Of a stretch of 64,000 nt of DNA, positions 1 through 64,000 are shown in pieces. Below the pieces are notes generated by a model. The model did not search any database. It was not told the DNA's origin and worked only from the letters and a program-made list of their open reading frames with translations. The translations under genes and the position numbers were made by a program. Source of the stretch: Flavivirga eckloniae (GTDB taxonomy: Bacteria > Bacteroidota > Bacteroidia > Flavobacteriales > Flavobacteriaceae). Positions within the stretch are counted from its first letter, which is position 1. The number at the start of each line of letters is the position of its first letter. Where the stretch lies: assembly GCF_002886045.1 (NCBI RefSeq), contig NZ_CP025791.1:5223001-5287000 (forward strand), given 5' to 3'.

Positions 1-1617
1 GCTATAGTTGTGCTTGACGGAAGGGTTAAAAAACAGGATGGTTTCTTTTCTCATTTAATTAAGCAGGATGGAGTATCGAAAGTTATTGATAATGCTTTGA
101 ATAAACAAGGTGTGATTCAGTATAAAACAGTTTTTACCTCCTTGTTTTTCGATTTAGTAGAGCCTAATCTGGTTTTCGATAAATCGTTTACAGATAAGGC
201 ACTACAAGAAGAAATAGGAAAAATAGCTTACACCAGAGGAAGTGTTGCAAAGGAAACCTTGATAATTTCTAAGGGAGAAGTTGTAGAAGGCGATAAATAC
301 CAAATATTAAAGTCGTTACAGTCGGAATACGAATCGCAGGTTTGGAGTAAATCCAATTATATCTGGGTATTGTTCGCTTATACATTGTTAGTAGCCTTAG
401 CGTTATTAATGCTACTTTTGTTTTTAAGAAAGTATAGAATTGAAGTATTTGAAAATAATACTAAGGTTACATTTATTTTCTTCAATGTTTCTTTAATGAT
501 ATTTATAACAACCTTTGTTGTAAATTATGATGCCAAGTATATTTATATTGTCCCCATTTGTATTTTGCCCTTAGTACTCAAGGCCTTTTTTGATGCCAGA
601 CTGGGCTTATTTTCGCACGTCCTTACTGTATTGTTAATTGGGTTTATTGTACCCAATAGTTACGAATACATGTTTCTTCAAATTATAGCAGGAATTGTAA
701 CTATATTGACTGTTTCAGAATTATACAAAAGAGCTAATTTATTTATATCGGTAGGGCAAATAACACTCATTTATATTATTGCCTATTTTGCATTTGTGGT
801 TATTCATGAAGGTAGTGTGAAAACAATAAAATGGGAAATATTTATTTGGTTTATCTTGAGTGGACTTGCGACGCTTTTTGTACAGCCTTTAATATACATA
901 TATGAAAAGATTTTTGGTTTGGTTTCTGATGTATCGCTTTTGGAACTTTCCGATACTAATTCGAAATTATTAAAAGAGCTGTCCGATAAGGCACCAGGAA
1001 CCTTTCATCATTCTTTAAATGTAGCCAACCTAGCTGAAGCTTCTGCAAATGAAATAGGAGCTAACGCTATGCTGGTAAGGGTAGGAGCTTTGTATCATGA
1101 TATTGGTAAAATGAGGAATCCAACTTTTTTCACCGAAAACCAATCAACAGGGATTAATCCACACGATGAATTGTCACCTAAGGAAAGCGCACGAATCATT
1201 ACAGATCATGTTATAAACGGTATAGAGATAGCCAAAAAGAATAATTTACCGGATAGAGTTATCGATTTTATACGTACTCACCACGGCTCTAGTGTTGTGT
1301 ATTATTTTTATATGCAGGAAAAGAAGGAATACGATGATGTTGATAAGCTAGATTTTAGTTATCCGGGGCCAAAACCATTTAGTAAGGAAACGGCTATTTT
1401 AATGATGTGTGATAGTATTGAAGCTGCGTCGAAAAGTCTAAAGGAACCAACATCTACAAAGATTGATGCATTTGTTGAGAATATCATAAATAAGCAAATA
1501 AAGGATGAACAATTTCTAAATGCGGACATTACATTTAAGGAAATTGAATCGATAAAAAAGGTGTTAAAACACAAGCTTGCAAACATTTATCATTTACGTA
1601 TTGAATACCCGGAATAA
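1..1617 (+). CDS. PgpH-type 7TM-HD phosphohydrolase, 5' end outside window
   Basis: This is the C-terminal part of a membrane HD-domain phosphohydrolase of the 7TM-HD (PgpH) type, a family that hydrolyses cyclic di-AMP at the inner membrane. The frame is open to base 1, so the real start lies upstream; the GTG at 10 is only the first start-like codon. A hydrophilic extracytoplasmic segment comes first, then about seven hydrophobic helices (roughly visible residues 115-300), then a cytosolic HD domain with the GTFHHSLNV motif and the YHDIGK metal-binding motif near visible residue 360. The stop is followed by about 25 bases before the tRNA-Ser promoter. Family is clear from the order 7TM then HD; the exact nucleotide substrate is inferred from the family. 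Confidence 0.9.
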   Translation, partial: AIVVLDGRVKKQDGFFSHLIKQDGVSKVIDNALNKQGVIQYKTVFTSLFFDLVEPNLVFDKSFTDKALQEEIGKIAYTRGSVAKETLIISKGEVVEGDKYQILKSLQSEYESQVWSKSNYIWVLFAYTLLVALALLMLLLFLRKYRIEVFENNTKVTFIFFNVSLMIFITTFVVNYDAKYIYIVPICILPLVLKAFFDARLGLFSHVLTVLLIGFIVPNSYEYMFLQIIAGIVTILTVSELYKRANLFISVGQITLIYIIAYFAFVVIHEGSVKTIKWEIFIWFILSGLATLFVQPLIYIYEKIFGLVSDVSLLELSDTNSKLLKELSDKAPGTFHHSLNVANLAEASANEIGANAMLVRVGALYHDIGKMRNPTFFTENQSTGINPHDELSPKESARIITDHVINGIEIAKKNNLPDRVIDFIRTHHGSSVVYYFYMQEKKEYDDVDKLDFSYPGPKPFSKETAILMMCDSIEAASKSLKEPTSTKIDAFVENIINKQIKDEQFLNADITFKEIESIKKVLKHKLANIYHLRIEYPE

Positions 1618-1643
1618 AAATTATAAAAAAGGGACAAAAATAG

Positions 1644-1674
1644 TTGTGTTATATCTAAGTATCTAGTACATTTG
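1644..1674 (+). promoter_or_regulatory. Bacteroidota-type promoter of tRNA-Ser
   Basis: TTG at 1644-1646, a 20-base gap, then TACATTTG at 1667-1674, matching the Bacteroidota sigma consensus TTG / TAnnTTTG. The expected start of transcription is near 1681, about 30 bases before the tRNA. Confidence 0.7.
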
Positions 1675-1710
1675 CAACCGCAATTTTATTGCAAGGTTCA
1701 TAATAATATT

Positions 1711-1794
1711 GGAGAGGTGCCAGAGTGGTAATGGAGCAGATTGCTAATCTGTCAACGCGTAAGTGTTGCCCGGGTTCGAATCCCGGTCTCTCCG
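1711..1794 (+). tRNA. tRNA-Ser (GCT anticodon)
   Basis: The acceptor arms GGAGAGG (1711-1717) and TCTCTCC (1787-1793) pair with one G-T, with discriminator G at 1794. The anticodon loop TTGCTAA gives anticodon GCT at 1743-1745, and a long variable arm precedes the T arm containing GGTTCGAATCC, as expected for a serine tRNA. CCA is not encoded. It has its own promoter and is the upstream neighbour of the tRNA-Pro/GIY-YIG element. Confidence 0.93.
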
Positions 1795-1810
1795 CTTTTT
1801 TTTTGATAAC

Positions 1811-1931
1811 CTTCGGGGTGTACCACGCTAAGGCGTGGCAGGTCTATGACCGGTCAAAGATGACGCCGAAGGAGTTATTATCGCGCCGCGTTTGGGACGC
1901 GGAGGTCGTCACGCTACAGGCGTGACCACCC
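1811..1931 (+). pseudogene. degenerate tRNA-Pro-like element with hairpins in place of D and T arms
   Basis: This stretch begins with CGGGGTGTA (1814-1822), the same as the 5' end of the intact tRNA-Pro at 2178, and carries a 31-base exact copy of that tRNA's anticodon region (1878-1908 equals 2198-2228, including the TGG anticodon). The D-arm segment is replaced by a longer insert that starts with the hairpin CCACGCTAAGGCGTGG (1823-1838), and the T arm by the hairpin TCACGC-TACAG-GCGTGA (1909-1925), ending in CCACCC. CCTTCGG at 1810-1816 and CCGAAGG at about 1865-1872 form an outer inverted repeat. It cannot fold as a normal tRNA. It directly precedes the GIY-YIG gene. Confidence 0.7.
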
Positions 1932-1944
1932 AAAACTATGACTT

Positions 1945-2187
1945 ATGGTAGTTTATATATTATATAGTCAAAAACGTTCAAGATATTATATAGGTCAAAC
2001 TAGTGATATCAAAAAAAGATTAGTAAAACATAATAATGGTTTAGTTCCATCAACAAAGGGAGGATCGCCATGGCAACTGATAAAATATTTAGAAGTAGCC
2101 GATCGATCAGAAGCATTGAAGCTAGAGAAGAAGATTAAGAAGAGAGGAGCTAAACGGTTTTTAGAAGATAACCAATTCGGGGTGTAG
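1945..2187 (+). CDS. small GIY-YIG endonuclease ending inside tRNA-Pro
   Basis: An 80-residue single-domain GIY-YIG nuclease. The GIY half is seen as VYILYS at residues 2-7 and the YIG half as YYIGQT at about 14-19, followed by the conserved R of KKRL, the H of KHNNG, and the C-terminal E of LEKKIKK. Members are divalent-metal DNA endonucleases; in Bacteroidota these very short forms have no well-established role. The last residues (FGV) and the TAG stop are encoded by the first ten bases of the intact tRNA-Pro, and a defective tRNA-Pro copy lies just upstream. This is the arrangement expected of a mobile or homing-type element that inserts at a tRNA and restores its 5' end. Alternatively it is a resident UPF0213-like nuclease that drifted next to the tRNA. 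Confidence 0.88.
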   Translation: MVVYILYSQKRSRYYIGQTSDIKKRLVKHNNGLVPSTKGGSPWQLIKYLEVADRSEALKLEKKIKKRGAKRFLEDNQFGV

Positions 2188-2252
2188 CGTAGCCCGGTTA
2201 TCGCGCCGCGTTTGGGACGCGGAGGTCGCAGGTTCGAATCCTGCCACCCCGA
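2178..2252 (+). tRNA. tRNA-Pro (TGG anticodon)
   Basis: Acceptor arms CGGGGTG (2178-2184) and CACCCCG (2245-2251) pair perfectly, discriminator A at 2252, anticodon loop TTTGGGA with TGG at 2213-2215, and a T arm containing GGTTCGAATCC. CCA is not encoded. The first ten bases also encode the end of the GIY-YIG protein. Confidence 0.93.
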
Positions 2253-2274
2253 CTTTTTAACAAATCAAATAGTA

Positions 2275-2312
2275 ACAAAAACTTGATAATCGTATGACTA
2301 TCAAGTTTTTGT
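2275..2312 (+). terminator. hairpin terminator after tRNA-Pro
   Basis: A perfect 14-base stem, ACAAAAACTTGATA with its complement, around a 10-base loop and followed by CGTTTT. It ends the tRNA transcription unit and may act in both directions. Confidence 0.7.
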
Positions 2313-3167
2313 CGTTTTAAGGCAATCATTTAATTTGAAATGATTTGATAAAAAAAGGTACATCATAACTTGTAATGTTTTGTTTAAGCATCCGGGATTG
2401 CAAAAACATATGGTTTTTTATGCTTAATACTTTTTGATTTAATTTTATATGTTTGTTTAAATAGCTTGCGCAGTTAGGTATTATTACTTTTTTACCTTCC
2501 TTCCTCATCCAAATCCCATTTTTAAGCGGAGTAAAATGTTTATTATTTATACAATGAAACCTTAGTTTTAATGGTCTTATTTCCATGTTAAATTACAAGA
2601 AGTACAATTCTAAAAAACGAGCATATTTAATTGAAAACTAAATAAGAATATGTCACGCCTCATAACATATTATCCTCTCACTTTTCCATTGGATTTGTGC
2701 TAATCATTTATACATAGAGTTCTTACATGGTAGTGGCTTTTCATTTGAGTAAAACCTCTGTAGGTGTTAATTTCAATTATCTGATATTTAGGGTTTTTAT
2801 AAGATAATTTTTAATTGTATAACAATTGTATTTTTTTGTTAAATAGGTCAAATGGACAGAATTTGTCCATTTGACCTATTAGTTTTGTAGTAATTTCAAC
2901 AAAATCTCTTGAGTGTTTTTTGAAATTATATGTATGAAATTATAACAAATCTGTAACTGTAAATAACCTATGATATAGATTTTAAATTCAACCCCCCAGA
3001 GGAAGCGTTTAATGTTATACTGTCTTTTTACAGTTTTATTACGCTTATAATTGCTTAACGTTTTAAGCAATCATCATGTTCCAAAAGTAGTATGCCTCTT
3101 AAGACTTTACAAAATAATAATTGAAAAAGGTTTTAGCCTATATAAATAACTAAAAACTGAATTAATC
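2313..3167. other. gene-poor stretch with two hairpins
   Basis: No convincing gene. Two strong hairpins are present: a perfect 17-base stem with a 5-base loop at 2842-2880 (AATAGGTCAAATGGACA arm) and a 9-base stem with loop CGTT at 3050-3071 (ATTGCTTAA arm). The second lies about 100 bases before the NVEALA gene. A minus-strand reading frame of 86 codons at 2326-2586 shows no recognisable domain, signal peptide or start context. Confidence 0.5.
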
Positions 3168-3455
3168 ATGAAAAAAGTAATTTCAATACTAGGGATAGCG
3201 GTATTTGCTATAGTATTATTTGCTAATAGCAATAATATAACAAACAACCAGGATTTAGATTTAACTAATTTATCATTAATCAATGTTGCCAATGCAGAAA
3301 GCCCTTATTGGCCTGATACGGATCCTTTAAAATGTAGATGTCATAATGATGGTATTTGTTATGGCGGTAACTACATTTCCTTTAGGAAAAAGTGCGCAGA
3401 GTTTACAAGTGGTCAAGGAGTTTGTGGTGACCATAGTCCTAATTGTCCATCATAA
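3168..3455 (+). CDS. NVEALA-type secreted peptide precursor
   Basis: A 95-residue precursor: a hydrophobic signal-like leader (residues 1-20), a polar linker, then INVANAES at about 37-44, which matches the NVEALA signature of Bacteroidota small peptides, followed by a core of about 50 residues with six cysteines (KCRC, IC, KKC, GVC, NC). The family is thought to be exported and processed after the NVEALA motif; its function is not established. The six cysteines suggest disulfides in the mature form. Three downstream genes on the same strand, the first 68 bases away and the rest overlapping, form a set often seen with such peptides. A leader-cleaving enzyme is not visible nearby. Confidence 0.75.
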   Translation: MKKVISILGIAVFAIVLFANSNNITNNQDLDLTNLSLINVANAESPYWPDTDPLKCRCHNDGICYGGNYISFRKKCAEFTSGQGVCGDHSPNCPS

Positions 3456-3523
3456 TTAATACGGTATAGAACTACATAAATGACTTGTAGTTCTATACTT
3501 TTTATAAAAAAACAGGAAAAATC

Positions 3524-4681
3524 ATGAAGCTAAAGCTATATAAAATCATTCATGTAATAATTCCTTTTTTACTATTTTCATGTATTAAGGAAAATGGTAA
3601 TTCTTACCGGGATGCTCTATATACAGGAAATACCAATATATTGTTTAATAGCATATCCCTTGATACCATTTCTATAGATGCAAGTAAAACTTCTTTGGTA
3701 GGAAGATGGTCCTGCCTGGAAGATAAATTAATTTGGGGAGATTTTTTTTATGGTTTTTTTTACATTTACAACACAAATTACAATTTTGAAAACAAGGTTT
3801 TAGGTAGGGGAAACGGACCTAATGAAATTCCATCAAAAAAATGGGTAGATTACGCTGTGCATGAGGATGAAATTTTTATCATAGGTAGTTCTTATGATTA
3901 TTATATTATAAACAATAAAACCTGGAAAAAGATAAATTCATCAAGACTTAATTTTAGTACAGAGAACACAAATATTAAAGAGTTAGTTAATAACCCAAAA
4001 CCTCATTATCTTGGTATATATGAAGTTAATTATCCTGGGTTAAATCTTAGCTTTTTAAATTCAGAGACATTGTTGCTTTCAATAACTACAAGTCACCCAA
4101 AGATTAACGCCTACACTTCAAGAACATTTTATGACCAAACGAAAAGTATAGCTGTGTTGGATTTAAAGGAAAACAAAATAGTAGATATAATTGGTAATTA
4201 TTCTCCAGTATATGAAAATTATGAATATATACCTCAATTTAGTAATGTCCTATTTACAGAATTCAAAGGTAAATTAATTATTAGTTTTGAGGCGGATAGC
4301 TTGATTTATAATATAAAGAAAGACTATTTTATTACTTCTAAGTTTGGTAATAAAGGTGGAAATATTAGTGCTAGATATCCTGAGGTAACAACTACAGAAA
4401 ATTATGTAGGTGTTTATAAAACCGATAGGCCAAAATATGGTTATTACAAATATTTAGAACAAATATCAGAAACAGGAATATTATTTAGAGGATATCAAAA
4501 AGACAAACCATCTCAAATGGACGGATTGCAAATTTATAAAGACAATACACTAATAGGAGATGTTGATGTACCAAAAGGTTTTAAAGTAATAGGATATATA
4601 GAACCGTATTACTATGCTCAATTACCTCCAGATGATTTAAAAGAAGAGTTTATCTTGTTTAAGTTTAAAATAAATAATTAA
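3524..4681 (+). CDS. six-bladed beta-propeller-like lipoprotein (TolB-like/DUF4221 type)
   Basis: A 385-residue protein with a lipoprotein signal (hydrophobic IPFLLFSC, lipidated C near residue 20). The body is beta-rich with the LGRGNGPNEIP motif near residue 93, typical of Bacteroidota TolB-like propeller proteins (PF15869/DUF4221-like) that sit beside NVEALA peptides. No catalytic residues can be named. Probably exposed on the outer or inner membrane periplasmic face, possibly binding the neighbouring peptide (inference from gene order only). Its TAA stop overlaps the next ATG by one base (TAATG), so the two are likely translationally coupled. Confidence 0.7.
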   Translation: MKLKLYKIIHVIIPFLLFSCIKENGNSYRDALYTGNTNILFNSISLDTISIDASKTSLVGRWSCLEDKLIWGDFFYGFFYIYNTNYNFENKVLGRGNGPNEIPSKKWVDYAVHEDEIFIIGSSYDYYIINNKTWKKINSSRLNFSTENTNIKELVNNPKPHYLGIYEVNYPGLNLSFLNSETLLLSITTSHPKINAYTSRTFYDQTKSIAVLDLKENKIVDIIGNYSPVYENYEYIPQFSNVLFTEFKGKLIISFEADSLIYNIKKDYFITSKFGNKGGNISARYPEVTTTENYVGVYKTDRPKYGYYKYLEQISETGILFRGYQKDKPSQMDGLQIYKDNTLIGDVDVPKGFKVIGYIEPYYYAQLPPDDLKEEFILFKFKINN

Positions 4682-5067
4682 TGAAAATAATACTTTTTTT
4701 ATGTTTACTACCCGTATTAATATGGGGTCAAACAAAAGATAATATAGATTTAATAGAGCTAGAAATTAAAAATAGAAAGTATAATTTTGGTAACGTAAAA
4801 CAAGACACTTTAATATCAAAGACTTTTATTCTAAAAAATGTTTCGAAAAAGGACATAGCATTAAATATGTCAAGTACATCTTGTATATGTACCGAAGCAA
4901 AGCTTAATAAAAATAAGCTAGCTCCTAATGAAGAGGCTAAATTAATTATGAAGTTTGATACAACTGGTAAAATCGGTGAATCAAAAGTTTATGCGATAAT
5001 AGATTCAAATACGGAACAACAATTTTATAGATTCTTAATTTTTGGAAATGTTATTAAAAAAGAGTAG
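4681..5067 (+). CDS. DUF1573 periplasmic protein
   Basis: A 128-residue protein with a short signal peptide (LFLCLLPVLIWGQ). The rest is one DUF1573 Ig-like domain: the YNFGNVKQ start, FILKNVSKKDI, the CxC pair in SSTSCICTEA, and the LAPNEEAKLIMKFDTTGK ending are characteristic. DUF1573 proteins resemble ASH/MSP-type beta sandwiches and are common in Bacteroidota envelopes; molecular function unknown. Coupled to the gene before by a 1-base overlap and to the gene after by a 20-base overlap. Confidence 0.85.
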   Translation: MKIILFLCLLPVLIWGQTKDNIDLIELEIKNRKYNFGNVKQDTLISKTFILKNVSKKDIALNMSSTSCICTEAKLNKNKLAPNEEAKLIMKFDTTGKIGESKVYAIIDSNTEQQFYRFLIFGNVIKKE

Positions 5068-6355
5068 TCTCGTTTATATATTATTTACTGTTTTAATATA
5101 TTCGCTACAGGCTCAAAATGTTGATTATACCCTTAGAGGAAGAATACTTGACCAAGGCCAAACTCCCTTAGAAGGGGCTACAATTATATGTAGCAATAAA
5201 GGGATAGGAACTACAACTGATAAAAATGGTTTTTTTAACCTAAGTTTAAGAGCTGCACCAGAAGACGTATTAAGTTTTTCATTTCTTGGGTATAAAGAAA
5301 AAAAGATTAATATCCATAGCTTCTTAAACTTACCAAATCTCATTATATATTTGGAGGAAGATACTATAATGCTCGATGAGATAATAGTTGGAAATAAAAA
5401 TTTAGATGATGAAATATCCCCAAAATATTTTTTCAAAAAAATGTATGAAAGTTTTACTAATAGCCTTCCAAACTATAATTATATATCCAAAGCTTACTAT
5501 AAAGAGAAGATAAAATATAATGGTAAATATGTACTTTTTGCACAGAGTTTAGGTTATGCTATAAATATGGGAAATTTACATAACGCATCATATTTATCAA
5601 GATATAAATTTTTTTATAAAAACACTAAACTAGCAAATATTGATTCTCTTTGGAAAGAAGGGGCTAAGAAAAAATATAACTTAGAATATGATTATTGGTT
5701 AAACGGTTCAGCTAATTTAAACCAATATTTAAGACTTATTAAATATGGTGTTTTATCAAAAAAATGGAAAAAATATGATTTTGGACTAGATTCTATTTAC
5801 TACAAAAACCATCAAAAAGTATATAGGCTGAGTTTTAAAGGAGAAAAATATAATGGTTATATAGATTGTTTTGCAATGGATTTAAAAATTCTTAAAATTA
5901 ATTATGATACCACTGATTTTCCAACCAATCCCTTTGGTAAATATATAAAAACTAACGTATCGATTTCATTACACTATTTTAATGATAAAGTATTTTTATC
6001 AAATATGACATCTTCTTATAATTTTGAAAAAACTTACCATGTCAATACTACAAAAATCATTTCTCAAAAGTTTAACGAGTTTAAAATGACGCCAGATGAA
6101 TATTGGGGAGCTAATGCAATCTCTAGAAACCCATACATCTTTTATTCTCCAAATGAATGGCAAAGATTAAGGATTGAAAATGATTCAAAAATAGATATTA
6201 TAAACAGAGATTTAGCACCAAAAACAACTTTAGAAATTCAATACATGAATAACTCAGGTAAATGGTTTTACCCTTCAAATAACAGTTCAAGTTATAAAAA
6301 TCAATTTTTAAAAAAAATAAAACAAGTTGAGAATAAGTTTAACTTAAATAGATGA
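5048..6355 (+). CDS. carboxypeptidase-regulatory-like domain protein, surface
   Basis: A 435-residue exported protein. I chose the ATG at 5048 over a TTG at 5042; it gives a normal signal peptide ending YSLQAQ. Residues about 25-105 form a CarboxypepD_reg-like beta-sandwich (GRILDQGQTPLEGATI, GTTTDKNGFF, LSFSFLGYKEKKI), the domain that begins many outer-membrane receptors. The remaining 320 residues are Lys/Tyr/Asn-rich with no TonB plug or barrel signature, so this is not a TonB receptor; it resembles DUF5686-type N-terminal parts but lacks the barrel. It overlaps the DUF1573 gene by 20 bases and closes the NVEALA cluster. Confidence 0.75.
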   Translation: MLLKKSSLVYILFTVLIYSLQAQNVDYTLRGRILDQGQTPLEGATIICSNKGIGTTTDKNGFFNLSLRAAPEDVLSFSFLGYKEKKINIHSFLNLPNLIIYLEEDTIMLDEIIVGNKNLDDEISPKYFFKKMYESFTNSLPNYNYISKAYYKEKIKYNGKYVLFAQSLGYAINMGNLHNASYLSRYKFFYKNTKLANIDSLWKEGAKKKYNLEYDYWLNGSANLNQYLRLIKYGVLSKKWKKYDFGLDSIYYKNHQKVYRLSFKGEKYNGYIDCFAMDLKILKINYDTTDFPTNPFGKYIKTNVSISLHYFNDKVFLSNMTSSYNFEKTYHVNTTKIISQKFNEFKMTPDEYWGANAISRNPYIFYSPNEWQRLRIENDSKIDIINRDLAPKTTLEIQYMNNSGKWFYPSNNSSSYKNQFLKKIKQVENKFNLNR

Positions 6356-6376
6356 GTTTCTTTCTAGTATCATTAA

Positions 6377-6559
6377 CCTGCTCCACAAAGTCTAACGACT
6401 TTGAGGTCATTATAACTCCAACAATATTCATAAAAAACGTTCATTTTCAATACTGATTATATTTTGTAATTGATGACTTCTTTAAAACATCTATTACAAG
6501 ATTATCTACAATTTCGACTTCAATTAACCCGCTAAGTCGGGAGACTTTGCGGAGCGGGG
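6377..6559. repeat. pair of inverted REP-like hairpins
   Basis: Two related imperfect hairpins in opposite orientation, 6377-6408 and 6526-6559. Both contain CTCC-CAAAGTCT-CGACTT elements when one is reverse complemented. They bound about 120 bases of AT-rich DNA with no gene, a layout like a small non-autonomous (REPIN/MITE-like) element. Confidence 0.5.
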
Positions 6560-6598
6560 GAACGGGGTGTATAATATCAAACTAATTATAGAATTAAA

Positions 6599-6626
6599 AA
6601 GAGGCTACCTGTAAAAGTAGCCTCTT
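6599..6626. terminator. bidirectional terminator between convergent genes
   Basis: AAGAGGCTAC (6599-6608), an 8-base loop, and GTAGCCTCTT (6617-6626) form a perfect 10-base stem between the NVEALA cluster and the adhesin gene that converge here. A- and T-runs flank it on both sides. Confidence 0.8.
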
Positions 6627-6651
6627 AAAATTCATTTAAAATAATGTAAGG

Positions 6652-9600
6652 TTAATTTATGACTAGTTTTTTAGAAGTTAACCGCTCTTGATTTTTAATA
6701 TTTAAGAAGTAGGTTCCACTAGGTAGTGACGATATATCCAATGATATTTTATTGTTTTTAATTTCTCTTCTTGCGATAAAAACAGATTGACCTATAGTAT
6801 TATAAATTTCAATATCAGTAAAGCCGTTTTCCCCTTTGTTAAATGTCAAATTGACCATTGAACTAGCTGGATTTGGATACATATTAAAAGAGAAGCTATC
6901 AAAATCTTCATTTCCTAATAAAGTATTAACAGCGTCTACCATGGCTTGAACTTCAGATAATATTGCTGGTGAAGAAAAACTATCAGGATTAGCATCTATA
7001 TAATCCTGATACGCTGTTTCGTTTGCTGGTACAGCGTCTGTTAATCCTGTGATAGTATTTAATTCTGACACTGTTACTATGGCATTGATACTATCTGGAT
7101 TATCTCCCTCTAAGCCAATTTGAGCTAATACTTCAGCGCCATTATCATCAGTAACTTCTACTGTCCAATCTTCAGAATCAGCATTACCATCACTATCGGT
7201 TATAGTGATGATTAGTTCGTAAACATTATTGGTATTGTCATCTGCAGGATTTTCAAAGTTCTGAGCAACCATGCTCACGACACCCGTACCCGAATCAATC
7301 GTAAAATCCCCAGCATCCGTTCCACTTAAAGCGTAAGACACAGTTCCTATAGGCGTTCCCGTAATATTAGGGGTTACACTTGTGTAAGCTGCATTTTCAG
7401 CTACGGTTGTATTGGCAATGGCATCAATAGTAAAAGAAGCCACTTCAACAACATCGGTAACTTCAACCGTCCAGTCTTCAGAATCAGCATTACCATCACT
7501 ATCCGTTACCGTGATGATTAGTTCGTAAACATTATTGGTATTGTCATCGGCAGGGTTTTCAAAGTTTTGAGCGACCATACTCACGACACCTGTACCCGAA
7601 TCAATGGTAAAATCCCCGGCATCTGTTCCGCTTAAAGCGTAAGACACAGTTCCTATAGGCGTTCCCGTAATATTAGGCGTTACACTGGTGTAAGCTGCAT
7701 TTTCAGCTACGGTCGTATTGGCAATGGCATCAATAGTAAAAGAAGCCGCTTCAACAACATCGGTAACTTCAACCGTCCAATCTTCAGAATCGGAATTACC
7801 ATCACTATCGGTTACCGTGATGATTAGTTCGTAAACATTATTTGTATTGTCATCGGCAGGGTTTTCAAAGTTCTGAGCGACCATGCTCACGACACCTGTA
7901 CCCGAATCAATCGTAAAATCCCCAGCATCCGTTCCACTTAAAGCGTAAGATACCGTTCCTATAGGTGTTCCCGTAATATTAGGGGTTACACTTGTGTAAG
8001 CTGCATTTTCAGCTACGGTTGTATTGGCAATGGCATCAATAGTAAAAGAAGCCGCTTCAACAACATCGGTAACTTCTACCGTCCAGTCTTCCGAATCAGC
8101 ATTACCATCACTATCGGTTACGGTGATGATTAGTTCGTAAACATTATTGGTATTGTCATCTGCAGGATTTTCAAAGTTCTGAGCAACCATGCTCACGACA
8201 CCCGTACCCGAATCAATCGTAAAATCCCCAGCATCCGTTCCACTTAAAGCGTAAGACACAGTTCCTATAGGCGTTCCCGTAATATTAGGGGTTACACTTG
8301 TGTAAGCTGCATTTTCAGCTACGGTTGTATTGGCAATGGCATCAATAGTAAAAGAAGCCACTTCAACAACATCGGTAACTTCTACCGTCCAGTCTTCAGA
8401 ATCAGCATTACCATCACTATCCGTTACCGTAATAATTAGTTCATAAACATTATTTGTATTGTCATCTGCAGGATTTTCAAAGTTCTGAGCGATCATACTT
8501 ACGACACCCGTACCCGAATCAATGGTAAAATCACCAGCATCCGTTCCGCTTAACGCGTAAGACACAGTTCCAATAGGTGTTCCCGTAATATTAGGCGTTA
8601 CACTGGTGTAAGCTGCATTTTCAGCTACGGTCGTATTGGCAATGGCATCAATAGTAAAAGAGGCCGCTTCAACAACATCGGTAACTTCTACAGTCCAATC
8701 TTCTGTGTCTGAATTACCATTTGTATCAGTTGCTGTAATTGTTAGTACATACACATTATCTGTGTTATCATCTACAGGATTCTCAAAATCACGAGCAATC
8801 ATACTTACAACTCCTGTGCCCGAATCAATCGTAAAATCACCAGCATCTGTTCCTCCTAAGGTATAAGTTAAAGCTCCAAAGGGGGTATCTCCTGTTATGG
8901 CTGGAGAGACGCTAGTATAAGCCGCGTTCTCGGCTACTGTTGTATTAACGATGTCGGTGATAGTGAATTCAGCATCATCATTAGTAAGTGTTACTGCGAT
9001 GGTTTTATCTGCTAAAGAGTCAAAGGCATCATTACTAGAAGCATCGTTTACGGCAATGGTAATCGTAGCAACATCATTAGTTGTAACGACGTCATTAACT
9101 CCTGTAACAGTTACAGTTTGTGGTGCGTCCCAATCAGCATTCGTAAAGGTTAATTGTGCTAATGATACTGTAGCCTCGTCTGTATCGCTGCTGCTGATGT
9201 CTAATACGACATTACTTGCAGGTTCACCTCCAAGAACTACCGTGAAGGTATCTGTACCGGCATTCTCAGCTATGGTTAAAGCGGTTGTGCTTACTGTAAA
9301 AGAGGAAAGTGTTACCGTACCTTCATCACTAAATGTAGTTCCACAACTTCCATTGGTCAATTGCGCCCTAAATAAGGTTTCGGTAGCGATGTTGGTATAG
9401 TTATATGTAGTTGCTGTATTTGAAATATCAGACCAGATAATACCATCATCTGTTGATTGTTGCCATTTCACTACTGTACCGGTTTGACCTGTTAAGGTTA
9501 AGGTACCACTATTGGTGGCGGATGCATGTGTAGCAGAACTAACCTGCCCACCCACGGGTGATGTACCGTTCACTATGGTAATTTCTTTAGAAGCTGATGC

Positions 9601-11055
9601 CTGAGAAGTGCCACAACTTAAAATCTCAAGAACAACTCTATAATAAACAGTACCTGCACTGGCAATCGTTTCGGTTAAAGTTGTAGTTGTATTAGCGATA
9701 TCTGTCCAATTGGTATTGTCTGTAGACCGTTGCCATTTTTGAACGGTTCCATCTTGTCCGGTCACGTATAACTCCACATCTGCCCCAGCGCAAATTGTAG
9801 TGTTTTGTGCAAGAACATTACCTGGATTGAGCTCACTTATAAAAATTGGCGTACTGGAGGTCACCAGACTATTACATACAGAAGGGGCAGTAGAGTTAAC
9901 AACTGCGCGGTAATAAGTGGTTTCAGTAATATTTGTAACATTTAAACTTGTCGTTGTATTTGCAATAGGAGTTCCTGTAGTAATAAAGTTATCTATAGAA
10001 CTTTCCCAACGAACCACAGTCCCTGTTAAGCCAGTTAAGGTTAAGTTTGTACTATTGGTACCTGTGCAGACGGTGACGCCTCCACCAGAAATGGAACCAC
10101 TGGGAGCAGCTTGTATCGTTATATTTTTGGAAAATTGAGGGGCCGAAACAGTAACATCATTAGGCATACTTCCAAATTCTATAATACCAAATATGCTTTG
10201 TGTATCGGCAAAATCATTCCAATCACCCGACCCAGTATAAACATGTCCAAAATGTTCAATACCTGAGTTATTTGGCTCATTATTTCTCCAATTTTGATAA
10301 ACCCCAGGTACTCCAGTTCCATTACCATTTCCTGTTGTTAGTTGTGTGCCTTTTTCTGGCCCCGTTACCCAATAGAAATTTCCTTCTGCGGCACTTTGAT
10401 TTGCGTAAACTGTATTTCCAAGAGCATTATTTATTTGTGTAAAATCATCAGAGGCACCCATCCATGAATTTTGACCAACCAATCTAGAAACAAATGTATT
10501 TTCAGCTTCACTGGTTAAAGTTACCAGGTAACCTTCTCTACCATAATAGGATGTACTAGAGGCCGTGTTCTGTGAATTTGTCCAACTAGATTGTGTGTCT
10601 GTCAACCTATAAAAATGTCCATTTAAAGGATTGTAGTAGGTCTCTCCAGCCGCAAAAGATATTTGACGCGTTTCTGGAGAACAAACATCACCGGTTGTGA
10701 TAGTTACAGTTCTTAAGAATGTTTGCCATTCTGCAGGAGTTGTTGTTCCGTTAAAAACAATAGATCTAGTTGTTGCGTTCCACGGTGTTACCGTAATTCC
10801 AGATGGTAAACTACCAGTATAGCTTAGTTGATCATTAGTGGAATATGAATCAATAATAGAGACTGTAAAGTCTGTTATATTTTCAGAAGCCGAAACCGTT
10901 AAACTAGGGGCTACGGTGCTTGCTGTATTAGAAGTAATAGAGGTTTCCGATGCAGAACCACTAACTGTAATTTGTGCTTGTATACTATACTGCATTCCTA
11001 AAAAAAGCAGAATTATAATTAATGGTTTACTTAATTTTTGTCTAATTGTTTTCAT
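6652..11055 (-). CDS. large secreted adhesin: C-type lectin, Calx-beta, cadherin-like repeats, T9SS tail
   Basis: A 1467-residue protein. The ATG at 11055 gives a proper signal peptide (KPLIIILLFLGMQYSIQAQ); an in-frame start 84 bases upstream would add a non-signal extension. Order: beta-rich N-terminus; a C-type lectin-like domain at about 140-300 (FYRLTDTQSSW, WMGASDD, EPNNSG, WNDF); three Ig-like segments with VVRWESS/VQKWQRS/VVKWQQS repeats; a Calx-beta-like stretch; six cadherin-like repeats, five of them nearly identical units of 102 residues with DADN-type calcium positions; a linker; and a C-terminal type A T9SS sorting domain (MYPNPASSMVNL, GTYFLNIK, KKLVIN). It is likely exported by type IX secretion and anchored on the surface for attachment to glycans. 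Single-gene unit. Confidence 0.9.
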   Translation of the reverse strand: MKTIRQKLSKPLIIILLFLGMQYSIQAQITVSGSASETSITSNTASTVAPSLTVSASENITDFTVSIIDSYSTNDQLSYTGSLPSGITVTPWNATTRSIVFNGTTTPAEWQTFLRTVTITTGDVCSPETRQISFAAGETYYNPLNGHFYRLTDTQSSWTNSQNTASSTSYYGREGYLVTLTSEAENTFVSRLVGQNSWMGASDDFTQINNALGNTVYANQSAAEGNFYWVTGPEKGTQLTTGNGNGTGVPGVYQNWRNNEPNNSGIEHFGHVYTGSGDWNDFADTQSIFGIIEFGSMPNDVTVSAPQFSKNITIQAAPSGSISGGGVTVCTGTNSTNLTLTGLTGTVVRWESSIDNFITTGTPIANTTTSLNVTNITETTYYRAVVNSTAPSVCNSLVTSSTPIFISELNPGNVLAQNTTICAGADVELYVTGQDGTVQKWQRSTDNTNWTDIANTTTTLTETIASAGTVYYRVVLEILSCGTSQASASKEITIVNGTSPVGGQVSSATHASATNSGTLTLTGQTGTVVKWQQSTDDGIIWSDISNTATTYNYTNIATETLFRAQLTNGSCGTTFSDEGTVTLSSFTVSTTALTIAENAGTDTFTVVLGGEPASNVVLDISSSDTDEATVSLAQLTFTNADWDAPQTVTVTGVNDVVTTNDVATITIAVNDASSNDAFDSLADKTIAVTLTNDDAEFTITDIVNTTVAENAAYTSVSPAITGDTPFGALTYTLGGTDAGDFTIDSGTGVVSMIARDFENPVDDNTDNVYVLTITATDTNGNSDTEDWTVEVTDVVEAASFTIDAIANTTVAENAAYTSVTPNITGTPIGTVSYALSGTDAGDFTIDSGTGVVSMIAQNFENPADDNTNNVYELIITVTDSDGNADSEDWTVEVTDVVEVASFTIDAIANTTVAENAAYTSVTPNITGTPIGTVSYALSGTDAGDFTIDSGTGVVSMVAQNFENPADDNTNNVYELIITVTDSDGNADSEDWTVEVTDVVEAASFTIDAIANTTVAENAAYTSVTPNITGTPIGTVSYALSGTDAGDFTIDSGTGVVSMVAQNFENPADDNTNNVYELIITVTDSDGNSDSEDWTVEVTDVVEAASFTIDAIANTTVAENAAYTSVTPNITGTPIGTVSYALSGTDAGDFTIDSGTGVVSMVAQNFENPADDNTNNVYELIITVTDSDGNADSEDWTVEVTDVVEVASFTIDAIANTTVAENAAYTSVTPNITGTPIGTVSYALSGTDAGDFTIDSGTGVVSMVAQNFENPADDNTNNVYELIITITDSDGNADSEDWTVEVTDDNGAEVLAQIGLEGDNPDSINAIVTVSELNTITGLTDAVPANETAYQDYIDANPDSFSSPAILSEVQAMVDAVNTLLGNEDFDSFSFNMYPNPASSMVNLTFNKGENGFTDIEIYNTIGQSVFIARREIKNNKISLDISSLPSGTYFLNIKNQERLTSKKLVIN
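7129..8658 (-). repeat. tandem array of five 306-base coding repeats
   Basis: Five direct in-frame units of exactly 306 bases within the adhesin gene: the landmark GCATCAATAG recurs at 7421, 7727, 8033, 8339 and 8645. The units differ by scattered patches of shared substitutions, which suggests gene conversion; a sixth, divergent unit lies at about 8659-8970. Copy number is likely variable between strains. Confidence 0.95.
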
Positions 11056-11662
11056 GAATATGTTGTTTTTACTTACTATTTTCGTATGTAAATATATACA
11101 AAAATAGATGAAATGCAAATAAATCGGATAAAAAGACATTTTATAATTAAATTGTAGGAAATTTTAGCATGTAATAAAACATGTGTGATATTTTACTAAT
11201 ACTACTTGTTAAACGGAATAATTTAAGTTCTACTTATTGACACTTGAAATTATTAAAAGAAGCTACTTAGAAGAGCGCTGTTAAATATTTCTTGAAGAAT
11301 ATGAATCTTTATATAATGATATTTTCAGATCGTTTGATTGCTTATTATCTTGGTGTGTATTTTATCACACTTACCCGAGTTCCAGAAGAAAGCATATACA
11401 ATGAACAAATTGTTTTAGCTAGTTTTTAATAATAAGGGGCATTATAGAAATCCTATAGAAACTGTACCCAAGCTTTTAGAATATACCAGCTATCAATAAT
11501 ACAAATCTATGCAGGAGTCGTTGAAACCTAAATAGGCGGGGACATAGAAAACTTGCTTGAACGTTTTAAATAAAGAAATACCAAATAGCTTAAGCTAAAA
11601 AACAAGTGCATTTCCTTCTGTAATTCAGTACATTAAAAATCACTATTTAAAATAATTCTAAA
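11056..11662. other. intergenic stretch without recognisable genes
   Basis: About 600 bases of low-complexity AT-rich DNA between divergent genes. No open frame of note; short coding-like scraps broken by stops occur near 11380-11560 but match nothing I recognise. Confidence 0.4.
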
Positions 11663-11666
11663 TAAG

Positions 11667-11698
11667 TTTTGCTAAATGAATTATGAAATATACATTTG
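11667..11698 (+). promoter_or_regulatory. promoter of siderophore receptor operon
   Basis: TTTTG at 11667-11671, a 19-base gap, and TACATTTG at 11691-11698, an excellent match to the Bacteroidota consensus. Transcription should start near 11705, just ahead of the palindromic operator. Confidence 0.75.
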
Positions 11699-11709
11699 CT
11701 TCCAAATTG

Positions 11710-11732
11710 TTATTTATACTAAGTCTAAATAA
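11710..11732. promoter_or_regulatory. Fur-like palindromic operator
   Basis: TTATTTATACT, one central A (11721), then AGTCTAAATAA: an 11-1-11 inverted repeat with a single mismatch, placed directly after the predicted transcription start and six bases before the ATG. Position and AT-rich palindrome fit repression by an iron regulator of the Fur type; the regulator itself is not in the window. Confidence 0.65.
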
Positions 11733-11738
11733 AAATAA

Positions 11739-14162
11739 ATGAAAACCCAATTTACTTTAACCTTAATTTTATTATCCATTACTTGTTCTTTTGCTCAAAC
11801 AGGAAAAATAAAAGGGACAATTAGCGATAACTCTCAGACTCCTTTAATGGGAGTTAATATTTTAATTAAAAACACGACCCAAGGCACACAAACTGATGAA
11901 AATGGAACCTTTGAGATTTCAAATATTTCTAATGGAGACTATGAACTTATGGTTTCATATATAGGTTTTAAAACCAAAGAAATTTCTTTTAGTATTGCCA
12001 ATGGAGAGGCTAAAGAGGTAATGCCTATTATTTTATATGAAGGGAACGAAATTTTAAGAGCGGTTGTAGTAGAGGGAGAACGCAGAAACAAGTTTTCAAG
12101 AAAGAAAACGGCTTACGTCTCAAAATTGCCGCTTAAAGATTTAGAAAATACACAAGTCTACAGTACTATTACTTCTAATTTATTAGAATCGCAAGTAGTA
12201 ACGAATTTTGAAGATGCACTTAAAAATGCCGTAGGGGTTGAGAAACTATGGACATCTACAGGACGGGGAGGAGATGGAGCTGGGTATTATTCCTTACGAG
12301 GCTTTTCTGTACAGCCTCAATTAGTAAATGGTATTCCAGGTCTGACCAACGGAACTATTAACGCTGCCAATATTGAGCGTATTGAAGTCATAAAAGGGCC
12401 TTCAGCTACACTATTCGGTAGTGCAGTTACCTCTTATGGAGGTCTTATAAATGTCGTTACAAAAAAGCCATATATTGGTTCGGGAGGTGAATTGTCTTTT
12501 ACTTCTGGAACTTATGGCTTTAATCAATTAAGTGGAGATTTTAATACATCCTTGGATAAGGATAATAATATTTATTTTAGATTGAATACTTCCTATGCTA
12601 CAGAGCAGAGTTTTCAAGATGCTGGTTTTAGAAAATCCTTTTTTGTTGCACCATCGCTTTCTTATCGTGTAAACAATAAGTTATCATTCTCTTTTTACGG
12701 CGAAATTTCGCAAGCAGAACAAACCAATCCAATGTTTTTGTTTTTAAATAGAAGTGCACCTACCCAATCTGCCAATTTGGACGCATTGAACTATAACAAT
12801 AAGTTATCTTTTACTAGCAATGAACTAACATTGGAAAACCCCACCCAAAATTATCGTATAGAAATGGATTATAAGCTTTCTGATACTTGGCAATCACAAA
12901 CAATACTGTCAAAAAGTTCTACATCTACAAAAGGATATTACTCTTATTTGTTTGATTTTGGAGTTTTGGGCAACGATACTTTTTCCCGTTTCATTAGCAA
13001 ACAGAATTCTAATACACAAACTACAGACATTCAGCAGAACTTTATAGGTGATTTTAAATTTGGAACATTACGCAATAGGGTCGTTATAGGAGTAGACTAT
13101 TTCAATTCAACATTGACGAGCAATGATAGTGATTTTGTCTTCTATGGAAACATAACACCCGAAGGTGGGAGTAGTGGAGACAACCCTTTTACGCCAGATG
13201 TAGAAACGGATGCGTATCCACTATCAACAGCAGGGGTAGATGCTATATTGGAATCTCAAGCAGTTGCCAATATAAAGTCTAAAAACCATACCTATAGTGC
13301 CTATATTTCTGATGTGCTTAATATATCATCTTCACTTTCAGTAATGGCAGGAATACGATTGGATATATTTGACAATGAAGGAGATTTGGCAAACCCAGAA
13401 GATGATTATGATCAGACAACCTTTTCTCCCAAATTTGGAGTTTTATACCAACCTATAAGAGAAAAATTATCAGTTTTTGCCAATTACCAAAATGGGTTTA
13501 CAAATGTCGCTCCTGTATTGGTTGGAGACCCTAATAGTAGTCCACAAACCTTAAAAACCTTTGATCCCGAACAAGCCAATCAATTGGAGTTTGGTATCAA
13601 AACCAATTTGTTTAGTAACCGTCTCAATGCGACTATAAGTTATTATGATATTAAAGTTAAAGACCGCGTTATTACAGACCCCACTTCACCATTTAATAAA
13701 ATTCAAGGAGGTGAGGTAGAAAGTAGTGGTTTAGAGATTGAAGTGAACGCCAACCCAATTAAAGGATTGAACATTAAGGCAGGCTATAGCAATAATGATA
13801 GTGAAACTACAAAATCTGATAATACTGAGATTTTGAACAGAAGACCGTTAGAAGCTGGTCCCGAAACACTATATAACTTTTGGGCAAATTACGAATTTCA
13901 ACAAGGAAAACTAGATGGTTTTGGTTTCGGTCTTGGTTTTAATGGAGCCAGTGAACGCTTTGCTATAAACTACGCGTCTACAGGGGAATTTATTCTTCCA
14001 AGCTACACAGTGGCAAATGCATCTATTTTCTACCAAGTTAATAAATATCGAATTTCCCTGAAATTGAACAATGCCTTTAATAAAGAATATTACAAGGGTT
14101 GGTCAACCATTACTCCGCAGACTCCAAGAGCGCTTTATGCCAATTTTACCTATAGATTTTAA
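11739..14162 (+). CDS. TonB-dependent siderophore receptor
   Basis: An 807-residue outer-membrane receptor: signal peptide (ITCSFAQ), a CarboxypepD_reg-like domain at about 23-105, a TonB plug at about 130-240 (GVEKLWTSTGRGG, RGFSVQPQLVNG, NIERIEVIKGPSATLFG, GGLINVVTKKP), then a 22-strand barrel ending in ALYANFTYRF with the terminal aromatic. The FGSAVTSYGGLINVVTKKP stretch and the ETLYNFWANYEF barrel motif are typical of FecA/FhuA-type ferric siderophore receptors. It leads a four-gene operon with a PepSY protein and sits behind a Fur-like operator, all pointing to iron-siderophore uptake. The particular siderophore cannot be told. Confidence 0.9.
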   Translation: MKTQFTLTLILLSITCSFAQTGKIKGTISDNSQTPLMGVNILIKNTTQGTQTDENGTFEISNISNGDYELMVSYIGFKTKEISFSIANGEAKEVMPIILYEGNEILRAVVVEGERRNKFSRKKTAYVSKLPLKDLENTQVYSTITSNLLESQVVTNFEDALKNAVGVEKLWTSTGRGGDGAGYYSLRGFSVQPQLVNGIPGLTNGTINAANIERIEVIKGPSATLFGSAVTSYGGLINVVTKKPYIGSGGELSFTSGTYGFNQLSGDFNTSLDKDNNIYFRLNTSYATEQSFQDAGFRKSFFVAPSLSYRVNNKLSFSFYGEISQAEQTNPMFLFLNRSAPTQSANLDALNYNNKLSFTSNELTLENPTQNYRIEMDYKLSDTWQSQTILSKSSTSTKGYYSYLFDFGVLGNDTFSRFISKQNSNTQTTDIQQNFIGDFKFGTLRNRVVIGVDYFNSTLTSNDSDFVFYGNITPEGGSSGDNPFTPDVETDAYPLSTAGVDAILESQAVANIKSKNHTYSAYISDVLNISSSLSVMAGIRLDIFDNEGDLANPEDDYDQTTFSPKFGVLYQPIREKLSVFANYQNGFTNVAPVLVGDPNSSPQTLKTFDPEQANQLEFGIKTNLFSNRLNATISYYDIKVKDRVITDPTSPFNKIQGGEVESSGLEIEVNANPIKGLNIKAGYSNNDSETTKSDNTEILNRRPLEAGPETLYNFWANYEFQQGKLDGFGFGLGFNGASERFAINYASTGEFILPSYTVANASIFYQVNKYRISLKLNNAFNKEYYKGWSTITPQTPRALYANFTYRF

Positions 14163-14231
14163 TTTGCCTCAAATAATACAATGGCCTTGGAATATTTATT
14201 TACCAAGGCTGTTGTTTGAAAACATCATATT

Positions 14232-14561
14232 ATGCTCACAATAACAATAGCACTTTTCTGTTTAGGTTTCTTTTTGCTCTCACTTGCATCAAAAAGAAAT
14301 AGGCTGGAAGTACCTCGGTTTTTACAGAAGGTAACCAAGACTAATAATACTGTTATCAAAATCGTAGGAACTGTGGTTCTAATCAGTGGTTTTGTTCTTC
14401 TCGGAATTTTAGAAGGTTTTGGCACAGGGATGTTTTTTGGGCTCATATTACTAATGGTAATTGCTAGTTTGGTCGTTCTGCTAAGCCCCTTAGAATGGAT
14501 TGGTTACAAAGGGATGTTTTTAGTTTTTACCTGTTTATTACTTCTAGAATTAACCCTATAG
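14232..14561 (+). CDS. small membrane protein, DUF3325-like
   Basis: 109 residues with three to four hydrophobic helices (residues 1-18, 38-62, 63-85, 90-108). N-terminal helix followed by LASKRNRLEV resembles DUF3325 proteins that accompany siderophore receptors and PepSY membrane proteins in other phyla. Role unknown; probably part of an inner-membrane ferric-siderophore handling complex with its two downstream neighbours. It starts 69 bases after the receptor stop and ends 3 bases before the next ATG. Confidence 0.7.
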   Translation: MLTITIALFCLGFFLLSLASKRNRLEVPRFLQKVTKTNNTVIKIVGTVVLISGFVLLGILEGFGTGMFFGLILLMVIASLVVLLSPLEWIGYKGMFLVFTCLLLLELTL

Positions 14562-14564
14562 ATC

Positions 14565-14876
14565 ATGCCTGCAAACCAAAAATATTTAACGCATTCTGGC
14601 TGGCATCGTTTTGCGAAGCTCTTATCTGGTATACTGGGAGGGTATATAATTGCCGCCCTTTTTCATATGGCACTTGCGCTTTGGCTTCCTGGACATAAAA
14701 ATGTTCTTATAACCTCAGCCTATGGCATTTTTATAATTTGGTGTGTTTTCATGTTGCTCCCTTTTTTATCAAAAAATGGATGGAAGGTCATGTTTATTTA
14801 TATGGCGATTATTTTTCTTTTGAGTCTTGTCGTCTACTATGGTAACATACATCATCCTATACCTACTTTACGATGA
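14565..14876 (+). CDS. small membrane protein, DUF3649-like
   Basis: 103 residues, three predicted membrane helices. The WHRFAKLLSGILGGYIIAAL start matches the pattern of DUF3649 proteins (W-R, then GGY in the first helix), which are found with DUF3325 and PepSY proteins next to siderophore receptors. It overlaps the PepSY gene by four bases (ATGA), indicating translational coupling. Function is inferred only from this conserved neighbourhood. Confidence 0.75.
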   Translation: MPANQKYLTHSGWHRFAKLLSGILGGYIIAALFHMALALWLPGHKNVLITSAYGIFIIWCVFMLLPFLSKNGWKVMFIYMAIIFLLSLVVYYGNIHHPIPTLR

Positions 14877-16894
14877 GCAAAAGGAATTACAATGTTTTCT
14901 TCCATACACATACGGTAAGTGGTATCGTTATAAGTGTTGCGCTTTACATCATTTTCTTTGCAGGCGCTTTTGCATTGATAAAAGATGAGATTACAGCTTG
15001 GGAAAAAGGAGATTTGATAAGAACTGAAAATTCATCGGATATCGATTATGATAGATTAATTTCCTCAATTAAGGAAGAGGGATATCATTTATATGGAAGG
15101 GATATACGAATGATATTGCCAGATGCTAAACAAGAAATCTATGTGCTTTTAAGTAAATCACAAGATACTACCATCGTAAACCAACCCGGCAAGAATTATT
15201 ACTTTAATATCAATGCTAATACATATAAATATTCCGAATACTATGCCTTCTACAGTTTAGGAGAATTGCTGTATCGATTACATTTTTTTAGTCAGATTCC
15301 CAAATTTGGAATCTACTTAGCGGGTTTTGTAGCTCTGTTTTTTCTTTTTGCCATAGTAACCGGTGTTATAGTTCATTGGAAAAAGATAATTAGTAATTTT
15401 TATGTTTTCCGTCCAAAAGAAAAATTAAAGACGGTTTGGACAGATGCGCATACAGCATTGGGAATTATAGGGCTTCCCTTTCAGTTTGTATTTGCAGTTA
15501 CAGGTTGCTTTCTGTGCCTGTCCGCGTTGGTATTACTACCTGCCAATTACCTATATAACAACAATACAAAGCAGCTATCTGAGGAATTACGTCCTATGAC
15601 CAAAACATACATAATCGGGTCTGAAGCTGATAACATTCCTAGTATCAATCCTTTTATGGATAAAACCCTTGCGAAATGGGAAACTTTTATGCCTACCCAA
15701 GTCTACATAAGAAACTATGGGGCTACCAATATGAAGTTTCAAGTGGATGGGGTATTGGATACCCAGAAAAAATTCTTGGGTAATGGTAGGTTAGTTTATG
15801 ATGTGTTATCTCAAAAATTAATAGAAGAGAAAGATCCCTATAAAAATGATTATCTGGAAGATGTAGAACTTACTATAAGGCGTTTGCATTTTGGTGATTA
15901 TGGGGGACTGCCTTTAAAGTTTATTTATCTTGTTTTAGCATTTATCACCTGTTTTGTAATCATTTCGGGCGTATTAATTTGGCTGGAGGCTAGAAATAAG
16001 AAAAGCGTTCCGGCATCACAAAAACTCTATAACCGGAAAGTAGGTCATATCTATCTTGCCATATGCCTAAGCATGTACCCGATAACGGCATTTACCTTTA
16101 TTATTGCCAAATTGATTCCCAGAAGTTTAGATTCCGCCAGACAAACCATTTTATATAGTATTTTCTTTTTAGGTTGGTTATTACTTTCTGTTGTTTTTAG
16201 GTTTATGAGGGATAATTACAAAATCAATAAATACAGCCTTGTATTGGGTGGCATTTTTGCATTTTTAATTCCAATAGCTAATGGAATATCTTCAAAAAAC
16301 TGGTTTTGGAAAATGTATAAAGATGAACAATATGCCATTTTGAGTATTGATTTGTTTTGGATAGTTATAGGATTGGTCTCTGTATTTATCCTTAAAAAAT
16401 TAAAACGTCCAATTCCTAAAACGCAACACGATATACTAAAAGAAGAGGCAATAAAAGAATATCGAAAAAACAATTTAACAACGAATAGAAACTTAAAATT
16501 TATGAGAACAAAAATTTCAATTTTATGGCTGTTTTTGGCAGTCGGTTACATTGTGCATCACATCTATGGACTTTTTGGTGTTTACTATAATGAAAGTGTT
16601 ATGATAGAAGGCTCGGATGGTATTGTTCCCTTAAATCATCATATCTGGCGTATCATCCTTGAAGGATTGGCGTTACTATTTTGCTTATTGACGTTAGAAC
16701 TATCGAAAAACGGATTCAAATGGACCGCTTTTATCTGGGCGTTGTTAGCAGGCCTCTTTAATGTGTATCATTTTATAGCATCTTTACTCTATGAGATTTC
16801 CAACATTTCAGAATTACTTATTCTGGCTATGATGGTAGTAGCAAATACATTTTTAATCCTAAGCATTAACAAATGGATTAAGGAACCGGAATGA
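14873..16894 (+). CDS. PepSY-associated transmembrane protein, putative ferric-siderophore reductase
   Basis: 673 residues. The start FFHTHTVSGIVISVALYIIFFAGAFALI is the typical first helix of PepSY_TM proteins, with the conserved histidines. Further helices lie near 145-170, 192-225, 345-370, 390-415, 425-440, 455-475, 485-505 and at the C-terminus, with a large periplasmic loop between. Histidines such as RLHFGDYGG and DAHTALG are of the sort that bind heme in this family. PepSY membrane proteins of this length are thought to reduce ferric siderophores at the inner membrane; that is inference here. Last gene of the operon, followed by a terminator. Confidence 0.85.
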   Translation: MSKRNYNVFFHTHTVSGIVISVALYIIFFAGAFALIKDEITAWEKGDLIRTENSSDIDYDRLISSIKEEGYHLYGRDIRMILPDAKQEIYVLLSKSQDTTIVNQPGKNYYFNINANTYKYSEYYAFYSLGELLYRLHFFSQIPKFGIYLAGFVALFFLFAIVTGVIVHWKKIISNFYVFRPKEKLKTVWTDAHTALGIIGLPFQFVFAVTGCFLCLSALVLLPANYLYNNNTKQLSEELRPMTKTYIIGSEADNIPSINPFMDKTLAKWETFMPTQVYIRNYGATNMKFQVDGVLDTQKKFLGNGRLVYDVLSQKLIEEKDPYKNDYLEDVELTIRRLHFGDYGGLPLKFIYLVLAFITCFVIISGVLIWLEARNKKSVPASQKLYNRKVGHIYLAICLSMYPITAFTFIIAKLIPRSLDSARQTILYSIFFLGWLLLSVVFRFMRDNYKINKYSLVLGGIFAFLIPIANGISSKNWFWKMYKDEQYAILSIDLFWIVIGLVSVFILKKLKRPIPKTQHDILKEEAIKEYRKNNLTTNRNLKFMRTKISILWLFLAVGYIVHHIYGLFGVYYNESVMIEGSDGIVPLNHHIWRIILEGLALLFCLLTLELSKNGFKWTAFIWALLAGLFNVYHFIASLLYEISNISELLILAMMVVANTFLILSINKWIKEPE

Positions 16895-16940
16895 TTTTGT
16901 TTTTGTTAAAAAAACAATTTTTAAATTTGAGTTAGTTTGT

Positions 16941-16977
16941 AAAGCTCCTTTTTGATATCCAAAATAGGGGCTTTTTT
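16941..16977 (+). terminator. terminator of the siderophore operon
   Basis: AAAGCTCCT and AGGGGCTTT form a 9-base stem with one G-T around a 17-base loop, ending in a T-run (16972-16977). Confidence 0.75.
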
Positions 16978-17001
16978 AGGGGTTAAAAATGCTCAAGAGT
17001 A

Positions 17002-17184
17002 CTATAAGGTATTCTTATTTATGCCTCCCATCAATTTTAAATAATGCCAAACCAAATTGAAATTTGACTTATCATTATGATTATAATTAAGAGTTGTAAA
17101 GACTTCTAAAGTGTTCAAGGTCGGCTTTTCGCTATCTTGAAATCCATTTAAGAAGGTTTTAATTATATGGTAATCAAGTTTCAT
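17002..17184 (-). CDS. short orphan protein, possibly truncated
   Basis: 60 residues starting MKLDYHIIKTFLNGF, with HYLKLMGGI near residue 47. The beginning and the later HYLKLM motif resemble DUF2513-type small proteins, which are usually about 100 residues, so this could be a truncated copy. It starts three bases after the stop of the 148-residue gene and would be translated with it. The frame ends close to the terminator of the converging PepSY gene. Low certainty; it could also be a fortuitous frame. Confidence 0.4.
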   Translation of the reverse strand: MKLDYHIIKTFLNGFQDSEKPTLNTLEVFTTLNYNHNDKSNFNLVWHYLKLMGGINKNTL

Positions 17185-17187
17185 ATT

Positions 17188-17634
17188 CTAATTCAGTTCA
17201 ATCGGTAAAGTCATACCATAGTCTTCATCGGCTATAATTGTAACTGGTAAATTAATACTATTGTTGTCCACCTGACTCCAAATAAATTTTAACCAATCCC
17301 CAACCACATCAGATAATACATCATTCACTTCAAAGCTTGAGTCAAAGGGATTCATAAGCGGTACAGCGGGTTTTAAACCCTCTGGAGTATGAATTATATT
17401 AATTAGATCAGCAGAACCCTCAATTGCTTTATTCAAAACATATAAATCAGGACCAGATAGAGATACTCGAACTCCAAAAGTGCCTTCACCATCTTGATTA
17501 GGAAAAATCATTAGTTCAACGCTTTTAGTCTTCTCAGGCAAAGATTGTAATGTTGCATTTAGATTTTTTATTGCACTTGATGAATTTTCATCTAATACCT
17601 TTCTTAATTCTATTTTGTATTTGTTTTCTTCCAT
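17188..17634 (-). CDS. conserved orphan protein of 148 residues
   Basis: Acidic soluble protein without signal peptide. Conserved-looking blocks are VELMIFPNQDGEGTFGVRVSLSGPDLYVLNKAI and PLMNPFDSSFEVNDVLSDVVGDWL. The layout reminds me of DUF6389 proteins, but I cannot confirm it. Upstream on the minus strand the sequence GTTATGTGC about 20 bases before the ATG resembles the end of an attC site, so the gene may be an integron-type cassette. No function assigned. Confidence 0.7.
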   Translation of the reverse strand: MEENKYKIELRKVLDENSSSAIKNLNATLQSLPEKTKSVELMIFPNQDGEGTFGVRVSLSGPDLYVLNKAIEGSADLINIIHTPEGLKPAVPLMNPFDSSFEVNDVLSDVVGDWLKFIWSQVDNNSINLPVTIIADEDYGMTLPIELN

Positions 17635-17844
17635 GTTGGTTTAATTGCACATAACTACTAGTGTAAGAAACGTAGGATAGTTAATAAGAACTTTCGTTTC
17701 GGTTTATTACTTAGCTAAATATAAATATTTTGCTTTTATCTTTTCTACTATAAACGCCAAATTTTATATTTAGTGGACTTTGTTAATAGACACAGACCTT
17801 TCGATTAAGAACAAACGCCCTATGTTTTTTATTGTTGTAGCACG

Positions 17845-18702
17845 TTATTTATTAAGTATTATATTTTCAATTACAAGATTATCTTTCTTAGACTGCACGT
17901 GTTTTGAGTTTTGAAGCAGTATATGAGTTTTTAATGAAGGAAATATTTGAGAAGCTCTTTTAATCATTTTTACTCCGGGGAACATTATATCATTTTTTGC
18001 TCCAATTAAAGTTATTGGCGTTTTTATTGAATTGGCTTTTACTTTTTTTATTATTGGCACAGGTGTAAAATCCATATTAAAATGTAAGAATACTTTTGAT
18101 AAATATTTGATTGCAAATTCGTCACGTTCGGTGAAAACTTGGGATAAAAATTTTTCAACATATTTGATTTTCTTTGTTTTCATAAACCTTTTCATTGGAA
18201 TAAATATTTTGAATAAAGCTTTTAGTGGATTTCCATTAACAATGTAAGCAGGTGCAGACAAATAAACTTCTTTGATTTTACTTTCATTATATTCAAGAGT
18301 TTTTAATATGACTAATCCGCCAAATGAAAAACCAGCCATAATAACATTTTCAATTTTTAGAGAGTTAATTATTTCATTTATCCATCTTCCATATGAATCA
18401 TCTTTCATATTCAATCTAGTTTCAGCACTTTTATTTGGTTGCGCTAAAACATCAATAGCATAAACTCTAAAATTCTTATACAAATTAGGATATGTTTCAA
18501 GAGCAATTGGTGCACAACCATTAGACCCGTGAACAATAATAATTGGAGGGTTTTTAGAACCTCCACTAATGATAATGTTTGTTTTTCCGTATGTGGTATC
18601 AGCAATTTTGTATTGATATTCGATATTCAATTCTTTTAATTTCAAATCATAAAGATTTAAAATTTCATTTTTTCCTTGCTCCGATTTATATAATGAATCC
18701 AT
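17845..18702 (-). CDS. alpha/beta hydrolase
   Basis: 285 residues, cytosolic alpha/beta-hydrolase fold: oxyanion region IIIVHGSNGCAP near 80, nucleophile elbow AGFSFGG near 140 (Ser), an acid in LIGAKNDIMFP near 240, and the catalytic His in SKHVQSK near 270. Substrate cannot be told; such proteins are esterases or lactonases. It is divergent from a TetR regulator, with two matching 18-base operator-like repeats in the 56-base gap, so it is probably repressed by that regulator. The TAA stop is followed directly by CGTGCTACAAC, a sequence also found at 46154-46169 and resembling an attC end. Confidence 0.88.
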   Translation of the reverse strand: MDSLYKSEQGKNEILNLYDLKLKELNIEYQYKIADTTYGKTNIIISGGSKNPPIIIVHGSNGCAPIALETYPNLYKNFRVYAIDVLAQPNKSAETRLNMKDDSYGRWINEIINSLKIENVIMAGFSFGGLVILKTLEYNESKIKEVYLSAPAYIVNGNPLKALFKIFIPMKRFMKTKKIKYVEKFLSQVFTERDEFAIKYLSKVFLHFNMDFTPVPIIKKVKANSIKTPITLIGAKNDIMFPGVKMIKRASQIFPSLKTHILLQNSKHVQSKKDNLVIENIILNK

Positions 18703-18713
18703 TTTAGTTACTT

Positions 18714-18759
18714 TTAGGACAAATTTACTAAAAAATCAATATTAGGACAAGTTTACTAA
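18714..18759. promoter_or_regulatory. two direct operator repeats in divergent hydrolase/TetR promoter
   Basis: TTAGGACAAATTTACTAA (18714-18731) and TTAGGACAAGTTTACTAA (18742-18759) differ by one base and start 28 bases apart. Each has TTAG/CTAA inverted ends. The second reaches the TetR start codon. They are the natural binding sites for the TetR protein. Confidence 0.7.
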
Positions 18760-19388
18760 TGAAAAATAGAAGAACAAATATCTTATCAGTTTCCAGAAAG
18801 TTATTTAATAAACAGGGATTTAGCAATGTAACTATTAGGATGATTGCACAAGAATTAAGAATAAGTTCAGGGAATTTGAATTATCATTTTAAAAGAAGAG
18901 AAGATATTTTAGAGGCTTTATATTTTGAAATGGTTTCAGAGTTTGATTCTCGAGTCAAACAATTGGATGAAAGAGAGATTACTTTTAAAACTGTTAAAGA
19001 AGATATTAAATTGAGTATGCAAAAAATGGTTGAGTATCAATTTTTTTGGACAGATTTATATAATTTACTCCAATTAAATAATAAAATAAAACTTCATTTC
19101 GAAAAGATTTATGAAAACCGATTTAAAGGGTATCAATTTTTGTTTAGCACTTTAATAGAAAAGCAATATCTGCAAAGTTTTGAATTTATTAATGAGAGTC
19201 AATTTTTGATTGAAAGAATGATAGGTTTCAGTAATACTTGGATATACAATTCTCATTTATATCAAAAAGAGATTAATCAAAATTATATAGAACTACAATC
19301 TAATAACTTATTGTTTATGATTTATCCTTACCTAACAAATTTGGGTAAAATTGAATATAAAAAACTTATTCCTGATTGTTTTGTGTAA
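18759..19388 (+). CDS. TetR-family transcriptional regulator
   Basis: 209 residues. The N-terminal TetR helix-turn-helix is clear: ILSVSRKLFNKQGFSNVTIRMIAQELRISSGNLNYHFKRREDILEAL (residues about 8-55). The C-terminal ligand domain is divergent and rich in aromatic residues, similar to regulators with TetR_C of the type seen in Bacteroidota. It should repress itself and the divergent alpha/beta hydrolase through the two repeats in the shared promoter. The ligand is unknown, plausibly the substrate of the hydrolase. Confidence 0.9.
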   Translation: MKNRRTNILSVSRKLFNKQGFSNVTIRMIAQELRISSGNLNYHFKRREDILEALYFEMVSEFDSRVKQLDEREITFKTVKEDIKLSMQKMVEYQFFWTDLYNLLQLNNKIKLHFEKIYENRFKGYQFLFSTLIEKQYLQSFEFINESQFLIERMIGFSNTWIYNSHLYQKEINQNYIELQSNNLLFMIYPYLTNLGKIEYKKLIPDCFV

Positions 19389-19390
19389 TT

Positions 19391-19462
19391 GGTGGTAACG
19401 TCTAGTATAACAAGCGTAGCCTGCCGATAGGCGGCTATGATTTGTTATACATTGTTAGCACC
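19391..19462 (-). repeat. attC-like recombination site
   Basis: Read on the minus strand: GGTGCTAAC, AAT, GTATAACAA, a central hairpin (GTAGCC/GGCTA type arms), TTGTTATAC, TAGAC, GTTACCACC. This is the nested R''-L''-L'-R' inverted architecture of an integron attC site, with unequal spacers. It begins two bases after the stop of the minus-strand gene at 19465, the normal place for a cassette's attC. Confidence 0.65.
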
Positions 19463-19464
19463 TT

Positions 19465-20328
19465 TTATTTACTTTTTGTATTAACGAATTTATCAACTGT
19501 AATTCCTTCTCCAAAATCTTCAAAACCTCCAATTAAGGGTAACTCATTAAACAGCTTCGAAATCTTATTAGCGTTTTCAGGATGAATTATTTTATAGTCC
19601 TTTTCGTCAACAAAAAAACTACCTAATTTAGAAACTAATTCTGAATATTTTATCAGTCCGTCTTCCTTCTTAGTCCTGAATAATTTCTTTATCTTTTTCT
19701 GAACAAGAACATAGTCCACTTCTGGTAAAATATATGGGATGTGTTCTGGCCAAACAGCTAATGTATTGACGACATTGGTATTCTTCTTTTTGATGTAAAA
19801 AATACCAGGGACAAAATAATTATCGCCTAGTGCGTTTTGTAACGATTTTCTGTTCTTGCTAAATGCCCAAGAATAATTTGATTTATTAAGTTCAAGATAA
19901 CTAAGCTCCCATTCCTTAAAATTTGACTTAGCAAAATTTAAATTGGATTCTCCCCATTCTTTTTCGAGTATCCCATTTTCATATTTTTTTGGTTCAGGAT
20001 CTCCCTGAGGATTTAAAATGTGTAAGTCCAAATCTCTTATTAAATTGTCTACTAAGGGAAAACACTCCTTTCCAAAGAACTGAGGTCTTATAAAATTGAT
20101 ATTGAAAGTGAAGTTAGTATCTTCAAAACCATTGAAGTTTTCTTCTTCATCTTCCTCATCTGATTCGTAATATTCGAAGGAGCAATACGCTCCAGTATCT
20201 TCATTTTGATAAAACCATTGTGTCTCGTTTTCTTTAGTCACATTTGGCAAATTAGTCAAGTATTTTTCAATATCAGACTTTGAAACTGAACTAGTTGTTT
20301 TTTTATAAAAATTTAAATCGTAACTCAT
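19465..20328 (-). CDS. orphan protein, cassette-borne
   Basis: 287 residues, soluble, acidic, starting MSYDLNFYKK. An acidic run (ESDEEDEEEN) lies near 55-65; a lysine-rich helix (VQKKIKKLFRTKKEDG) near 220. The start resembles short proteins of unknown role that occur as orphans or as partners of polymorphic toxins, but no domain can be named. GTTGGCACC stands 11 bases before the ATG and an attC-like site follows the stop, so the gene is bounded like a single integron cassette. Confidence 0.75.
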   Translation of the reverse strand: MSYDLNFYKKTTSSVSKSDIEKYLTNLPNVTKENETQWFYQNEDTGAYCSFEYYESDEEDEEENFNGFEDTNFTFNINFIRPQFFGKECFPLVDNLIRDLDLHILNPQGDPEPKKYENGILEKEWGESNLNFAKSNFKEWELSYLELNKSNYSWAFSKNRKSLQNALGDNYFVPGIFYIKKKNTNVVNTLAVWPEHIPYILPEVDYVLVQKKIKKLFRTKKEDGLIKYSELVSKLGSFFVDEKDYKIIHPENANKISKLFNELPLIGGFEDFGEGITVDKFVNTKSK

Positions 20329-20348
20329 TTTCTCTAATTGGTGCCAAC

Positions 20349-20382
20349 ATAGATATATAGTTAATATTAACTATATATCTAT
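20349..20382. repeat. 34-base perfect palindrome
   Basis: ATAGATATATAGTTAAT followed immediately by its exact reverse complement, centred between 20365 and 20366, with no loop. It lies about 20 bases upstream of the minus-strand cassette gene and next to the GTTGGCACC half-site. It could be a regulator site, a cruciform or a recombination relic. Confidence 0.8.
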
Positions 20383-20867
20383 TATAGTATTAACTACAAA
20401 CCTAAGGGATTTCGTATTAACTTAAAATTATTTACTGCAACTTAGGTATATATTTCGGTTTGTGCGCCTACTTTTAAAGTTAACAAAAGGAAAAGTAGGC
20501 TAACACTTGCAAATTTGTATAAATGTTTTGTATTCACAATAAGTAGGATTAAATTATATATTAATAAAGAAGAGCATTTGGACGATGTTTTACATAGTTC
20601 TTATTTTTCATTGCTAAATTACTTTATAAAGAAAAGAGAGAAGGTGATATAATATTCTTTTAATAAGTATAAAATGTTCTATTTTGAGTATTTTGAACTA
20701 TTTGTCAATTTTGTTATCATAGAATACCATATTTTTTTGGTTAAAACGCGATGGTTAGCAACTGGTAGAAGATAGAATTTTATATTCTAAAGAGAAGTAG
20801 TTAAAACAAGCAAAGTTATAAAATCTAAAAATTGTAAATTTAGCCTGGCCGTAAAAGTGATTTCTAC
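20383..20867. other. upstream region of the PUL regulator
   Basis: About 485 bases with no gene. AT-rich; it must hold the promoter for the hybrid two-component regulator, but I cannot fix a -33/-7 pair with confidence. Confidence 0.4.
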
Positions 20868-23800
20868 ATGAAAAATATAATTTACTTTGTTATCTACTAT
20901 GTATTACTAAGTCCATTATTCATTTGGTCCCAAGAACCTAATCAAGAGTTTCGTTTTGTTAATATAAAAGATGGTATTCCCAAAACCGGGGTTTCAAATA
21001 TTATTCAAGATCATTACGGTTTTATATGGATAGGAACTACAGGAACCGGTTTGTACAAGTTTGATGGTATAAATTATACAGTTTATAAATATGGGCTACG
21101 AGATACAACATCATTAAGTAGTAGTAGAATAGAATGTACGTATCTAGACAGTAAAAATAGGCTTTGGATTGGCACAGAAAATGGCTTAAATCTTTACAAC
21201 AGGGAGTTGGATCAATTTAAAAGAATCACTGTAGATGATATGCCGCTTAATAATGCTTTCATTTTATCTTTAGAAGAAGATAGCCTAAATAACTTATTAA
21301 TCGGAACACACGGTCAAGGGTTGTATAAACTGGATCTGGAGACATTTAATATTGAAAGAGTTTTAAGCTCAACATTCGAAAATAGGCTACAGATATATAT
21401 AAATAATATACAACACTCTAAACAAGGCAAAACTTTTGTAGGGACTAATTTCGGACTCAAAGAAATTGATTTCGTTAACAACAAACTTATACAAACCAGG
21501 TTATTTTTAAACGATAAAAAATCTATTAATACCCATATAGAAACACAGCTAATAGATTCTAATAACAACCTGTGGGTAGGTACAAAAGATAAAGGGCTTT
21601 TTAAATGTACTTTAAGCGATGATGCTAATAATAATGTTATAGCAGTTGATACATTTAAATTTTCTACTAAAAAAATAATGACTATAGTAGAATTGGCAAA
21701 TAAAACTTTTATAGTCGGTACAGAAAACGATGGACTTTTTCATATAAAAGCAGATGGAGAAGTTATTAAAAACTATGTTTTAAGTAAAACCGAAGAAAAT
21801 AGTATTCTTCATAATTCCATCTGGTCATTATTTGAAGATAGCAATAAACGGATTTGGATGGGGTATTTTAATAGTGGTGTGGCCGTTAGCGATAAGCTCT
21901 ACGATAAATTTTCAGACATTAAAAGCTTACCTACTAACGATAATTCGTTAAGAATAGGGTCGGTTTTGGGTATGGTAGAAGATGAATTTAAAAATATATG
22001 GATAGCTACAGATGGTGGGGGCATTGATATTTATAATAAAAAAACGGGCAAAATTTCACATATCAATAGTCAGGAAAAATCAATTTATTCCGGTTTAACA
22101 ACAGATTATATTAAAACATTACTAGTAGATTCTAAAGGCAATATTTGGGTTGGTAGTTGGGATAGTGGTATTTTTATTCTTAATAAAAACGAAAAAAAGT
22201 TCGTTAACTATAATGTAGAAAACACTTCTGGAGCATTAAAAGCGAATACCATTGTTAGTTTGTCCGAAGACTCCAAAGGAACAATTTGGATTGGCACATT
22301 TTCGCAAGGGCTTCATTCCTATAACCCGAAAACCAAGACTTTTAAAAAACACGATTCAGATGCTTTTGTTAGTAGCGGACTTTCTACCATAGATGTTAGA
22401 AAGGTTTTGGTTGATTCGGAAGATATTATTTGGATAGGAACTACAAACGGCTTGTTTAAAGTAGCGCGATTAAAAGAATCGCTTAGTATTATTTTTTTAG
22501 GTAATAAAATGACTGAGGCCTATAAGAATTCTTCAGATGCAAATCATATCCTTGCAATTTATGAGGATTCTAAAGGCCATATATGGATTGGTACACGTGG
22601 AACTGGGCTTTGCAAATATGATAAAACAAAAGACGAATATACTTGGTTTAATAAAGACACAGGTTTTAACGTAGAAAATATTTCAGCAATTATAGAAGAG
22701 GGTGATAGCAATTTATGGGTAAGTGGGAATACTGGACTTGCTAAAATTGATCTAAAAAATTTTAGTACGACCAACTATACGATTAACGATGGTTTATTAT
22801 CTAACGATTTTAATTTCGGAGCAGTATTAAAAGGAGACGACGGGCAACTATATTTTGGAAACGTTAAAGGAGTAGATTATTTTAATCCGAAGGAAATAAA
22901 AATCAATAATAGCCCACCATTGTTGCACCTTACAGACTTTAAATTATTCAATGAAAAAGTTATTCCAAAAGTTGAAGAGTCTCCACTCGATAAGGTTATT
23001 TCAGAAACCGATAGCATTAGTTTAACACATAAACAATCTGTGTTTACCATTGAGTATTCGGGAATTAATTATACCAGACCAGAAAAAAACAATTATGCCT
23101 ATTATTTAGAAGGTTACGAAACAACCTGGAATTATGTTGGTCAAAAAAGAAGTGCGACCTATACCAATTTAGATGCAGGCGATTATACTTTTAAGCTAAA
23201 AGCAGCTAACAACGATGGGGTATGGAATGTAAACCCATTAGAATTAAAGATTACCGTGCTGCCTCCATGGTGGCGAACAAATTGGGCAATCTTTTCATAT
23301 TTACTAGTATTCCTTTATGGTGTTTATCTATTAAACAAGTTAACACAAAGCAGGATAAAGGAAAAGCAGCAAATAAGAAACGAACGCTTACAACAGGTTC
23401 AAAATGATGAGTTAAACAAGAAAAAAATCCAATTTTTCACTAATATCTCGCATGAGTTTAGAACCCCATTAACATTGATTCTTAATCCGCTTAAGGATAT
23501 ACTTAACAATACAACTCTTAATTTACCACAAGAGGTTAATAATAAACATGCCATAATTTATAAGAATACAGATAGACTCTACAGACTCATTAATGAACTT
23601 ATGGATTTAAGAAAGCTGGAACTGAGAAAAATGAATGTTAGAGCAGAAAAAATCAACCTCATACAGTTTTCAGAAAACATAGCCGGGTATTTTCAAGAAG
23701 AAGCTTTTAAAAAGAGTATTTTGTTAAGTGTAGATGCAGATATGCCCGATATAACAGTTTGGGCAGACACGAAAATGCTCGAAAAAATCATATTCAATTT

Positions 23801-25013
23801 ATTGTCGAACGCTATTAAAGTAACTCCAGATGGCGGTTCAATAACAATAGAACTTTTATCGACAGACCAGTTGTACATATTACCATTAATAGACGAGGAA
23901 AAACCTATAAAAGTGGTGGAAATAATAATTTCAGATACAGGACCAGGATTAGAAGAAGATCAAGTATCAAAAATATTCGAACGTTTTTATCAAGTTGAAG
24001 GTTTAAACAAAACTTATTTTGGAGGCACAGGGATAGGGCTAGAGGTGGTTCAAAATTTTGTAAAACTACATAAAGGTATTATTGATGTTAAAAGTAAAAT
24101 AGGCGAAGGCACAACCTTTAAAATATTATTTCCAGCTGGTAATACACATTTTACTGAAAATGAAATTGTTTTAAACAGTAAGGCATTGCACCAGAAAAAA
24201 GAAGACTTTTTAAGCGTTCCTACGCTAGATATCACTGAGAAACCTAATAGTAATGTTCAGGTTCAAAAAACAGAAACCATACTCATTGTTGAAGACAACG
24301 TAGAATTAAGGGACTATTTAAAGTACGAGTTAAGCGATCAATATAAAGTTTTATTGGCTAGTAATGGTAAATCAGGAATAAAAATGGCTCGGGAATCATT
24401 TCCAGACGTTATTGTTACAGATGTTATTATGCCAGAAATGAGTGGTTTCGAATTTTGCAAAATTATAAAAACAGATGCGTCAACCAGTCACATTCCTTTA
24501 TTAATGCTTACAGCAAAATCAACTATCGAAAATAGGATTGAAGGATTAGAAAACGGTGCAGACGCCTACATGGTAAAACCATTCGATCTTAAACTTTTAA
24601 AGCTTCGTATTTCGCAATTAATAAAAAGCCGACAATTAATTTTCGACAAATACTTTAGTGCTATAAGTGGTTCGGAAGAGAATAACAATACGAGTTCGAT
24701 CGATAAAGAATTTATACAAAAACTACTAAGCTATATTAATGACAATATTAGTAATTCAAATTTAAGTGTAGAAGAATTAGCAACCCATTTAAACTTGAGT
24801 AGAAGTCAGCTTTACAGAAAAGTTAAGGCACTAACCGGGCAAACCATTAATGAGTTTATAAGAAGAATAAGGCTAGAGCGGGCAAAGCAAACCATTGAAA
24901 AAGGCAGCTCGAATATTAGTGAGGCATGTTATAGTGTTGGCTTTACGTCGCCTTCATACTTTTCTAAATGTTTTAAGGCTCATTTTGGGGTGTTACCAAC
25001 CGAAATAAAGTAA
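20868..25013 (+). CDS. hybrid two-component system regulator (HTCS) of a polysaccharide utilisation locus
   Basis: 1381 residues. Signal peptide (SPLFIWS); a periplasmic two-bladed propeller sensor with repeated GLYKFDG, IWIGTxGxGL motifs to about residue 690; a Y_Y_Y domain (about 730-800, YAYYLEGYETTWNYVG); one membrane helix (WAIFSYLLVFLYGVYLL); a histidine kinase core with phospho-acceptor His in FTNISHEFRTPL near 863 and ATPase boxes NLLSNAIK, DTGPGLEE, GGTGIGLE; a receiver domain (LIVEDN, phospho-acceptor Asp in VIVTDVIMPEMSG near 1184, K in MVKPFD); and a C-terminal AraC HTH pair (about 1290-1381). Such proteins sense oligosaccharides in the periplasm and switch on the adjacent PUL; the sugar is likely a beta-glucan-type oligomer, judged by the enzymes downstream. 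Confidence 0.95.
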   Translation: MKNIIYFVIYYVLLSPLFIWSQEPNQEFRFVNIKDGIPKTGVSNIIQDHYGFIWIGTTGTGLYKFDGINYTVYKYGLRDTTSLSSSRIECTYLDSKNRLWIGTENGLNLYNRELDQFKRITVDDMPLNNAFILSLEEDSLNNLLIGTHGQGLYKLDLETFNIERVLSSTFENRLQIYINNIQHSKQGKTFVGTNFGLKEIDFVNNKLIQTRLFLNDKKSINTHIETQLIDSNNNLWVGTKDKGLFKCTLSDDANNNVIAVDTFKFSTKKIMTIVELANKTFIVGTENDGLFHIKADGEVIKNYVLSKTEENSILHNSIWSLFEDSNKRIWMGYFNSGVAVSDKLYDKFSDIKSLPTNDNSLRIGSVLGMVEDEFKNIWIATDGGGIDIYNKKTGKISHINSQEKSIYSGLTTDYIKTLLVDSKGNIWVGSWDSGIFILNKNEKKFVNYNVENTSGALKANTIVSLSEDSKGTIWIGTFSQGLHSYNPKTKTFKKHDSDAFVSSGLSTIDVRKVLVDSEDIIWIGTTNGLFKVARLKESLSIIFLGNKMTEAYKNSSDANHILAIYEDSKGHIWIGTRGTGLCKYDKTKDEYTWFNKDTGFNVENISAIIEEGDSNLWVSGNTGLAKIDLKNFSTTNYTINDGLLSNDFNFGAVLKGDDGQLYFGNVKGVDYFNPKEIKINNSPPLLHLTDFKLFNEKVIPKVEESPLDKVISETDSISLTHKQSVFTIEYSGINYTRPEKNNYAYYLEGYETTWNYVGQKRSATYTNLDAGDYTFKLKAANNDGVWNVNPLELKITVLPPWWRTNWAIFSYLLVFLYGVYLLNKLTQSRIKEKQQIRNERLQQVQNDELNKKKIQFFTNISHEFRTPLTLILNPLKDILNNTTLNLPQEVNNKHAIIYKNTDRLYRLINELMDLRKLELRKMNVRAEKINLIQFSENIAGYFQEEAFKKSILLSVDADMPDITVWADTKMLEKIIFNLLSNAIKVTPDGGSITIELLSTDQLYILPLIDEEKPIKVVEIIISDTGPGLEEDQVSKIFERFYQVEGLNKTYFGGTGIGLEVVQNFVKLHKGIIDVKSKIGEGTTFKILFPAGNTHFTENEIVLNSKALHQKKEDFLSVPTLDITEKPNSNVQVQKTETILIVEDNVELRDYLKYELSDQYKVLLASNGKSGIKMARESFPDVIVTDVIMPEMSGFEFCKIIKTDASTSHIPLLMLTAKSTIENRIEGLENGADAYMVKPFDLKLLKLRISQLIKSRQLIFDKYFSAISGSEENNNTSSIDKEFIQKLLSYINDNISNSNLSVEELATHLNLSRSQLYRKVKALTGQTINEFIRRIRLERAKQTIEKGSSNISEACYSVGFTSPSYFSKCFKAHFGVLPTEIK

Positions 25014-25793
25014 TACCCTCCAGTATATTTCCAGATTTGTATCAATACAGTTTAATGCACATTAACCTAGCCACATCAAAAAGTTGAAGTTGATTTCACT
25101 TCAATTATTAAAAGCGTTAAAGTATTAGTAATACGTATAGTCTAAAGCATTAATAGTACGTGAATCTTGAATAAGAGAATTTATGTCGGTGTGTGTCCCA
25201 GACATGTTTCAGAACTATTTTTTTACAGTCACAGTGCTCTCCTCTTTAAATTAAAGCCGAGAAATGAATTTCGATTTTGATAAAAATAGGAAGAAAGAGG
25301 CGTTTTATTAAAAATAACAAACAAATATAACCCTCCGAATCCCGATCTCATCGGGATCCATCTCCCTTTTTAAAAGGGAGGAACACCTTGAATTCTTAAG
25401 CAAGAATACGTTAATAGTAGTTTACGATCTTAACTACAATGCTACGAATTTTTGAGTTCATAAAAATCTACAGTTAATAGATATTTCCATTTATAAACTT
25501 ACTTGTCATCCTTAAAACAGTTAATGTTAAGCCACAAATGTTGCACGACATGAAACATTTGTTGCAAACGCATATAATTTAACCCAGATGCTACAATTCT
25601 TTCATATTCTGAATTTTATGTGACAAATAGACTCTTAATGAAATGTTAAGTTTGAGAGTTACATATAATATATGAGTCGGAAAAAAATAAACAAAAGGTT
25701 AATATTTGAAATCCTGTTAATTGGGTTTTTAATGTTTTTGTTGGTAATGATGTTTTCGAATATTTGATTTTAAAAAAATAAGAATCTTAAATC
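25014..25793. other. intergenic region with REP-like hairpins
   Basis: 780 bases without a gene. Hairpins: TTGAAGT/ACTTCAA at 25084-25104; ATCCCGAT-CTC-ATCGGGAT at 25339-25357; CTCCCTTTT-T-AAAAGGGAG at 25362-25380. The last two form a compound repeat common in flavobacterial intergenic DNA. A 29-base sequence at 25159-25187 recurs inverted at 37953-37981 with two differences. The GH5 promoter must lie near the 3' end. Confidence 0.6.
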
Positions 25794-26924
25794 ATGCAAT
25801 TAAGAGTAAAAATAGCATTTGTTAAAAACGTTATATTAGGATTACTTATCATATTAAGTGTTTTTTTAGGATGCTCTAAAAAAGAGGTAGCACTCGAAAA
25901 ATTTAAAGTTAAAAGAGGAACTAACATTGCCCATTGGTTGTCGCAAAGCGATAGAAGAGGTATAGAAAGAGAGCAATTCTTCACTAAAGCAGATGTTGAA
26001 AAAGTTGCCAGTATGGGGTTCGATCATATTAGATTACCCATAGACGAAGAACAAATGTGGGATGAAAATGGAAACCGTCATGAAGATGCCTTTCAACTTA
26101 TGGAAAGCTGCATTAATTGGTGTGCCGAAAACAATCTTAGAGTAATTGTCGACATGCATATTTTAAGATCACATCATTTTAATGCAAAAGAAAAACCTTT
26201 GTGGACAGACCCTGCAGAACAAGATAAGTTTTTCGATTTGTGGAAAGACCTATCAAAATCGCTAAAAAAATTCCCAAATAGTTTAGTTGCTTACGAGTTA
26301 ATGAATGAGGCCGTTGCAGACAATCATGAATCTTGGAATAATTTATTAAACAAAGCCGTTTCTGTTATTCGCGAATTGGAAAAAGAACGCACCATAGTAA
26401 TAGGTTCGAACAGATGGCAAGCCGTAGATACCTTTGACGCATTACGAGTACCAGAGAATGATAAAAACATCCTTTTAAGCTTTCACTTTTACGAGCCTTT
26501 TCTTTTAAGTCATTATGCAGCAAGATGGACCTATTTAAAAGATTATAAAGGCCCAGTACATTACCCCGGTAAAATTTTAACCAGACAAGAATTTGAATCA
26601 CTTCCAGAAGCTATTAAAGCAAATGCAGAGGTCGAAAAATGGGTAGATAAGGAGTTTAATAAAGAGGTGCTGTTTGATATGTGGCAAAAACCTATTAAAA
26701 AAGCTAAAGATTTAGGATTACAATTATACTGCGGTGAATTTGGAATTATTTCTAACGCACCAGAAGAAATAGGGCTTATCTGGTATCAAGATATGATTGA
26801 GCTTTTTAACGAAACAGGTATAGGCTATGCCAATTGGAATTATAAAAGCGACAATTTTGGATTGACTCATATGGATGGCACAGAAAATAAAGAACTTATA
26901 TCAATTGTTTTGAGCAGTAAATAA
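25794..26924 (+). CDS. glycoside hydrolase family 5 lipoprotein
   Basis: 376 residues with a lipoprotein signal (LIILSVFLGCSKK). GH5 TIM-barrel features in order: RGTNIAHWL, MGFDHIRLPI, NLRVIVDMHI, acid/base Glu in ELMNEAVA near residue 175, SFHFYEPF, and nucleophile Glu in YCGEFGI near 314. GH5 enzymes of this kind cut beta-linked glucans or mannans; the subfamily cannot be fixed by eye. As a lipoprotein next to SusCD it is likely surface-exposed and makes the first cut. It ends eight bases before the ECF sigma gene. Confidence 0.9.
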   Translation: MQLRVKIAFVKNVILGLLIILSVFLGCSKKEVALEKFKVKRGTNIAHWLSQSDRRGIEREQFFTKADVEKVASMGFDHIRLPIDEEQMWDENGNRHEDAFQLMESCINWCAENNLRVIVDMHILRSHHFNAKEKPLWTDPAEQDKFFDLWKDLSKSLKKFPNSLVAYELMNEAVADNHESWNNLLNKAVSVIRELEKERTIVIGSNRWQAVDTFDALRVPENDKNILLSFHFYEPFLLSHYAARWTYLKDYKGPVHYPGKILTRQEFESLPEAIKANAEVEKWVDKEFNKEVLFDMWQKPIKKAKDLGLQLYCGEFGIISNAPEEIGLIWYQDMIELFNETGIGYANWNYKSDNFGLTHMDGTENKELISIVLSSK

Positions 26925-26932
26925 AGAGAAGT

Positions 26933-27448
26933 ATGTTGAATAATATTATAGAAGCCGGTCTAAACCCTCAAATAGAGACAATGTTTCTAAAGCATTATAA
27001 AGAATGGTGCTTGCTTTCTTATAGCTATATGGAAGATATGTCTGAAGCAGAGGATATGGTTCAGGATGTTTTTGTGAAAATTTTAAAAAGAAAAAAAGCT
27101 ACCAGAATTTTAGATCTCAAAAATTATATTAGTATGGCAGTTCGAAATACCTGTTTAAAGCGGATACAACGAACAAAAAAAACAGAACGGATTAAAGATT
27201 ATAGTTTAGCTGCTTTATCACCTTCTCATGAAGAGTTTTTAATTGATATAGAAAACAGAACAAAAATAGAAAATGCACTAAACGTTTTACCTACACAAAG
27301 TAAGCGGGTTTTTGAATTATGCGTATTAGAAGGTGCTAAATATAAGAGCGCAGCAGATGTATTGGGAATATCAATAAATACAGTGAAGTTCCATTTAAAG
27401 AAATCGTTTAAAATATTACGTTTTACATTGCAAAGTGCCTATATTTAG
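26933..27448 (+). CDS. ECF-type sigma-70 factor
   Basis: 171 residues. Sigma-70 region 2 is seen at about 15-80 (EAEDMVQDVFVKIL, then NYISMAVRNTCLKRIQR) and region 4 at about 115-165 (LPTQSKRVFELCVLEGAKYKSAADVLGISINTVKFHLKKSFKILR). It belongs to the Bacteroidota ECF group usually paired with a FecR-type anti-sigma and a SusC receptor carrying an STN domain. Here the partner 124 bases downstream is only 71 residues long and the SusC lacks an STN domain, so classical trans-envelope signalling looks incomplete. Confidence 0.9.
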   Translation: MLNNIIEAGLNPQIETMFLKHYKEWCLLSYSYMEDMSEAEDMVQDVFVKILKRKKATRILDLKNYISMAVRNTCLKRIQRTKKTERIKDYSLAALSPSHEEFLIDIENRTKIENALNVLPTQSKRVFELCVLEGAKYKSAADVLGISINTVKFHLKKSFKILRFTLQSAYI

Positions 27449-27572
27449 TTAGTTAGCAGAGTCGTTTAATGTGCACCTTTTAAGATGTGTATTATTAGTT
27501 TTTACATTTAGGCGCTACCCATTTTTAGTTTTTTCGGGTCATAATTATAAATAGCTTTTATAGCGTCGTGTA

Positions 27573-27788
27573 ATGGACATAGCAAAACTAATAGTTGGAA
27601 AACTAGAAACTAGTTTAACCGCAAAAGAAAAGGTGCATTTTAAAAACTGGAAAGAAGCGTCCTATACAAATGAATTGCTTTTTTACCGTCTTGAAGTTTT
27701 AAAGCGCAAGGGAATAGATTTTTCTAAAATAACTTATAATATAAATACTCAATTAGCATGGAAGCATGTAAAGAAAGAACTAGAGTAA
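27573..27788 (+). CDS. truncated FecR-like anti-sigma remnant
   Basis: 71 residues matching only the N-terminal cytosolic sigma-binding part of FecR-family anti-sigma factors: MDIAKLIVGKLETSLTAKEKVHFKNW then INTQLAWKHVKKELE, where the full proteins continue into a membrane helix and a periplasmic domain (normally 300 or more residues). The downstream 190 bases hold no continuation. It may be a decayed gene, or a short cytosolic anti-sigma that still binds the ECF factor. Family is judged from the ending AW-VKK motif. Confidence 0.6.
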   Translation: MDIAKLIVGKLETSLTAKEKVHFKNWKEASYTNELLFYRLEVLKRKGIDFSKITYNINTQLAWKHVKKELE

Positions 27789-27897
27789 GATAACATAACA
27801 TATCAAAAACTAAAACTACTAAATACAAACTAAATAATTAAAACTTCTAAATATGACTAAATGAAATAAGAACTACACAAAACTAACTAAACAAAAA

Positions 27898-27925
27898 ATC
27901 GAGAAGTACAGCAATACTTCTCGAT
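27898..27925 (+). other. stem-loop in the susC leader
   Basis: ATCGAGAAGTA, loop CAGCAA, TACTTCTCGAT: a perfect 11-base stem about 50 bases before the susC start. No T-run follows, so it is more likely an mRNA leader or processing structure than a terminator. Confidence 0.55.
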
Positions 27926-27978
27926 ACGTAAAATAATCAACTAAAGGATTAGCTAATTATTAATAACATTTCAAAGAT

Positions 27979-30900
27979 ATGAAAAACAATAAAAGTTTTG
28001 GGCTTATAAGGCTCAATTCACTTAAAATAAACTTAAAAATGAAGGTCACTTTACTTTTGTCTATAGTTTCATTTTTTTTAATTCAGATTCCGACGTATGC
28101 TACCCATACGATTTTTGTATTAGAACACAATACGGTTGAGGATATCTATACCCAGAGATCGGTTTCAGGAACTATAAAAGATGAGGAAGGTATTCCTTTA
28201 CCAGGAGCGAATGTTGTGGTTAAAGGAACAAATAATGGCTCACAAACCAATTTTGATGGTAATTATAATATATCTAATGTATCAGATAATGATATATTGG
28301 TTGTAAGCTATATAGGTTATATTACCCAAGAAGTGCCAATTAACGGACAATCTACAGTAAACATTATCCTTGTTGAAGACACACAATCTTTAAATGAGAT
28401 TGTTGTTGTTGCCTATGGTACAACCAGTAAAAAGGATTTAACAGGAGCAATATCTGTAATAGGAACAGAGGAACTTAATACATTTCCCGCAACAACAGTC
28501 GATCAGGCGTTGCAAGGTAAGACCAGTGGTGTTCAGGTTACTGCAAACTCCGGAGCACCCGGTGCGTCGGTTACAGTTAATATTCGTGGTGTGGGTTCTT
28601 TTGGAAGCACGACACCTCTTTATGTTGTTGATGGTTTTCCAACAAACAACATTAATTTCATAAACCCGAATACTATCGAATCAATATCGGTTCTAAAAGA
28701 TGCTTCGGCTACAGCGTTATATGGAGTACGTGCAAGTAATGGGGTTGTAATAATCCAAACAAAGCAAGGAACCAGAGGTCGTATATCTGTTGAGTTAAAT
28801 TCTTTTATAGGATTCAACACCCAACCGAAAAAAGTTGATGTATTGGACGTTAACCAATTCGCAGGTTTGGCTTTAGAACTTAGTGGTAGCAGTAATGTTG
28901 ATGTTTCAGGTACAGCTGTACCATATGCAGGATGGAGTAATGCATCGAGTCTTAGAAATATTGACTGGCAAGATGAAGTTTTTAGTCAAGCTTTATCAAA
29001 AAGTACGACTTTAACCGTAACAGGAGGAGGAGAAAAGTCTCGAGTAGCTTTTACAGCAGGTATTTTTGATCAGGAAGGAACACTTATTGGTTCAGAATAC
29101 AAACGTTATGATTTAGCTTTAAATGCTTCTTTTGATATTACAGAAAAATTAAGATTAAAAACGAATACTAAATATGTATCATCTCAAAACTTTCAACCAT
29201 TAGGAACTGGGCGTGGATCGTTATTAAATCTATATACTACAGTTCCACATTTAGCACCAGCGGGAGAAGCAAATCTTAGAGGCGGAACAAATCCAACAAA
29301 TCTCCCAGTAGATGCAGAAGGCAATTTTGGTGCATTTCCAGATGTGGTAGGAGAAGCTTTTCGTGATGGAAGAAACTGGGTAGCGAGAGCTTTAGAAAAT
29401 GATCAAGATAATGTAACCAACACGATATTAACAAATATTGGTGCAGAATGGGATATATATGGAGGGCTTAGTACAAAATTAAATGTAGGAGCAAGAGTTG
29501 ATAATTTTGCAGGATGGGGCTTCAATCCTAAATATTATAGAAGTAACGGTAATATAGATTTAAGGGAAGATGCTACCTATACATATACGCAAAGTACATC
29601 CAACCAGTGGTTAGCAGAATACATTTTACAATATAACAAGACGTTTGCTGAAAAACATACCGTAGATGTGTTAGGTGGTATTTCTGTACAGAGAACATTT
29701 AATAAATTTAGCCAAGTGGTAGGTCGTGGTTTCTTAGATAATAGAATTCGAGATATAGCGCAGGCCGAAGCTATTCAAAGTGCAGCAGGTAATTCTTCCA
29801 GACAAACATTAGCAAGTACTTTTGCAAGACTAAATTATAGTTTTGACAGTAAATACTATGTTACAGGAACTATAAGAAGAGATGGTGTAGGAGACACCTT
29901 TGGAGCAGATAATTTATGGGGTGTATTCCCTTCGTTTGCATTAGGTTGGAACATAGATGAAGAAGCATTTATGGAAGACAGTGCTTTTAACGTGTTAAAA
30001 TTTAGAGCAAGTTGGGGAGAAACCGGTAACTTTAATGGTATACAACCTTTCCGTTTTGGTACTACATTTAATAATGGAACCCCATTAAACGATTCCAGTT
30101 ATAGTTTTGGAGGAAATGGTTCTCTAGGTTTGGCACCAGTTGGAGCTTCAAATCCAGGTTTAAAATGGGAAGCACAGCAACAAACCAATATTGGTTTAGA
30201 AGGTGAGCTTTTTGGCGGGAAACTCTATTTTACAGCCGATTATTTTAACAGAACGTCCAAAGACTTTTTATTATTTATTAGTAGTCCAGCGCAATCTGGC
30301 TTTCCAATAGTACCTGTAAATGGTGGAACTATTGAAAATAAAGGATTTGAACTGTTGGTAGGATACAAAAAAATTGATGGAGACTTTACGTTCGACATCA
30401 ATGCCAATATTACTACTATAAATAATGAAATTACCGAACTTGATACACCTTCTAACGAAGTTACATTTAGTAACACATTTCTGGATACCTTTTTTGAACA
30501 AGGTTTCTGGTATGATATAACAAGATCGAAATTAGGAGGTGAAGCAGGGGCTTTCTATGGTTTTGTTGCCGACGGAATTTTCCAAAATCAAGCCGAAATA
30601 GATGCGCTTAACAGTACTGCTCCCGATGGGAATTTTCAGGCAGATGAAACATCTCCTGGCGATCGTAGATTTGCAGATTTAAATGGAGATGGTGAAATTA
30701 CAGGAGAAGATAGAACGACAATTGGAAGCCCGATACCGGATTTCTACGGAAGCTTAAACTTGAATTTCTCATATAAAAACTTCGACTTAGGTTTGAATTT
30801 TTATGGTTCTTATGGAAGTGAAATATTTAACCTAGTAAGACGAGAATTAGAAAGTGCTTCAGGTTATGGTAACAAAGAATCTTTTTCTAATGTAGGTACA

Positions 30901-31275
30901 GAATATTTTAATAATAGATGGAATGGAGAAGGTTCAACAAATGTGTATGCCAGAGCTTTAATAGATGATAGTAATGTACAGAATAATAGAGCTTCTAGTT
31001 ATTTTGTTGAAGATGGTTCCTATTTAAGATTACGAAACTTAAATATTGGATACAGATTGCCTTCAAAAATTATAGAGAAATTAGGATTAAATTCTTTTAG
31101 AATATATACGAGTATTCAAAATGTATTTACAATTACAGATTATTCAGGATCCGATCCTGAAATTGGTCAAAACTCAGACATAAACGGAAACAGCAACGTA
31201 ACAACAAGGGGTATTGATGCAGGCGCATACCCACTCTCAAGTTCATTTACGTTAGGATTTAATTTAAAATTTTAA
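27979..31275 (+). CDS. SusC-like TonB-linked outer-membrane transporter
   Basis: 1098 residues. Long signal region (second Met near residue 21, then VTLLLSIVSFFLIQIPTYA); CarboxypepD_reg domain at about 60-145 (SGTIKDEEGIPLPGANVVVKGTNNGSQTNFDGNY); the SusC signature NEIVVVAYGTTSKKDLTGAIS; plug with RGVGSFG, PLYVVDGFPTN, LKDASATALYGVRASNGVVIIQTK; then a barrel ending SFTLGFNLKF. SusC proteins import oligosaccharides with the SusD lid. It has no N-terminal STN domain. susD follows 10 bases after the stop. Confidence 0.96.
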   Translation: MKNNKSFGLIRLNSLKINLKMKVTLLLSIVSFFLIQIPTYATHTIFVLEHNTVEDIYTQRSVSGTIKDEEGIPLPGANVVVKGTNNGSQTNFDGNYNISNVSDNDILVVSYIGYITQEVPINGQSTVNIILVEDTQSLNEIVVVAYGTTSKKDLTGAISVIGTEELNTFPATTVDQALQGKTSGVQVTANSGAPGASVTVNIRGVGSFGSTTPLYVVDGFPTNNINFINPNTIESISVLKDASATALYGVRASNGVVIIQTKQGTRGRISVELNSFIGFNTQPKKVDVLDVNQFAGLALELSGSSNVDVSGTAVPYAGWSNASSLRNIDWQDEVFSQALSKSTTLTVTGGGEKSRVAFTAGIFDQEGTLIGSEYKRYDLALNASFDITEKLRLKTNTKYVSSQNFQPLGTGRGSLLNLYTTVPHLAPAGEANLRGGTNPTNLPVDAEGNFGAFPDVVGEAFRDGRNWVARALENDQDNVTNTILTNIGAEWDIYGGLSTKLNVGARVDNFAGWGFNPKYYRSNGNIDLREDATYTYTQSTSNQWLAEYILQYNKTFAEKHTVDVLGGISVQRTFNKFSQVVGRGFLDNRIRDIAQAEAIQSAAGNSSRQTLASTFARLNYSFDSKYYVTGTIRRDGVGDTFGADNLWGVFPSFALGWNIDEEAFMEDSAFNVLKFRASWGETGNFNGIQPFRFGTTFNNGTPLNDSSYSFGGNGSLGLAPVGASNPGLKWEAQQQTNIGLEGELFGGKLYFTADYFNRTSKDFLLFISSPAQSGFPIVPVNGGTIENKGFELLVGYKKIDGDFTFDINANITTINNEITELDTPSNEVTFSNTFLDTFFEQGFWYDITRSKLGGEAGAFYGFVADGIFQNQAEIDALNSTAPDGNFQADETSPGDRRFADLNGDGEITGEDRTTIGSPIPDFYGSLNLNFSYKNFDLGLNFYGSYGSEIFNLVRRELESASGYGNKESFSNVGTEYFNNRWNGEGSTNVYARALIDDSNVQNNRASSYFVEDGSYLRLRNLNIGYRLPSKIIEKLGLNSFRIYTSIQNVFTITDYSGSDPEIGQNSDINGNSNVTTRGIDAGAYPLSSSFTLGFNLKF

Positions 31276-31285
31276 ATAGATTGTT

Positions 31286-32845
31286 ATGAATTTAAAAATT
31301 AAAAATATTAAGCTATTTGGATTTGGTGTTTTTGGTATCTTTTTAATAGCACTAATATATGGATGCTCAGATAGCTTTTTACAAGACACGAATACAAAAG
31401 ATTTAACAGAAACCGTGGTTTTTGGGGCAGATGAAACAGCTTTGGCAGCCGTAACAGGTGTTTATGATGGATTTCAAAACGATTCACAGGGAGATCCAGG
31501 TTTACCAAACGAATATAATGTAAAAGGTATTTTTAGAATGGCCAATAATATTTCGTTGGATTGGCAGGATAATACACCGAGAGATCAATCTGATTATTTT
31601 GATTTTGATCTTGATCCGGATTCAGATGTTCCGGTAAAAATATGGCCAAATAATTACAGAGCCATTGGAAGAGCCAACAATGCCCTTGAGAACTTACAAC
31701 CTGCCATTGATGCTGGAAGTGTTTCGGCTGAATTAGGCGATCGATTGATAGGGGAAGTTTTAGTGCTTAGAGCTATTGCGTATCAATATTTAGCAGCGAC
31801 TTATGGAGACGTGCCTTTAATGCTTTCTCAAGGTGATGATCCATTTAAAGGGAAAGATCCGGAAAGTACCGTATACCAACAAATAGTAACAGATATGACT
31901 GATGCTGTTAACAGGTTACCATGGTCTCATGATGTTGATAAAGGTCGTGTTACAAAAGGAACAGCATACGCTGTATTAGGAAATGCACATATGTGGTTAG
32001 GACAATACGATGAGGCAGTTGCAGCCTTTGAAGCAATAGAAACCGGAGGTGTTACATCATTGGAACCTAACTATCTTGATATTCACGATGTAGATAATAG
32101 GAATGGAGTAGAATCTCTTTTTGAGTTACAATGGGCAGCCAATGGTGATTTAGCTTGGAGTAGAAATGATGAAGTGAATATATTACAATTATTTGCAATG
32201 CCTACCGATATTACTGGTGGTGGAGGTTTTGCCGGAATTCCAACGAAAGAGTTATACGACTCTTTTGAGGCGGGAGATTTAAGAAGACAAGCTACGGTTA
32301 TTGGTCCTGGAGAGGAACATCCAGATCCGGATATTAACATTAGTATGTATGATGGCATAAGCATTAATACATGCGGAACAGTTGCTGAACCTTGGACAGG
32401 AGGTGACCCAGTGGGAAGAACCGGATATTGGGGTGTAAAATCCTGGAGAGACCATAACATTAACGGATGGGGTAGATCGGTACTTTTTGGACCACAAGGC
32501 CACATTTGGATTCGTTATGGAGAAGTGTTGTTAAGTTTGGCAGAATCAGCATTAAAAGCTGGACAAACTGCAAAAGCACAGGCCGCTTTCGATAGAGTAA
32601 GAAATCGTGCATGGGGCGGAGCAGCACCTGCCAAAGTAGTATCCATGGATAATATATTACAAGAATATAGACATGAGTTAGGCGGTGAGTTTTCTTTATG
32701 GCCTGTAATTAGAAGATCGGGTGAGGCCACTAAATATATGCAAGATACATATGGCGTTACTATTCCGACAGGTCATGAGTTAGTACCAATATCTAATGCA
32801 GATTTAAGTATTAACCCTAATTTGGAGCAAAACGACGGATATTAA
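31286..32845 (+). CDS. SusD/RagB-like surface glycan-binding lipoprotein
   Basis: 519 residues with lipoprotein signal (LIYGCSDSFL). SusD features: AVTGVYDGFQ, YRAIGRANNALENL, GEVLVLRAIAYQYLAATYGDVPL (TPR-like helix), WIRYGEVLLSLAESALKAG, and the C-terminal LWPVIRRSG with HELVPISNADLSINPNLEQNDGY. It forms the lid over the SusC barrel and binds the glycan. An 82-base gap with a hairpin-like AGGCTTTGAA/TTCAAAGCCT (about 32881-32910) separates it from the next gene and may attenuate transcription. Confidence 0.95.
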   Translation: MNLKIKNIKLFGFGVFGIFLIALIYGCSDSFLQDTNTKDLTETVVFGADETALAAVTGVYDGFQNDSQGDPGLPNEYNVKGIFRMANNISLDWQDNTPRDQSDYFDFDLDPDSDVPVKIWPNNYRAIGRANNALENLQPAIDAGSVSAELGDRLIGEVLVLRAIAYQYLAATYGDVPLMLSQGDDPFKGKDPESTVYQQIVTDMTDAVNRLPWSHDVDKGRVTKGTAYAVLGNAHMWLGQYDEAVAAFEAIETGGVTSLEPNYLDIHDVDNRNGVESLFELQWAANGDLAWSRNDEVNILQLFAMPTDITGGGGFAGIPTKELYDSFEAGDLRRQATVIGPGEEHPDPDINISMYDGISINTCGTVAEPWTGGDPVGRTGYWGVKSWRDHNINGWGRSVLFGPQGHIWIRYGEVLLSLAESALKAGQTAKAQAAFDRVRNRAWGGAAPAKVVSMDNILQEYRHELGGEFSLWPVIRRSGEATKYMQDTYGVTIPTGHELVPISNADLSINPNLEQNDGY

Positions 32846-32927
32846 TTATTTGAAAGTGGTTTAATAATGATTTTAATTTTAGGCTTTGAATTATTATAAT
32901 TCAAAGCCTTTTCCCTAAATTTAAGAG

Positions 32928-35900
32928 ATGAAAATTAGTTATATCGGTCTTGTTTTATTACTCTTATTAATGGCTTGTGAAGAACAACAAGCAAACAAGC
33001 AGTTTAGGCTTCTACCATCAAGTGAAACCGGTATTACATTTTCAAACGATATTGTAGAAACCGATAGTTTAAATTATTTTAATTACCCTTACATGTATAT
33101 GGGAGGTGGCGTATCTGCGGGAGACATCAATAACGATGGTCTTGTAGATTTGTTTTTTACAGCCAACATGAAACCCAATGTACTTTATTTAAACAAAGGC
33201 AATTTTAAGTTTGAAAATATTACCAATACAGCAAAAGTAGCTGGCGATGATAGATGGGTAACCGGAACCACTATGGTAGATATAAATAATGATGGTTATT
33301 TAGATATTTATGTAAGCGTTTCGGGAAAAGGAACGAACAGAAATAATCTCCTGTATGTAAATAATGGCGATACTACATTCACAGAAAAATCTGAAGCCTA
33401 TGGTATTAACAATAATGGACATACCACACAAAGTACATTTTTTGATTACGATAATGATGGCGATCTAGATTTATATCTGGCAAACTACCCGCCAACACCT
33501 TTTAAAAGTCCTGTAGAGCTTTATAAGCACAAAGCAAATCATCCTAAAATAGAAGAATCTGATATTTTATATCGAAACAATGGCGATGGTTCCTTTACAG
33601 ATGTTACCGTTGAAGCCGGCATCTTAAATTTTGGTTTGTCTTTAAGTGCTACAATTGCCGATTTTAATAATGATGGATGGAAAGATATTTATGTTTCCAA
33701 CGATTTTGATTCTGCAGATTATCTGTACATCAACAATAAGAATAGCACGTTTACGGAAATAGCAGGGAAATCGCTTAACCATACCGCGCAATATGGTATG
33801 GGGGCAGATGTTGCCGATTATAACAACGATAACCTTATGGACATAGCCCAAGTGGATATGACCCCCGAAGACAACAGAAGATCTAAAGCCAATATGGCAA
33901 GCATGAATCCAATAGGATTTACTAAAATGATAAACGCAGGTTTAAACTACCAGTATATGCAAAATTGTCTTCAGCTTAACAGAGGAAATGATGACACAGG
34001 CAGTCCCGTTTTTAGTGAAGTATCCAGATTGGCTGGTATAGCTACAACCGACTGGAGTTGGTCAATCCTTTTTGCAGATCTGGATAATGATGGTTGGAAA
34101 GATGTAACCGTATCTAATGGTACAAGAAGAGATATAAATAATAGAGATTACTTTAATAAGTTAAAATCCAGAAATCATTTTGGAGGTGTAAAACTATCGG
34201 CAGAAGAAATAAAAAAAATTCCATCAGAGAAAGTATCAAACTATGTTTATAAAAATACTAAAGACTATACATTTAAAAATATGGTGTCCGAATGGGGTTG
34301 GGAAGAAAAAACCTTTTCTAACGGTGCCGTTTATGCCGATTTGGATAATGATGGCGATTTGGATTTTGTTATAAACAACATAGACCAAAAAGCATCAGTT
34401 TACAAAAACAATAACCTAGATAACAATAACTATTTACAAGTCACTCTAAAAGGCCCAAAAACCAATAAAAATGGTTTAGGGGCTAAGGTTTACATTTCTT
34501 CCGATTCATTGAATCAGTTTAATGAGTTAACGCTATCCAGAGGTTTTCAATCGTCGGTAAGTCCACAATTGCATTTTGGCATAGGGAAGGCACAAAACAT
34601 TTCTAAAGTACGTGTAGTGTGGACAAATGGCACAGTTTCAGAAATAAAAGATGTAACAGCAAACCAAAACCTAGTAGTAGACTTTACCACAGCAGTTAAA
34701 CCGACCAAGTCAGGTTTAATACATGATCCCGTTTTTAAAACAGCCGTTTTAGACTCGCTTAAAGTAGACTTTAAGCATACAGAGAATGTGTATGACGATT
34801 ATTTTTCCGAACCACTTCTTCCTCACAAAACATCTATGCTAGGATCTGGTATAACAGTTGCAGATGTAAATGGGGATGGCTTAGACGATTTTTATATAGG
34901 AGGTGCATCAAAACAACCTGGAGCTCTCTTTATACAAAATGCAAAAGGAACGTTTGTTAGGACAAACCAACAAATATGGGAGGTCGATAAAGAAAGAGAA
35001 GATATGGGGGCTCTGTTTTTCGATGCTGATGCCGATGGTGATCAAGATTTATACGTAGTAAGCGGAGGTAATGAAAAAAGCGATGAGGTATCGCACTTTC
35101 AAGACCGTTTGTATTTAAATAATGGCAAAGGGAAATTTACTAAAGGAGAAACGAGTCTGCCAATAATGGAGACTAGCGGCTCTAGAGTAAAAGCTGGAGA
35201 TTACGACGGAGATGGGGATTTAGATTTATTTATTGGAGGCCGATTGGTTGTTGGTCAATACCCATGGCCTACGAAAAGCTATATTTTAAATAACGATAAT
35301 GGTGTTTTTAAAGATGTAACTGCGCAGTTGGCACCCGATTTTAACACATTGGGAATGGTAACCGATGCTATTTGGACAGATTTTGATGCAAATGGAACAC
35401 TGGATTTAATTATAGTAGGCGAGTGGACACCCGTTTTGTTTTACAGCAATACAGGAGATACGTTTAAAAATGTTACAAAAAGTACAGGTTTGGATAATAC
35501 GAACGGTTGGTGGTTCAGCATTACCCAAGATGATTTTGATAATGATGGCGATATGGATTATGTATTAGGTAATCTGGGACTTAACTATAAGTATAACGCA
35601 ACAGCAGAAGAGCCTTTTGAAGTATATGCTGACGATTTTGACGGTAATAACAGAAAGGATATTGTTTTAAGTTATTATAATTTTGGTAAGCTGTTTCCTG
35701 TGCGAGGTAAGTCGTGCTCATCACAACAAATGCCATCACTAAGTAAAAAGTTTGAGCAGTATAATGAGTTTGCAGTAGCAGAAGTCGCTGAGGTATACGG
35801 AAAAGAAGAATTGGAAAACGCAGAAATTCATTATAAAGCACAAACGTTTGCCAGTAGTTATATAGAGAATTTAGGTGGAGGTAAGTTTAAGCTAATGCAA

Positions 35901-36212
35901 CTTCCTAACGAAGCCCAACTCTCATCGGTAAATAAAATAATCTCAGACGATATTGACAACGACGGGTTTAAGGATATTTTAATTGCCGGAAACTTATATG
36001 CATCAGAAATAGAAACTCCAAGAAACGATTCTAGTATAGGCACCTATTTAAAAGGCGATGGCAAAGGGAATTTCTTTCCTGTTCCTAGTATAACATGCGG
36101 TTTATCAATAAGGGGTGATGTAAAGGACTTAGCCACATTACGAGTTAATGGCGATAAATACATTATAGCTGTTAAGAACAACGATTACCCACAATTTATT
36201 ATGATAAACTAA
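32928..36212 (+). CDS. VCBS/FG-GAP repeat lipoprotein with ASPIC/UnbV domain
   Basis: 1094 residues, lipoprotein signal (LLLLLMACEEQ). Many FG-GAP/VCBS propeller repeats with DxNxDGxxDL or DxDxDGxxDL calcium loops (for example DINNDGLVDLFF, DYDNDGDLDLYL, DYDGDGDLDLFI) form two propellers. Between them, at about 505-585, lies an ASPIC/UnbV domain (NYLQVTLKGP, NGLGAKVYI, GFQSSVSPQLHFGIG, VRVVWTNGT). The fold is that of CRTAC1-like proteins. Such proteins occur in marine Bacteroidota beside SusCD; whether they bind glycan or are enzymes is not established. It stops eight bases before the multiheme cytochrome gene, so the two probably act together. Confidence 0.9.
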   Translation: MKISYIGLVLLLLLMACEEQQANKQFRLLPSSETGITFSNDIVETDSLNYFNYPYMYMGGGVSAGDINNDGLVDLFFTANMKPNVLYLNKGNFKFENITNTAKVAGDDRWVTGTTMVDINNDGYLDIYVSVSGKGTNRNNLLYVNNGDTTFTEKSEAYGINNNGHTTQSTFFDYDNDGDLDLYLANYPPTPFKSPVELYKHKANHPKIEESDILYRNNGDGSFTDVTVEAGILNFGLSLSATIADFNNDGWKDIYVSNDFDSADYLYINNKNSTFTEIAGKSLNHTAQYGMGADVADYNNDNLMDIAQVDMTPEDNRRSKANMASMNPIGFTKMINAGLNYQYMQNCLQLNRGNDDTGSPVFSEVSRLAGIATTDWSWSILFADLDNDGWKDVTVSNGTRRDINNRDYFNKLKSRNHFGGVKLSAEEIKKIPSEKVSNYVYKNTKDYTFKNMVSEWGWEEKTFSNGAVYADLDNDGDLDFVINNIDQKASVYKNNNLDNNNYLQVTLKGPKTNKNGLGAKVYISSDSLNQFNELTLSRGFQSSVSPQLHFGIGKAQNISKVRVVWTNGTVSEIKDVTANQNLVVDFTTAVKPTKSGLIHDPVFKTAVLDSLKVDFKHTENVYDDYFSEPLLPHKTSMLGSGITVADVNGDGLDDFYIGGASKQPGALFIQNAKGTFVRTNQQIWEVDKEREDMGALFFDADADGDQDLYVVSGGNEKSDEVSHFQDRLYLNNGKGKFTKGETSLPIMETSGSRVKAGDYDGDGDLDLFIGGRLVVGQYPWPTKSYILNNDNGVFKDVTAQLAPDFNTLGMVTDAIWTDFDANGTLDLIIVGEWTPVLFYSNTGDTFKNVTKSTGLDNTNGWWFSITQDDFDNDGDMDYVLGNLGLNYKYNATAEEPFEVYADDFDGNNRKDIVLSYYNFGKLFPVRGKSCSSQQMPSLSKKFEQYNEFAVAEVAEVYGKEELENAEIHYKAQTFASSYIENLGGGKFKLMQLPNEAQLSSVNKIISDDIDNDGFKDILIAGNLYASEIETPRNDSSIGTYLKGDGKGNFFPVPSITCGLSIRGDVKDLATLRVNGDKYIIAVKNNDYPQFIMIN

Positions 36213-36220
36213 GATGTTAT

Positions 36221-37456
36221 ATGAAAAAACGATCCCCAAATTTTAAAATCCGAAAATATTTCGGTCTTATTATAGTTTTACTTGTTTTATGTTTTTTAGT
36301 GTACAAAAACGCATCCGATTTTTCCCTATTTAGTACCTATGTTCCTGTTGAGCCTATAGCTGTACACAATAACGGAAAGGGTTTTGCTGGGTCTGCAACC
36401 TGTGTAGAATGCCATTTAGAAATATATAACACGCATATTGAAACCGCACATTACAAATCAACAGCCAAAGCAAATTTAAAAACAGTAAAGGGAAGTTTTA
36501 CACCTCCCAAAAACAGTTTTAGTTTAAATGATTCCATAGAATTTAAGATGGAAAATAGAAACGGTTTGTTGTATCAAGAGGCTTTTTTAAAATCCGATAA
36601 TCAACGTATTAGTAGCTCGCGTTTCGATATTACCATTGGTTCCGGAACTAAAGGACAATCTTATTTAAAATGGAAAGATAGCTCCCTGTACCAATTACAA
36701 GTTACATATTTTACATCCAATGATAGTTGGGTTAATAGTCCGGGATATCCGTCTGATCGGCTAGCTTCCGATAGACCTATTTTTGAAAGATGCTTAGAAT
36801 GTCATATGACCTATGCTAAAAGCACAAAACAGTTTAATAAACGTAACAGTTACAGAAAATCTCAAATAGTTTACGGTATAGATTGCGAACGTTGTCATGG
36901 CCCGGCACTAGACCATGTAAATTTTCATAGAGAAAACCCATTAGATACTGTTGCCATGCACGTGGTAAAACATAGTGACTTAACTAGACAACAAAATTTA
37001 GATGCCTGTGCTTTATGCCATTCTGGATTAAGAATGCGAAGGAGTAAGGATCCTTTCATTTTTGTAACAGGAGATACTTTAAATAAATTTTCCACTCCAG
37101 ATTATACAGAGAAAGATTTGGAAGAATTAGATGTTCATGGAAATCAATACGGATTACTTTCTGCTAGTAAATGTTTTAAGAAAAGTGATGCTATGAATTG
37201 TACCACATGCCATAACCCACATGAAAACCAAAGAGGCAACCGTGTGTCATTCAACAAAAAATGCCAAAGCTGCCACGGTAAGGGTGATGGGTTTCATGGT
37301 GTTTGTACAGCATCAGAAGCAAGTAAAGAAGCTTCTAATAATAATTGTATTCAGTGCCATATGCCTATAGTACTTTCAAAAACAATGAAAATAGAAACCT
37401 CTGCAGATACATTAAATCCTGTACCAGTACGTACCCATTTTATCGGAATTTATTAG
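36221..37456 (+). CDS. seven-heme c-type cytochrome
   Basis: 411 residues with one N-terminal anchor helix (YFGLIIVLLVLCFLVY) and a periplasmic part. I count seven CxxCH heme sites: CVECH, CLECH, CERCH, CALCH, CTTCH, CQSCH, CIQCH. Spacing and the YNTHIETAHYKSTAKA region resemble cytochrome c554/NrfH-like multiheme proteins. It would accept or pass electrons in the periplasm. Eight bases after the UnbV lipoprotein and in the middle of a polysaccharide locus, it suggests redox chemistry tied to glycan breakdown (inference). A terminator follows at 37736. Confidence 0.92.
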   Translation: MKKRSPNFKIRKYFGLIIVLLVLCFLVYKNASDFSLFSTYVPVEPIAVHNNGKGFAGSATCVECHLEIYNTHIETAHYKSTAKANLKTVKGSFTPPKNSFSLNDSIEFKMENRNGLLYQEAFLKSDNQRISSSRFDITIGSGTKGQSYLKWKDSSLYQLQVTYFTSNDSWVNSPGYPSDRLASDRPIFERCLECHMTYAKSTKQFNKRNSYRKSQIVYGIDCERCHGPALDHVNFHRENPLDTVAMHVVKHSDLTRQQNLDACALCHSGLRMRRSKDPFIFVTGDTLNKFSTPDYTEKDLEELDVHGNQYGLLSASKCFKKSDAMNCTTCHNPHENQRGNRVSFNKKCQSCHGKGDGFHGVCTASEASKEASNNNCIQCHMPIVLSKTMKIETSADTLNPVPVRTHFIGIY

Positions 37457-37735
37457 TGAAACTCTATTTTGAAAAGTTGCGAAGCAAAGCATTCAAAAAA
37501 TAAGTAGAACTAATCCCGCTTCCTGTGCTGAACTTGTTTCAGTATCTGGCGGGGTCTTAGGTCTAATATCGGAATTTAAAAAGAATATTTTCAATTGTAT
37601 GCCTCGTGCGCTTGCCTCAAGGATCATTTACTAAGAGTCATCAATAAAATAATATCTTTAGTAATTTACTATTGCTTTAGGTAACATTAAGATTTATAGT
37701 GATTTAAAACTACTTTTAAATTTAGATGTTTGTTT

Positions 37736-37770
37736 TGGCAGCTATTCGAATAGCTGCCACATATTTTTTT
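37736..37770 (+). terminator. terminator after the cytochrome gene
   Basis: A perfect 24-base palindrome made of TGGCAGCTATTC and its complement (37736-37759), then CATA and a T-run to 37770. It ends the susC-to-cytochrome transcript. Confidence 0.85.
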
Positions 37771-37908
37771 ACTACTATTTGTCGCTTTAACGCTACCCGT
37801 TTTTCTTTCCATTGGGTCTTAGTATTAAACGAGTTTTCGTAGAGAAGATTTCGGAATTTACGTTGATATAGTATTAATTTAATGAGAATCTTATTTAAGC
37901 GTTCAAGA

Positions 37909-37956
37909 TGTCACTTTGAGTGATCTCGGAGAAAACCGGGATCACTCAAACTGACA
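37909..37956. repeat. REP-like long hairpin
   Basis: An imperfect 48-base inverted repeat: TGTCA-TTTGAGTGATC-CGG arm, loop AGAAAA, and the complementary arm. It lies in a 596-base gene-free stretch (37457-38052). The flanking 29 bases (37953-37981) are the inverted copy of 25159-25187. The rest of the stretch shows nothing else recognisable. Confidence 0.7.
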
Positions 37957-38052
37957 TAAATTTTCTTATCCAAGATTCACGTTGATTTAGGGTGTATTAA
38001 CGTTTGCCCCAATTAAATATTAAAGCCTAATAGGTATTAGAAATAATAAAAG

Positions 38053-40347
38053 ATGTTAAAATTGTTTAAGCCATTTATTTTGTTTGTCCTCACAAATCAC
38101 CAGAATTCTTATGTTCAAAGAAAAACTTTAAGAATAAGTTTCATTCCAATAAAAAATACAACGAAGCAAGTTTGTAAAAAAACGTTTTTGTTTGTCTTTA
38201 TAATGTTAATGAGTTATTCGGTTGATGCACAAAAAACACAAATAATGGAAAAAAAGATAGATAGTATACTCACTTTATTAACCCTGGAGGAAAAAGTAGC
38301 GATGTGTCATGCACAATCCAAATTTAGCACACCCGGAGTTCCGCGTCTTGGAATTCCCGAAATATGGATGTCTGATGGTCCCCATGGTGTACGTGCAGAA
38401 TTAAAATGGGATAGCTGGGATTATGCAGAGTGGGGAAATGATTCCATAACGGCCTTTCCGGCTCTAACCTGTTTGGCTTCTACATTCAATCCGGCCCTAT
38501 CCAAAGCCTATGGCGTTAGTGTTGGAGAAGAAGCACGCTATAGAAAAAAGGACGTGTTATTAGGGCCAGGCGTTAATATTTACAGAACGCCATTAAACGG
38601 AAGAAACTTCGAATATATGGGAGAAGATCCATATTTAGCCTCTAAGTTGGTGGTGCCCTATATAAAAGGCGTTCAGGAAAATGGCGTGGCAGCCTGTGTG
38701 AAACATTTTGCCGTTAACAACCAAGAGTTATGGAGAGATCATATTAATGTTGAGGTAAGCGATAGAGCACTTTATGAGATTTATTTACCAGCTTTTAAAG
38801 CATCGGTTATAGAAGGCGGTGTTTGGGCTATAATGGGATCCTATAACAAATTTAGAGGGCAATATTGTAGCCATAATGAATTACTGCTTAACAAAATTTT
38901 AAAAACAGATTGGGATTTTGATGGGGTTGTAATAAGCGATTGGGGAGCTACACATAACACCTATGAGTCTGCCATGTTCGGTTTGGATATGGAAATGGGA
39001 ACAGGAACAGATGGATTAGGAACAACGGCACTTAATCATTACGATCGTTATTACCTCGCATTGCCGTTTTTAGAATCAATAAAAAAGGGAGAGATTGATG
39101 AAGCCGTTGTTGATGATAAGGTTAGACGCATTCTTAGATTGATGCATAGAACTAACATGAACCTAAACCGGCCTTGGGGAAAAATGAATAATGTAGAGCA
39201 CCATGATGTAGCACGTAAAGTTGCAACAGAAGGGATTGTGCTATTAAAAAACAAAGAAAGTTTCTTTCCCATAAAAGATAAAAAAGAATTAACTATAGCT
39301 GTAATTGGAGAAAATGCAACACGTTCAATGACATTAGGTGGCGGTTCTTCTGAATTGAAACCGCAATTTGAAATATCGCCATTAGAAGGCTTAAAAAAAC
39401 GATATAAAAATGCTAAGATTTTACACACTATGGGGTTTGCCTCAGGACCATCGGCTTACGATGAAGTACTACCATCGCCTTATAATGCCGATTCTCTTAA
39501 AGTTGAAGCCCTTAAATTAGCTAAAAAAGCAGATGTCGTATTGTTTTTTGGAGGATTGAATAAAAGCCATCATCAGGATTGCGAAGGTGACGACAGAAAA
39601 CAATTCAAACTACCCTTTGGGCAAGACGAATTACTAGACGATATTATAGCTCTTAATAAAAATACAGGCGTGATATTGTTAACTGGTAATGCTGTAGAAA
39701 TGCCTTGGTTAGGAAAAATTAATGGACTTATACAAGGTTGGTACCTTGGTAGTATAGCAGGAAATGCTCTGGCAGATGTTATTAGTGGTGATGTAAACCC
39801 ATCTGGAAAATTACCTTTTTCATTTCCAGTAAAACTAAAAGATAATGCCGCACATTATTTTGGTGAATTGTCGTATCCCGGAGACAGTATTAATCAATAC
39901 TATAAGGAAGATATTTTAGTAGGATACCGTTGGCACGATACTAAAAAAATCAAACCGTTATTTGCTTTTGGCGAAGGACTGTCTTATACCTCATTCGAAC
40001 TTAAAAACTTCAAATTGAAACAAAAAACATATACAAAGGACGAAAACATTATTGTTTCTGGTGAGGTATTGAACACAGGAGGTTTGGATGGAGCAGAAGT
40101 CGTTCAAGTTTATATAGGAAAGCCTAAATCGAAAGTAAAAAGAGCCGTCAAAGAATTAAAAGGATTTAAAAAAGTGATTGTTGAAAAGGGAGAAACTAAA
40201 TCTGTAGAAATAACAATTAATGTAAATGATTTGGCTTTTTATGACGAGAGCATTTCAGACTGGAACTTAGAGAAAGGAAGTTATATAGCTTACATCGGTA
40301 ATGCATCCAATAACGTAACAGAGAAGATAAAATTTGAAATCAAATAA
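38053..40347 (+). CDS. glycoside hydrolase family 3, beta-glucosidase/xylosidase type
   Basis: 764 residues. GH3 TIM barrel (PRLGIPEIWMSDGPHGVR, GPGVNIYRTPLNGRNFEYMGEDPYLA, CVKHFAVNNQE, GSYNKFRG), catalytic nucleophile Asp in VVISDWGATH near residue 296, then the alpha/beta sandwich (EGIVLLKN) and a C-terminal fibronectin III-like domain (SYTSFEL, GGLDGAEVVQVYIG). The true signal peptide seems to be KKTFLFVFIMLMSYSVDAQ near residues 52-70, so translation may start later than the listed ATG. Periplasmic; releases glucose or related sugar from oligomers. It follows a terminator and starts a second transcription unit with the next GH3. Confidence 0.93.
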   Translation: MLKLFKPFILFVLTNHQNSYVQRKTLRISFIPIKNTTKQVCKKTFLFVFIMLMSYSVDAQKTQIMEKKIDSILTLLTLEEKVAMCHAQSKFSTPGVPRLGIPEIWMSDGPHGVRAELKWDSWDYAEWGNDSITAFPALTCLASTFNPALSKAYGVSVGEEARYRKKDVLLGPGVNIYRTPLNGRNFEYMGEDPYLASKLVVPYIKGVQENGVAACVKHFAVNNQELWRDHINVEVSDRALYEIYLPAFKASVIEGGVWAIMGSYNKFRGQYCSHNELLLNKILKTDWDFDGVVISDWGATHNTYESAMFGLDMEMGTGTDGLGTTALNHYDRYYLALPFLESIKKGEIDEAVVDDKVRRILRLMHRTNMNLNRPWGKMNNVEHHDVARKVATEGIVLLKNKESFFPIKDKKELTIAVIGENATRSMTLGGGSSELKPQFEISPLEGLKKRYKNAKILHTMGFASGPSAYDEVLPSPYNADSLKVEALKLAKKADVVLFFGGLNKSHHQDCEGDDRKQFKLPFGQDELLDDIIALNKNTGVILLTGNAVEMPWLGKINGLIQGWYLGSIAGNALADVISGDVNPSGKLPFSFPVKLKDNAAHYFGELSYPGDSINQYYKEDILVGYRWHDTKKIKPLFAFGEGLSYTSFELKNFKLKQKTYTKDENIIVSGEVLNTGGLDGAEVVQVYIGKPKSKVKRAVKELKGFKKVIVEKGETKSVEITINVNDLAFYDESISDWNLEKGSYIAYIGNASNNVTEKIKFEIK

Positions 40348-40388
40348 AATAGCAGCCTTTCAAAATCTTAAAAATTAATGCCTTTTTA

Positions 40389-42635
40389 ATGAAACAGTAT
40401 TTAGCAATTATAGCACTCGTTTTAATGAGTTGCTCTCAAAATAAAACCACAACCGTTAAAAACAACGGTGAAGAAAAGTTTATAGACAGTGTATTGGCAA
40501 CGATGTCTATAGATGATAAAATAGGGCAAACCAATTTAAGAGGAACGTCGAGTAGAGCTAAAACTTTGTCGGAAGAATTAAAGGAAGATGTAAGACAAGG
40601 TAAAGTGGGAGCATTGCTAAATGTTATGAAGGTTGAGTTTGTAGACGAGCTTCAAAAAATAGCAGTAGAGGAAAGTCCTAATAAAATCCCTTTAATTTTT
40701 GGAAGGGATGTTGTTCATGGGTTTAAAACCATATTTCCCATTCCTATAGGCTTGGCAGCTTCATGGGATACGGAAATAGCAAAATCGTCATCCAGGGTTG
40801 CAGCTATAGAAGCCAGTTCTGTTGGAATTCGTTGGACCTTCGCACCCATGTTAGATATTGCTAGAGATAGCCGTTGGGGAAGAATAGCAGAATCTCCCGG
40901 AGAAGATCCATATTTAGCATCTGTATTAGGAAAAGCTTATGTTGAGGGTTTTCAAGGAGATTCCTTAAATAATCCAACAAGCATAGCCGCATGTGCTAAG
41001 CATTATATAGGTTATGGTGCAGCTATGGGAGGTAGAGACTATAATACCACAGTAATCCCCGAAGCATTGTTACGCAATGTGTATTTACCTCCCTTTCAAT
41101 CTGCTTTAAACGCTGGAGCGGCAACTGTAATGACATCTTTTAATGAAATAAATGGTATTCCGGCAACCGGAAATGAATTTTTATTAAAACAAGTTTTAAG
41201 AGATGAGTTAAAGTTTGACGGGTTTGTAGTAAGCGACTGGGACTCTGTTGTAGAAATGATTGCTCATGGCTATGCAAGAGATGAAAAACATGCTGCGGAA
41301 CTGGCAGCCAAGGCAGGCATGGATATGGAAATGACCAGTAACGCTTATGAGCTTCATCTAAAAAAGCTGATTGAACAAGGCAAGGTTACAGAAGGGCAGC
41401 TCAATGTATTTGTAAAGAATATTTTAAGAATAAAATATAGATTAGGGTTGTTTAATACCCCTTATAGGGATAAAAATAATGAGGCAGCTTTTTATGCAAA
41501 AGCACATTTGGAAGAAGCCAAGGAAGCTGCGATTAAAAGCTCGGTACTGCTAAAAAATGAGCAGGTATTGCCTATGTCGAGCCAAACAAAAGTAGCTTTA
41601 ATAGGTCCTTTGGCCAATGCCCCGTTAGATCAAATGGGAACTTGGACATTCGATGGTGAAAAGGCACACACTATAACGCCTTTAAAAGCATTTGAAACTG
41701 CTAACGTAAACTTTACTCATATAAAAGCATTAACGCATAGTAGAGACCGATCGAAAGCACAGTTTAAAAGTGCTGTTAATGCAGTAAAGAATTCTGATGT
41801 GATCGTGTTTGTAGCGGGCGAGGAGGCTATTCTGTCTGGAGAGGCACATAGTAGGGCAAATATAGATCTGCCTGGGGTACAAGAAGACTTGATAAAAGCA
41901 TTGAGTGAAACAGGAAAACCTATAGTTTTAGTTATTATGGCTGGGCGTCCCATTACCATTACAAACATTATTGATGATGTAGATGCCGTTTTAATGGCTT
42001 GGCATCCCGGTACTATGGGCGGTGTGGCATTGCAGGAGATTCTTTTTGGATTAAGGGAACCAGAAGGCAGATTACCAGTATCCTGGCCGAAAACTGCCGG
42101 ACAGTTACCTTATTTTTATAACCATAAAAATACGGGCAGACCTGCTAATAAAAAAGATTATGTTGCTATGTATGATATTCCTGTAGGTGCTTGGCAAAGT
42201 TCCTTAGGTAATGATTCCCACTATTTAGATGTGGGGTATACACCACATTTTCCGTTTGGTTTTGGTTTAGGGTATACAGCGTTTAAATATACCGATTTAG
42301 AAATATCAAAAGACACCATTGGTTTTAACGAAACCTTACAAGTAAAAGTTTCTATTACAAATGTCGGGGAAAGACCCGGTAAAGAAGTCGTACAGTTTTA
42401 TGTACAGGATGTAGTTGGTAGTATAACCCGACCAGTTAGAGAGTTAAAAGGGTTTCAGCACATCAGTTTAAATAAAGGAGAAACAAAAGAGGTGGTATTT
42501 AAATTATCGACAGGGGCGTTAGGTTTTTCGAATCATAAAATAATGCATACTGTTGAAGAAGGTGATTTTAATTTATGGGTGGGGGCCCAGGCCACCTCTG
42601 GTTTAAAAGGTGCTTTCTATCTTAAAGAATATTAG
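40389..42635 (+). CDS. glycoside hydrolase family 3, BglX-like lipoprotein
   Basis: 748 residues with lipoprotein signal (IIALVLMSCSQ). BglX-type features: IPLIFGRDVVHGFKTIFPIPIGLAASWD, WTFAPMLDIARDSRWGRIAESPGEDPYL, KHYIGYGAAMGGRDYN, nucleophile Asp in FVVSDWDS near 283, C-terminal domain GRPITI-WHPGTMGGVALQEILFG and FnIII end with EVVQFYVQD. Periplasmic beta-glucosidase acting on imported oligomers. It lies 41 bases after the first GH3 and is likely co-transcribed. Two dissimilar GH3 suggest two linkages or two chain ends. Confidence 0.94.
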   Translation: MKQYLAIIALVLMSCSQNKTTTVKNNGEEKFIDSVLATMSIDDKIGQTNLRGTSSRAKTLSEELKEDVRQGKVGALLNVMKVEFVDELQKIAVEESPNKIPLIFGRDVVHGFKTIFPIPIGLAASWDTEIAKSSSRVAAIEASSVGIRWTFAPMLDIARDSRWGRIAESPGEDPYLASVLGKAYVEGFQGDSLNNPTSIAACAKHYIGYGAAMGGRDYNTTVIPEALLRNVYLPPFQSALNAGAATVMTSFNEINGIPATGNEFLLKQVLRDELKFDGFVVSDWDSVVEMIAHGYARDEKHAAELAAKAGMDMEMTSNAYELHLKKLIEQGKVTEGQLNVFVKNILRIKYRLGLFNTPYRDKNNEAAFYAKAHLEEAKEAAIKSSVLLKNEQVLPMSSQTKVALIGPLANAPLDQMGTWTFDGEKAHTITPLKAFETANVNFTHIKALTHSRDRSKAQFKSAVNAVKNSDVIVFVAGEEAILSGEAHSRANIDLPGVQEDLIKALSETGKPIVLVIMAGRPITITNIIDDVDAVLMAWHPGTMGGVALQEILFGLREPEGRLPVSWPKTAGQLPYFYNHKNTGRPANKKDYVAMYDIPVGAWQSSLGNDSHYLDVGYTPHFPFGFGLGYTAFKYTDLEISKDTIGFNETLQVKVSITNVGERPGKEVVQFYVQDVVGSITRPVRELKGFQHISLNKGETKEVVFKLSTGALGFSNHKIMHTVEEGDFNLWVGAQATSGLKGAFYLKEY

Positions 42636-42832
42636 GGTGATATAAATTTTTATGTTTGCAGGGTACTCCAAATGCTATTCTATACAAAGGTTTGAATATG
42701 GGACATTTGGCATTTCGAAATATCTGCCTTCAAACCGTTATAAATAGCTAAATCGGCTCATATTTAAATTCAGCACTATTCTTCAAATAACCTAATATTT
42801 ATTGTTTTGTTGCGTTTCTTTCAAAAAACTAT

Positions 42833-45229
42833 TTATTTAAAATCCGAAGAAACGAATGATAATATTTCTCCTTTTGTTGTTTCTCGTGAAATCATTTTTT
42901 TTCCGTATCTCAAATTTAAGTTATTTCCTTCGATAGATTTAACTTCCACTGTTACCAATTCCCCATTTTTCCATTCGATTGAAAGCTCAAAAGCGCCTCT
43001 ACCTTTTATTCCTGAAATTTTTCCAGAGGAGAGCGTTGAAGGAAGCGCAGGAAGAATATCTTGAAAATAGTCGCCTTTTTCATCACGTAAATGCGATTGT
43101 AATAGCATTTCGGTAATACCAGAAGTGGCTCCAAAATTTCCATCTATTTGAAAGGGTGGATGTGCATCAAATAAATTCACGTATAGACCTCCCCCTTCTA
43201 TTTTTTTACCATCTGGATTTTGAGTTATGGCTGGAACCATTAGATTTTTAAGTATTAAAAATGAATGATCCCCATCTAAAAGTCTTGCCCAAAAATTAAT
43301 TTTCCATGCTCGAGACCATCCGGTTCCACCATCGCCACGATGTTTAAGTGTTATTTTACATGCCTCTGCTAAATTTGGAGTTGTTAAAGGATGAATTTCA
43401 TTTCCTGGATGCAGCCCCCATAAATGCGAAACATGACGGTGCTCGTTATTCGGATTATCTTTATCAACTAACCACTCTTGCAATTGACCATGTTGACCAA
43501 TTAAGTTGGGGGCAATTTTAGCTCGTTTTTCTTTAATCATTTCGACAAATTCTGCATCAACCCCAAGTATTTCTGCAGCCTCAATGGTATTACTGAAAAG
43601 GTTTCTTATAATCTGATGGTCCATGGTTGGCCCCATCACCAGACCTCCATTTTCGGGACTGTTACTTGGACCGCTAATTAACCATTTTGGATTGTTGGGA
43701 TCGGGTGTTAAATATCCAACAAAAAATCTTGAGGCTTCTTTTAATATTGGATAAGCTTTGTTTTTTAAGTATTCCTTGTTATTGGTAAATTGATAATGCC
43801 ACCACAAATGTTTGCATAACCATGCACCTCCAGTAACCCAAATACCATGATTCGAATTATTAATAGGAGCAGCACCTCTCCACAAATCGGTGTTATGATG
43901 AGCTACCCAACCATCAAGGTTATAGTGTTCTTTTGCTACATTTTGTCCGCTCACCGCTAAGTCTTCCACCATTTGAATCATTGGACTTGTTAATTCTGAC
44001 AGATTCGTAATTTCAGCTAGCCAGTAATTCATTTCAGCATTAATATTTAGGGTGTATTTGCTATCCCAAGACGGATTAAGTTGGTCATTCCAAATGCCTT
44101 GCAAATTGGCTGGTTGCGTGCCTGCTCTTGACGAAGAAATCAACAAGTATCTTCCATATTGAAACAAAAGAGAAACTAAACTAGGGTCTTCATCTTGTTC
44201 AAAAGAAATTAGTCGTTCGTTCGTAGGACGGTTTGAAATCTCTGAAGTTCCTAATTCCAGTTCTACACGATTAAAGAGCTTTTGGAAGTCTTTTATATGA
44301 TTGTTTTTTAATTCTTTATATGATTTACCGTTTAAACCTTTGAGGTAATTTTCACATAGTTGGGCCGGATTACCACTAATATCTTTGAAATTGACAAAAC
44401 TTGTTGCAGCGACAAGTTGTATAGTTGCTGTGTTAGCATTGACTACCTTTATAGTATCATTTTCGATTACTAATTTACCCCCGTCATTTACTATTTTTAA
44501 ACGGGCTTCAAAAGTGATTTTGCTTTCGGGGTAAGGTGCTTTAATTACATCTAACGCTCTAGGATAATTATTAGCTTTACCCTTTAAAATAATTTCGTTC
44601 CCATTTACTATTACATCGTATTTAGAGTGTGGGGAATTTAAACCGATTGTAAAATTTAGTTTACCCTTTTTTGATGCTTCAATACGAATCAAAATTGCCT
44701 GATTTGGTTTAGAAACTAAAGCTTCACGTTTAAATTTGATGTTATCAATTTCATAGCTAACTGTGGTGATAGCGTTTTCTAAATTCAGTATTCGCTTAAA
44801 ATTAATTGCTTTTTCATGCTTTGGAAAATTTAATAAAATATTTCCAAAAGGTTGATAACTAAACTGACCAAAAGGTTGTGACATGAAGCGTTCATTTCCC
44901 AATTTATGAGCTTGTTTTTGCTTACCTTCTGAAAGTAGTTGACGCAACTCGTCTAATACTTTATATGCCTCTTTATTTGCATAATCGTGTGGTTGTCCAG
45001 TCCATAATGTTTCTTCGTTAAATTGAATGGTTTCATTTACTGTTCCACCGTAGACCATAGCGCCCAAACGTCCATTTCCGATTGGCATAGCTTCGGTCCA
45101 ACTACCTGCAGGTTTATCGTACCAAAGCATTGTAGATGGGTTTAATTCCTTTTCAATTTTTGAAAGATTGTCACAAGAAAATAGTTTTAATACAAATAAT
45201 ATAAGAACAAATCGAATTAGTTTTTTCAT
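42833..45229 (-). CDS. glycoside hydrolase family 95 (alpha-L-fucosidase/galactosidase type)
   Basis: 798 residues, lipoprotein-type signal (FVLKLFSCDN). GH95 hallmarks: LWYDKPAGSWTEAMPIGNGRLGAMVYGG, ETLWTGQPHDY, LQGIWNDQLNPSWDSKYTLNINAEMNYW with the catalytic Asn residues, the (alpha/alpha)6 core PTMDHQIIRNLF, HRHVSHLWGLHPG, and IDGNFGATSGITEML. The family inverts alpha-1,2-linked fucose or galactose. It converges with the second GH3 and is transcribed separately, so it may serve another glycan or remove side groups from the same one; fucosylated xyloglucan would fit GH5, GH3 and GH95, but no GH31 xylosidase is present. Confidence 0.93.
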   Translation of the reverse strand: MKKLIRFVLILFVLKLFSCDNLSKIEKELNPSTMLWYDKPAGSWTEAMPIGNGRLGAMVYGGTVNETIQFNEETLWTGQPHDYANKEAYKVLDELRQLLSEGKQKQAHKLGNERFMSQPFGQFSYQPFGNILLNFPKHEKAINFKRILNLENAITTVSYEIDNIKFKREALVSKPNQAILIRIEASKKGKLNFTIGLNSPHSKYDVIVNGNEIILKGKANNYPRALDVIKAPYPESKITFEARLKIVNDGGKLVIENDTIKVVNANTATIQLVAATSFVNFKDISGNPAQLCENYLKGLNGKSYKELKNNHIKDFQKLFNRVELELGTSEISNRPTNERLISFEQDEDPSLVSLLFQYGRYLLISSSRAGTQPANLQGIWNDQLNPSWDSKYTLNINAEMNYWLAEITNLSELTSPMIQMVEDLAVSGQNVAKEHYNLDGWVAHHNTDLWRGAAPINNSNHGIWVTGGAWLCKHLWWHYQFTNNKEYLKNKAYPILKEASRFFVGYLTPDPNNPKWLISGPSNSPENGGLVMGPTMDHQIIRNLFSNTIEAAEILGVDAEFVEMIKEKRAKIAPNLIGQHGQLQEWLVDKDNPNNEHRHVSHLWGLHPGNEIHPLTTPNLAEACKITLKHRGDGGTGWSRAWKINFWARLLDGDHSFLILKNLMVPAITQNPDGKKIEGGGLYVNLFDAHPPFQIDGNFGATSGITEMLLQSHLRDEKGDYFQDILPALPSTLSSGKISGIKGRGAFELSIEWKNGELVTVEVKSIEGNNLNLRYGKKMISRETTKGEILSFVSSDFK

Positions 45230-45264
45230 TATTTTTTCTATTTTAAAAATTTGGTGGACTTTGT

Positions 45265-45520
45265 AAACTAACGTGAGTTCGATTTAAAAGCAATCTAATT
45301 TTAACGATAAATACACTAAAAATGTTACTTGTCACCTTGAGTACTTCGGCTATGCTCAGCATAAACTAAAGTCGAAAGGTCACATTAAAACCTATAATTT
45401 TAAATAGGTTTCGACTTTAGCCTGTCTTGAGCGGAGTCGAAAGGCTCAACCCGACACTTAAATTAAATCACTGACATTCAGTATAATAATATTATGATTA
45501 CGTCGAACTCACGTTAAACT
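45265..45520. repeat. 256-base element with 18-base terminal inverted repeats
   Basis: AAACTAACGTGAGTTCGA (45265-45282) and TCGAACTCACGTTAAACT (45503-45520) are inverted with two differences. Inside are CTAAAGTCGAAA/TTTCGACTTTAG stems and copies of the flavobacterial CTTGAGCGGAGTCGAAAGG-type repeat. It has no reading frame and looks like a MITE-type non-autonomous element. Confidence 0.6.
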
Positions 45521-45558
45521 ATAACAAAGAGTTTGGTTTTACACTTATTAGCTATGTA

Positions 45559-46155
45559 TTATACATCGTCTTGTGTACTGGATTTTCTGCTGATTATGTC
45601 TAAAGTTTCATTCACAAAATCGGTCTTTCCAAGAACATAAGAACCTCTGTCATTTTTAAATTTAGTGGCTAATTCTATTTTTAGATTTTCGTATTGTTTT
45701 GCTTTTTCGAGGTTAGAATTCAAGAAGTCTCTAAAGTCAATTTGTTTCCACATTACGTTATTTTTAGGACACATATGAATATGAAAAATCTGTTCTTTTG
45801 TTCCATCAACATTATATCCTTTTCCGAAAGATGAGTATGCTTCAATATTTTCTCTTGTAGGAACTACAAAATGTGAGTAACCCAATTCGGTAAATTTTAC
45901 GATAAGGTTCTCGTTAAATAACATTTGTTTCGGAATTTCAATCATCAAATCGATATATGGTTTTGATTTAATGCTAGGAATTGATGAACTACCAAAGTGT
46001 TCTATACGTAAAATGGTCTCGCTTCCTACTTTATCAATTATTCGTTCTTTTTCGTTTTCGTAAATGTTTTTCCACTCTGGATTATGGTCAACCAATTCAA
46101 TCGGAAAAAGTGTATTCCAGTCATCTTTGGTCAAATCATTTAAGGTTTTCTTCAT
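45559..46155 (-). CDS. GrpB/UPF0157 family protein
   Basis: About 198 residues. The GrpB signature is plain: VDHNPEWKNIYENEKERI, LRIEHFGSSSIPSIKSKPYIDLMIEI (nucleotidyltransferase-like fold) and HIHMCPKNNVMWKQIDFRDFLN. The biochemical role of the family is not settled. I prefer the ATG at 46155 (MKKTLNDL) over a GTG at 46179 because the first codons of the longer form coincide with the shared 16-base AACGTGCTACAACAAT motif and overlap the upstream stop. It is the leftmost gene of the 45.5-52.0 kb cassette-like block. Confidence 0.88.
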   Translation of the reverse strand: MKKTLNDLTKDDWNTLFPIELVDHNPEWKNIYENEKERIIDKVGSETILRIEHFGSSSIPSIKSKPYIDLMIEIPKQMLFNENLIVKFTELGYSHFVVPTRENIEAYSSFGKGYNVDGTKEQIFHIHMCPKNNVMWKQIDFRDFLNSNLEKAKQYENLKIELATKFKNDRGSYVLGKTDFVNETLDIISRKSSTQDDV

Positions 46156-46171
46156 TGTTGTAGCACGTTTT

Positions 46172-46660
46172 TTATTCACAATTGTTTAATTCTAAATAAT
46201 ATTTAATCGGATTACTATTTGTATAATCTTTTCCTTTTATTGATTTACAAAATTTCTCTTTATCCATTTCTATTATCAATTCCAAATATTCGATAAATTC
46301 CTCTGCAAATTCTCCGTCGGCGAAACTTATGAGCTTTAAACTCGGTAAGTAGAAATCATTATTTTTTTCAGAAGTCACTTTTTCAAAAATCAGTCGAGTG
46401 GTGTCATAGAAAAAATCTGTTTCTGCTAGTTTATGGTCAGGTCCAGTTGTTCCATAATATATTCCGAATTCAGTATAATTATCAGGAATTAATTTTATTA
46501 AAATAGCTTCGGGGATTTTCTTTTTCTTTAAGTATAATTCAGATGCGGTATTTAGGTTTTTTTCATATTCAGTTTCATTCAGAGTTTTTAATTCAGCTAA
46601 ATGTCCCCAAGTAAGAAATGAAAAGATGATTAAAATTGGTGATGTCAAAATTTTACTCAT
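46172..46660 (-). CDS. orphan secreted protein of 162 residues
   Basis: N-terminal hydrophobic stretch (ILTSPILIIFSFLTWGHLA) acts as a signal peptide or anchor. The rest is acidic with alternating helix (ETEYEKNLNTASELYLKKKKIPEAIL) and FADGEFAEEFIEYLELII, and two late cysteines. No known domain. Its stop is followed within five bases by AACGTGCTACAAC, the possible start of a lost attC site, and the next gene follows at once. Confidence 0.65.
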   Translation of the reverse strand: MSKILTSPILIIFSFLTWGHLAELKTLNETEYEKNLNTASELYLKKKKIPEAILIKLIPDNYTEFGIYYGTTGPDHKLAETDFFYDTTRLIFEKVTSEKNNDFYLPSLKLISFADGEFAEEFIEYLELIIEMDKEKFCKSIKGKDYTNSNPIKYYLELNNCE

Positions 46661-46698
46661 AAATTTTCTTAATATGCTACAAATTATTAGAAAGAGTT

Positions 46699-47136
46699 TT
46701 ATCTCAATTTCTTTATGGATAATATTTTTTGTATTCTCCTAACACGTATATCTTGAATATTGGGATCCTTAGATTTTTGCATTCCCTCACATTCATATAT
46801 TCCCACAACTCTTACCTTTTCGTTTAAAAATTTTTTATCCGAGGCGGAAGTTGCATATAACGGAAGTTCCCCCTTATTATTGAGTCTTATTTCGAAATTA
46901 AAAAATTGAGTTCCACCACCTTTCCCAGCAAACCAAGGTCTGAAGTGTTTAAATTTGCCTTCAACTATAATTGTATCACCTTGGGTTAAGTTATCAAGAT
47001 CTTTAGCCGATTTGACTACAGGATATGAAATAATAAAGTCGTCCGACCTTTTTTGGGAAATACTATGGTTAAAAGTAATTAGTGCGACATAGCACAAAAA
47101 ATACTTTATAGTTTTAATAGTTATTTTCTTTTTCAT
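46699..47136 (-). CDS. orphan exported protein, OB-fold-like
   Basis: 145 residues. Signal peptide (YFLCYVALITFNHSIS). The mature part has alternating beta-strands GDTIIVEGKFKHF, QFFNFEIRLNN, KVRVVGIYECEG, IQDIRVRRIQKI, a pattern I associate with OB-type barrels of periplasmic proteins, though this is inference. GTTAGTTGC about 25 bases before the ATG resembles an attC end. No function assigned. Confidence 0.65.
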   Translation of the reverse strand: MKKKITIKTIKYFLCYVALITFNHSISQKRSDDFIISYPVVKSAKDLDNLTQGDTIIVEGKFKHFRPWFAGKGGGTQFFNFEIRLNNKGELPLYATSASDKKFLNEKVRVVGIYECEGMQKSKDPNIQDIRVRRIQKILSIKKLR

Positions 47137-47281
47137 TCTGAATCCGTTAAAAAACGAGCAACTAACTTTGGTTTAGCTAAAATTAACAATTTTCACAAGA
47201 TATTGTGTTATGACTAGTTTATAAACTTCTCAATATCTCCTACCGAGCCGTTTGGGTATCCGTCTGTTTTATATTTTGTTT

Positions 47282-47839
47282 TTATTCAAAGAAAAGTTCG
47301 TCTTCATACATTTTTTCCGCAAATTCCATATCCAACAATTCTATTGTTTCAATTTTAAAGTCTGGTAGAGATTCTCCTTTAGAAGCACTGTTAAAACATT
47401 GCATCTGAAGATTCTTAGGAACATAGATTATCAACCCGTCAAAGGGAGTTCTGTTTATCCAATCTGTGTCCATATTAAATCCTAAACTTTTGTCAATTTC
47501 AAATGCTTTTGAAATATTAGAGCCAATACCGATACCGTTTTCTAAAGTCCCTGAATAGCCTTTTTTACAAATCATAGAACTAATTTTACCAGTAAATAAA
47601 TCAATATTAAGTTCAACTTCCCTATTCGTTGTTGAGATATTTAAGAAAAAATACTTTTTGTCAATTTCATAGTTTAAACAGCTTTCGGCTTTCTCAAAAA
47701 AAGAGTTAGTCCAATCGATTTCGAAATCCGAAATTTTTTGAGTAAAGTTAAAGCCTCCGAGTCCAAGTTTAGGATCAATTACAGCACTTAAGTCTATCTG
47801 TAATGAATTTATACTTTCAATTCTTTTGCGTCCTTTCAT
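47282..47839 (-). CDS. orphan cytosolic protein of 185 residues
   Basis: No signal peptide. Contains LGLGGFNFTQKISDFEIDW, the beta-hairpin NREVELNIDLFTGKISSMICKKGYSG, NGIGIGSNISKAFEID and an acidic C-terminus. The GIGIGSNISKAFE pattern is seen in small proteins of unknown function that often occur as lone mobile genes or as immunity-like proteins. Upstream, GCAATTACTCATAGCC and ACCGTTAAC stand before the ATG, typical of the ends of flavobacterial attC-like sequences. Confidence 0.65.
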   Translation of the reverse strand: MKGRKRIESINSLQIDLSAVIDPKLGLGGFNFTQKISDFEIDWTNSFFEKAESCLNYEIDKKYFFLNISTTNREVELNIDLFTGKISSMICKKGYSGTLENGIGIGSNISKAFEIDKSLGFNMDTDWINRTPFDGLIIYVPKNLQMQCFNSASKGESLPDFKIETIELLDMEFAEKMYEDELFFE

Positions 47840-47973
47840 TCTTATGTTAGTTAACGGTTTCGGCTATGAGTAATTGCATGGGGTAACACTTGGTTTTGCA
47901 AGTATGCACCAAACTGAAAATCTACGAGTATTTTCAAGAGTAGTCGAAAACAGGCGATTATTTATAACCACAG

Positions 47974-48834
47974 TTATTTTACAACAACATCTTTCAACTC
48001 AATAGTTTTCCAATCTTTATTTTCCTTAATAAATAACTCTATCATAGCTATATGACTTGAACCCGCTAAAATCATTATTCTTTCGTCAGAATCAGAAGTG
48101 TACTTTTGAATCAATGACCACATGTATATATTTCTTTTATACCATTCTGAGGTCAAATAGGCACCATTAAAATCCTCAACTTCTCCTGCAATGGGTAATA
48201 AATTATTATGAAGGTTATTTGACTTAAATCTGAATTCTTTTGTATTTTCTGCAAAAGTGAGTTCTTTTAGTGATACATCAGAGTCAATCATATTGTCAAA
48301 TTCTATTGTATGGTCGGCAATAATTTTTTGGATTTTTTCCTTGAGTTCCATTTGATTACTTGATTCTATGTCATTCATAACCTTTTGATAAGGGAATTCA
48401 GTTTCAAGGTAATCTATGGCATAAATTTTATCCTGATTGTTCTTTTTTGCAATTCGAAATGCCAATTGAAAGATTTCGTTTTTTAAATAAAAATCGGAAA
48501 GACTGTCATTAAAGTATTTATCTTCTTTATACAGTTGATATAAGGAATCCAGTTCTTTTTGTTCATTATATGGCCATTCGACAAATATTTTAGTAGGATT
48601 GTAATTTTTTATTTCCGAAGAAATCTGTTCTAATTCAAGTTGAGATTTTTCATTCAAAATATCGAAGGATTTTGTTTTTGCAACATCGGCACCTGGATTG
48701 TTATAATGAAAAGTACCAACAAGAAGTACTTCTTTCTTATGATTATCTACGCTTTGATTTTTGTTTGTAGATTCTTCTTTACAACTTATTAGAATACTCA
48801 GTATTAAAAGTGAAATCAGTTTAATATTTGTCAT
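47974..48834 (-). CDS. DUF5694 lipoprotein
   Basis: 286 residues with lipoprotein signal (LILSILISCKEE). The VLLVGTFHYNNPGADVAKTKSFDILN start, KIFVEWPYNEQKELDSLYQLY, QLAFRIAKKN-KIYAIDYLE and the final ERIMILAGSSHIAMIELFI are the conserved blocks of DUF5694, a family distantly like TraB/ChaN haem-binding or protease folds (His-Glu pattern GTFH...VEWP). Catalytic role unknown. It sits directly downstream of a strong attC-like site, as the sole gene of a likely cassette. Confidence 0.8.
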   Translation of the reverse strand: MTNIKLISLLILSILISCKEESTNKNQSVDNHKKEVLLVGTFHYNNPGADVAKTKSFDILNEKSQLELEQISSEIKNYNPTKIFVEWPYNEQKELDSLYQLYKEDKYFNDSLSDFYLKNEIFQLAFRIAKKNNQDKIYAIDYLETEFPYQKVMNDIESSNQMELKEKIQKIIADHTIEFDNMIDSDVSLKELTFAENTKEFRFKSNNLHNNLLPIAGEVEDFNGAYLTSEWYKRNIYMWSLIQKYTSDSDERIMILAGSSHIAMIELFIKENKDWKTIELKDVVVK

Positions 48835-48850
48835 TCGGTTTTTTAATTAT

Positions 48851-48985
48851 GGCTAGCGGTCTCGTATATGAGACGTAGCGGATTTAATGTATTAACTTTT
48901 CGTTTTAGCACTGCCCTTAAATATACGAAAAAGCCATAGACGAGGCACAAACTCCGCTATGGCTTATATACAATGTTAGCCAACG
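48851..48985 (-). repeat. attC-like recombination site
   Basis: Ends pair over a long imperfect stem: forward GGCTAGCGG, then GTATATGAGACGTAGCGGAT at the left against CTCCGCTATGGCTTATATAC and GTTAGCC at the right, with a large central segment. On the minus strand the R'' end is GGCTAAC and contains the TAA stop of the KAS II gene, so the protein's last codons are encoded by the site. Confidence 0.7.
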
Positions 48986-50223
48986 TATTTTTTTAAAATC
49001 AATGCGGCACAATGTCCTCCAAATCCAAAGCTATTGCTCAAAGCGTAATTGATGTTCTTTGAAGTCTTTTCATTTAGTGATAAATTCAGCTCTTTTGGTA
49101 TGTCCTTATCAACTTGGGTAGTGTTTATTGTTGGTGGAATCAAGTTTGTGCTTACCGATAGAGAAGTTGAAATGGCTTCAATAGCCCCAGTTCCACCCAA
49201 TAAATGTCCTGTCATTGACTTTGATGCGCTGACTTGTATCTTATCAAGATTTGACTTGAAGAGTTTTTCAATCGCCTTTATTTCCGATAAATCTCCTAAT
49301 CCGGTTGATGTAGCGTGAGCATTGATATAGTCAATTTTTTCTGGTAAAACATTTGCTTCCCTTATTCCGATTTCCATTGCCAAATAAGCACCAAGTCCTT
49401 CAGGATGTGTTCCTGTTATGTGATAAGCATCAGAACTTTCCCCACCACCAATAACTTCGGCATAAATTTTTGCACCTCTTTTCATTGCAGAGTCCAAACT
49501 TTCCAAAATCAAAGTTCCAGCTCCTTCACCCACCACAAAACCATCTCTATTTTTGTCAAAAGGTCTCGAAGCTGAACTATAGTTTTCATTGTTTGTCGAC
49601 ATAGCCTTCATAGCGTTAAAACCTCCAATAGACGATTCTGTTATAGGTGCTTCTGAACCGCCTGTTATAATGATATCTGCTTTGTTCAAACGTATATAGT
49701 TGAATGCTTGTATAAGACTTTGGGTTGAAGAAGCACAAGCCGTAACAGGACAATAATTTACACCACGAAGTCCGTAGTTTATTGAAATTTGCCCAGACAG
49801 ACCATTGGAAATTATCTTTGGAATAAAAAAAGGATTAAATCGAGGTTGAAAACTATTCTTTGTAAAGTCGATAACTTCCTTTTCAAAAGTTTCAAAACCA
49901 CCAATACCGCTTGAAAATATAACCCCAATTCTATTTGCATCTAATTTTGAAAAATCAAGTTCGGCATCATTAATAGCTTCTTCTGTTGAAATTAAACCGT
50001 ACTGACTAAATCGGTCTAGCTTTCTTGATTCCTTTCGGTCAAAATAGTCCAAAGGGTCATAATCCTTTATTTCGCAAGCAAATTGGGTTTTAAATTTAGA
50101 AGCATCAAAGCGTGTTATTTTATTTGCTCCAGATACTCCGTTCAAAAGATTGCTCCAGTACTCTTTTGTATTTTTTCCTATTGGGGTAATAGCTCCCAAA
50201 CCTGTTATTACTACTCGTTTCAT
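48976..50223 (-). CDS. beta-ketoacyl-ACP synthase II (FabF-like), cassette-borne
   Basis: 415 residues, complete thiolase-fold condensing enzyme: MKRVVITGLGAITPIG start, active-site Cys163 in TACASSTQS, His in INAHATST near 304 and His in KSMTGHLLGGTGA near 340, C-terminal SNSFGFGGHCAALIL. It extends acyl-ACP with malonyl-ACP. This is probably not the housekeeping FabF: it is paired with its own TetR regulator, both promoters carry the same palindrome, and the pair is bracketed by attC-like sites. A role in adjusting membrane or specialised fatty acids is plausible. The stop codon lies in the attC-like sequence. Confidence 0.92.
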   Translation of the reverse strand: MKRVVITGLGAITPIGKNTKEYWSNLLNGVSGANKITRFDASKFKTQFACEIKDYDPLDYFDRKESRKLDRFSQYGLISTEEAINDAELDFSKLDANRIGVIFSSGIGGFETFEKEVIDFTKNSFQPRFNPFFIPKIISNGLSGQISINYGLRGVNYCPVTACASSTQSLIQAFNYIRLNKADIIITGGSEAPITESSIGGFNAMKAMSTNNENYSSASRPFDKNRDGFVVGEGAGTLILESLDSAMKRGAKIYAEVIGGGESSDAYHITGTHPEGLGAYLAMEIGIREANVLPEKIDYINAHATSTGLGDLSEIKAIEKLFKSNLDKIQVSASKSMTGHLLGGTGAIEAISTSLSVSTNLIPPTINTTQVDKDIPKELNLSLNEKTSKNINYALSNSFGFGGHCAALILKKYVG

Positions 50224-50239
50224 TTTGTGAAATTATTAT

Positions 50240-50257
50240 ATATACCGTAAGGTATAT
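50240..50257. promoter_or_regulatory. TetR operator before KAS II
   Basis: ATATACCGTAAGGTATAT, a perfect 7-4-7 inverted repeat between tetR and the KAS II gene, 17 bases before the start codon. It matches the palindrome in the tetR promoter (50873-50890). Confidence 0.75.
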
Positions 50258-50274
50258 GATTTGTTAAATTTTTT

Positions 50275-50865
50275 TTATCTCTTTTTTATTTGATTAATTT
50301 CAGCTTCTAAAAAATCTATATTGTTCAATAAAATTTCAGATTTGTCTAGGGTTTTTGCCAACATAATACTACCCTCAACCAATGCTATCATTCGATAAGA
50401 AAAGGTTTCGACATCAATGTCTTTCAGTTCATTTTGTTTTATTCCTTCTTTCAAAATGGTAACAATTCTTTGATGCCAATTATGAATGGTTTTAATGACT
50501 TCTTCCTTTAGTAAATCGTTGCCATCGTCTGCATCTACTGCTGTATTGAGAATGGCACAACCACCATTATTAAAAATGGGTCTAAATGCAGTTCTGTAAT
50601 GATTTAGGAAAACCGATAATTTATCGATTGTATTATTTTGTTGATTGATTTTTTGGAGTATTTGCTCTGATTGAAACTTATAATTGTATTTGAATGCCTC
50701 AACAGCAACCTCATTTTTATCCTTAAAATTGCCATATATACTGCCCTTTGTCAAACCTGTGGCATTGGTCAAATCCGACAAGTAAGTTCCGGTATATCCT
50801 TTTTTGTTGAATATGGAAGCTGTCTTTTCAATTATTAATTGCCTTGTTTTCTCCGAACGTATCAT
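50275..50865 (-). CDS. TetR/AcrR-family regulator
   Basis: 196 residues. N-terminal HTH: TRQLIIEKTASIFNKKGYTGTYLSDLTNATGLTKGSIYGNFKDKNEVAVEAF (residues about 7-58). The C-terminal part (LNHYRTAFRPIFNNGGCAILNTAVDADD) resembles TetR regulators of the AcrR/NemR type, with a Cys in GGCAILN that is conserved in that group. It should bind the ATATACC-GGTATAT palindromes in its own promoter and before KAS II, repressing both until a ligand (perhaps an acyl compound or electrophile) appears. Confidence 0.92.
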   Translation of the reverse strand: MIRSEKTRQLIIEKTASIFNKKGYTGTYLSDLTNATGLTKGSIYGNFKDKNEVAVEAFKYNYKFQSEQILQKINQQNNTIDKLSVFLNHYRTAFRPIFNNGGCAILNTAVDADDGNDLLKEEVIKTIHNWHQRIVTILKEGIKQNELKDIDVETFSYRMIALVEGSIMLAKTLDKSEILLNNIDFLEAEINQIKKR

Positions 50866-50869
50866 ATTA

Positions 50870-50902
50870 CAAATATACTCTACGGTATATAAGTATGCAA
50901 AA
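50870..50902 (-). promoter_or_regulatory. tetR promoter with overlapping operator
   Basis: On the minus strand TTTTG (50902-50898), a 20-base gap, then TATATTTG (50877-50870). The palindrome ATATACTCTACGGTATAT (50873-50890), one mismatch from the KAS II operator, covers the -7 element, as expected for autorepression. Confidence 0.75.
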
Positions 50903-50956
50903 TTTTATTCCTGTTTGATTTTTTTAGTTAATTTTTTGGGTTGTTTTTTATACTTT

Positions 50957-51010
50957 GGCTAACGGTCAAGTATAAGCGGTCGTTTTAATGCCGCTTATAC
51001 ATTGTTAGCA
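50957..51010 (-). repeat. compact attC-like recombination site
   Basis: Forward strand: GGCTAAC, GGTCAA, GTATAAGCGG, 11-base loop, CCGCTTATAC, ATT, GTTAGCA. The inner stem is a perfect 10-base match and the outer boxes pair as R''/R', separated by unequal spacers, which is the attC pattern. On the minus strand the end of the RNA ligase gene (codons for TANNV and the stop) is encoded by it. Confidence 0.75.
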
Positions 51011-52029
51011 GTATTTATTAATTCCCTTACTTCTGAGCTAACACGTTCAATAATCCAATCATTATCTTCAAAAGACAGTTCTTTCAAAAGATTATCATTG
51101 TTTTCATTAAAATCTATTAATATGTCCTGCACGCATTCTGTTACAATGTCCTTTAGTCTTTGCTGATTATCAATGTCTAAAGCTCCAACTTTAGAGATAG
51201 CGCTCTCTAATCTATTAACGGTTATGTAGTTTCTTAATTCATCAAGTATGAACGCTAGATCTTCGGTTTTTGATGAGACATTTGGTATATACGACCATTT
51301 TTCAGCTTGATGGAATTTATTTTCCTCGTCAAATTCTCTGTTCTTCAATTTAACAATTGGTCGGGAAGAAATAGAGCGATCATTTAGTTGTTGGTTAAAT
51401 GGTTTAACTACTACCCCTTCAATTAAATTATCCTGTAATTCACGAATACCTAATTGTTTAGGGATTGTGGAATTTATTCGAGTGTTAAAGTTCATGGCAT
51501 CTCTAAACTTACCTATGAGTAATGGTTTTGCATGGAACAGATTGTGTTTTTCGAAATAGGAAATTGCGGTCTCATAGTCCAAATAATATTTTGAATTATC
51601 TTTTTCGACTGCAATATCAAAAGCACAAAACTTAATAGATGGGGAATAATAAACTCCAGTTTGTATAGCATTTACATTATTATCAGCCTGAACATCTTCA
51701 TGCGGATATTCGCCACCAAACAATTCCCCATATACAATATATTTATCTCCGGCATTGTTTGAACTTAAGTCTTCAAACAAACGTATTATATTACCTTCAA
51801 TTTCCCTTACAACGAGCTGGAAACCGAAAAAATCATCGTTCCACGATAAATATTCCTTCCGTTTAGCAAATTTCAATGTTCGATTTTCATATACAAAACT
51901 AAAGTTTGCACCATGAACTTTTTCAGTCACAACCCATTTTAACTTCTCCATTTTGGAGAAATCATTTTCACTTAACCCAAGCTTTTTTAAACTGCTTGGC
52001 ATTTTTTCATAACCTGAAAATTCACTCAT
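50995..52029 (-). CDS. T4 Rnl2-like RNA ligase, cassette-borne
   Basis: 344 residues, full length for the T4 RNA ligase 2 family (334 in T4). Nucleotidyltransferase motifs in order: motif I EKVHG with adenylated Lys37; FAKRKEYLSWNDDFFGFQ; motif III FCAFDIAV; motif IV EGVVVKPF; motif V PIVKLKN. The C-terminal helical domain, including YITVNRLESAISKVG, parallels T4 Rnl2. It seals 3'-OH/5'-phosphate RNA nicks with ATP, so it may repair cleaved RNA, for example tRNA cut by a toxin nuclease. Bounded by GTTAGCAGT 20 bases before the ATG and by an attC-like site at the stop: a single-gene cassette. Confidence 0.92.
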   Translation of the reverse strand: MSEFSGYEKMPSSLKKLGLSENDFSKMEKLKWVVTEKVHGANFSFVYENRTLKFAKRKEYLSWNDDFFGFQLVVREIEGNIIRLFEDLSSNNAGDKYIVYGELFGGEYPHEDVQADNNVNAIQTGVYYSPSIKFCAFDIAVEKDNSKYYLDYETAISYFEKHNLFHAKPLLIGKFRDAMNFNTRINSTIPKQLGIRELQDNLIEGVVVKPFNQQLNDRSISSRPIVKLKNREFDEENKFHQAEKWSYIPNVSSKTEDLAFILDELRNYITVNRLESAISKVGALDIDNQQRLKDIVTECVQDILIDFNENNDNLLKELSFEDNDWIIERVSSEVRELINTANNV

Positions 52030-52041
52030 AGTATTTCAATT

Positions 52042-52050
52042 ACTGCTAAC
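52042..52050 (-). repeat. cassette-boundary half-site
   Basis: Minus-strand GTTAGCAGT before the RNA ligase gene, equal to the GTTAGCAGT end of the attC-like site at 51004-51012 (forward strand). It marks the right edge of the cassette-like block; nothing similar is seen beyond it on the nrdD side. Confidence 0.45.
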
Positions 52051-52144
52051 TAAGTTATATAATCAATTGCGTCTATTTCTCTTATATCTTCAAATATATA
52101 CAAAACCCTATGTCTACGAAGGATTTTATATATAATTAAAGCTA

Positions 52145-54013
52145 TTAGCTTATAATCCCTTCCTCTTGTCGATTCTTTTTATACTTGTTTAATTGCTCTG
52201 TGTGCTTGTTTTGCAAATGATCTTTTAAAACTTTGGAGCCATCATATTGATAAAAACGTAAATCATGTTCCTTTTGGCGTGCAGAGCTAAAATTTGAAAC
52301 GCGTTTTAAATACCCAATTACTCTTGTGCCATAATCCACATTTTTAGAATCGCATTTACTGCATTTTTGTAGTGTTCTTTTATCTATGTTGGCACATTCG
52401 TTACAAATGGTTATTTTAATATTAAAACAGAAATAGTTGCATCCGGTTTGTGCTGTGGCATGAATTAATTTTAAAAAGCCTTCTTTATTTGGTGCTTCTT
52501 CAAGATTTAAATGAAGGGCAGAACCTCCATCTAAATATTGTATCATCTCGTTGCCATGAAGCATTATTTTGTCTAATGGATTAACAGAATCATCTTCAAC
52601 AGCATAGAAATAAGAATTATAACAATCTCTTGGTACGAACAGACCATCTTCCTTATCCCATTTTGCATTTTTAACACCTAAATTTTCAGCAGGTACAAAC
52701 TCGGTGTTAAACATATAACCATATTCTTTTTTTGCCTCTTTATTGGTATCATAAATTATTTTTAAATGCCTGCTTACAAATGCTTTGTAAACGGCACTGT
52801 TTTCTGGTTTAATGCCCTGACTTTCGGCAGCTTCAACCATACCGTTAATGCCTATGGTTAAAAATTGTTTGTCTAACGAAATAAATCCGGCATCATAAAC
52901 TGGTAGCATACCAGCTTCTTTATATTCTTCGATTAGTTTACGATAGGCCACCTGGTATTTCTGGATTTTTTGTATTTCGGTTTTTAAGTCAAGTTGTTTT
53001 TGGACTAGGCGATTCATGTTTAAGGTGATCACATTTATAGAACCTGTAGATACACCTCCTGCACCAAGCGAATAGCTAAATGTATTATCGCTAATTTCGT
53101 TTCTTAGTCTACAGCATGATGCTAAGCTATCGGCACTTTCCGATTGATAAATAAAAAAAGAATTTCCTTCACTTAATTCTGTGGCGCACATATCTGCAAA
53201 TGCTGTATCAACGGGTTTGCCTTCTTTTACCAACATAGCTGCTGTAACTACAGGAAATGTGAGTACTGCTTTTTCTCTTTCTTTGTTAAACCATTTCATA
53301 AAAAACTGCTGTAGGTTCTTTAAGCTTTCCCATTGCGGCTTGGTCATATCTGGAAATACAAAATCGCCAAACATACTATTGAAATATTGTTCATCGTACA
53401 GGGAAATATTCCAAAAAACAGATTGATACCCACGAGCAGCTGCTGGTTGATTAATGGCATAAACGGCATGTTGAAGGTGGTTTTCCACTGTTTTTGTATT
53501 GGTATTTAAATAATCATCTCCAAAATCAATTCTGGCGAAATAGTCGAAATACAATAAAAACTCAACAGTGGCCAGAGCACCCGCAAACTGCGAACTAACA
53601 GCAAAAACAAGATTAACAAATTCGCCACAGTAACTTTCCAGATGTTGTGGCGCCTTGCTTTCTCCGCCAAGTTTGGTTAATCCATCGAATAAAAAAGGAT
53701 ACATACTAATAGAGGTGCAATAAGGTTTTAAAGAGGTTTCGTCATGCACATATATTTCATGCTCTTCTATTTGCCTGATATATTCATTGGCCAGATCTTT
53801 ACCAAAAAGATTTTCTATTTTGTTTTTTACCAGTTGTCTGTTTACTTGAACATTAATATCCTTGTTCAATTCGGCTTCCATGGTAGCAATATTTTTGTTG
53901 GATACATTGGCATTTGCGTCCATTTTAGATCCGTCTGCTGCATTACTTGCAGAAATGTAATTTTCAATAAAGCTAATTTTTTTAGAAATCTGTTCGCTTG
54001 TTAATCTAATCAT
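52145..54013 (-). CDS. nrdD: anaerobic ribonucleoside-triphosphate reductase
   Basis: 622 residues, class III ribonucleotide reductase. Visible: SASNAADGSKMDANANVSNKN, the EIYVHDETSLKPYCTSI block, CRLRNEISDN, the C-terminal zinc site with CNEC and CSKC, and the glycyl-radical motif RVIGYL near residue 567. It makes deoxyribonucleotides without oxygen, and needs NrdG to form its radical. No N-terminal ATP-cone is apparent, so allosteric control may be reduced. It follows nrdG by three bases and shares the cobalamin riboswitch leader. Confidence 0.95.
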   Translation of the reverse strand: MIRLTSEQISKKISFIENYISASNAADGSKMDANANVSNKNIATMEAELNKDINVQVNRQLVKNKIENLFGKDLANEYIRQIEEHEIYVHDETSLKPYCTSISMYPFLFDGLTKLGGESKAPQHLESYCGEFVNLVFAVSSQFAGALATVEFLLYFDYFARIDFGDDYLNTNTKTVENHLQHAVYAINQPAAARGYQSVFWNISLYDEQYFNSMFGDFVFPDMTKPQWESLKNLQQFFMKWFNKEREKAVLTFPVVTAAMLVKEGKPVDTAFADMCATELSEGNSFFIYQSESADSLASCCRLRNEISDNTFSYSLGAGGVSTGSINVITLNMNRLVQKQLDLKTEIQKIQKYQVAYRKLIEEYKEAGMLPVYDAGFISLDKQFLTIGINGMVEAAESQGIKPENSAVYKAFVSRHLKIIYDTNKEAKKEYGYMFNTEFVPAENLGVKNAKWDKEDGLFVPRDCYNSYFYAVEDDSVNPLDKIMLHGNEMIQYLDGGSALHLNLEEAPNKEGFLKLIHATAQTGCNYFCFNIKITICNECANIDKRTLQKCSKCDSKNVDYGTRVIGYLKRVSNFSSARQKEHDLRFYQYDGSKVLKDHLQNKHTEQLNKYKKNRQEEGIIS

Positions 54014-54016
54014 GGC

Positions 54017-54469
54017 TTAATAGTTTTTTAAGAATAAATGATTTAATGTGTTGTTGGTTTTTACTTCAATGAATTTTTGATTGGTTTTTGGGCTATCCAA
54101 GCCTCCAAGTAGCTCTATCCATGGTCCTGTTTTTACCCAAGTAAGTTGAGATAAGATGCTTTCATCTAGTTTGGTTTCTCCAGAATAGAGACAGGTTTTG
54201 TATCCGTTTTTTTGAGCACATTTTAAATAACTAATTAGGTCTTCTTTGTGCCATTCTCCTCCCATAAACAGGACACAACTCGCCATGCCTTTATATTTGT
54301 CTAAGATGGTTTTAAAGAAACTTTTAGATAGTAATTGACCGCTACCTTTTTTCCAAAGGTTAGGGGAGTGGCAGCCTTTACAGCGTATACCACAACCAGA
54401 GATAGTAAAGCAAATGCTCACTTCTCCTGGAACTTCCTGAAATACTATTTCTAAATTAGAGTAATACAG
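54017..54469 (-). CDS. nrdG: anaerobic RNR-activating radical SAM protein, likely CTG start
   Basis: Radical SAM activase. The 4Fe-4S motif is CGIRCKGC (CxxxCxxC) followed by HSPNLW, then the VLFMGGEWH block. A GTG at 54421 would give 134 residues but would cut off YYSNLEIVFQEVPGE, a segment characteristic of Bacteroidota NrdG N-termini. Reading on, the frame opens with CTG at 54469, two codons after a TAA, giving 150 residues. I therefore place the start at this CTG. It generates the glycyl radical on NrdD using S-adenosylmethionine. First gene after the cobalamin riboswitch. Confidence 0.85.
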   Translation of the reverse strand: MYYSNLEIVFQEVPGEVSICFTISGCGIRCKGCHSPNLWKKGSGQLLSKSFFKTILDKYKGMASCVLFMGGEWHKEDLISYLKCAQKNGYKTCLYSGETKLDESILSQLTWVKTGPWIELLGGLDSPKTNQKFIEVKTNNTLNHLFLKNY

Positions 54470-54536
54470 TTTTTACCAAATTATATCCATTTGCAATACA
54501 TAGAATTGTATTACTTGAACATTACTAACTTGTCAT

Positions 54537-54573
54537 AAAAAAAGGTACGTTTATTCGATAAAGGAATACACCG
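54537..54573 (-). terminator. riboswitch expression-platform terminator
   Basis: On the minus strand, GGTG-TATTC, loop, GAATA-ACC with bulges, followed by a T-run at 54543-54537 and about 65 bases before nrdG. It lies directly after the cobalamin aptamer and is the likely B12-induced stop. Confidence 0.6.
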
Positions 54574-54609
54574 TGCCATTCGCTTTTTTCCCGAAAGCGT
54601 GACTTATAT

Positions 54610-54797
54610 TGAATATGGCAGGTCTTCTGACTTACTCTGGTTGTTACGTCTTCCCGTTCGGTTGGAGAACAGTGACTAAGAATGTAGAACCATTTATAGA
54701 GTTTACAGCTGCGGGAACAGTTCAGGTTTTTCACCTGATTCCCATTTTAATCCTAACAATAGAAAATTGTATTAGAACCAAATTCTATTCAAAGATA
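54610..54797 (-). promoter_or_regulatory. cobalamin (B12) riboswitch with promoter, controlling nrdG-nrdD
   Basis: Minus strand from 54797: TATCTTTG (a TAnnTTTG -7 element, 54797-54790), then the P1 strand GGTTCT, GGGAATCAGGTG, AACCTGAACTGT, TCCCGCAGCTGTAA, CACTG, GGGAAGACG, the loop region GTAAGTCAGAAGACCTGCC. These are the conserved blocks of the adenosylcobalamin aptamer in the correct order. The terminator at 54537 completes the switch. It is placed so that B12 would stop transcription of class III ribonucleotide reductase. Confidence 0.9.
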
Positions 54798-54910
54798 AAA
54801 AGGCTTTTTTCTGTATTTAGAGTTTACTTTTTTAGTTATTAAACAACTTATGAACAGGTTATGTAGCTACCTATTTTAACTGTTGTTTACCAGTAATGTA
54901 CGTTGGGTTT

Positions 54911-56149
54911 TTAGAATATTGAATAACCAAAAATGATTGATAATGTTTGATAGTTTGAATTCCAAAAAACATATTCTCCTAAAAGTTCTCTGCGCGTTTG
55001 ATACCTCACTTCTAAACTGTATGTATCATAGATTTTATAACCTACTCCAAAGGCCAAATTAGTTCGAGTTTGAATATCTAGAGTACTAAAAACAATATTA
55101 TTGGTGTTTATAAATTCAACTGATGAGTTTAGGTTTGCATCGAATACATAGGAAACATTTGCGAAAATCTTAGAATCATCATTAAGGAAAAAATAGTGCC
55201 TTAAACTCAAGGGGATTTCAATAGAACTATAAGCGACTTTTGTTGTTAAACTCCCTCCAGATATGTTATTTGCATTAGTTGTTTTTTCAGATTTAAAACT
55301 TTGATAAGTTGGTTCGATTGAAATGGACCATTTATTTTTATTAAAGGGTAATATGTATTCTGCTTCAATACCAAAGCCGAAGTTTAATTTACTTCCTAAA
55401 TCGGTATCTGTAAAGTTTGATCTGGTATTCTCTATTTTTAAAGAAGCGTTGTTCAAGCGAGGTCTAATAGATAGATTGAATAAATCTCTTTTTTTATTTT
55501 CATTATAATTTGTAAAGTCTGAATTATTACATCTATTGTAATCGGTAAAAAAAGATATTAAACTGTTCTTTTTATACTTTAAGTTTTCAACTCGTTTCAT
55601 TTCAATTATAGAACACTTTAAATCATTCCATAATTGTTGTTTAAATTGGACATTTTCCTTTATGTAGTAATAGTCTAAAGTGTTGTACCTTTTATAAATT
55701 AATGGCTCAATATTAGAGTCTTCTTTATTGTAGAAATATCGTCTTAAATTTTCATCTACATATAGGTATAAATTGGCTTTACCCTCAACCAATACTTTTA
55801 AAAAGAGTTTTTCTTCACTAAATATGGGTTCACTACTACGACTTAAATTATCAATACTTTCTCTAGATCGATCTATTTTTACTTGCTCTCTTATGTATTT
55901 TGAGTCATTATAAATTCCAAATTCCCGAACGTAGCTAATATTGGTGTTTTTTATATCACTAGTTTCCGATAGCTTGTATTCGAAATCTTTCGGATTGTTT
56001 TTCCAGTCTATGTTTTTGATTAGACATTCAACTTTTTGTCCGGAATTGTCTATGTAATATCCTTTTTCAAAAGAAATTTGAGAATAACAATTAAGGCCTA
56101 AAATTGTAACGAAAAGTAATAATAAGTGATCTTTTATTGATAATAACAT
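54911..56149 (-). CDS. outer-membrane beta-barrel protein (PorT-like)
   Basis: 412 residues. Signal peptide (LLLLFVTILGLNCYSQ), an N-terminal domain of about 200 residues with GYYIDNSGQKVECLIKNIDWKNNP and a SEEKLFLKVLVEGKANLYLY strand, then a C-terminal eight-stranded barrel of OMP_b-brl type (LNFGFGIEAEYILPFNKNKWSISIEPTYQ, SIEIPLSLRHYFF, LAFGVGYKI, SLEVRYQTRR, final F). The order matches a common Bacteroidota family without assigned role. Single gene, preceded by no clear promoter and facing the riboswitch leader. Confidence 0.75.
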   Translation of the reverse strand: MLLSIKDHLLLLFVTILGLNCYSQISFEKGYYIDNSGQKVECLIKNIDWKNNPKDFEYKLSETSDIKNTNISYVREFGIYNDSKYIREQVKIDRSRESIDNLSRSSEPIFSEEKLFLKVLVEGKANLYLYVDENLRRYFYNKEDSNIEPLIYKRYNTLDYYYIKENVQFKQQLWNDLKCSIIEMKRVENLKYKKNSLISFFTDYNRCNNSDFTNYNENKKRDLFNLSIRPRLNNASLKIENTRSNFTDTDLGSKLNFGFGIEAEYILPFNKNKWSISIEPTYQSFKSEKTTNANNISGGSLTTKVAYSSIEIPLSLRHYFFLNDDSKIFANVSYVFDANLNSSVEFINTNNIVFSTLDIQTRTNLAFGVGYKIYDTYSLEVRYQTRRELLGEYVFWNSNYQTLSIIFGYSIF

Positions 56150-56422
56150 CGAATAATTGATTTAGGGTTTGAGAGTAGGCGTTTAATATTTTAAGAACCA
56201 AATGTAGTCTTTTTAAAGGAAATTTAATTTTAAAAACTTACAATTTTGAAAGTGTTTTTAATAAAAAAACAATACATTGCTTAATAGAGGTTTTATTAAT
56301 AATGGTAATTGAAACACGAAATAGCATTATTCGATTAGTATGAAATTATTTATTAGCTAAAAGGTGGTTAAAGCTATAACACACCTTTTAATTTTGAAAT
56401 ATGAAGAAAGTCTTCTAAAAAT

Positions 56423-57307
56423 CTATTTTATTGGAATATAAAATTCTGTTTTAAGCTTGTGAGGTTCTACACGTTCCGGATTGCTAATGTATTTTTCTCT
56501 AACAGTTTCATCGCGCAATTCATATTCATTATTTAGAAGCCATTCGTTAAAAATATAGTTATATACGTCGGCAAAGAAATCATAGCTTCCTTGGTATAAA
56601 AACACGGCAAATTTACCACCTTTAAGTGTTTTAACACCAATGTCGTCTACAGCTTTGGCGTCTTTATGTATTACTAAACACGAGTCGTACCTGATCTTAT
56701 CGTCATCGGTTACTTTTGGGTCATCATATGGCAATCCTAAATGCTCTATGCCTGCTGTAAATAGTTTTTGTTCTTTTACCACGCCCCAAAGTTTTTTCCA
56801 TGCCCCAGGATAGTCTAATGTTTTATAAGGGCCCTGCATACGCACATAGATACATTTTTTATCTTCTATGTCCAGGATTTTTGGTTTTTTAATGTTTAAA
56901 ATTTTGTTGTTTTCTGTATTGGATGTTGTTCCCATAATCGTCTTTTTTTTAATTGTGAATGATTTGTTTTTGCGATACGCAGTGGGAGTTACACCAAAAT
57001 AATTTTTAAATTTTTTAGATAAGGATGAAGGTGTTTCAAAGCCAACACTATAAGCAATGCTTTCAATATCTAAAGAGGTATATCGAATCATTTTTGCAGC
57101 AGTTTCTACACGTGTTCTGGAAATATATGCTCCAATGGGTTCTCCTAATAACGCTCTACTAATACGATGAAAATGAAACGGCGAAAAATGTGAGATCTCG
57201 GCCAGCGTTTTAATATCTATCTTACTATCTAAATGATTGTGTATGTATTCTACAATGATATTTAGCTTTTGATTGTAAAACGCTTTGTTGTTTTGCTCGA
57301 GCTTCAT
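56423..57307 (-). CDS. AraC-family regulator with GyrI-like ligand domain
   Basis: 294 residues with start at ATG 57307. An in-frame TTG at 57340 lies inside the promoter's -7 element, so the longer form is unlikely. AraC HTH pair at about 10-105 (IKTLAEISHFSPFHFHRISRALLGEPIGAYISRTRVETAAKMI, then IAYSVGFETPSSLSKKFKNYFGVTPTAYR). A C-terminal GyrI/SOUL-type domain (about 140-294: YVRMQGPYKTLDYPGAWKKLW, GIEHLGLPYDDP, FAVFLYQGSYDFF, ELRDETVREKYISNPE) likely binds a hydrophobic cationic ligand, as in Rob/BmrR-like sensors. Its promoter shares a box with the one before the small gene at 61.8-62.1 kb. Confidence 0.9.
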   Translation of the reverse strand: MKLEQNNKAFYNQKLNIIVEYIHNHLDSKIDIKTLAEISHFSPFHFHRISRALLGEPIGAYISRTRVETAAKMIRYTSLDIESIAYSVGFETPSSLSKKFKNYFGVTPTAYRKNKSFTIKKKTIMGTTSNTENNKILNIKKPKILDIEDKKCIYVRMQGPYKTLDYPGAWKKLWGVVKEQKLFTAGIEHLGLPYDDPKVTDDDKIRYDSCLVIHKDAKAVDDIGVKTLKGGKFAVFLYQGSYDFFADVYNYIFNEWLLNNEYELRDETVREKYISNPERVEPHKLKTEFYIPIK

Positions 57308-57337
57308 TCTTGTCGTATGAGTTAAATAATAGTATGA

Positions 57338-57384
57338 CAAATGTATTCACTAATTAAGATATAGACTTTTCCAAACTTGCTGAA
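57338..57384 (-). promoter_or_regulatory. araC promoter with putative activator box
   Basis: Minus strand: box TTCAGCAAGTTTGGAAAAG (57384-57366), 20 bases, then TACATTTG (57345-57338). No TTG -33 element stands in the right place, so the promoter probably needs an activator bound at the box. The same box and spacing recur at 62130-62084. Confidence 0.65.
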
Positions 57385-57775
57385 TTGTTTTTATTTCATG
57401 ATCATGAAAAATAAAAATTAATCATTTATTATGTAACTTATTAGGGGCATTGGTTGTCATATTATAAAATGTTTACTATTTAAACAGATCAATTGAAAGT
57501 TTAAATCTTATAATTTCTTAATACATGCATGGAAACTTAAGCTTTTTGAATATGTAAATTATGTGAAAAGTTTGTAAAAGTTTATCATTTCATTATTACT
57601 AGAGTAAAGGAAATTCTATGTTTGTTTATGTAAAGTGCTTTTATATTAAGATGTATCGAACAAATCATTTATTGGAATATGAAACACCTAAAACTTTTAA
57701 TAGTTATTATAACACCATTGGTCATCGTACTTTAAAATATGTAATGCTTAAACAAATCAATCAAAATTCAGGTTT
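57385..57775. other. intergenic region
   Basis: About 390 AT-rich bases between divergent genes, with no gene. It must carry the promoter of the serine hydrolase, which I cannot place. Confidence 0.4.
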
Positions 57776-59536
57776 ATGAAATCAATTTCAAATTATTTTT
57801 TATCTAGAAAAGGTCTTTTAATAGTTGCTATCGTATTAGTGTGCCATATGAGTTTTGCTCAAACCAAAGTAGAGCAAATAGATAAACTTATAAATACTTA
57901 TGTGGAATATGGTAAATTCAATGGGTCTGTTTTGGTATCAGATCAAGGTAAAGTTATTTATAAAAAAGGTTTTGGAATGGCAAATATGGAGTGGGACATT
58001 CCTAACCAGCCCAATACCAAGCATCGTTTAGGTTCTATTACTAAACAATTTACGGCCATGTTGATTTTACAATTAGCAGCCGAAGGTAAATTAGATTTGC
58101 AAGCACCAATTACACAATACCTTCCAGATTATCCTAAAGCCACAGGGGATAAAATAACAACACATCATTTACTAACGCACACATCAGGAATACCAAATTA
58201 CACATCATTTCCAAGGTTTTTTCAGGATGAAAGCCGCAACCCGTACACACCAGATGAGTTTGTAAAAAAGTTTTCGGATAAAATATTAGAGTTTACACCA
58301 GGCGAAAGATTTAATTATAGTAATTCAGGGTATTTTCTTCTAGGTGTTCTTGTTGAAAAATTGTCTGGGAAGACCTATGAAGAAGCACTTCATGATCATA
58401 TTTTTGCGCCTCTTAACATGAACGATACGGGTTATGATCATCATGGTGTTATTTTAAAGAACCGAGCCACAGGTTATCAAAAAAAAGGGAATGGCTATAT
58501 AAATTCAAACTACTTAGATATGTCTATCCCTTATGCAGCAGGCTCCTTGTATTCAACCGTAGAAGATCTATATTTATGGGATCAAGCTTTATATACCAAT
58601 AAGCTACTTTCTCAAAAATTTATGGATCTTTATTTTAAGCCTCATATCCCTGCTTTTGGTAACAGTCATTATGCTTATGGCTGGGGTGTTGGTAAAAGCC
58701 CTATTGGGAAATCTACCGATAGTATTTACACCATTGGTCACGGTGGTGGTATTAACGGATTTAATACTAATATCTCCAGAGCAACTTCAGATAAATCCTT
58801 GGTGGTGCTTTTAAATAATACAGGAGGAGCACCGCTTAACCAAATAACACGAGCTATTCGTGGAATTATGTATGGTAAAGCGTACGATCTCCCTAAAAAA
58901 TCGGTTGCTAATGCCGTATTAAATGTTATTCAAGACAAAGGGATTGATGCAGGGATTACACATTATAAAACCATTAAAGATTCAGAAACCTACAATTTAA
59001 GTGAAAGGGAAATGAATGGTATTGGTTACCAACTCATGGGTTCTGATAAAGTAGAAGAAGCCGCAAAAGTATTTAAATTAAATATAGAGGCCTTTCCTAA
59101 ATCATCAAATGTTTATGATAGTTATGCCGAAGCTTTAATGAAACTAGGAAAGAATGATCTGGCCATAGCCAATTATAAGAGATCTGTTGAGTTAAATTCT
59201 AATAACCAAAGTGCCATAGATAATTTAAAGAAGTTAGGTGCTGATGTTTCAGAATATGAGAAAGAAATAATTGTATCAGAAGACATTTTAGAAACTTACT
59301 TAGGTAAGTATGAGCTCATGCCTAATTTTATTCTTACTGTTACAAGAGAAGGTAATCAATTAAAAGCGCAGGCCACAGGACAACTCGCATTTGATGTTTT
59401 TCCTAAATCTGAAAATGTGTTTTATTATAAGGTCGTTGCGGCACAATTAACGTTTAATAAAAATGATGCTGGCAAAGTAGGTAGCGTCACTTTATTACAA
59501 GGTGGTCGAGAAATTACTGGTAAACGTATGGAATAA
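57776..59536 (+). CDS. serine hydrolase, class C beta-lactamase fold
   Basis: 586 residues. Signal peptide (IVLVCHMSFAQ); beta-lactamase/AmpC-like catalytic domain with SxxK Ser87-Ile-Thr-Lys90 in LGSITKQF, Tyr motif YSNSGY near 180, and HGGG (IGHGGGINGF) near 325; then a TPR-like region (SNVYDSYAEALMKLGKNDLAIANYKRSVELN) and a small C-terminal beta-sandwich of DUF3471 type (YLGKYELMPNFILTVTREGNQL). Such proteins are periplasmic D-amino-acid peptidases or esterases, rarely true beta-lactamases. Single-gene unit. Confidence 0.9.
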   Translation: MKSISNYFLSRKGLLIVAIVLVCHMSFAQTKVEQIDKLINTYVEYGKFNGSVLVSDQGKVIYKKGFGMANMEWDIPNQPNTKHRLGSITKQFTAMLILQLAAEGKLDLQAPITQYLPDYPKATGDKITTHHLLTHTSGIPNYTSFPRFFQDESRNPYTPDEFVKKFSDKILEFTPGERFNYSNSGYFLLGVLVEKLSGKTYEEALHDHIFAPLNMNDTGYDHHGVILKNRATGYQKKGNGYINSNYLDMSIPYAAGSLYSTVEDLYLWDQALYTNKLLSQKFMDLYFKPHIPAFGNSHYAYGWGVGKSPIGKSTDSIYTIGHGGGINGFNTNISRATSDKSLVVLLNNTGGAPLNQITRAIRGIMYGKAYDLPKKSVANAVLNVIQDKGIDAGITHYKTIKDSETYNLSEREMNGIGYQLMGSDKVEEAAKVFKLNIEAFPKSSNVYDSYAEALMKLGKNDLAIANYKRSVELNSNNQSAIDNLKKLGADVSEYEKEIIVSEDILETYLGKYELMPNFILTVTREGNQLKAQATGQLAFDVFPKSENVFYYKVVAAQLTFNKNDAGKVGSVTLLQGGREITGKRME

Positions 59537-59625
59537 TAGTTTTGTTGAAAAATGAATAAGCATAGCATTGTTTTTGAAATGTGTTTTATTTTTTTAGGGA
59601 GAGCTACAGTCGCAGGATTGAAAGC

Positions 59626-60261
59626 TTATACCAAACCATTTATAAGCCCCACATTAACTTCATGAACTCCTTCAAAAGGTACAATGTTTACATTATGTCC
59701 AAATAATTCAACGGCTCTTTCAGTTTCCATAATCATACGTTCTTCATTTAACCAGGCATCATCTTTTCCATAAATAAGAGATACTTTGGCGTTTAAAAAT
59801 TTTAAATCCTCTGCAGCTAATTCTTTAGGAATCCTACCAGAATGCAATATTAATTGACTGCATTGTAATTTTCTTTTTGCTACATAACGTGCCGCTATAC
59901 TAACACCTTGAGAGTATCCTAAAACAATTAACTTTTTACTCTCAGGGATGTTTTCTGTTTCTAAAACGGCATCCAGATAGTTCATGATGTTTTCGGTTTC
60001 AGCCACGGTGTTTTCTCTTGTTAACCAGTTGGCACCAATATGCTTAAAATTTGATTTCAAATAATATTTACTGCTGGCCTGTGGTGCTATAATATAGTTT
60101 TCTTCTTCATTGAGCTGTTTGAAGTATTTTAAAAAGTAACGGCTTAAATAGCCCATACCATGGCAAACCAGCCAAACATGTTTGGTCTTACTAGTAAGCG
60201 TATTTAAAGTAGAATAGGTATTTGTGGTTTGATACGATATTTCTTTTTCGGTAGAATTCAT
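59626..60261 (-). CDS. alpha/beta hydrolase (phospholipase/carboxylesterase type)
   Basis: 211 residues, cytosolic. VWLVCHGMGYLS (oxyanion), nucleophile elbow VLGYSQGVS with Ser near 122, acid in SLIYGKDDAWLNEE near 170, His in PFEGVHEVN near 200, in the fold of small esterases such as YpfH. Divergent from the MenI/MenF genes, 52 bases from the TTG that precedes MenI. The gene may clear an acyl intermediate of the men pathway or be unrelated; substrate unknown. Confidence 0.85.
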   Translation of the reverse strand: MNSTEKEISYQTTNTYSTLNTLTSKTKHVWLVCHGMGYLSRYFLKYFKQLNEEENYIIAPQASSKYYLKSNFKHIGANWLTRENTVAETENIMNYLDAVLETENIPESKKLIVLGYSQGVSIAARYVAKRKLQCSQLILHSGRIPKELAAEDLKFLNAKVSLIYGKDDAWLNEERMIMETERAVELFGHNVNIVPFEGVHEVNVGLINGLV

Positions 60262-60313
60262 TTGTTAAACGGGTTTTGTACTTTTGTTTCAAACATTAAA
60301 AATAAATTATTCT

Positions 60314-60742
60314 ATGCAATTATCTAAGGAAGAAGTTTTGGCACAAGCAAATGCAGCTTGTAAAAATACTTTAATGGAGACCTTGAATATTGAAGTAATA
60401 GATTTTGGGGATAACTTTTTAATAGCTAGAATGCCTGTTACCCCAAGAGTGCATCAACCTGATGGTGTGCTACATGGCGGTGCTACCGCTGCTTTAGCAG
60501 AAAGCGTGGGGAGTTTTGCAACACATATTTTTATTGATACCGAAAAATTCTTTGTTCGTGGTATAGAAATTACGGCGAATCATTTAAAAAGTGTAAAAGA
60601 AGGTTTTGTTTATGCTAAAGCCTCTTTTTTACATAAGGGCAGAACAACGCAATTAATAGATATTCGGGTTACAGATGATGCCGATAATTTAATTTCAATT
60701 TGTAAATTATCTACTATTGCTTTACCAAAAAGAAATAGTTAA
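60314..60742 (+). CDS. hotdog thioesterase, putative DHNA-CoA thioesterase MenI
   Basis: 142 residues with ATG at 60314 (a TTG at 60284 would only add an unlikely leader). PaaI-type hotdog fold with the HQPDGVLHGGATAALAES motif (catalytic Asp/Glu and Gly turn) near residues 50-65 and FVRGIEITANHLKSVKEGFV. It is joined to the isochorismate synthase gene by TAATG overlap and followed by menD, so the likely role is hydrolysis of 1,4-dihydroxy-2-naphthoyl-CoA in menaquinone synthesis. A general acyl-CoA thioesterase is the alternative. Confidence 0.87.
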   Translation: MQLSKEEVLAQANAACKNTLMETLNIEVIDFGDNFLIARMPVTPRVHQPDGVLHGGATAALAESVGSFATHIFIDTEKFFVRGIEITANHLKSVKEGFVYAKASFLHKGRTTQLIDIRVTDDADNLISICKLSTIALPKRNS

Positions 60743-61869
60743 TGACGTTGGAATCTTTTTTAAGTCGTATTGAAACACAATACATCAATAAATTACCCTT
60801 TGTTGCTTATAGAAAACCGAAAGAGGATCGGATAAATGCCTTATTACAACAAACAAGCGATTTACATTATGCAAGCGATTTTACCGAGAAAGGTTTTGTG
60901 TTTTCTCCTTTTGATGATGCCGAAAAAACAGTTTTAATCCCTTTAGATACTTCTAAAAGCTTACATATAGATTCTGTTGATTTTAAAAATGCTACGGAAT
61001 CTACAAATAAAAAGGAAGAAGTTACAACCGAAGATTTAAAAGAGAAACAACAACATATTGAATTGGTTAAAAAAGGTGTTGAAGCTATTTCTAACAATCA
61101 ATTTAAAAAAGTTGTACTGTCTAGGCAAGAAACTGTAACTGTTTCAGAATCCAACCCGATATCCATTTTTAAAAGGCTTTTAAGTACTTACAAATCTGCG
61201 TTTGTATACTGTTGGTATCATCCTAAAGTAGGGCTGTGGTTAGGTGCTACGCCAGAGACGTTAATTAAAATTGAAGGCCATCGGTTTTCAATTATGGCGC
61301 TAGCTGGTACACAAGATTATAATGGGACGTTGAATGTGGTTTGGCAGGACAAAGAAAAGGAAGAGCAACAGTTTGTTACCGATTTTATAGTAGACAACTT
61401 AAAACCTACGGTTGAACGTTTTAAAATTTCTGACGTAGAAACCGTAAAAGCCGGAAACTTACTGCATTTAAGAACAATGATTACAGCACAGTTAAAGCCC
61501 GAATCGAGTTTAAAAGAAGTTATTTCTGTACTTCATCCAACACCAGCAGTATGCGGTTTGCCAAAATTGGAAGCCAAACAGTTTATTTTGGAAAATGAAC
61601 ATTATAACAGAGCATTTTATACGGGCTTTTTGGGAGAGCTTAATATGGAAACCCAATTACAATCAAGATCTGCAAAACGCAATATTGAAAATAGAGCTTA
61701 TACCATTAAGAGGAAAAGTACACGTTTGTATGTGAATTTAAGGTGCATGCAATTGCAAAATACAGAAGCGATTATTTATGTAGGGGGTGGGGTGACGAAA
61801 CATTCTGTTCCTGAAAAAGAATGGCAGGAAACCGTATCTAAATCTTTAGTAATTAAAAATGTTTTGTAA
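60742..61869 (+). CDS. menF: isochorismate synthase
   Basis: 375 residues, chorismate-binding enzyme fold. Motifs: FKKVVLSRQETV, WLGATPETLIKIEG, MALAGTQ, EEQQFVTDFIVDNL (Glu of the magnesium site), HLRTMITAQL, LHPTPAVCGLPK, and RAFYTGFLGE, ending YVGGGVTKHSVPEKEW. These place it with MenF/EntC/DhbC rather than anthranilate synthase; the men context favours isochorismate for menaquinone. It starts one base into the MenI stop (TAATG). Its last 24 bases overlap the reverse-strand small frame at 61846. Confidence 0.92.
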   Translation: MTLESFLSRIETQYINKLPFVAYRKPKEDRINALLQQTSDLHYASDFTEKGFVFSPFDDAEKTVLIPLDTSKSLHIDSVDFKNATESTNKKEEVTTEDLKEKQQHIELVKKGVEAISNNQFKKVVLSRQETVTVSESNPISIFKRLLSTYKSAFVYCWYHPKVGLWLGATPETLIKIEGHRFSIMALAGTQDYNGTLNVVWQDKEKEEQQFVTDFIVDNLKPTVERFKISDVETVKAGNLLHLRTMITAQLKPESSLKEVISVLHPTPAVCGLPKLEAKQFILENEHYNRAFYTGFLGELNMETQLQSRSAKRNIENRAYTIKRKSTRLYVNLRCMQLQNTEAIIYVGGGVTKHSVPEKEWQETVSKSLVIKNVL

Positions 61870-62064
61870 TAGTGCTTTCCAAAAATCTGGAAAATAAAGC
61901 TGAAACCATACCTGAATTAAAGAAATCCATCCCGGAATATAATGCGGCTTAAACCGATACATGTTTTGCATACCTGTATACCTCCTTTTTTTGTAGCTTA
62001 AATTTTTATCGTATTCTGTTTTTAATATTGTGTTCATCATCTTATTGGTCTGTTTTGAGGGCAT
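61846..62064 (-). CDS. possible small regulated protein (72 residues)
   Basis: Reading frame of 72 codons, MPSKQTNKMMNTI start, with an inner ATG at MQNMYRF preceded at a good distance by GGAGG. The C-terminus is aromatic and hydrophobic (ISLIQVWFQLYFPDFW), possibly a membrane helix. Evidence that it is real: an AraC-type box with TACATTTG lies 20 bases upstream at 62084-62130, identical in layout to the araC promoter. Evidence against: it overlaps the end of menF, and its 3' half is the antisense of a repeat also found in menD. I recognise no family. Confidence 0.35.
   Translation of the reverse strand: MPSKQTNKMMNTILKTEYDKNLSYKKRRYTGMQNMYRFKPHYIPGWISLIQVWFQLYFPDFWKALLQNIFNY
61881..61947. 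repeat. partial duplicate of a menD internal segment
   Basis: Sixty-seven bases without gaps match 62713-62779 inside menD at 52 of 67 positions by hand alignment, with identical runs TGGAAAATAA, GCTGAAAC and GGAATATAATG. Confidence 0.7.
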
Positions 62065-62083
62065 TTTTTATGTATTGATACCA

Positions 62084-62130
62084 CAAATGTATCCACTCTA
62101 TAAACCATTGTCTTTTCCAATCTTGCTGAA
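62084..62130 (-). promoter_or_regulatory. promoter with AraC-type box
   Basis: Minus strand: TTCAGCAAGATTGGAAAAG (62130-62112), 20 bases, TACATTTG (62091-62084). One base differs from the box in the araC promoter and the spacing is the same. It would drive leftward transcription into the small frame at 61846-62064. Confidence 0.6.
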
Positions 62131-62145
62131 TATGTTTTGATGTGT

Positions 62146-62208
62146 ATTAAAAGCGTATTGTAGATTCCTACATAAGTAGCTATAGGTGTAATTAAAAGCG
62201 TTTTGTAG
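62146..62208 (+). repeat. two direct repeats before menD
   Basis: ATTAAAAGCGTATTGTAG (62146-62163) and ATTAAAAGCGTTTTGTAG (62191-62208), one difference, 45 bases apart, upstream of the menD start. They could be regulator sites; no protein can be named. Confidence 0.5.
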
Positions 62209-62256
62209 TTAAGTATTTCTACCTATTTATTATTTTAGCGCCTAGATTACTACTAC

Positions 62257-64000
62257 ATGATTTATCCAAAAATCCCAATGGCGCAAACAGCTATACAACT
62301 ATGTAAAGCTAAAGGTGTTAAACATATTATTATTTCTCCAGGCAGCAGAAATGCTCCATTAACTATAGGTTTTTCTAACGACGATTATTTTAAGTGTTAT
62401 AGTATTGTAGACGAGCGTTGCGCAGCTTTTTTTGCTTTAGGAATAGCACAACAGTTGCAAGAACCTACCGCAGTTGTTTGTACTTCGGGTAGTGCCTTGT
62501 TAAATTATTATCCGGCTGTAGCCGAAGCGTTTTATAGTGATATTCCTTTAATCGTATTATCGGCAGATAGACCAAAACATTTAATTGGTGTTGGCGACGG
62601 ACAAACCATTAATCAGAAAAATGTATTCGAAAGCCATATTTTATATTCAGCCAATTTAAAACTTGACTTAAGGGATATTGAAAATGGTATAGAAGAGGAG
62701 CTTCCTATTTTTAAAAGTTTGGAAAATAAGGCTGAAACATTACTTGGGTTAAAAAAAACGGTTCAGGAATATAATGAGGAAACTATAAATAAGGCTATAA
62801 ATACAGCGATCCTTAAAAAAGGCCCTGTACATATTAATCTGCCGTTCGATGAGCCTTTATACGACATGGTAAATGAATTATCTGTAGCACCGGTTTTTAT
62901 CGCTGCGGAAGATAAGCCGTTACAAATTGATGATTCTATTTTAAATGCTTGTGTTAAAGATTGGAATACGGCTTCAAAAAAGATGGTTATTGTTGGTGTT
63001 AATCAACCCAATCAAATAGAGAAACGTTGGTTAGATGTTTTAGCGACCGATAACAGTGTTGTTGTGTTTACAGAAACCACATCGAATTTACACCATGATG
63101 CATTTTTCCCGAGTATAGATAAAATAATTGCACCTTTAAAGCATGAAGATTTTGAAATGCTTCAACCAGATATTTTACTAACATTTGGAGGTTTGGTTGT
63201 ATCGAAAAAGATAAAAGCATTTTTAAGGACTCACAAACCAAAACAGCATTGGCATGTTGATTTAAAGAAAGCAAACGATACGTTTTTCAGTTTAAATTGT
63301 TTTATAGAAACGACACCTAATTATTTCTTTTCTGAATTTTTACCAAAAACAAAACGGATTGAGAGCGACTATAATGCCTATTGGGCTCATGTAAAACAAT
63401 CGAGGCTTAAAAAGCATGACGATTACCTAAAGAGTATAGACTTTAGCGATTTAAAAGTTTTTGATGCTGTATTAAGTTCGATACCTAACGATACTATTTT
63501 ACACTTAGGAAATAGTTCTACGGTACGCTATGCACAATTATTCAATTTAAATAAAACGTTGGAAGTGTTTTGCAATCGTGGTACCAGTGGTATCGATGGA
63601 TGCACATCAACAGCTATTGGGGGTGCAGTAGCAAGAGCTGAGCAAACCACGCTAATATCTGGCGACTTAAGTTTTCTGTACGATAGCAATGCCTTATGGA
63701 ATAACCATATACCTAATAACTTTAGGATAATTATTATAAATAATGAGGGTGGAGGCATTTTTAGAATTCTTCCTGGACATAAAAACACTGAAAATTTCGA
63801 TACTTATTTTGAAACAAACCATCATTTAACGGCAGAGCATTTATGTAAAATGTATGGGTTTAAATACGAATCGGTTTCAGATGAAATCACATTACAATCG
63901 GCGTTGGGTACATTTTATTCAGAGGATAATCAGCCTAAGTTGTTAGAAATTTTCACGCCTAAAAACCTTAACGATGAAATACTTTTAAACTATTTCAGGT
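62257..64000 (+). CDS. menD: SEPHCHC synthase MenD, 3' end outside window
   Basis: The first 581 codons of MenD, a thiamine-diphosphate enzyme that joins 2-oxoglutarate to isochorismate in menaquinone synthesis. Motifs: IISPGSRNAPLT, YSIVDERCAAFFALGIAQ (catalytic Glu), VVCTSGSALLNYYPAVAEA, LSADRP, GDGQTINQKNVF, GPVHINLPFDEPLY; C-terminal ThDP part NRGTSGIDGCTSTAIG, LISGDLSFLYDSNALW, NNEGGGIFRILPG. Between LKLDL and NTAILKKGP there is an unusual insert of about 35 residues (centred on LENKAETLLGLKKTVQEYN) whose DNA is repeated in the spacer upstream. Frame remains intact. Follows MenI and MenF genes after a 387-base spacer. Confidence 0.95.
   Translation, partial: MIYPKIPMAQTAIQLCKAKGVKHIIISPGSRNAPLTIGFSNDDYFKCYSIVDERCAAFFALGIAQQLQEPTAVVCTSGSALLNYYPAVAEAFYSDIPLIVLSADRPKHLIGVGDGQTINQKNVFESHILYSANLKLDLRDIENGIEEELPIFKSLENKAETLLGLKKTVQEYNEETINKAINTAILKKGPVHINLPFDEPLYDMVNELSVAPVFIAAEDKPLQIDDSILNACVKDWNTASKKMVIVGVNQPNQIEKRWLDVLATDNSVVVFTETTSNLHHDAFFPSIDKIIAPLKHEDFEMLQPDILLTFGGLVVSKKIKAFLRTHKPKQHWHVDLKKANDTFFSLNCFIETTPNYFFSEFLPKTKRIESDYNAYWAHVKQSRLKKHDDYLKSIDFSDLKVFDAVLSSIPNDTILHLGNSSTVRYAQLFNLNKTLEVFCNRGTSGIDGCTSTAIGGAVARAEQTTLISGDLSFLYDSNALWNNHIPNNFRIIIINNEGGGIFRILPGHKNTENFDTYFETNHHLTAEHLCKMYGFKYESVSDEITLQSALGTFYSEDNQPKLLEIFTPKNLNDEILLNYFR

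Follow-up and report, generated by a model that had tools for sequence, protein, structure and literature searches.

In this study, we found that a heptaheme c-type cytochrome recurs in Bacteroidota as an optional accessory of SusC-SusD-UnbV loci, which is the strongest statement that the data allow. The cytochrome gene examined here lies in a window of 64,000 nucleotides (the whole stretch of DNA that was analysed), in the single 5.67-Mb contig of a Flavivirga-type member of the Flavobacteriaceae. Tentatively, and with somewhat less than even confidence, we propose that the two adjoining proteins have separate jobs, UnbV as a surface lipoprotein and the cytochrome as a periplasmic relay that would feed the respiratory chain with electrons released as imported sugars are oxidised.

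Organization of the Locus

The genes are ordered HTCS, GH5, ECF sigma factor, SusC, SusD, UnbV, cytochrome and two GH3 genes, with a GH95 gene on the opposite strand. On the plus strand, the hybrid two-component regulator (HTCS), a PUL regulator with Reg_prop, Y_Y_Y, HisKA, HATPase, Response_reg and AraC HTH domains (20868..25013), is followed by a GH5 glycoside hydrolase with a lipoprotein-like N-terminus (25794..26924; Cellulase PF00150, E 6e-37), the ECF sigma factor (26933..27448; Sigma70_r2/r4, TIGR02985), the SusC TonB-dependent transporter (27979..31275; TIGR04056, E 7e-259) and the SusD lipoprotein (31286..32845; SusD-like_3, SusD_RagB). Downstream on the same strand are the open reading frames of UnbV (32928..36212, 1094 aa) and the cytochrome (36221..37456, 411 aa), 8 bp apart; the first GH3 gene starts 597 bp after the cytochrome gene ends. 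The two GH3 genes, (a) at 38053..40347 (Pfam) and the BglX-like (b) at 40389..42635 (profile matches), are also on the plus strand, and the GH95 family enzyme is encoded on the minus strand (42833..45229; Pfam). The initial annotation had placed an UnbV gene and a seven-heme cytochrome gene 8 bp apart, after susD and before exo-glycosidase genes, and the open reading frames, Pfam and TIGR04056 bear this out. With its SusC and SusD pair and the linked GH5, two GH3, HTCS and ECF sigma factor genes, the locus is a Sus-type PUL for the import of a plant- or algae-type sugar polymer.

Folding of the intergenic gaps revealed a terminator- or attenuator-like hairpin of 13 bp followed by TTTT between susD and UnbV (32881..32909, plus strand), and hairpins of the same form are present in five Flavivirga-type orthologous loci. 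The consensus terminator scan passed over this hairpin, probably for want of more than four T after the stem; the scan located a terminator-like hairpin 3' of the cytochrome gene (37736..37759, plus strand). As hairpins stand on both sides, UnbV and the cytochrome may form a unit of their own, which is probably transcribed less than susCD and separately from the GH3 genes. The gap between the cytochrome and GH3 genes also holds a palindrome-like stretch, CTGAACTTGTTTCAG (37525-37547), that occurs once within the window.

The 5' end of an alpha/beta-hydrolase (esterase) gene survives as a remnant at 38050..38087 (plus strand). The esterase gene is intact in the sister species, and here its first codons are joined in frame to GH3 (38050-38160); in blastn, 38050-38087 matched the start of the esterase gene in locus L067 at 87%, and from 38140 on the sequence matched the esterase end and GH3 start. 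The deleted esterase gene has thereby given GH3 (a) a false-looking N-terminal extension. Elsewhere in the window, on the minus strand at 50995-54013, a T4-type RNA ligase 2 adjoins an anaerobic ribonucleotide reductase-like protein (NRDD).

UnbV as a Third Gene of SusCD Loci

In one subtype of SusCD locus, the third gene is ordinarily UnbV. The protein belongs to the UnbV/ASPIC family, with matches to FG-GAP_3 (E 2e-75) and UnbV_ASPIC (E 6e-20, 71.5 bits against a Pfam cut-off of 23.4), and in its AlphaFold model (pLDDT 87.8) the ASPIC domain separates two beta-propellers. The best PDB match by sequence and by fold was CRTAC1 (9etn), the other structural neighbours being generic propellers. 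The lipobox, LMAC-EEQQ, has acidic residues after LMAC, and this arrangement fits export to the cell surface. The genome holds nine UnbV copies of about 1100 aa, all in susCD loci; eight of them are without a seven-heme cytochrome and are accompanied by glycoside hydrolases, regulators and others, and UnbV stands beside only 8 of about 50 SusC genes. UnbV of this kind was found in 33 of 61 Flavobacteriaceae genomes, in up to 12 copies. Of 29 further flanking regions, more than half have a SusD gene next to UnbV, and the neighbours on the other side can be GH5, GH26, GH43 or NAGLU genes, and the order with UnbV after susCD recurs in other loci.

The initial annotation had taken both products for electron-transfer proteins outside the Sus paradigm. 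This holds for the cytochrome, which has seven CXXCH motifs and a C554 domain and is unusual in such a locus, but is not supported for UnbV, which is CRTAC1-like and regularly comes third in many SusCD loci that have no cytochrome at all; a redox role for it was rejected on the copies without a cytochrome and on the fold, and no redox-cofactor motif was seen in it. A direct redox pair of UnbV and cytochrome might be suggested by the 8-bp spacing and by an adjacency that is kept in both gene orders. We consider such a pair very improbable, as the two are predicted on different membranes, UnbV on the outer (lipobox) and the cytochrome on the inner one, and since the eight other copies in this genome do without the cytochrome and UnbV has no visible cofactor motif. 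We suggest that UnbV is a non-redox surface lipoprotein of a common SusC-SusD-UnbV module, which most likely binds or guides glycan at the transporter, like other surface glycan-binding proteins.

Two further arrangements of UnbV genes were observed. A subset adjoins a PAP2/vanadium-haloperoxidase-like gene and not SusD (L166, L169 and L170), and tandem triple UnbV genes recur in many Flavobacteriaceae (G022:C25, G034:C2, G437:C1, G449:C19, G455:C1 and G145:C1).

Linkage of the Cytochrome to SusC-SusD-UnbV Loci

Close relatives of the cytochrome were collected from a scan of 84,980 species genomes, which gave 29 loci, and linkage was scored within 10 kb with profiles built from the sequences of this analysis. 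SusC and SusD lay within 10 kb of the cytochrome in 26 of the 29, and in 24 of these 26 UnbV was present as well, often less than 200 bp from the cytochrome. The closest named relatives are from Flavivirga species, and most genomes searched have just one copy of a close relative. Several architectures were seen, across Flavobacteriaceae, a Cytophagaceae MAG and Chitinophagaceae: SusC-SusD-UnbV-cytochrome in Flavivirga and Cellulophaga; cytochrome-UnbV facing SusD-SusC convergently in Ulvibacterium; cytochrome-SusC-SusD-UnbV in some Maribacter and a Cytophagaceae MAG; and SusC-SusD-lectin-cytochrome-UnbV in Chitinophagaceae, where some loci include PF10091 (glucoamylase-like) or GH30 enzymes. 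Two Allomuricauda loci and one Kriegella locus are exceptions without SusCD, and two Muricauda/Allomuricauda loci have SusCD and a GMC pair with UnbV out of reach. The 24 in 26 lies far above the base rate, for which one genome only was used (UnbV at 8 of its roughly 50 SusC genes). As the loci are not independent, we grouped them by eye into roughly seven architectures, six of which have UnbV; at that base rate, such an outcome has a chance of about 1e-4.

In the UnbV tree, the cytochrome-linked sequences are interleaved with unlinked copies from the genome studied here. The AU test rejected a single clade of cytochrome-linked UnbVs (p 1.6e-5), and the tree calls for three changes or more, which indicates that the pairing was gained or lost repeatedly. 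In quick trees with some long branches, Ulvibacterium is placed beside Flavivirga for the cytochrome and with Maribacter for UnbV, so partners have probably been exchanged between lineages. In another genus, the genome G439 has an orthologous locus (SusC 73%, SusD 64%, UnbV 76%, both GH3 about 70%) that also holds the esterase, gluconokinase, 6-phosphogluconate dehydrogenase (6PGDH) and GntP genes, while no cytochrome homologue was found at this locus or elsewhere in the genome. The cytochrome is therefore optional, and it would be an accessory that Bacteroidota have repeatedly attached to the SusC-SusD-UnbV module.

The initial annotation had allowed that the pair might prove to lie mostly outside PULs. 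This is not the case for the close clade, and the statement that the cytochrome is mostly in PULs must be confined to the clade with an identity of about 39% or more. More distant cytochromes of genus group g46 (probably Flavobacterium) have a clear lipobox and housekeeping neighbours such as recJ and lpxH (names by eye), and other distant forms are long, TPR-bearing proteins of 600-750 aa; no SusCD was present beside either kind in the loci examined. These housekeeping surroundings, the loci L076, L077, L082 and L133, which have no SusCD nearby, and G439, which lost or never had the gene, would all agree with a passenger near SusCD-UnbV gene-exchange hot spots that serves a general respiratory role. 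We regard this as fairly improbable: a passenger would show no preference for one SusCD subtype, whereas 24 of the 26 SusCD-linked cases are of the UnbV subtype, in several architectures and often with less than 200 bp to UnbV. In the literature searched, which covered few subscription papers, there was no report linking UnbV, FG-GAP proteins with SusD, or multiheme cytochromes to PULs.

Properties of the Cytochrome

The cytochrome is a multiheme cytochrome c of the C554 superfamily (Cytochrome_C554, E 9e-9, 36.6 bits against a cut-off of 20.8). It has exactly seven CXXCH motifs, all seven invariant across the 29 aligned relatives, and in the same sequences six further histidines outside these motifs are invariant (72, 77, 232, 306, 334 and 406). 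As six such histidines serve seven hemes, one heme may be open or methionine-ligated. The structural model is of moderate quality (pLDDT 71.5, pTM 0.66) and has an N-terminal membrane helix at residues 8-34. The protein has no lipobox and is not a lipoprotein. Several relatives have a lipobox-like cysteine, and the Flavobacterium-like forms have a clear lipobox; a conserved lipobox was considered and ruled out, being absent from the Flavivirga clade.

By profile (E 6.6e-11) and by fold, OcwA (6i5b) is the nearest solved relative, in a partial match with a TM of about 0.4 and about 18% identity. OcwA, a terminal reductase, is akin to NrfA, c554 and MccA; it has two open hemes and acts weakly on nitrite and hydroxylamine (PMC6703420). 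With this kinship and a heme that may be open, the cytochrome could be a reductase for small nitrogen or sulfur oxides, peroxide or metals that rides with sugar loci, whose expression would mark rapid respiration or algal surfaces. This is unlikely in our estimation, though it deserves some weight; the resemblance is partial, and such a role would not account for the cytochrome's preference for SusCD loci of the UnbV type. An OcwA-type terminal reductase would have nine hemes, a cell-surface location and a C-terminal three-helix bundle; the cytochrome has seven hemes, and no such bundle was identified in its model.

Electrons might also be sent outward, for oxidative glycan attack of an LPMO-like or Fenton type or to extracellular acceptors. 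OcwA is a cytochrome of extracellular electron transfer, and the Cbp2D and Cbp2E proteins of C. japonicus, reportedly involved in growth on cellulose, would be a possible parallel. We hold this to be quite improbable, as there is no LPMO or other copper oxidase among the locus genes examined and the Flavivirga-type clade has a predicted inner-membrane anchor. The earlier idea of an oxidative attack on a recalcitrant glycan is not supported either, the locus having no enzyme for the cytochrome to serve.

For the periplasmic relay that we prefer, we infer that the cytochrome is anchored in the inner membrane and faces the periplasm, that it most likely takes electrons from periplasmic dehydrogenases acting on imported oligosaccharides or sugars, for example in the oxidation of glucose to gluconate or in GMC-type oxidations, and that it passes them on to the respiratory chain.

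Candidate Electron Donors

Three-subunit GMC dehydrogenases, such as gluconate, sorbitol and glucoside-3 dehydrogenase, consist of a flavoprotein, a small subunit and a cytochrome c. GMC oxidoreductase and Gluconate_2-dh3 genes adjoin the cytochrome gene in three of the 29 loci (L078/L052, L087 and L088). Genes in L079 and L081 that had been taken for GMC genes from their sizes were ruled out, as they resemble an SSS symporter, an acetyltransferase and a melibiase-like enzyme. Within the window locus there is no dehydrogenase or other electron donor gene, and thus none for the flavoprotein and small subunit of a GMC complex; elsewhere in the genome, two GMC genes are partnered by Gluconate_2-dh3 genes, and there is a single GSDH sugar dehydrogenase. 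One Gluconate_2-dh3 gene beside a GMC gene (G000:C1:3728404-3728830, in L128) is split across two frames and possibly frameshifted.

Most orthologous loci hold gluconate catabolism genes. In five Flavivirga-type loci, gluconokinase, 6PGDH and GntP follow the GH3 genes, and the G439 locus adds a gluconolactonase-family gene to this trio. In the window species, the trio is in another cluster (L127, 3300000-3319990 of its genome), together with Kelch/DUF4038-like and DUF1080-like proteins (names by eye). A gluconolactonase-family protein, gluconokinase, 6PGDH and GntP are linked to beta-glucosidase PULs in L172 (4353-10884) and L048 (17752-19627).

The GMC and gluconate gene context favours, and does not prove, periplasmic sugar oxidation as the electron source. 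As proof of a donor the gluconate genes are weakened by G439, which has them without a cytochrome, and by the separate cluster in the window species; because the G439 locus keeps these genes without the cytochrome, the gluconate route is independent of it. Counted against the relay are these G439 genes, the lack of a dehydrogenase in the window locus, GMC neighbours in only 3 of the 29 loci, the role of OcwA as a terminal reductase, and the lipobox-like relatives, which could sit in the outer membrane. A link between uptake and respiration was nevertheless the best of the three ideas in the initial annotation; the recurrence of the cytochrome at SusCD loci speaks for it, and the missing donor gene in the window locus against it.

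Comparison with Known Systems

PULs are usually described in terms of hydrolysis and transport. In many other Bacteroidota, a relative of the cytochrome stands beside a transporter of this kind, a hint that sugar uptake is in some cases coupled to respiration. It is possible, though we would put it below an even chance by a clear step, that Bacteroidota have a recurrent 'redox PUL' type, in which SusC-SusD-UnbV and a dedicated heptaheme cytochrome couple periplasmic sugar oxidation to respiration, so that energy would be conserved before the sugar enters the cytoplasm. The many attachments of the cytochrome to one PUL subtype suggest that sugars in the periplasm supply marine and soil Bacteroidota with respiratory energy; this would bear on the competition of these bacteria for algal carbon. 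Furthermore, a common and little-described third component, UnbV, is now set apart from a rarer redox accessory, and orthologous loci with and without the cytochrome offer natural plus/minus pairs.

The usual cytochrome subunit of three-subunit GMC dehydrogenases has one to three hemes and belongs to another family. The likeness to those enzymes lies in the GMC and Gluconate_2-dh3 genes adjoining the cytochrome in L078, L087 and L088, whereas the window locus is without this pair and its cytochrome is of a different family. UnbV shares the FG-GAP propeller and ASPIC domain with CRTAC1 and other ASPIC-UnbV proteins (9etn), but the bacterial protein has two propellers and a lipobox, and its gene is part of SusCD operons. 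The heme-binding stretches of OcwA, the nonaheme cytochrome of Thermincola (6i5b; PMC6703420), are conserved in the window cytochrome, which differs in having seven hemes, a membrane anchor and a place in Bacteroidota glycan loci. Porphyran PULs of Flavobacteriia, in which a P450 with its own redox partners carries out oxidative demethylation alongside an NAD-dependent ADH (PMC10033563), likewise have redox proteins inside a glycan locus; the window locus, in contrast, has no oxidase next to its heptaheme c-type cytochrome. Its SusC, SusD, HTCS, ECF sigma factor, GH5, two GH3 and nearby GH95 are those of Sus-type PULs, and it departs from the classical Sus set in two ways, as UnbV takes the place of the surface glycan-binding protein and a heptaheme cytochrome is added.
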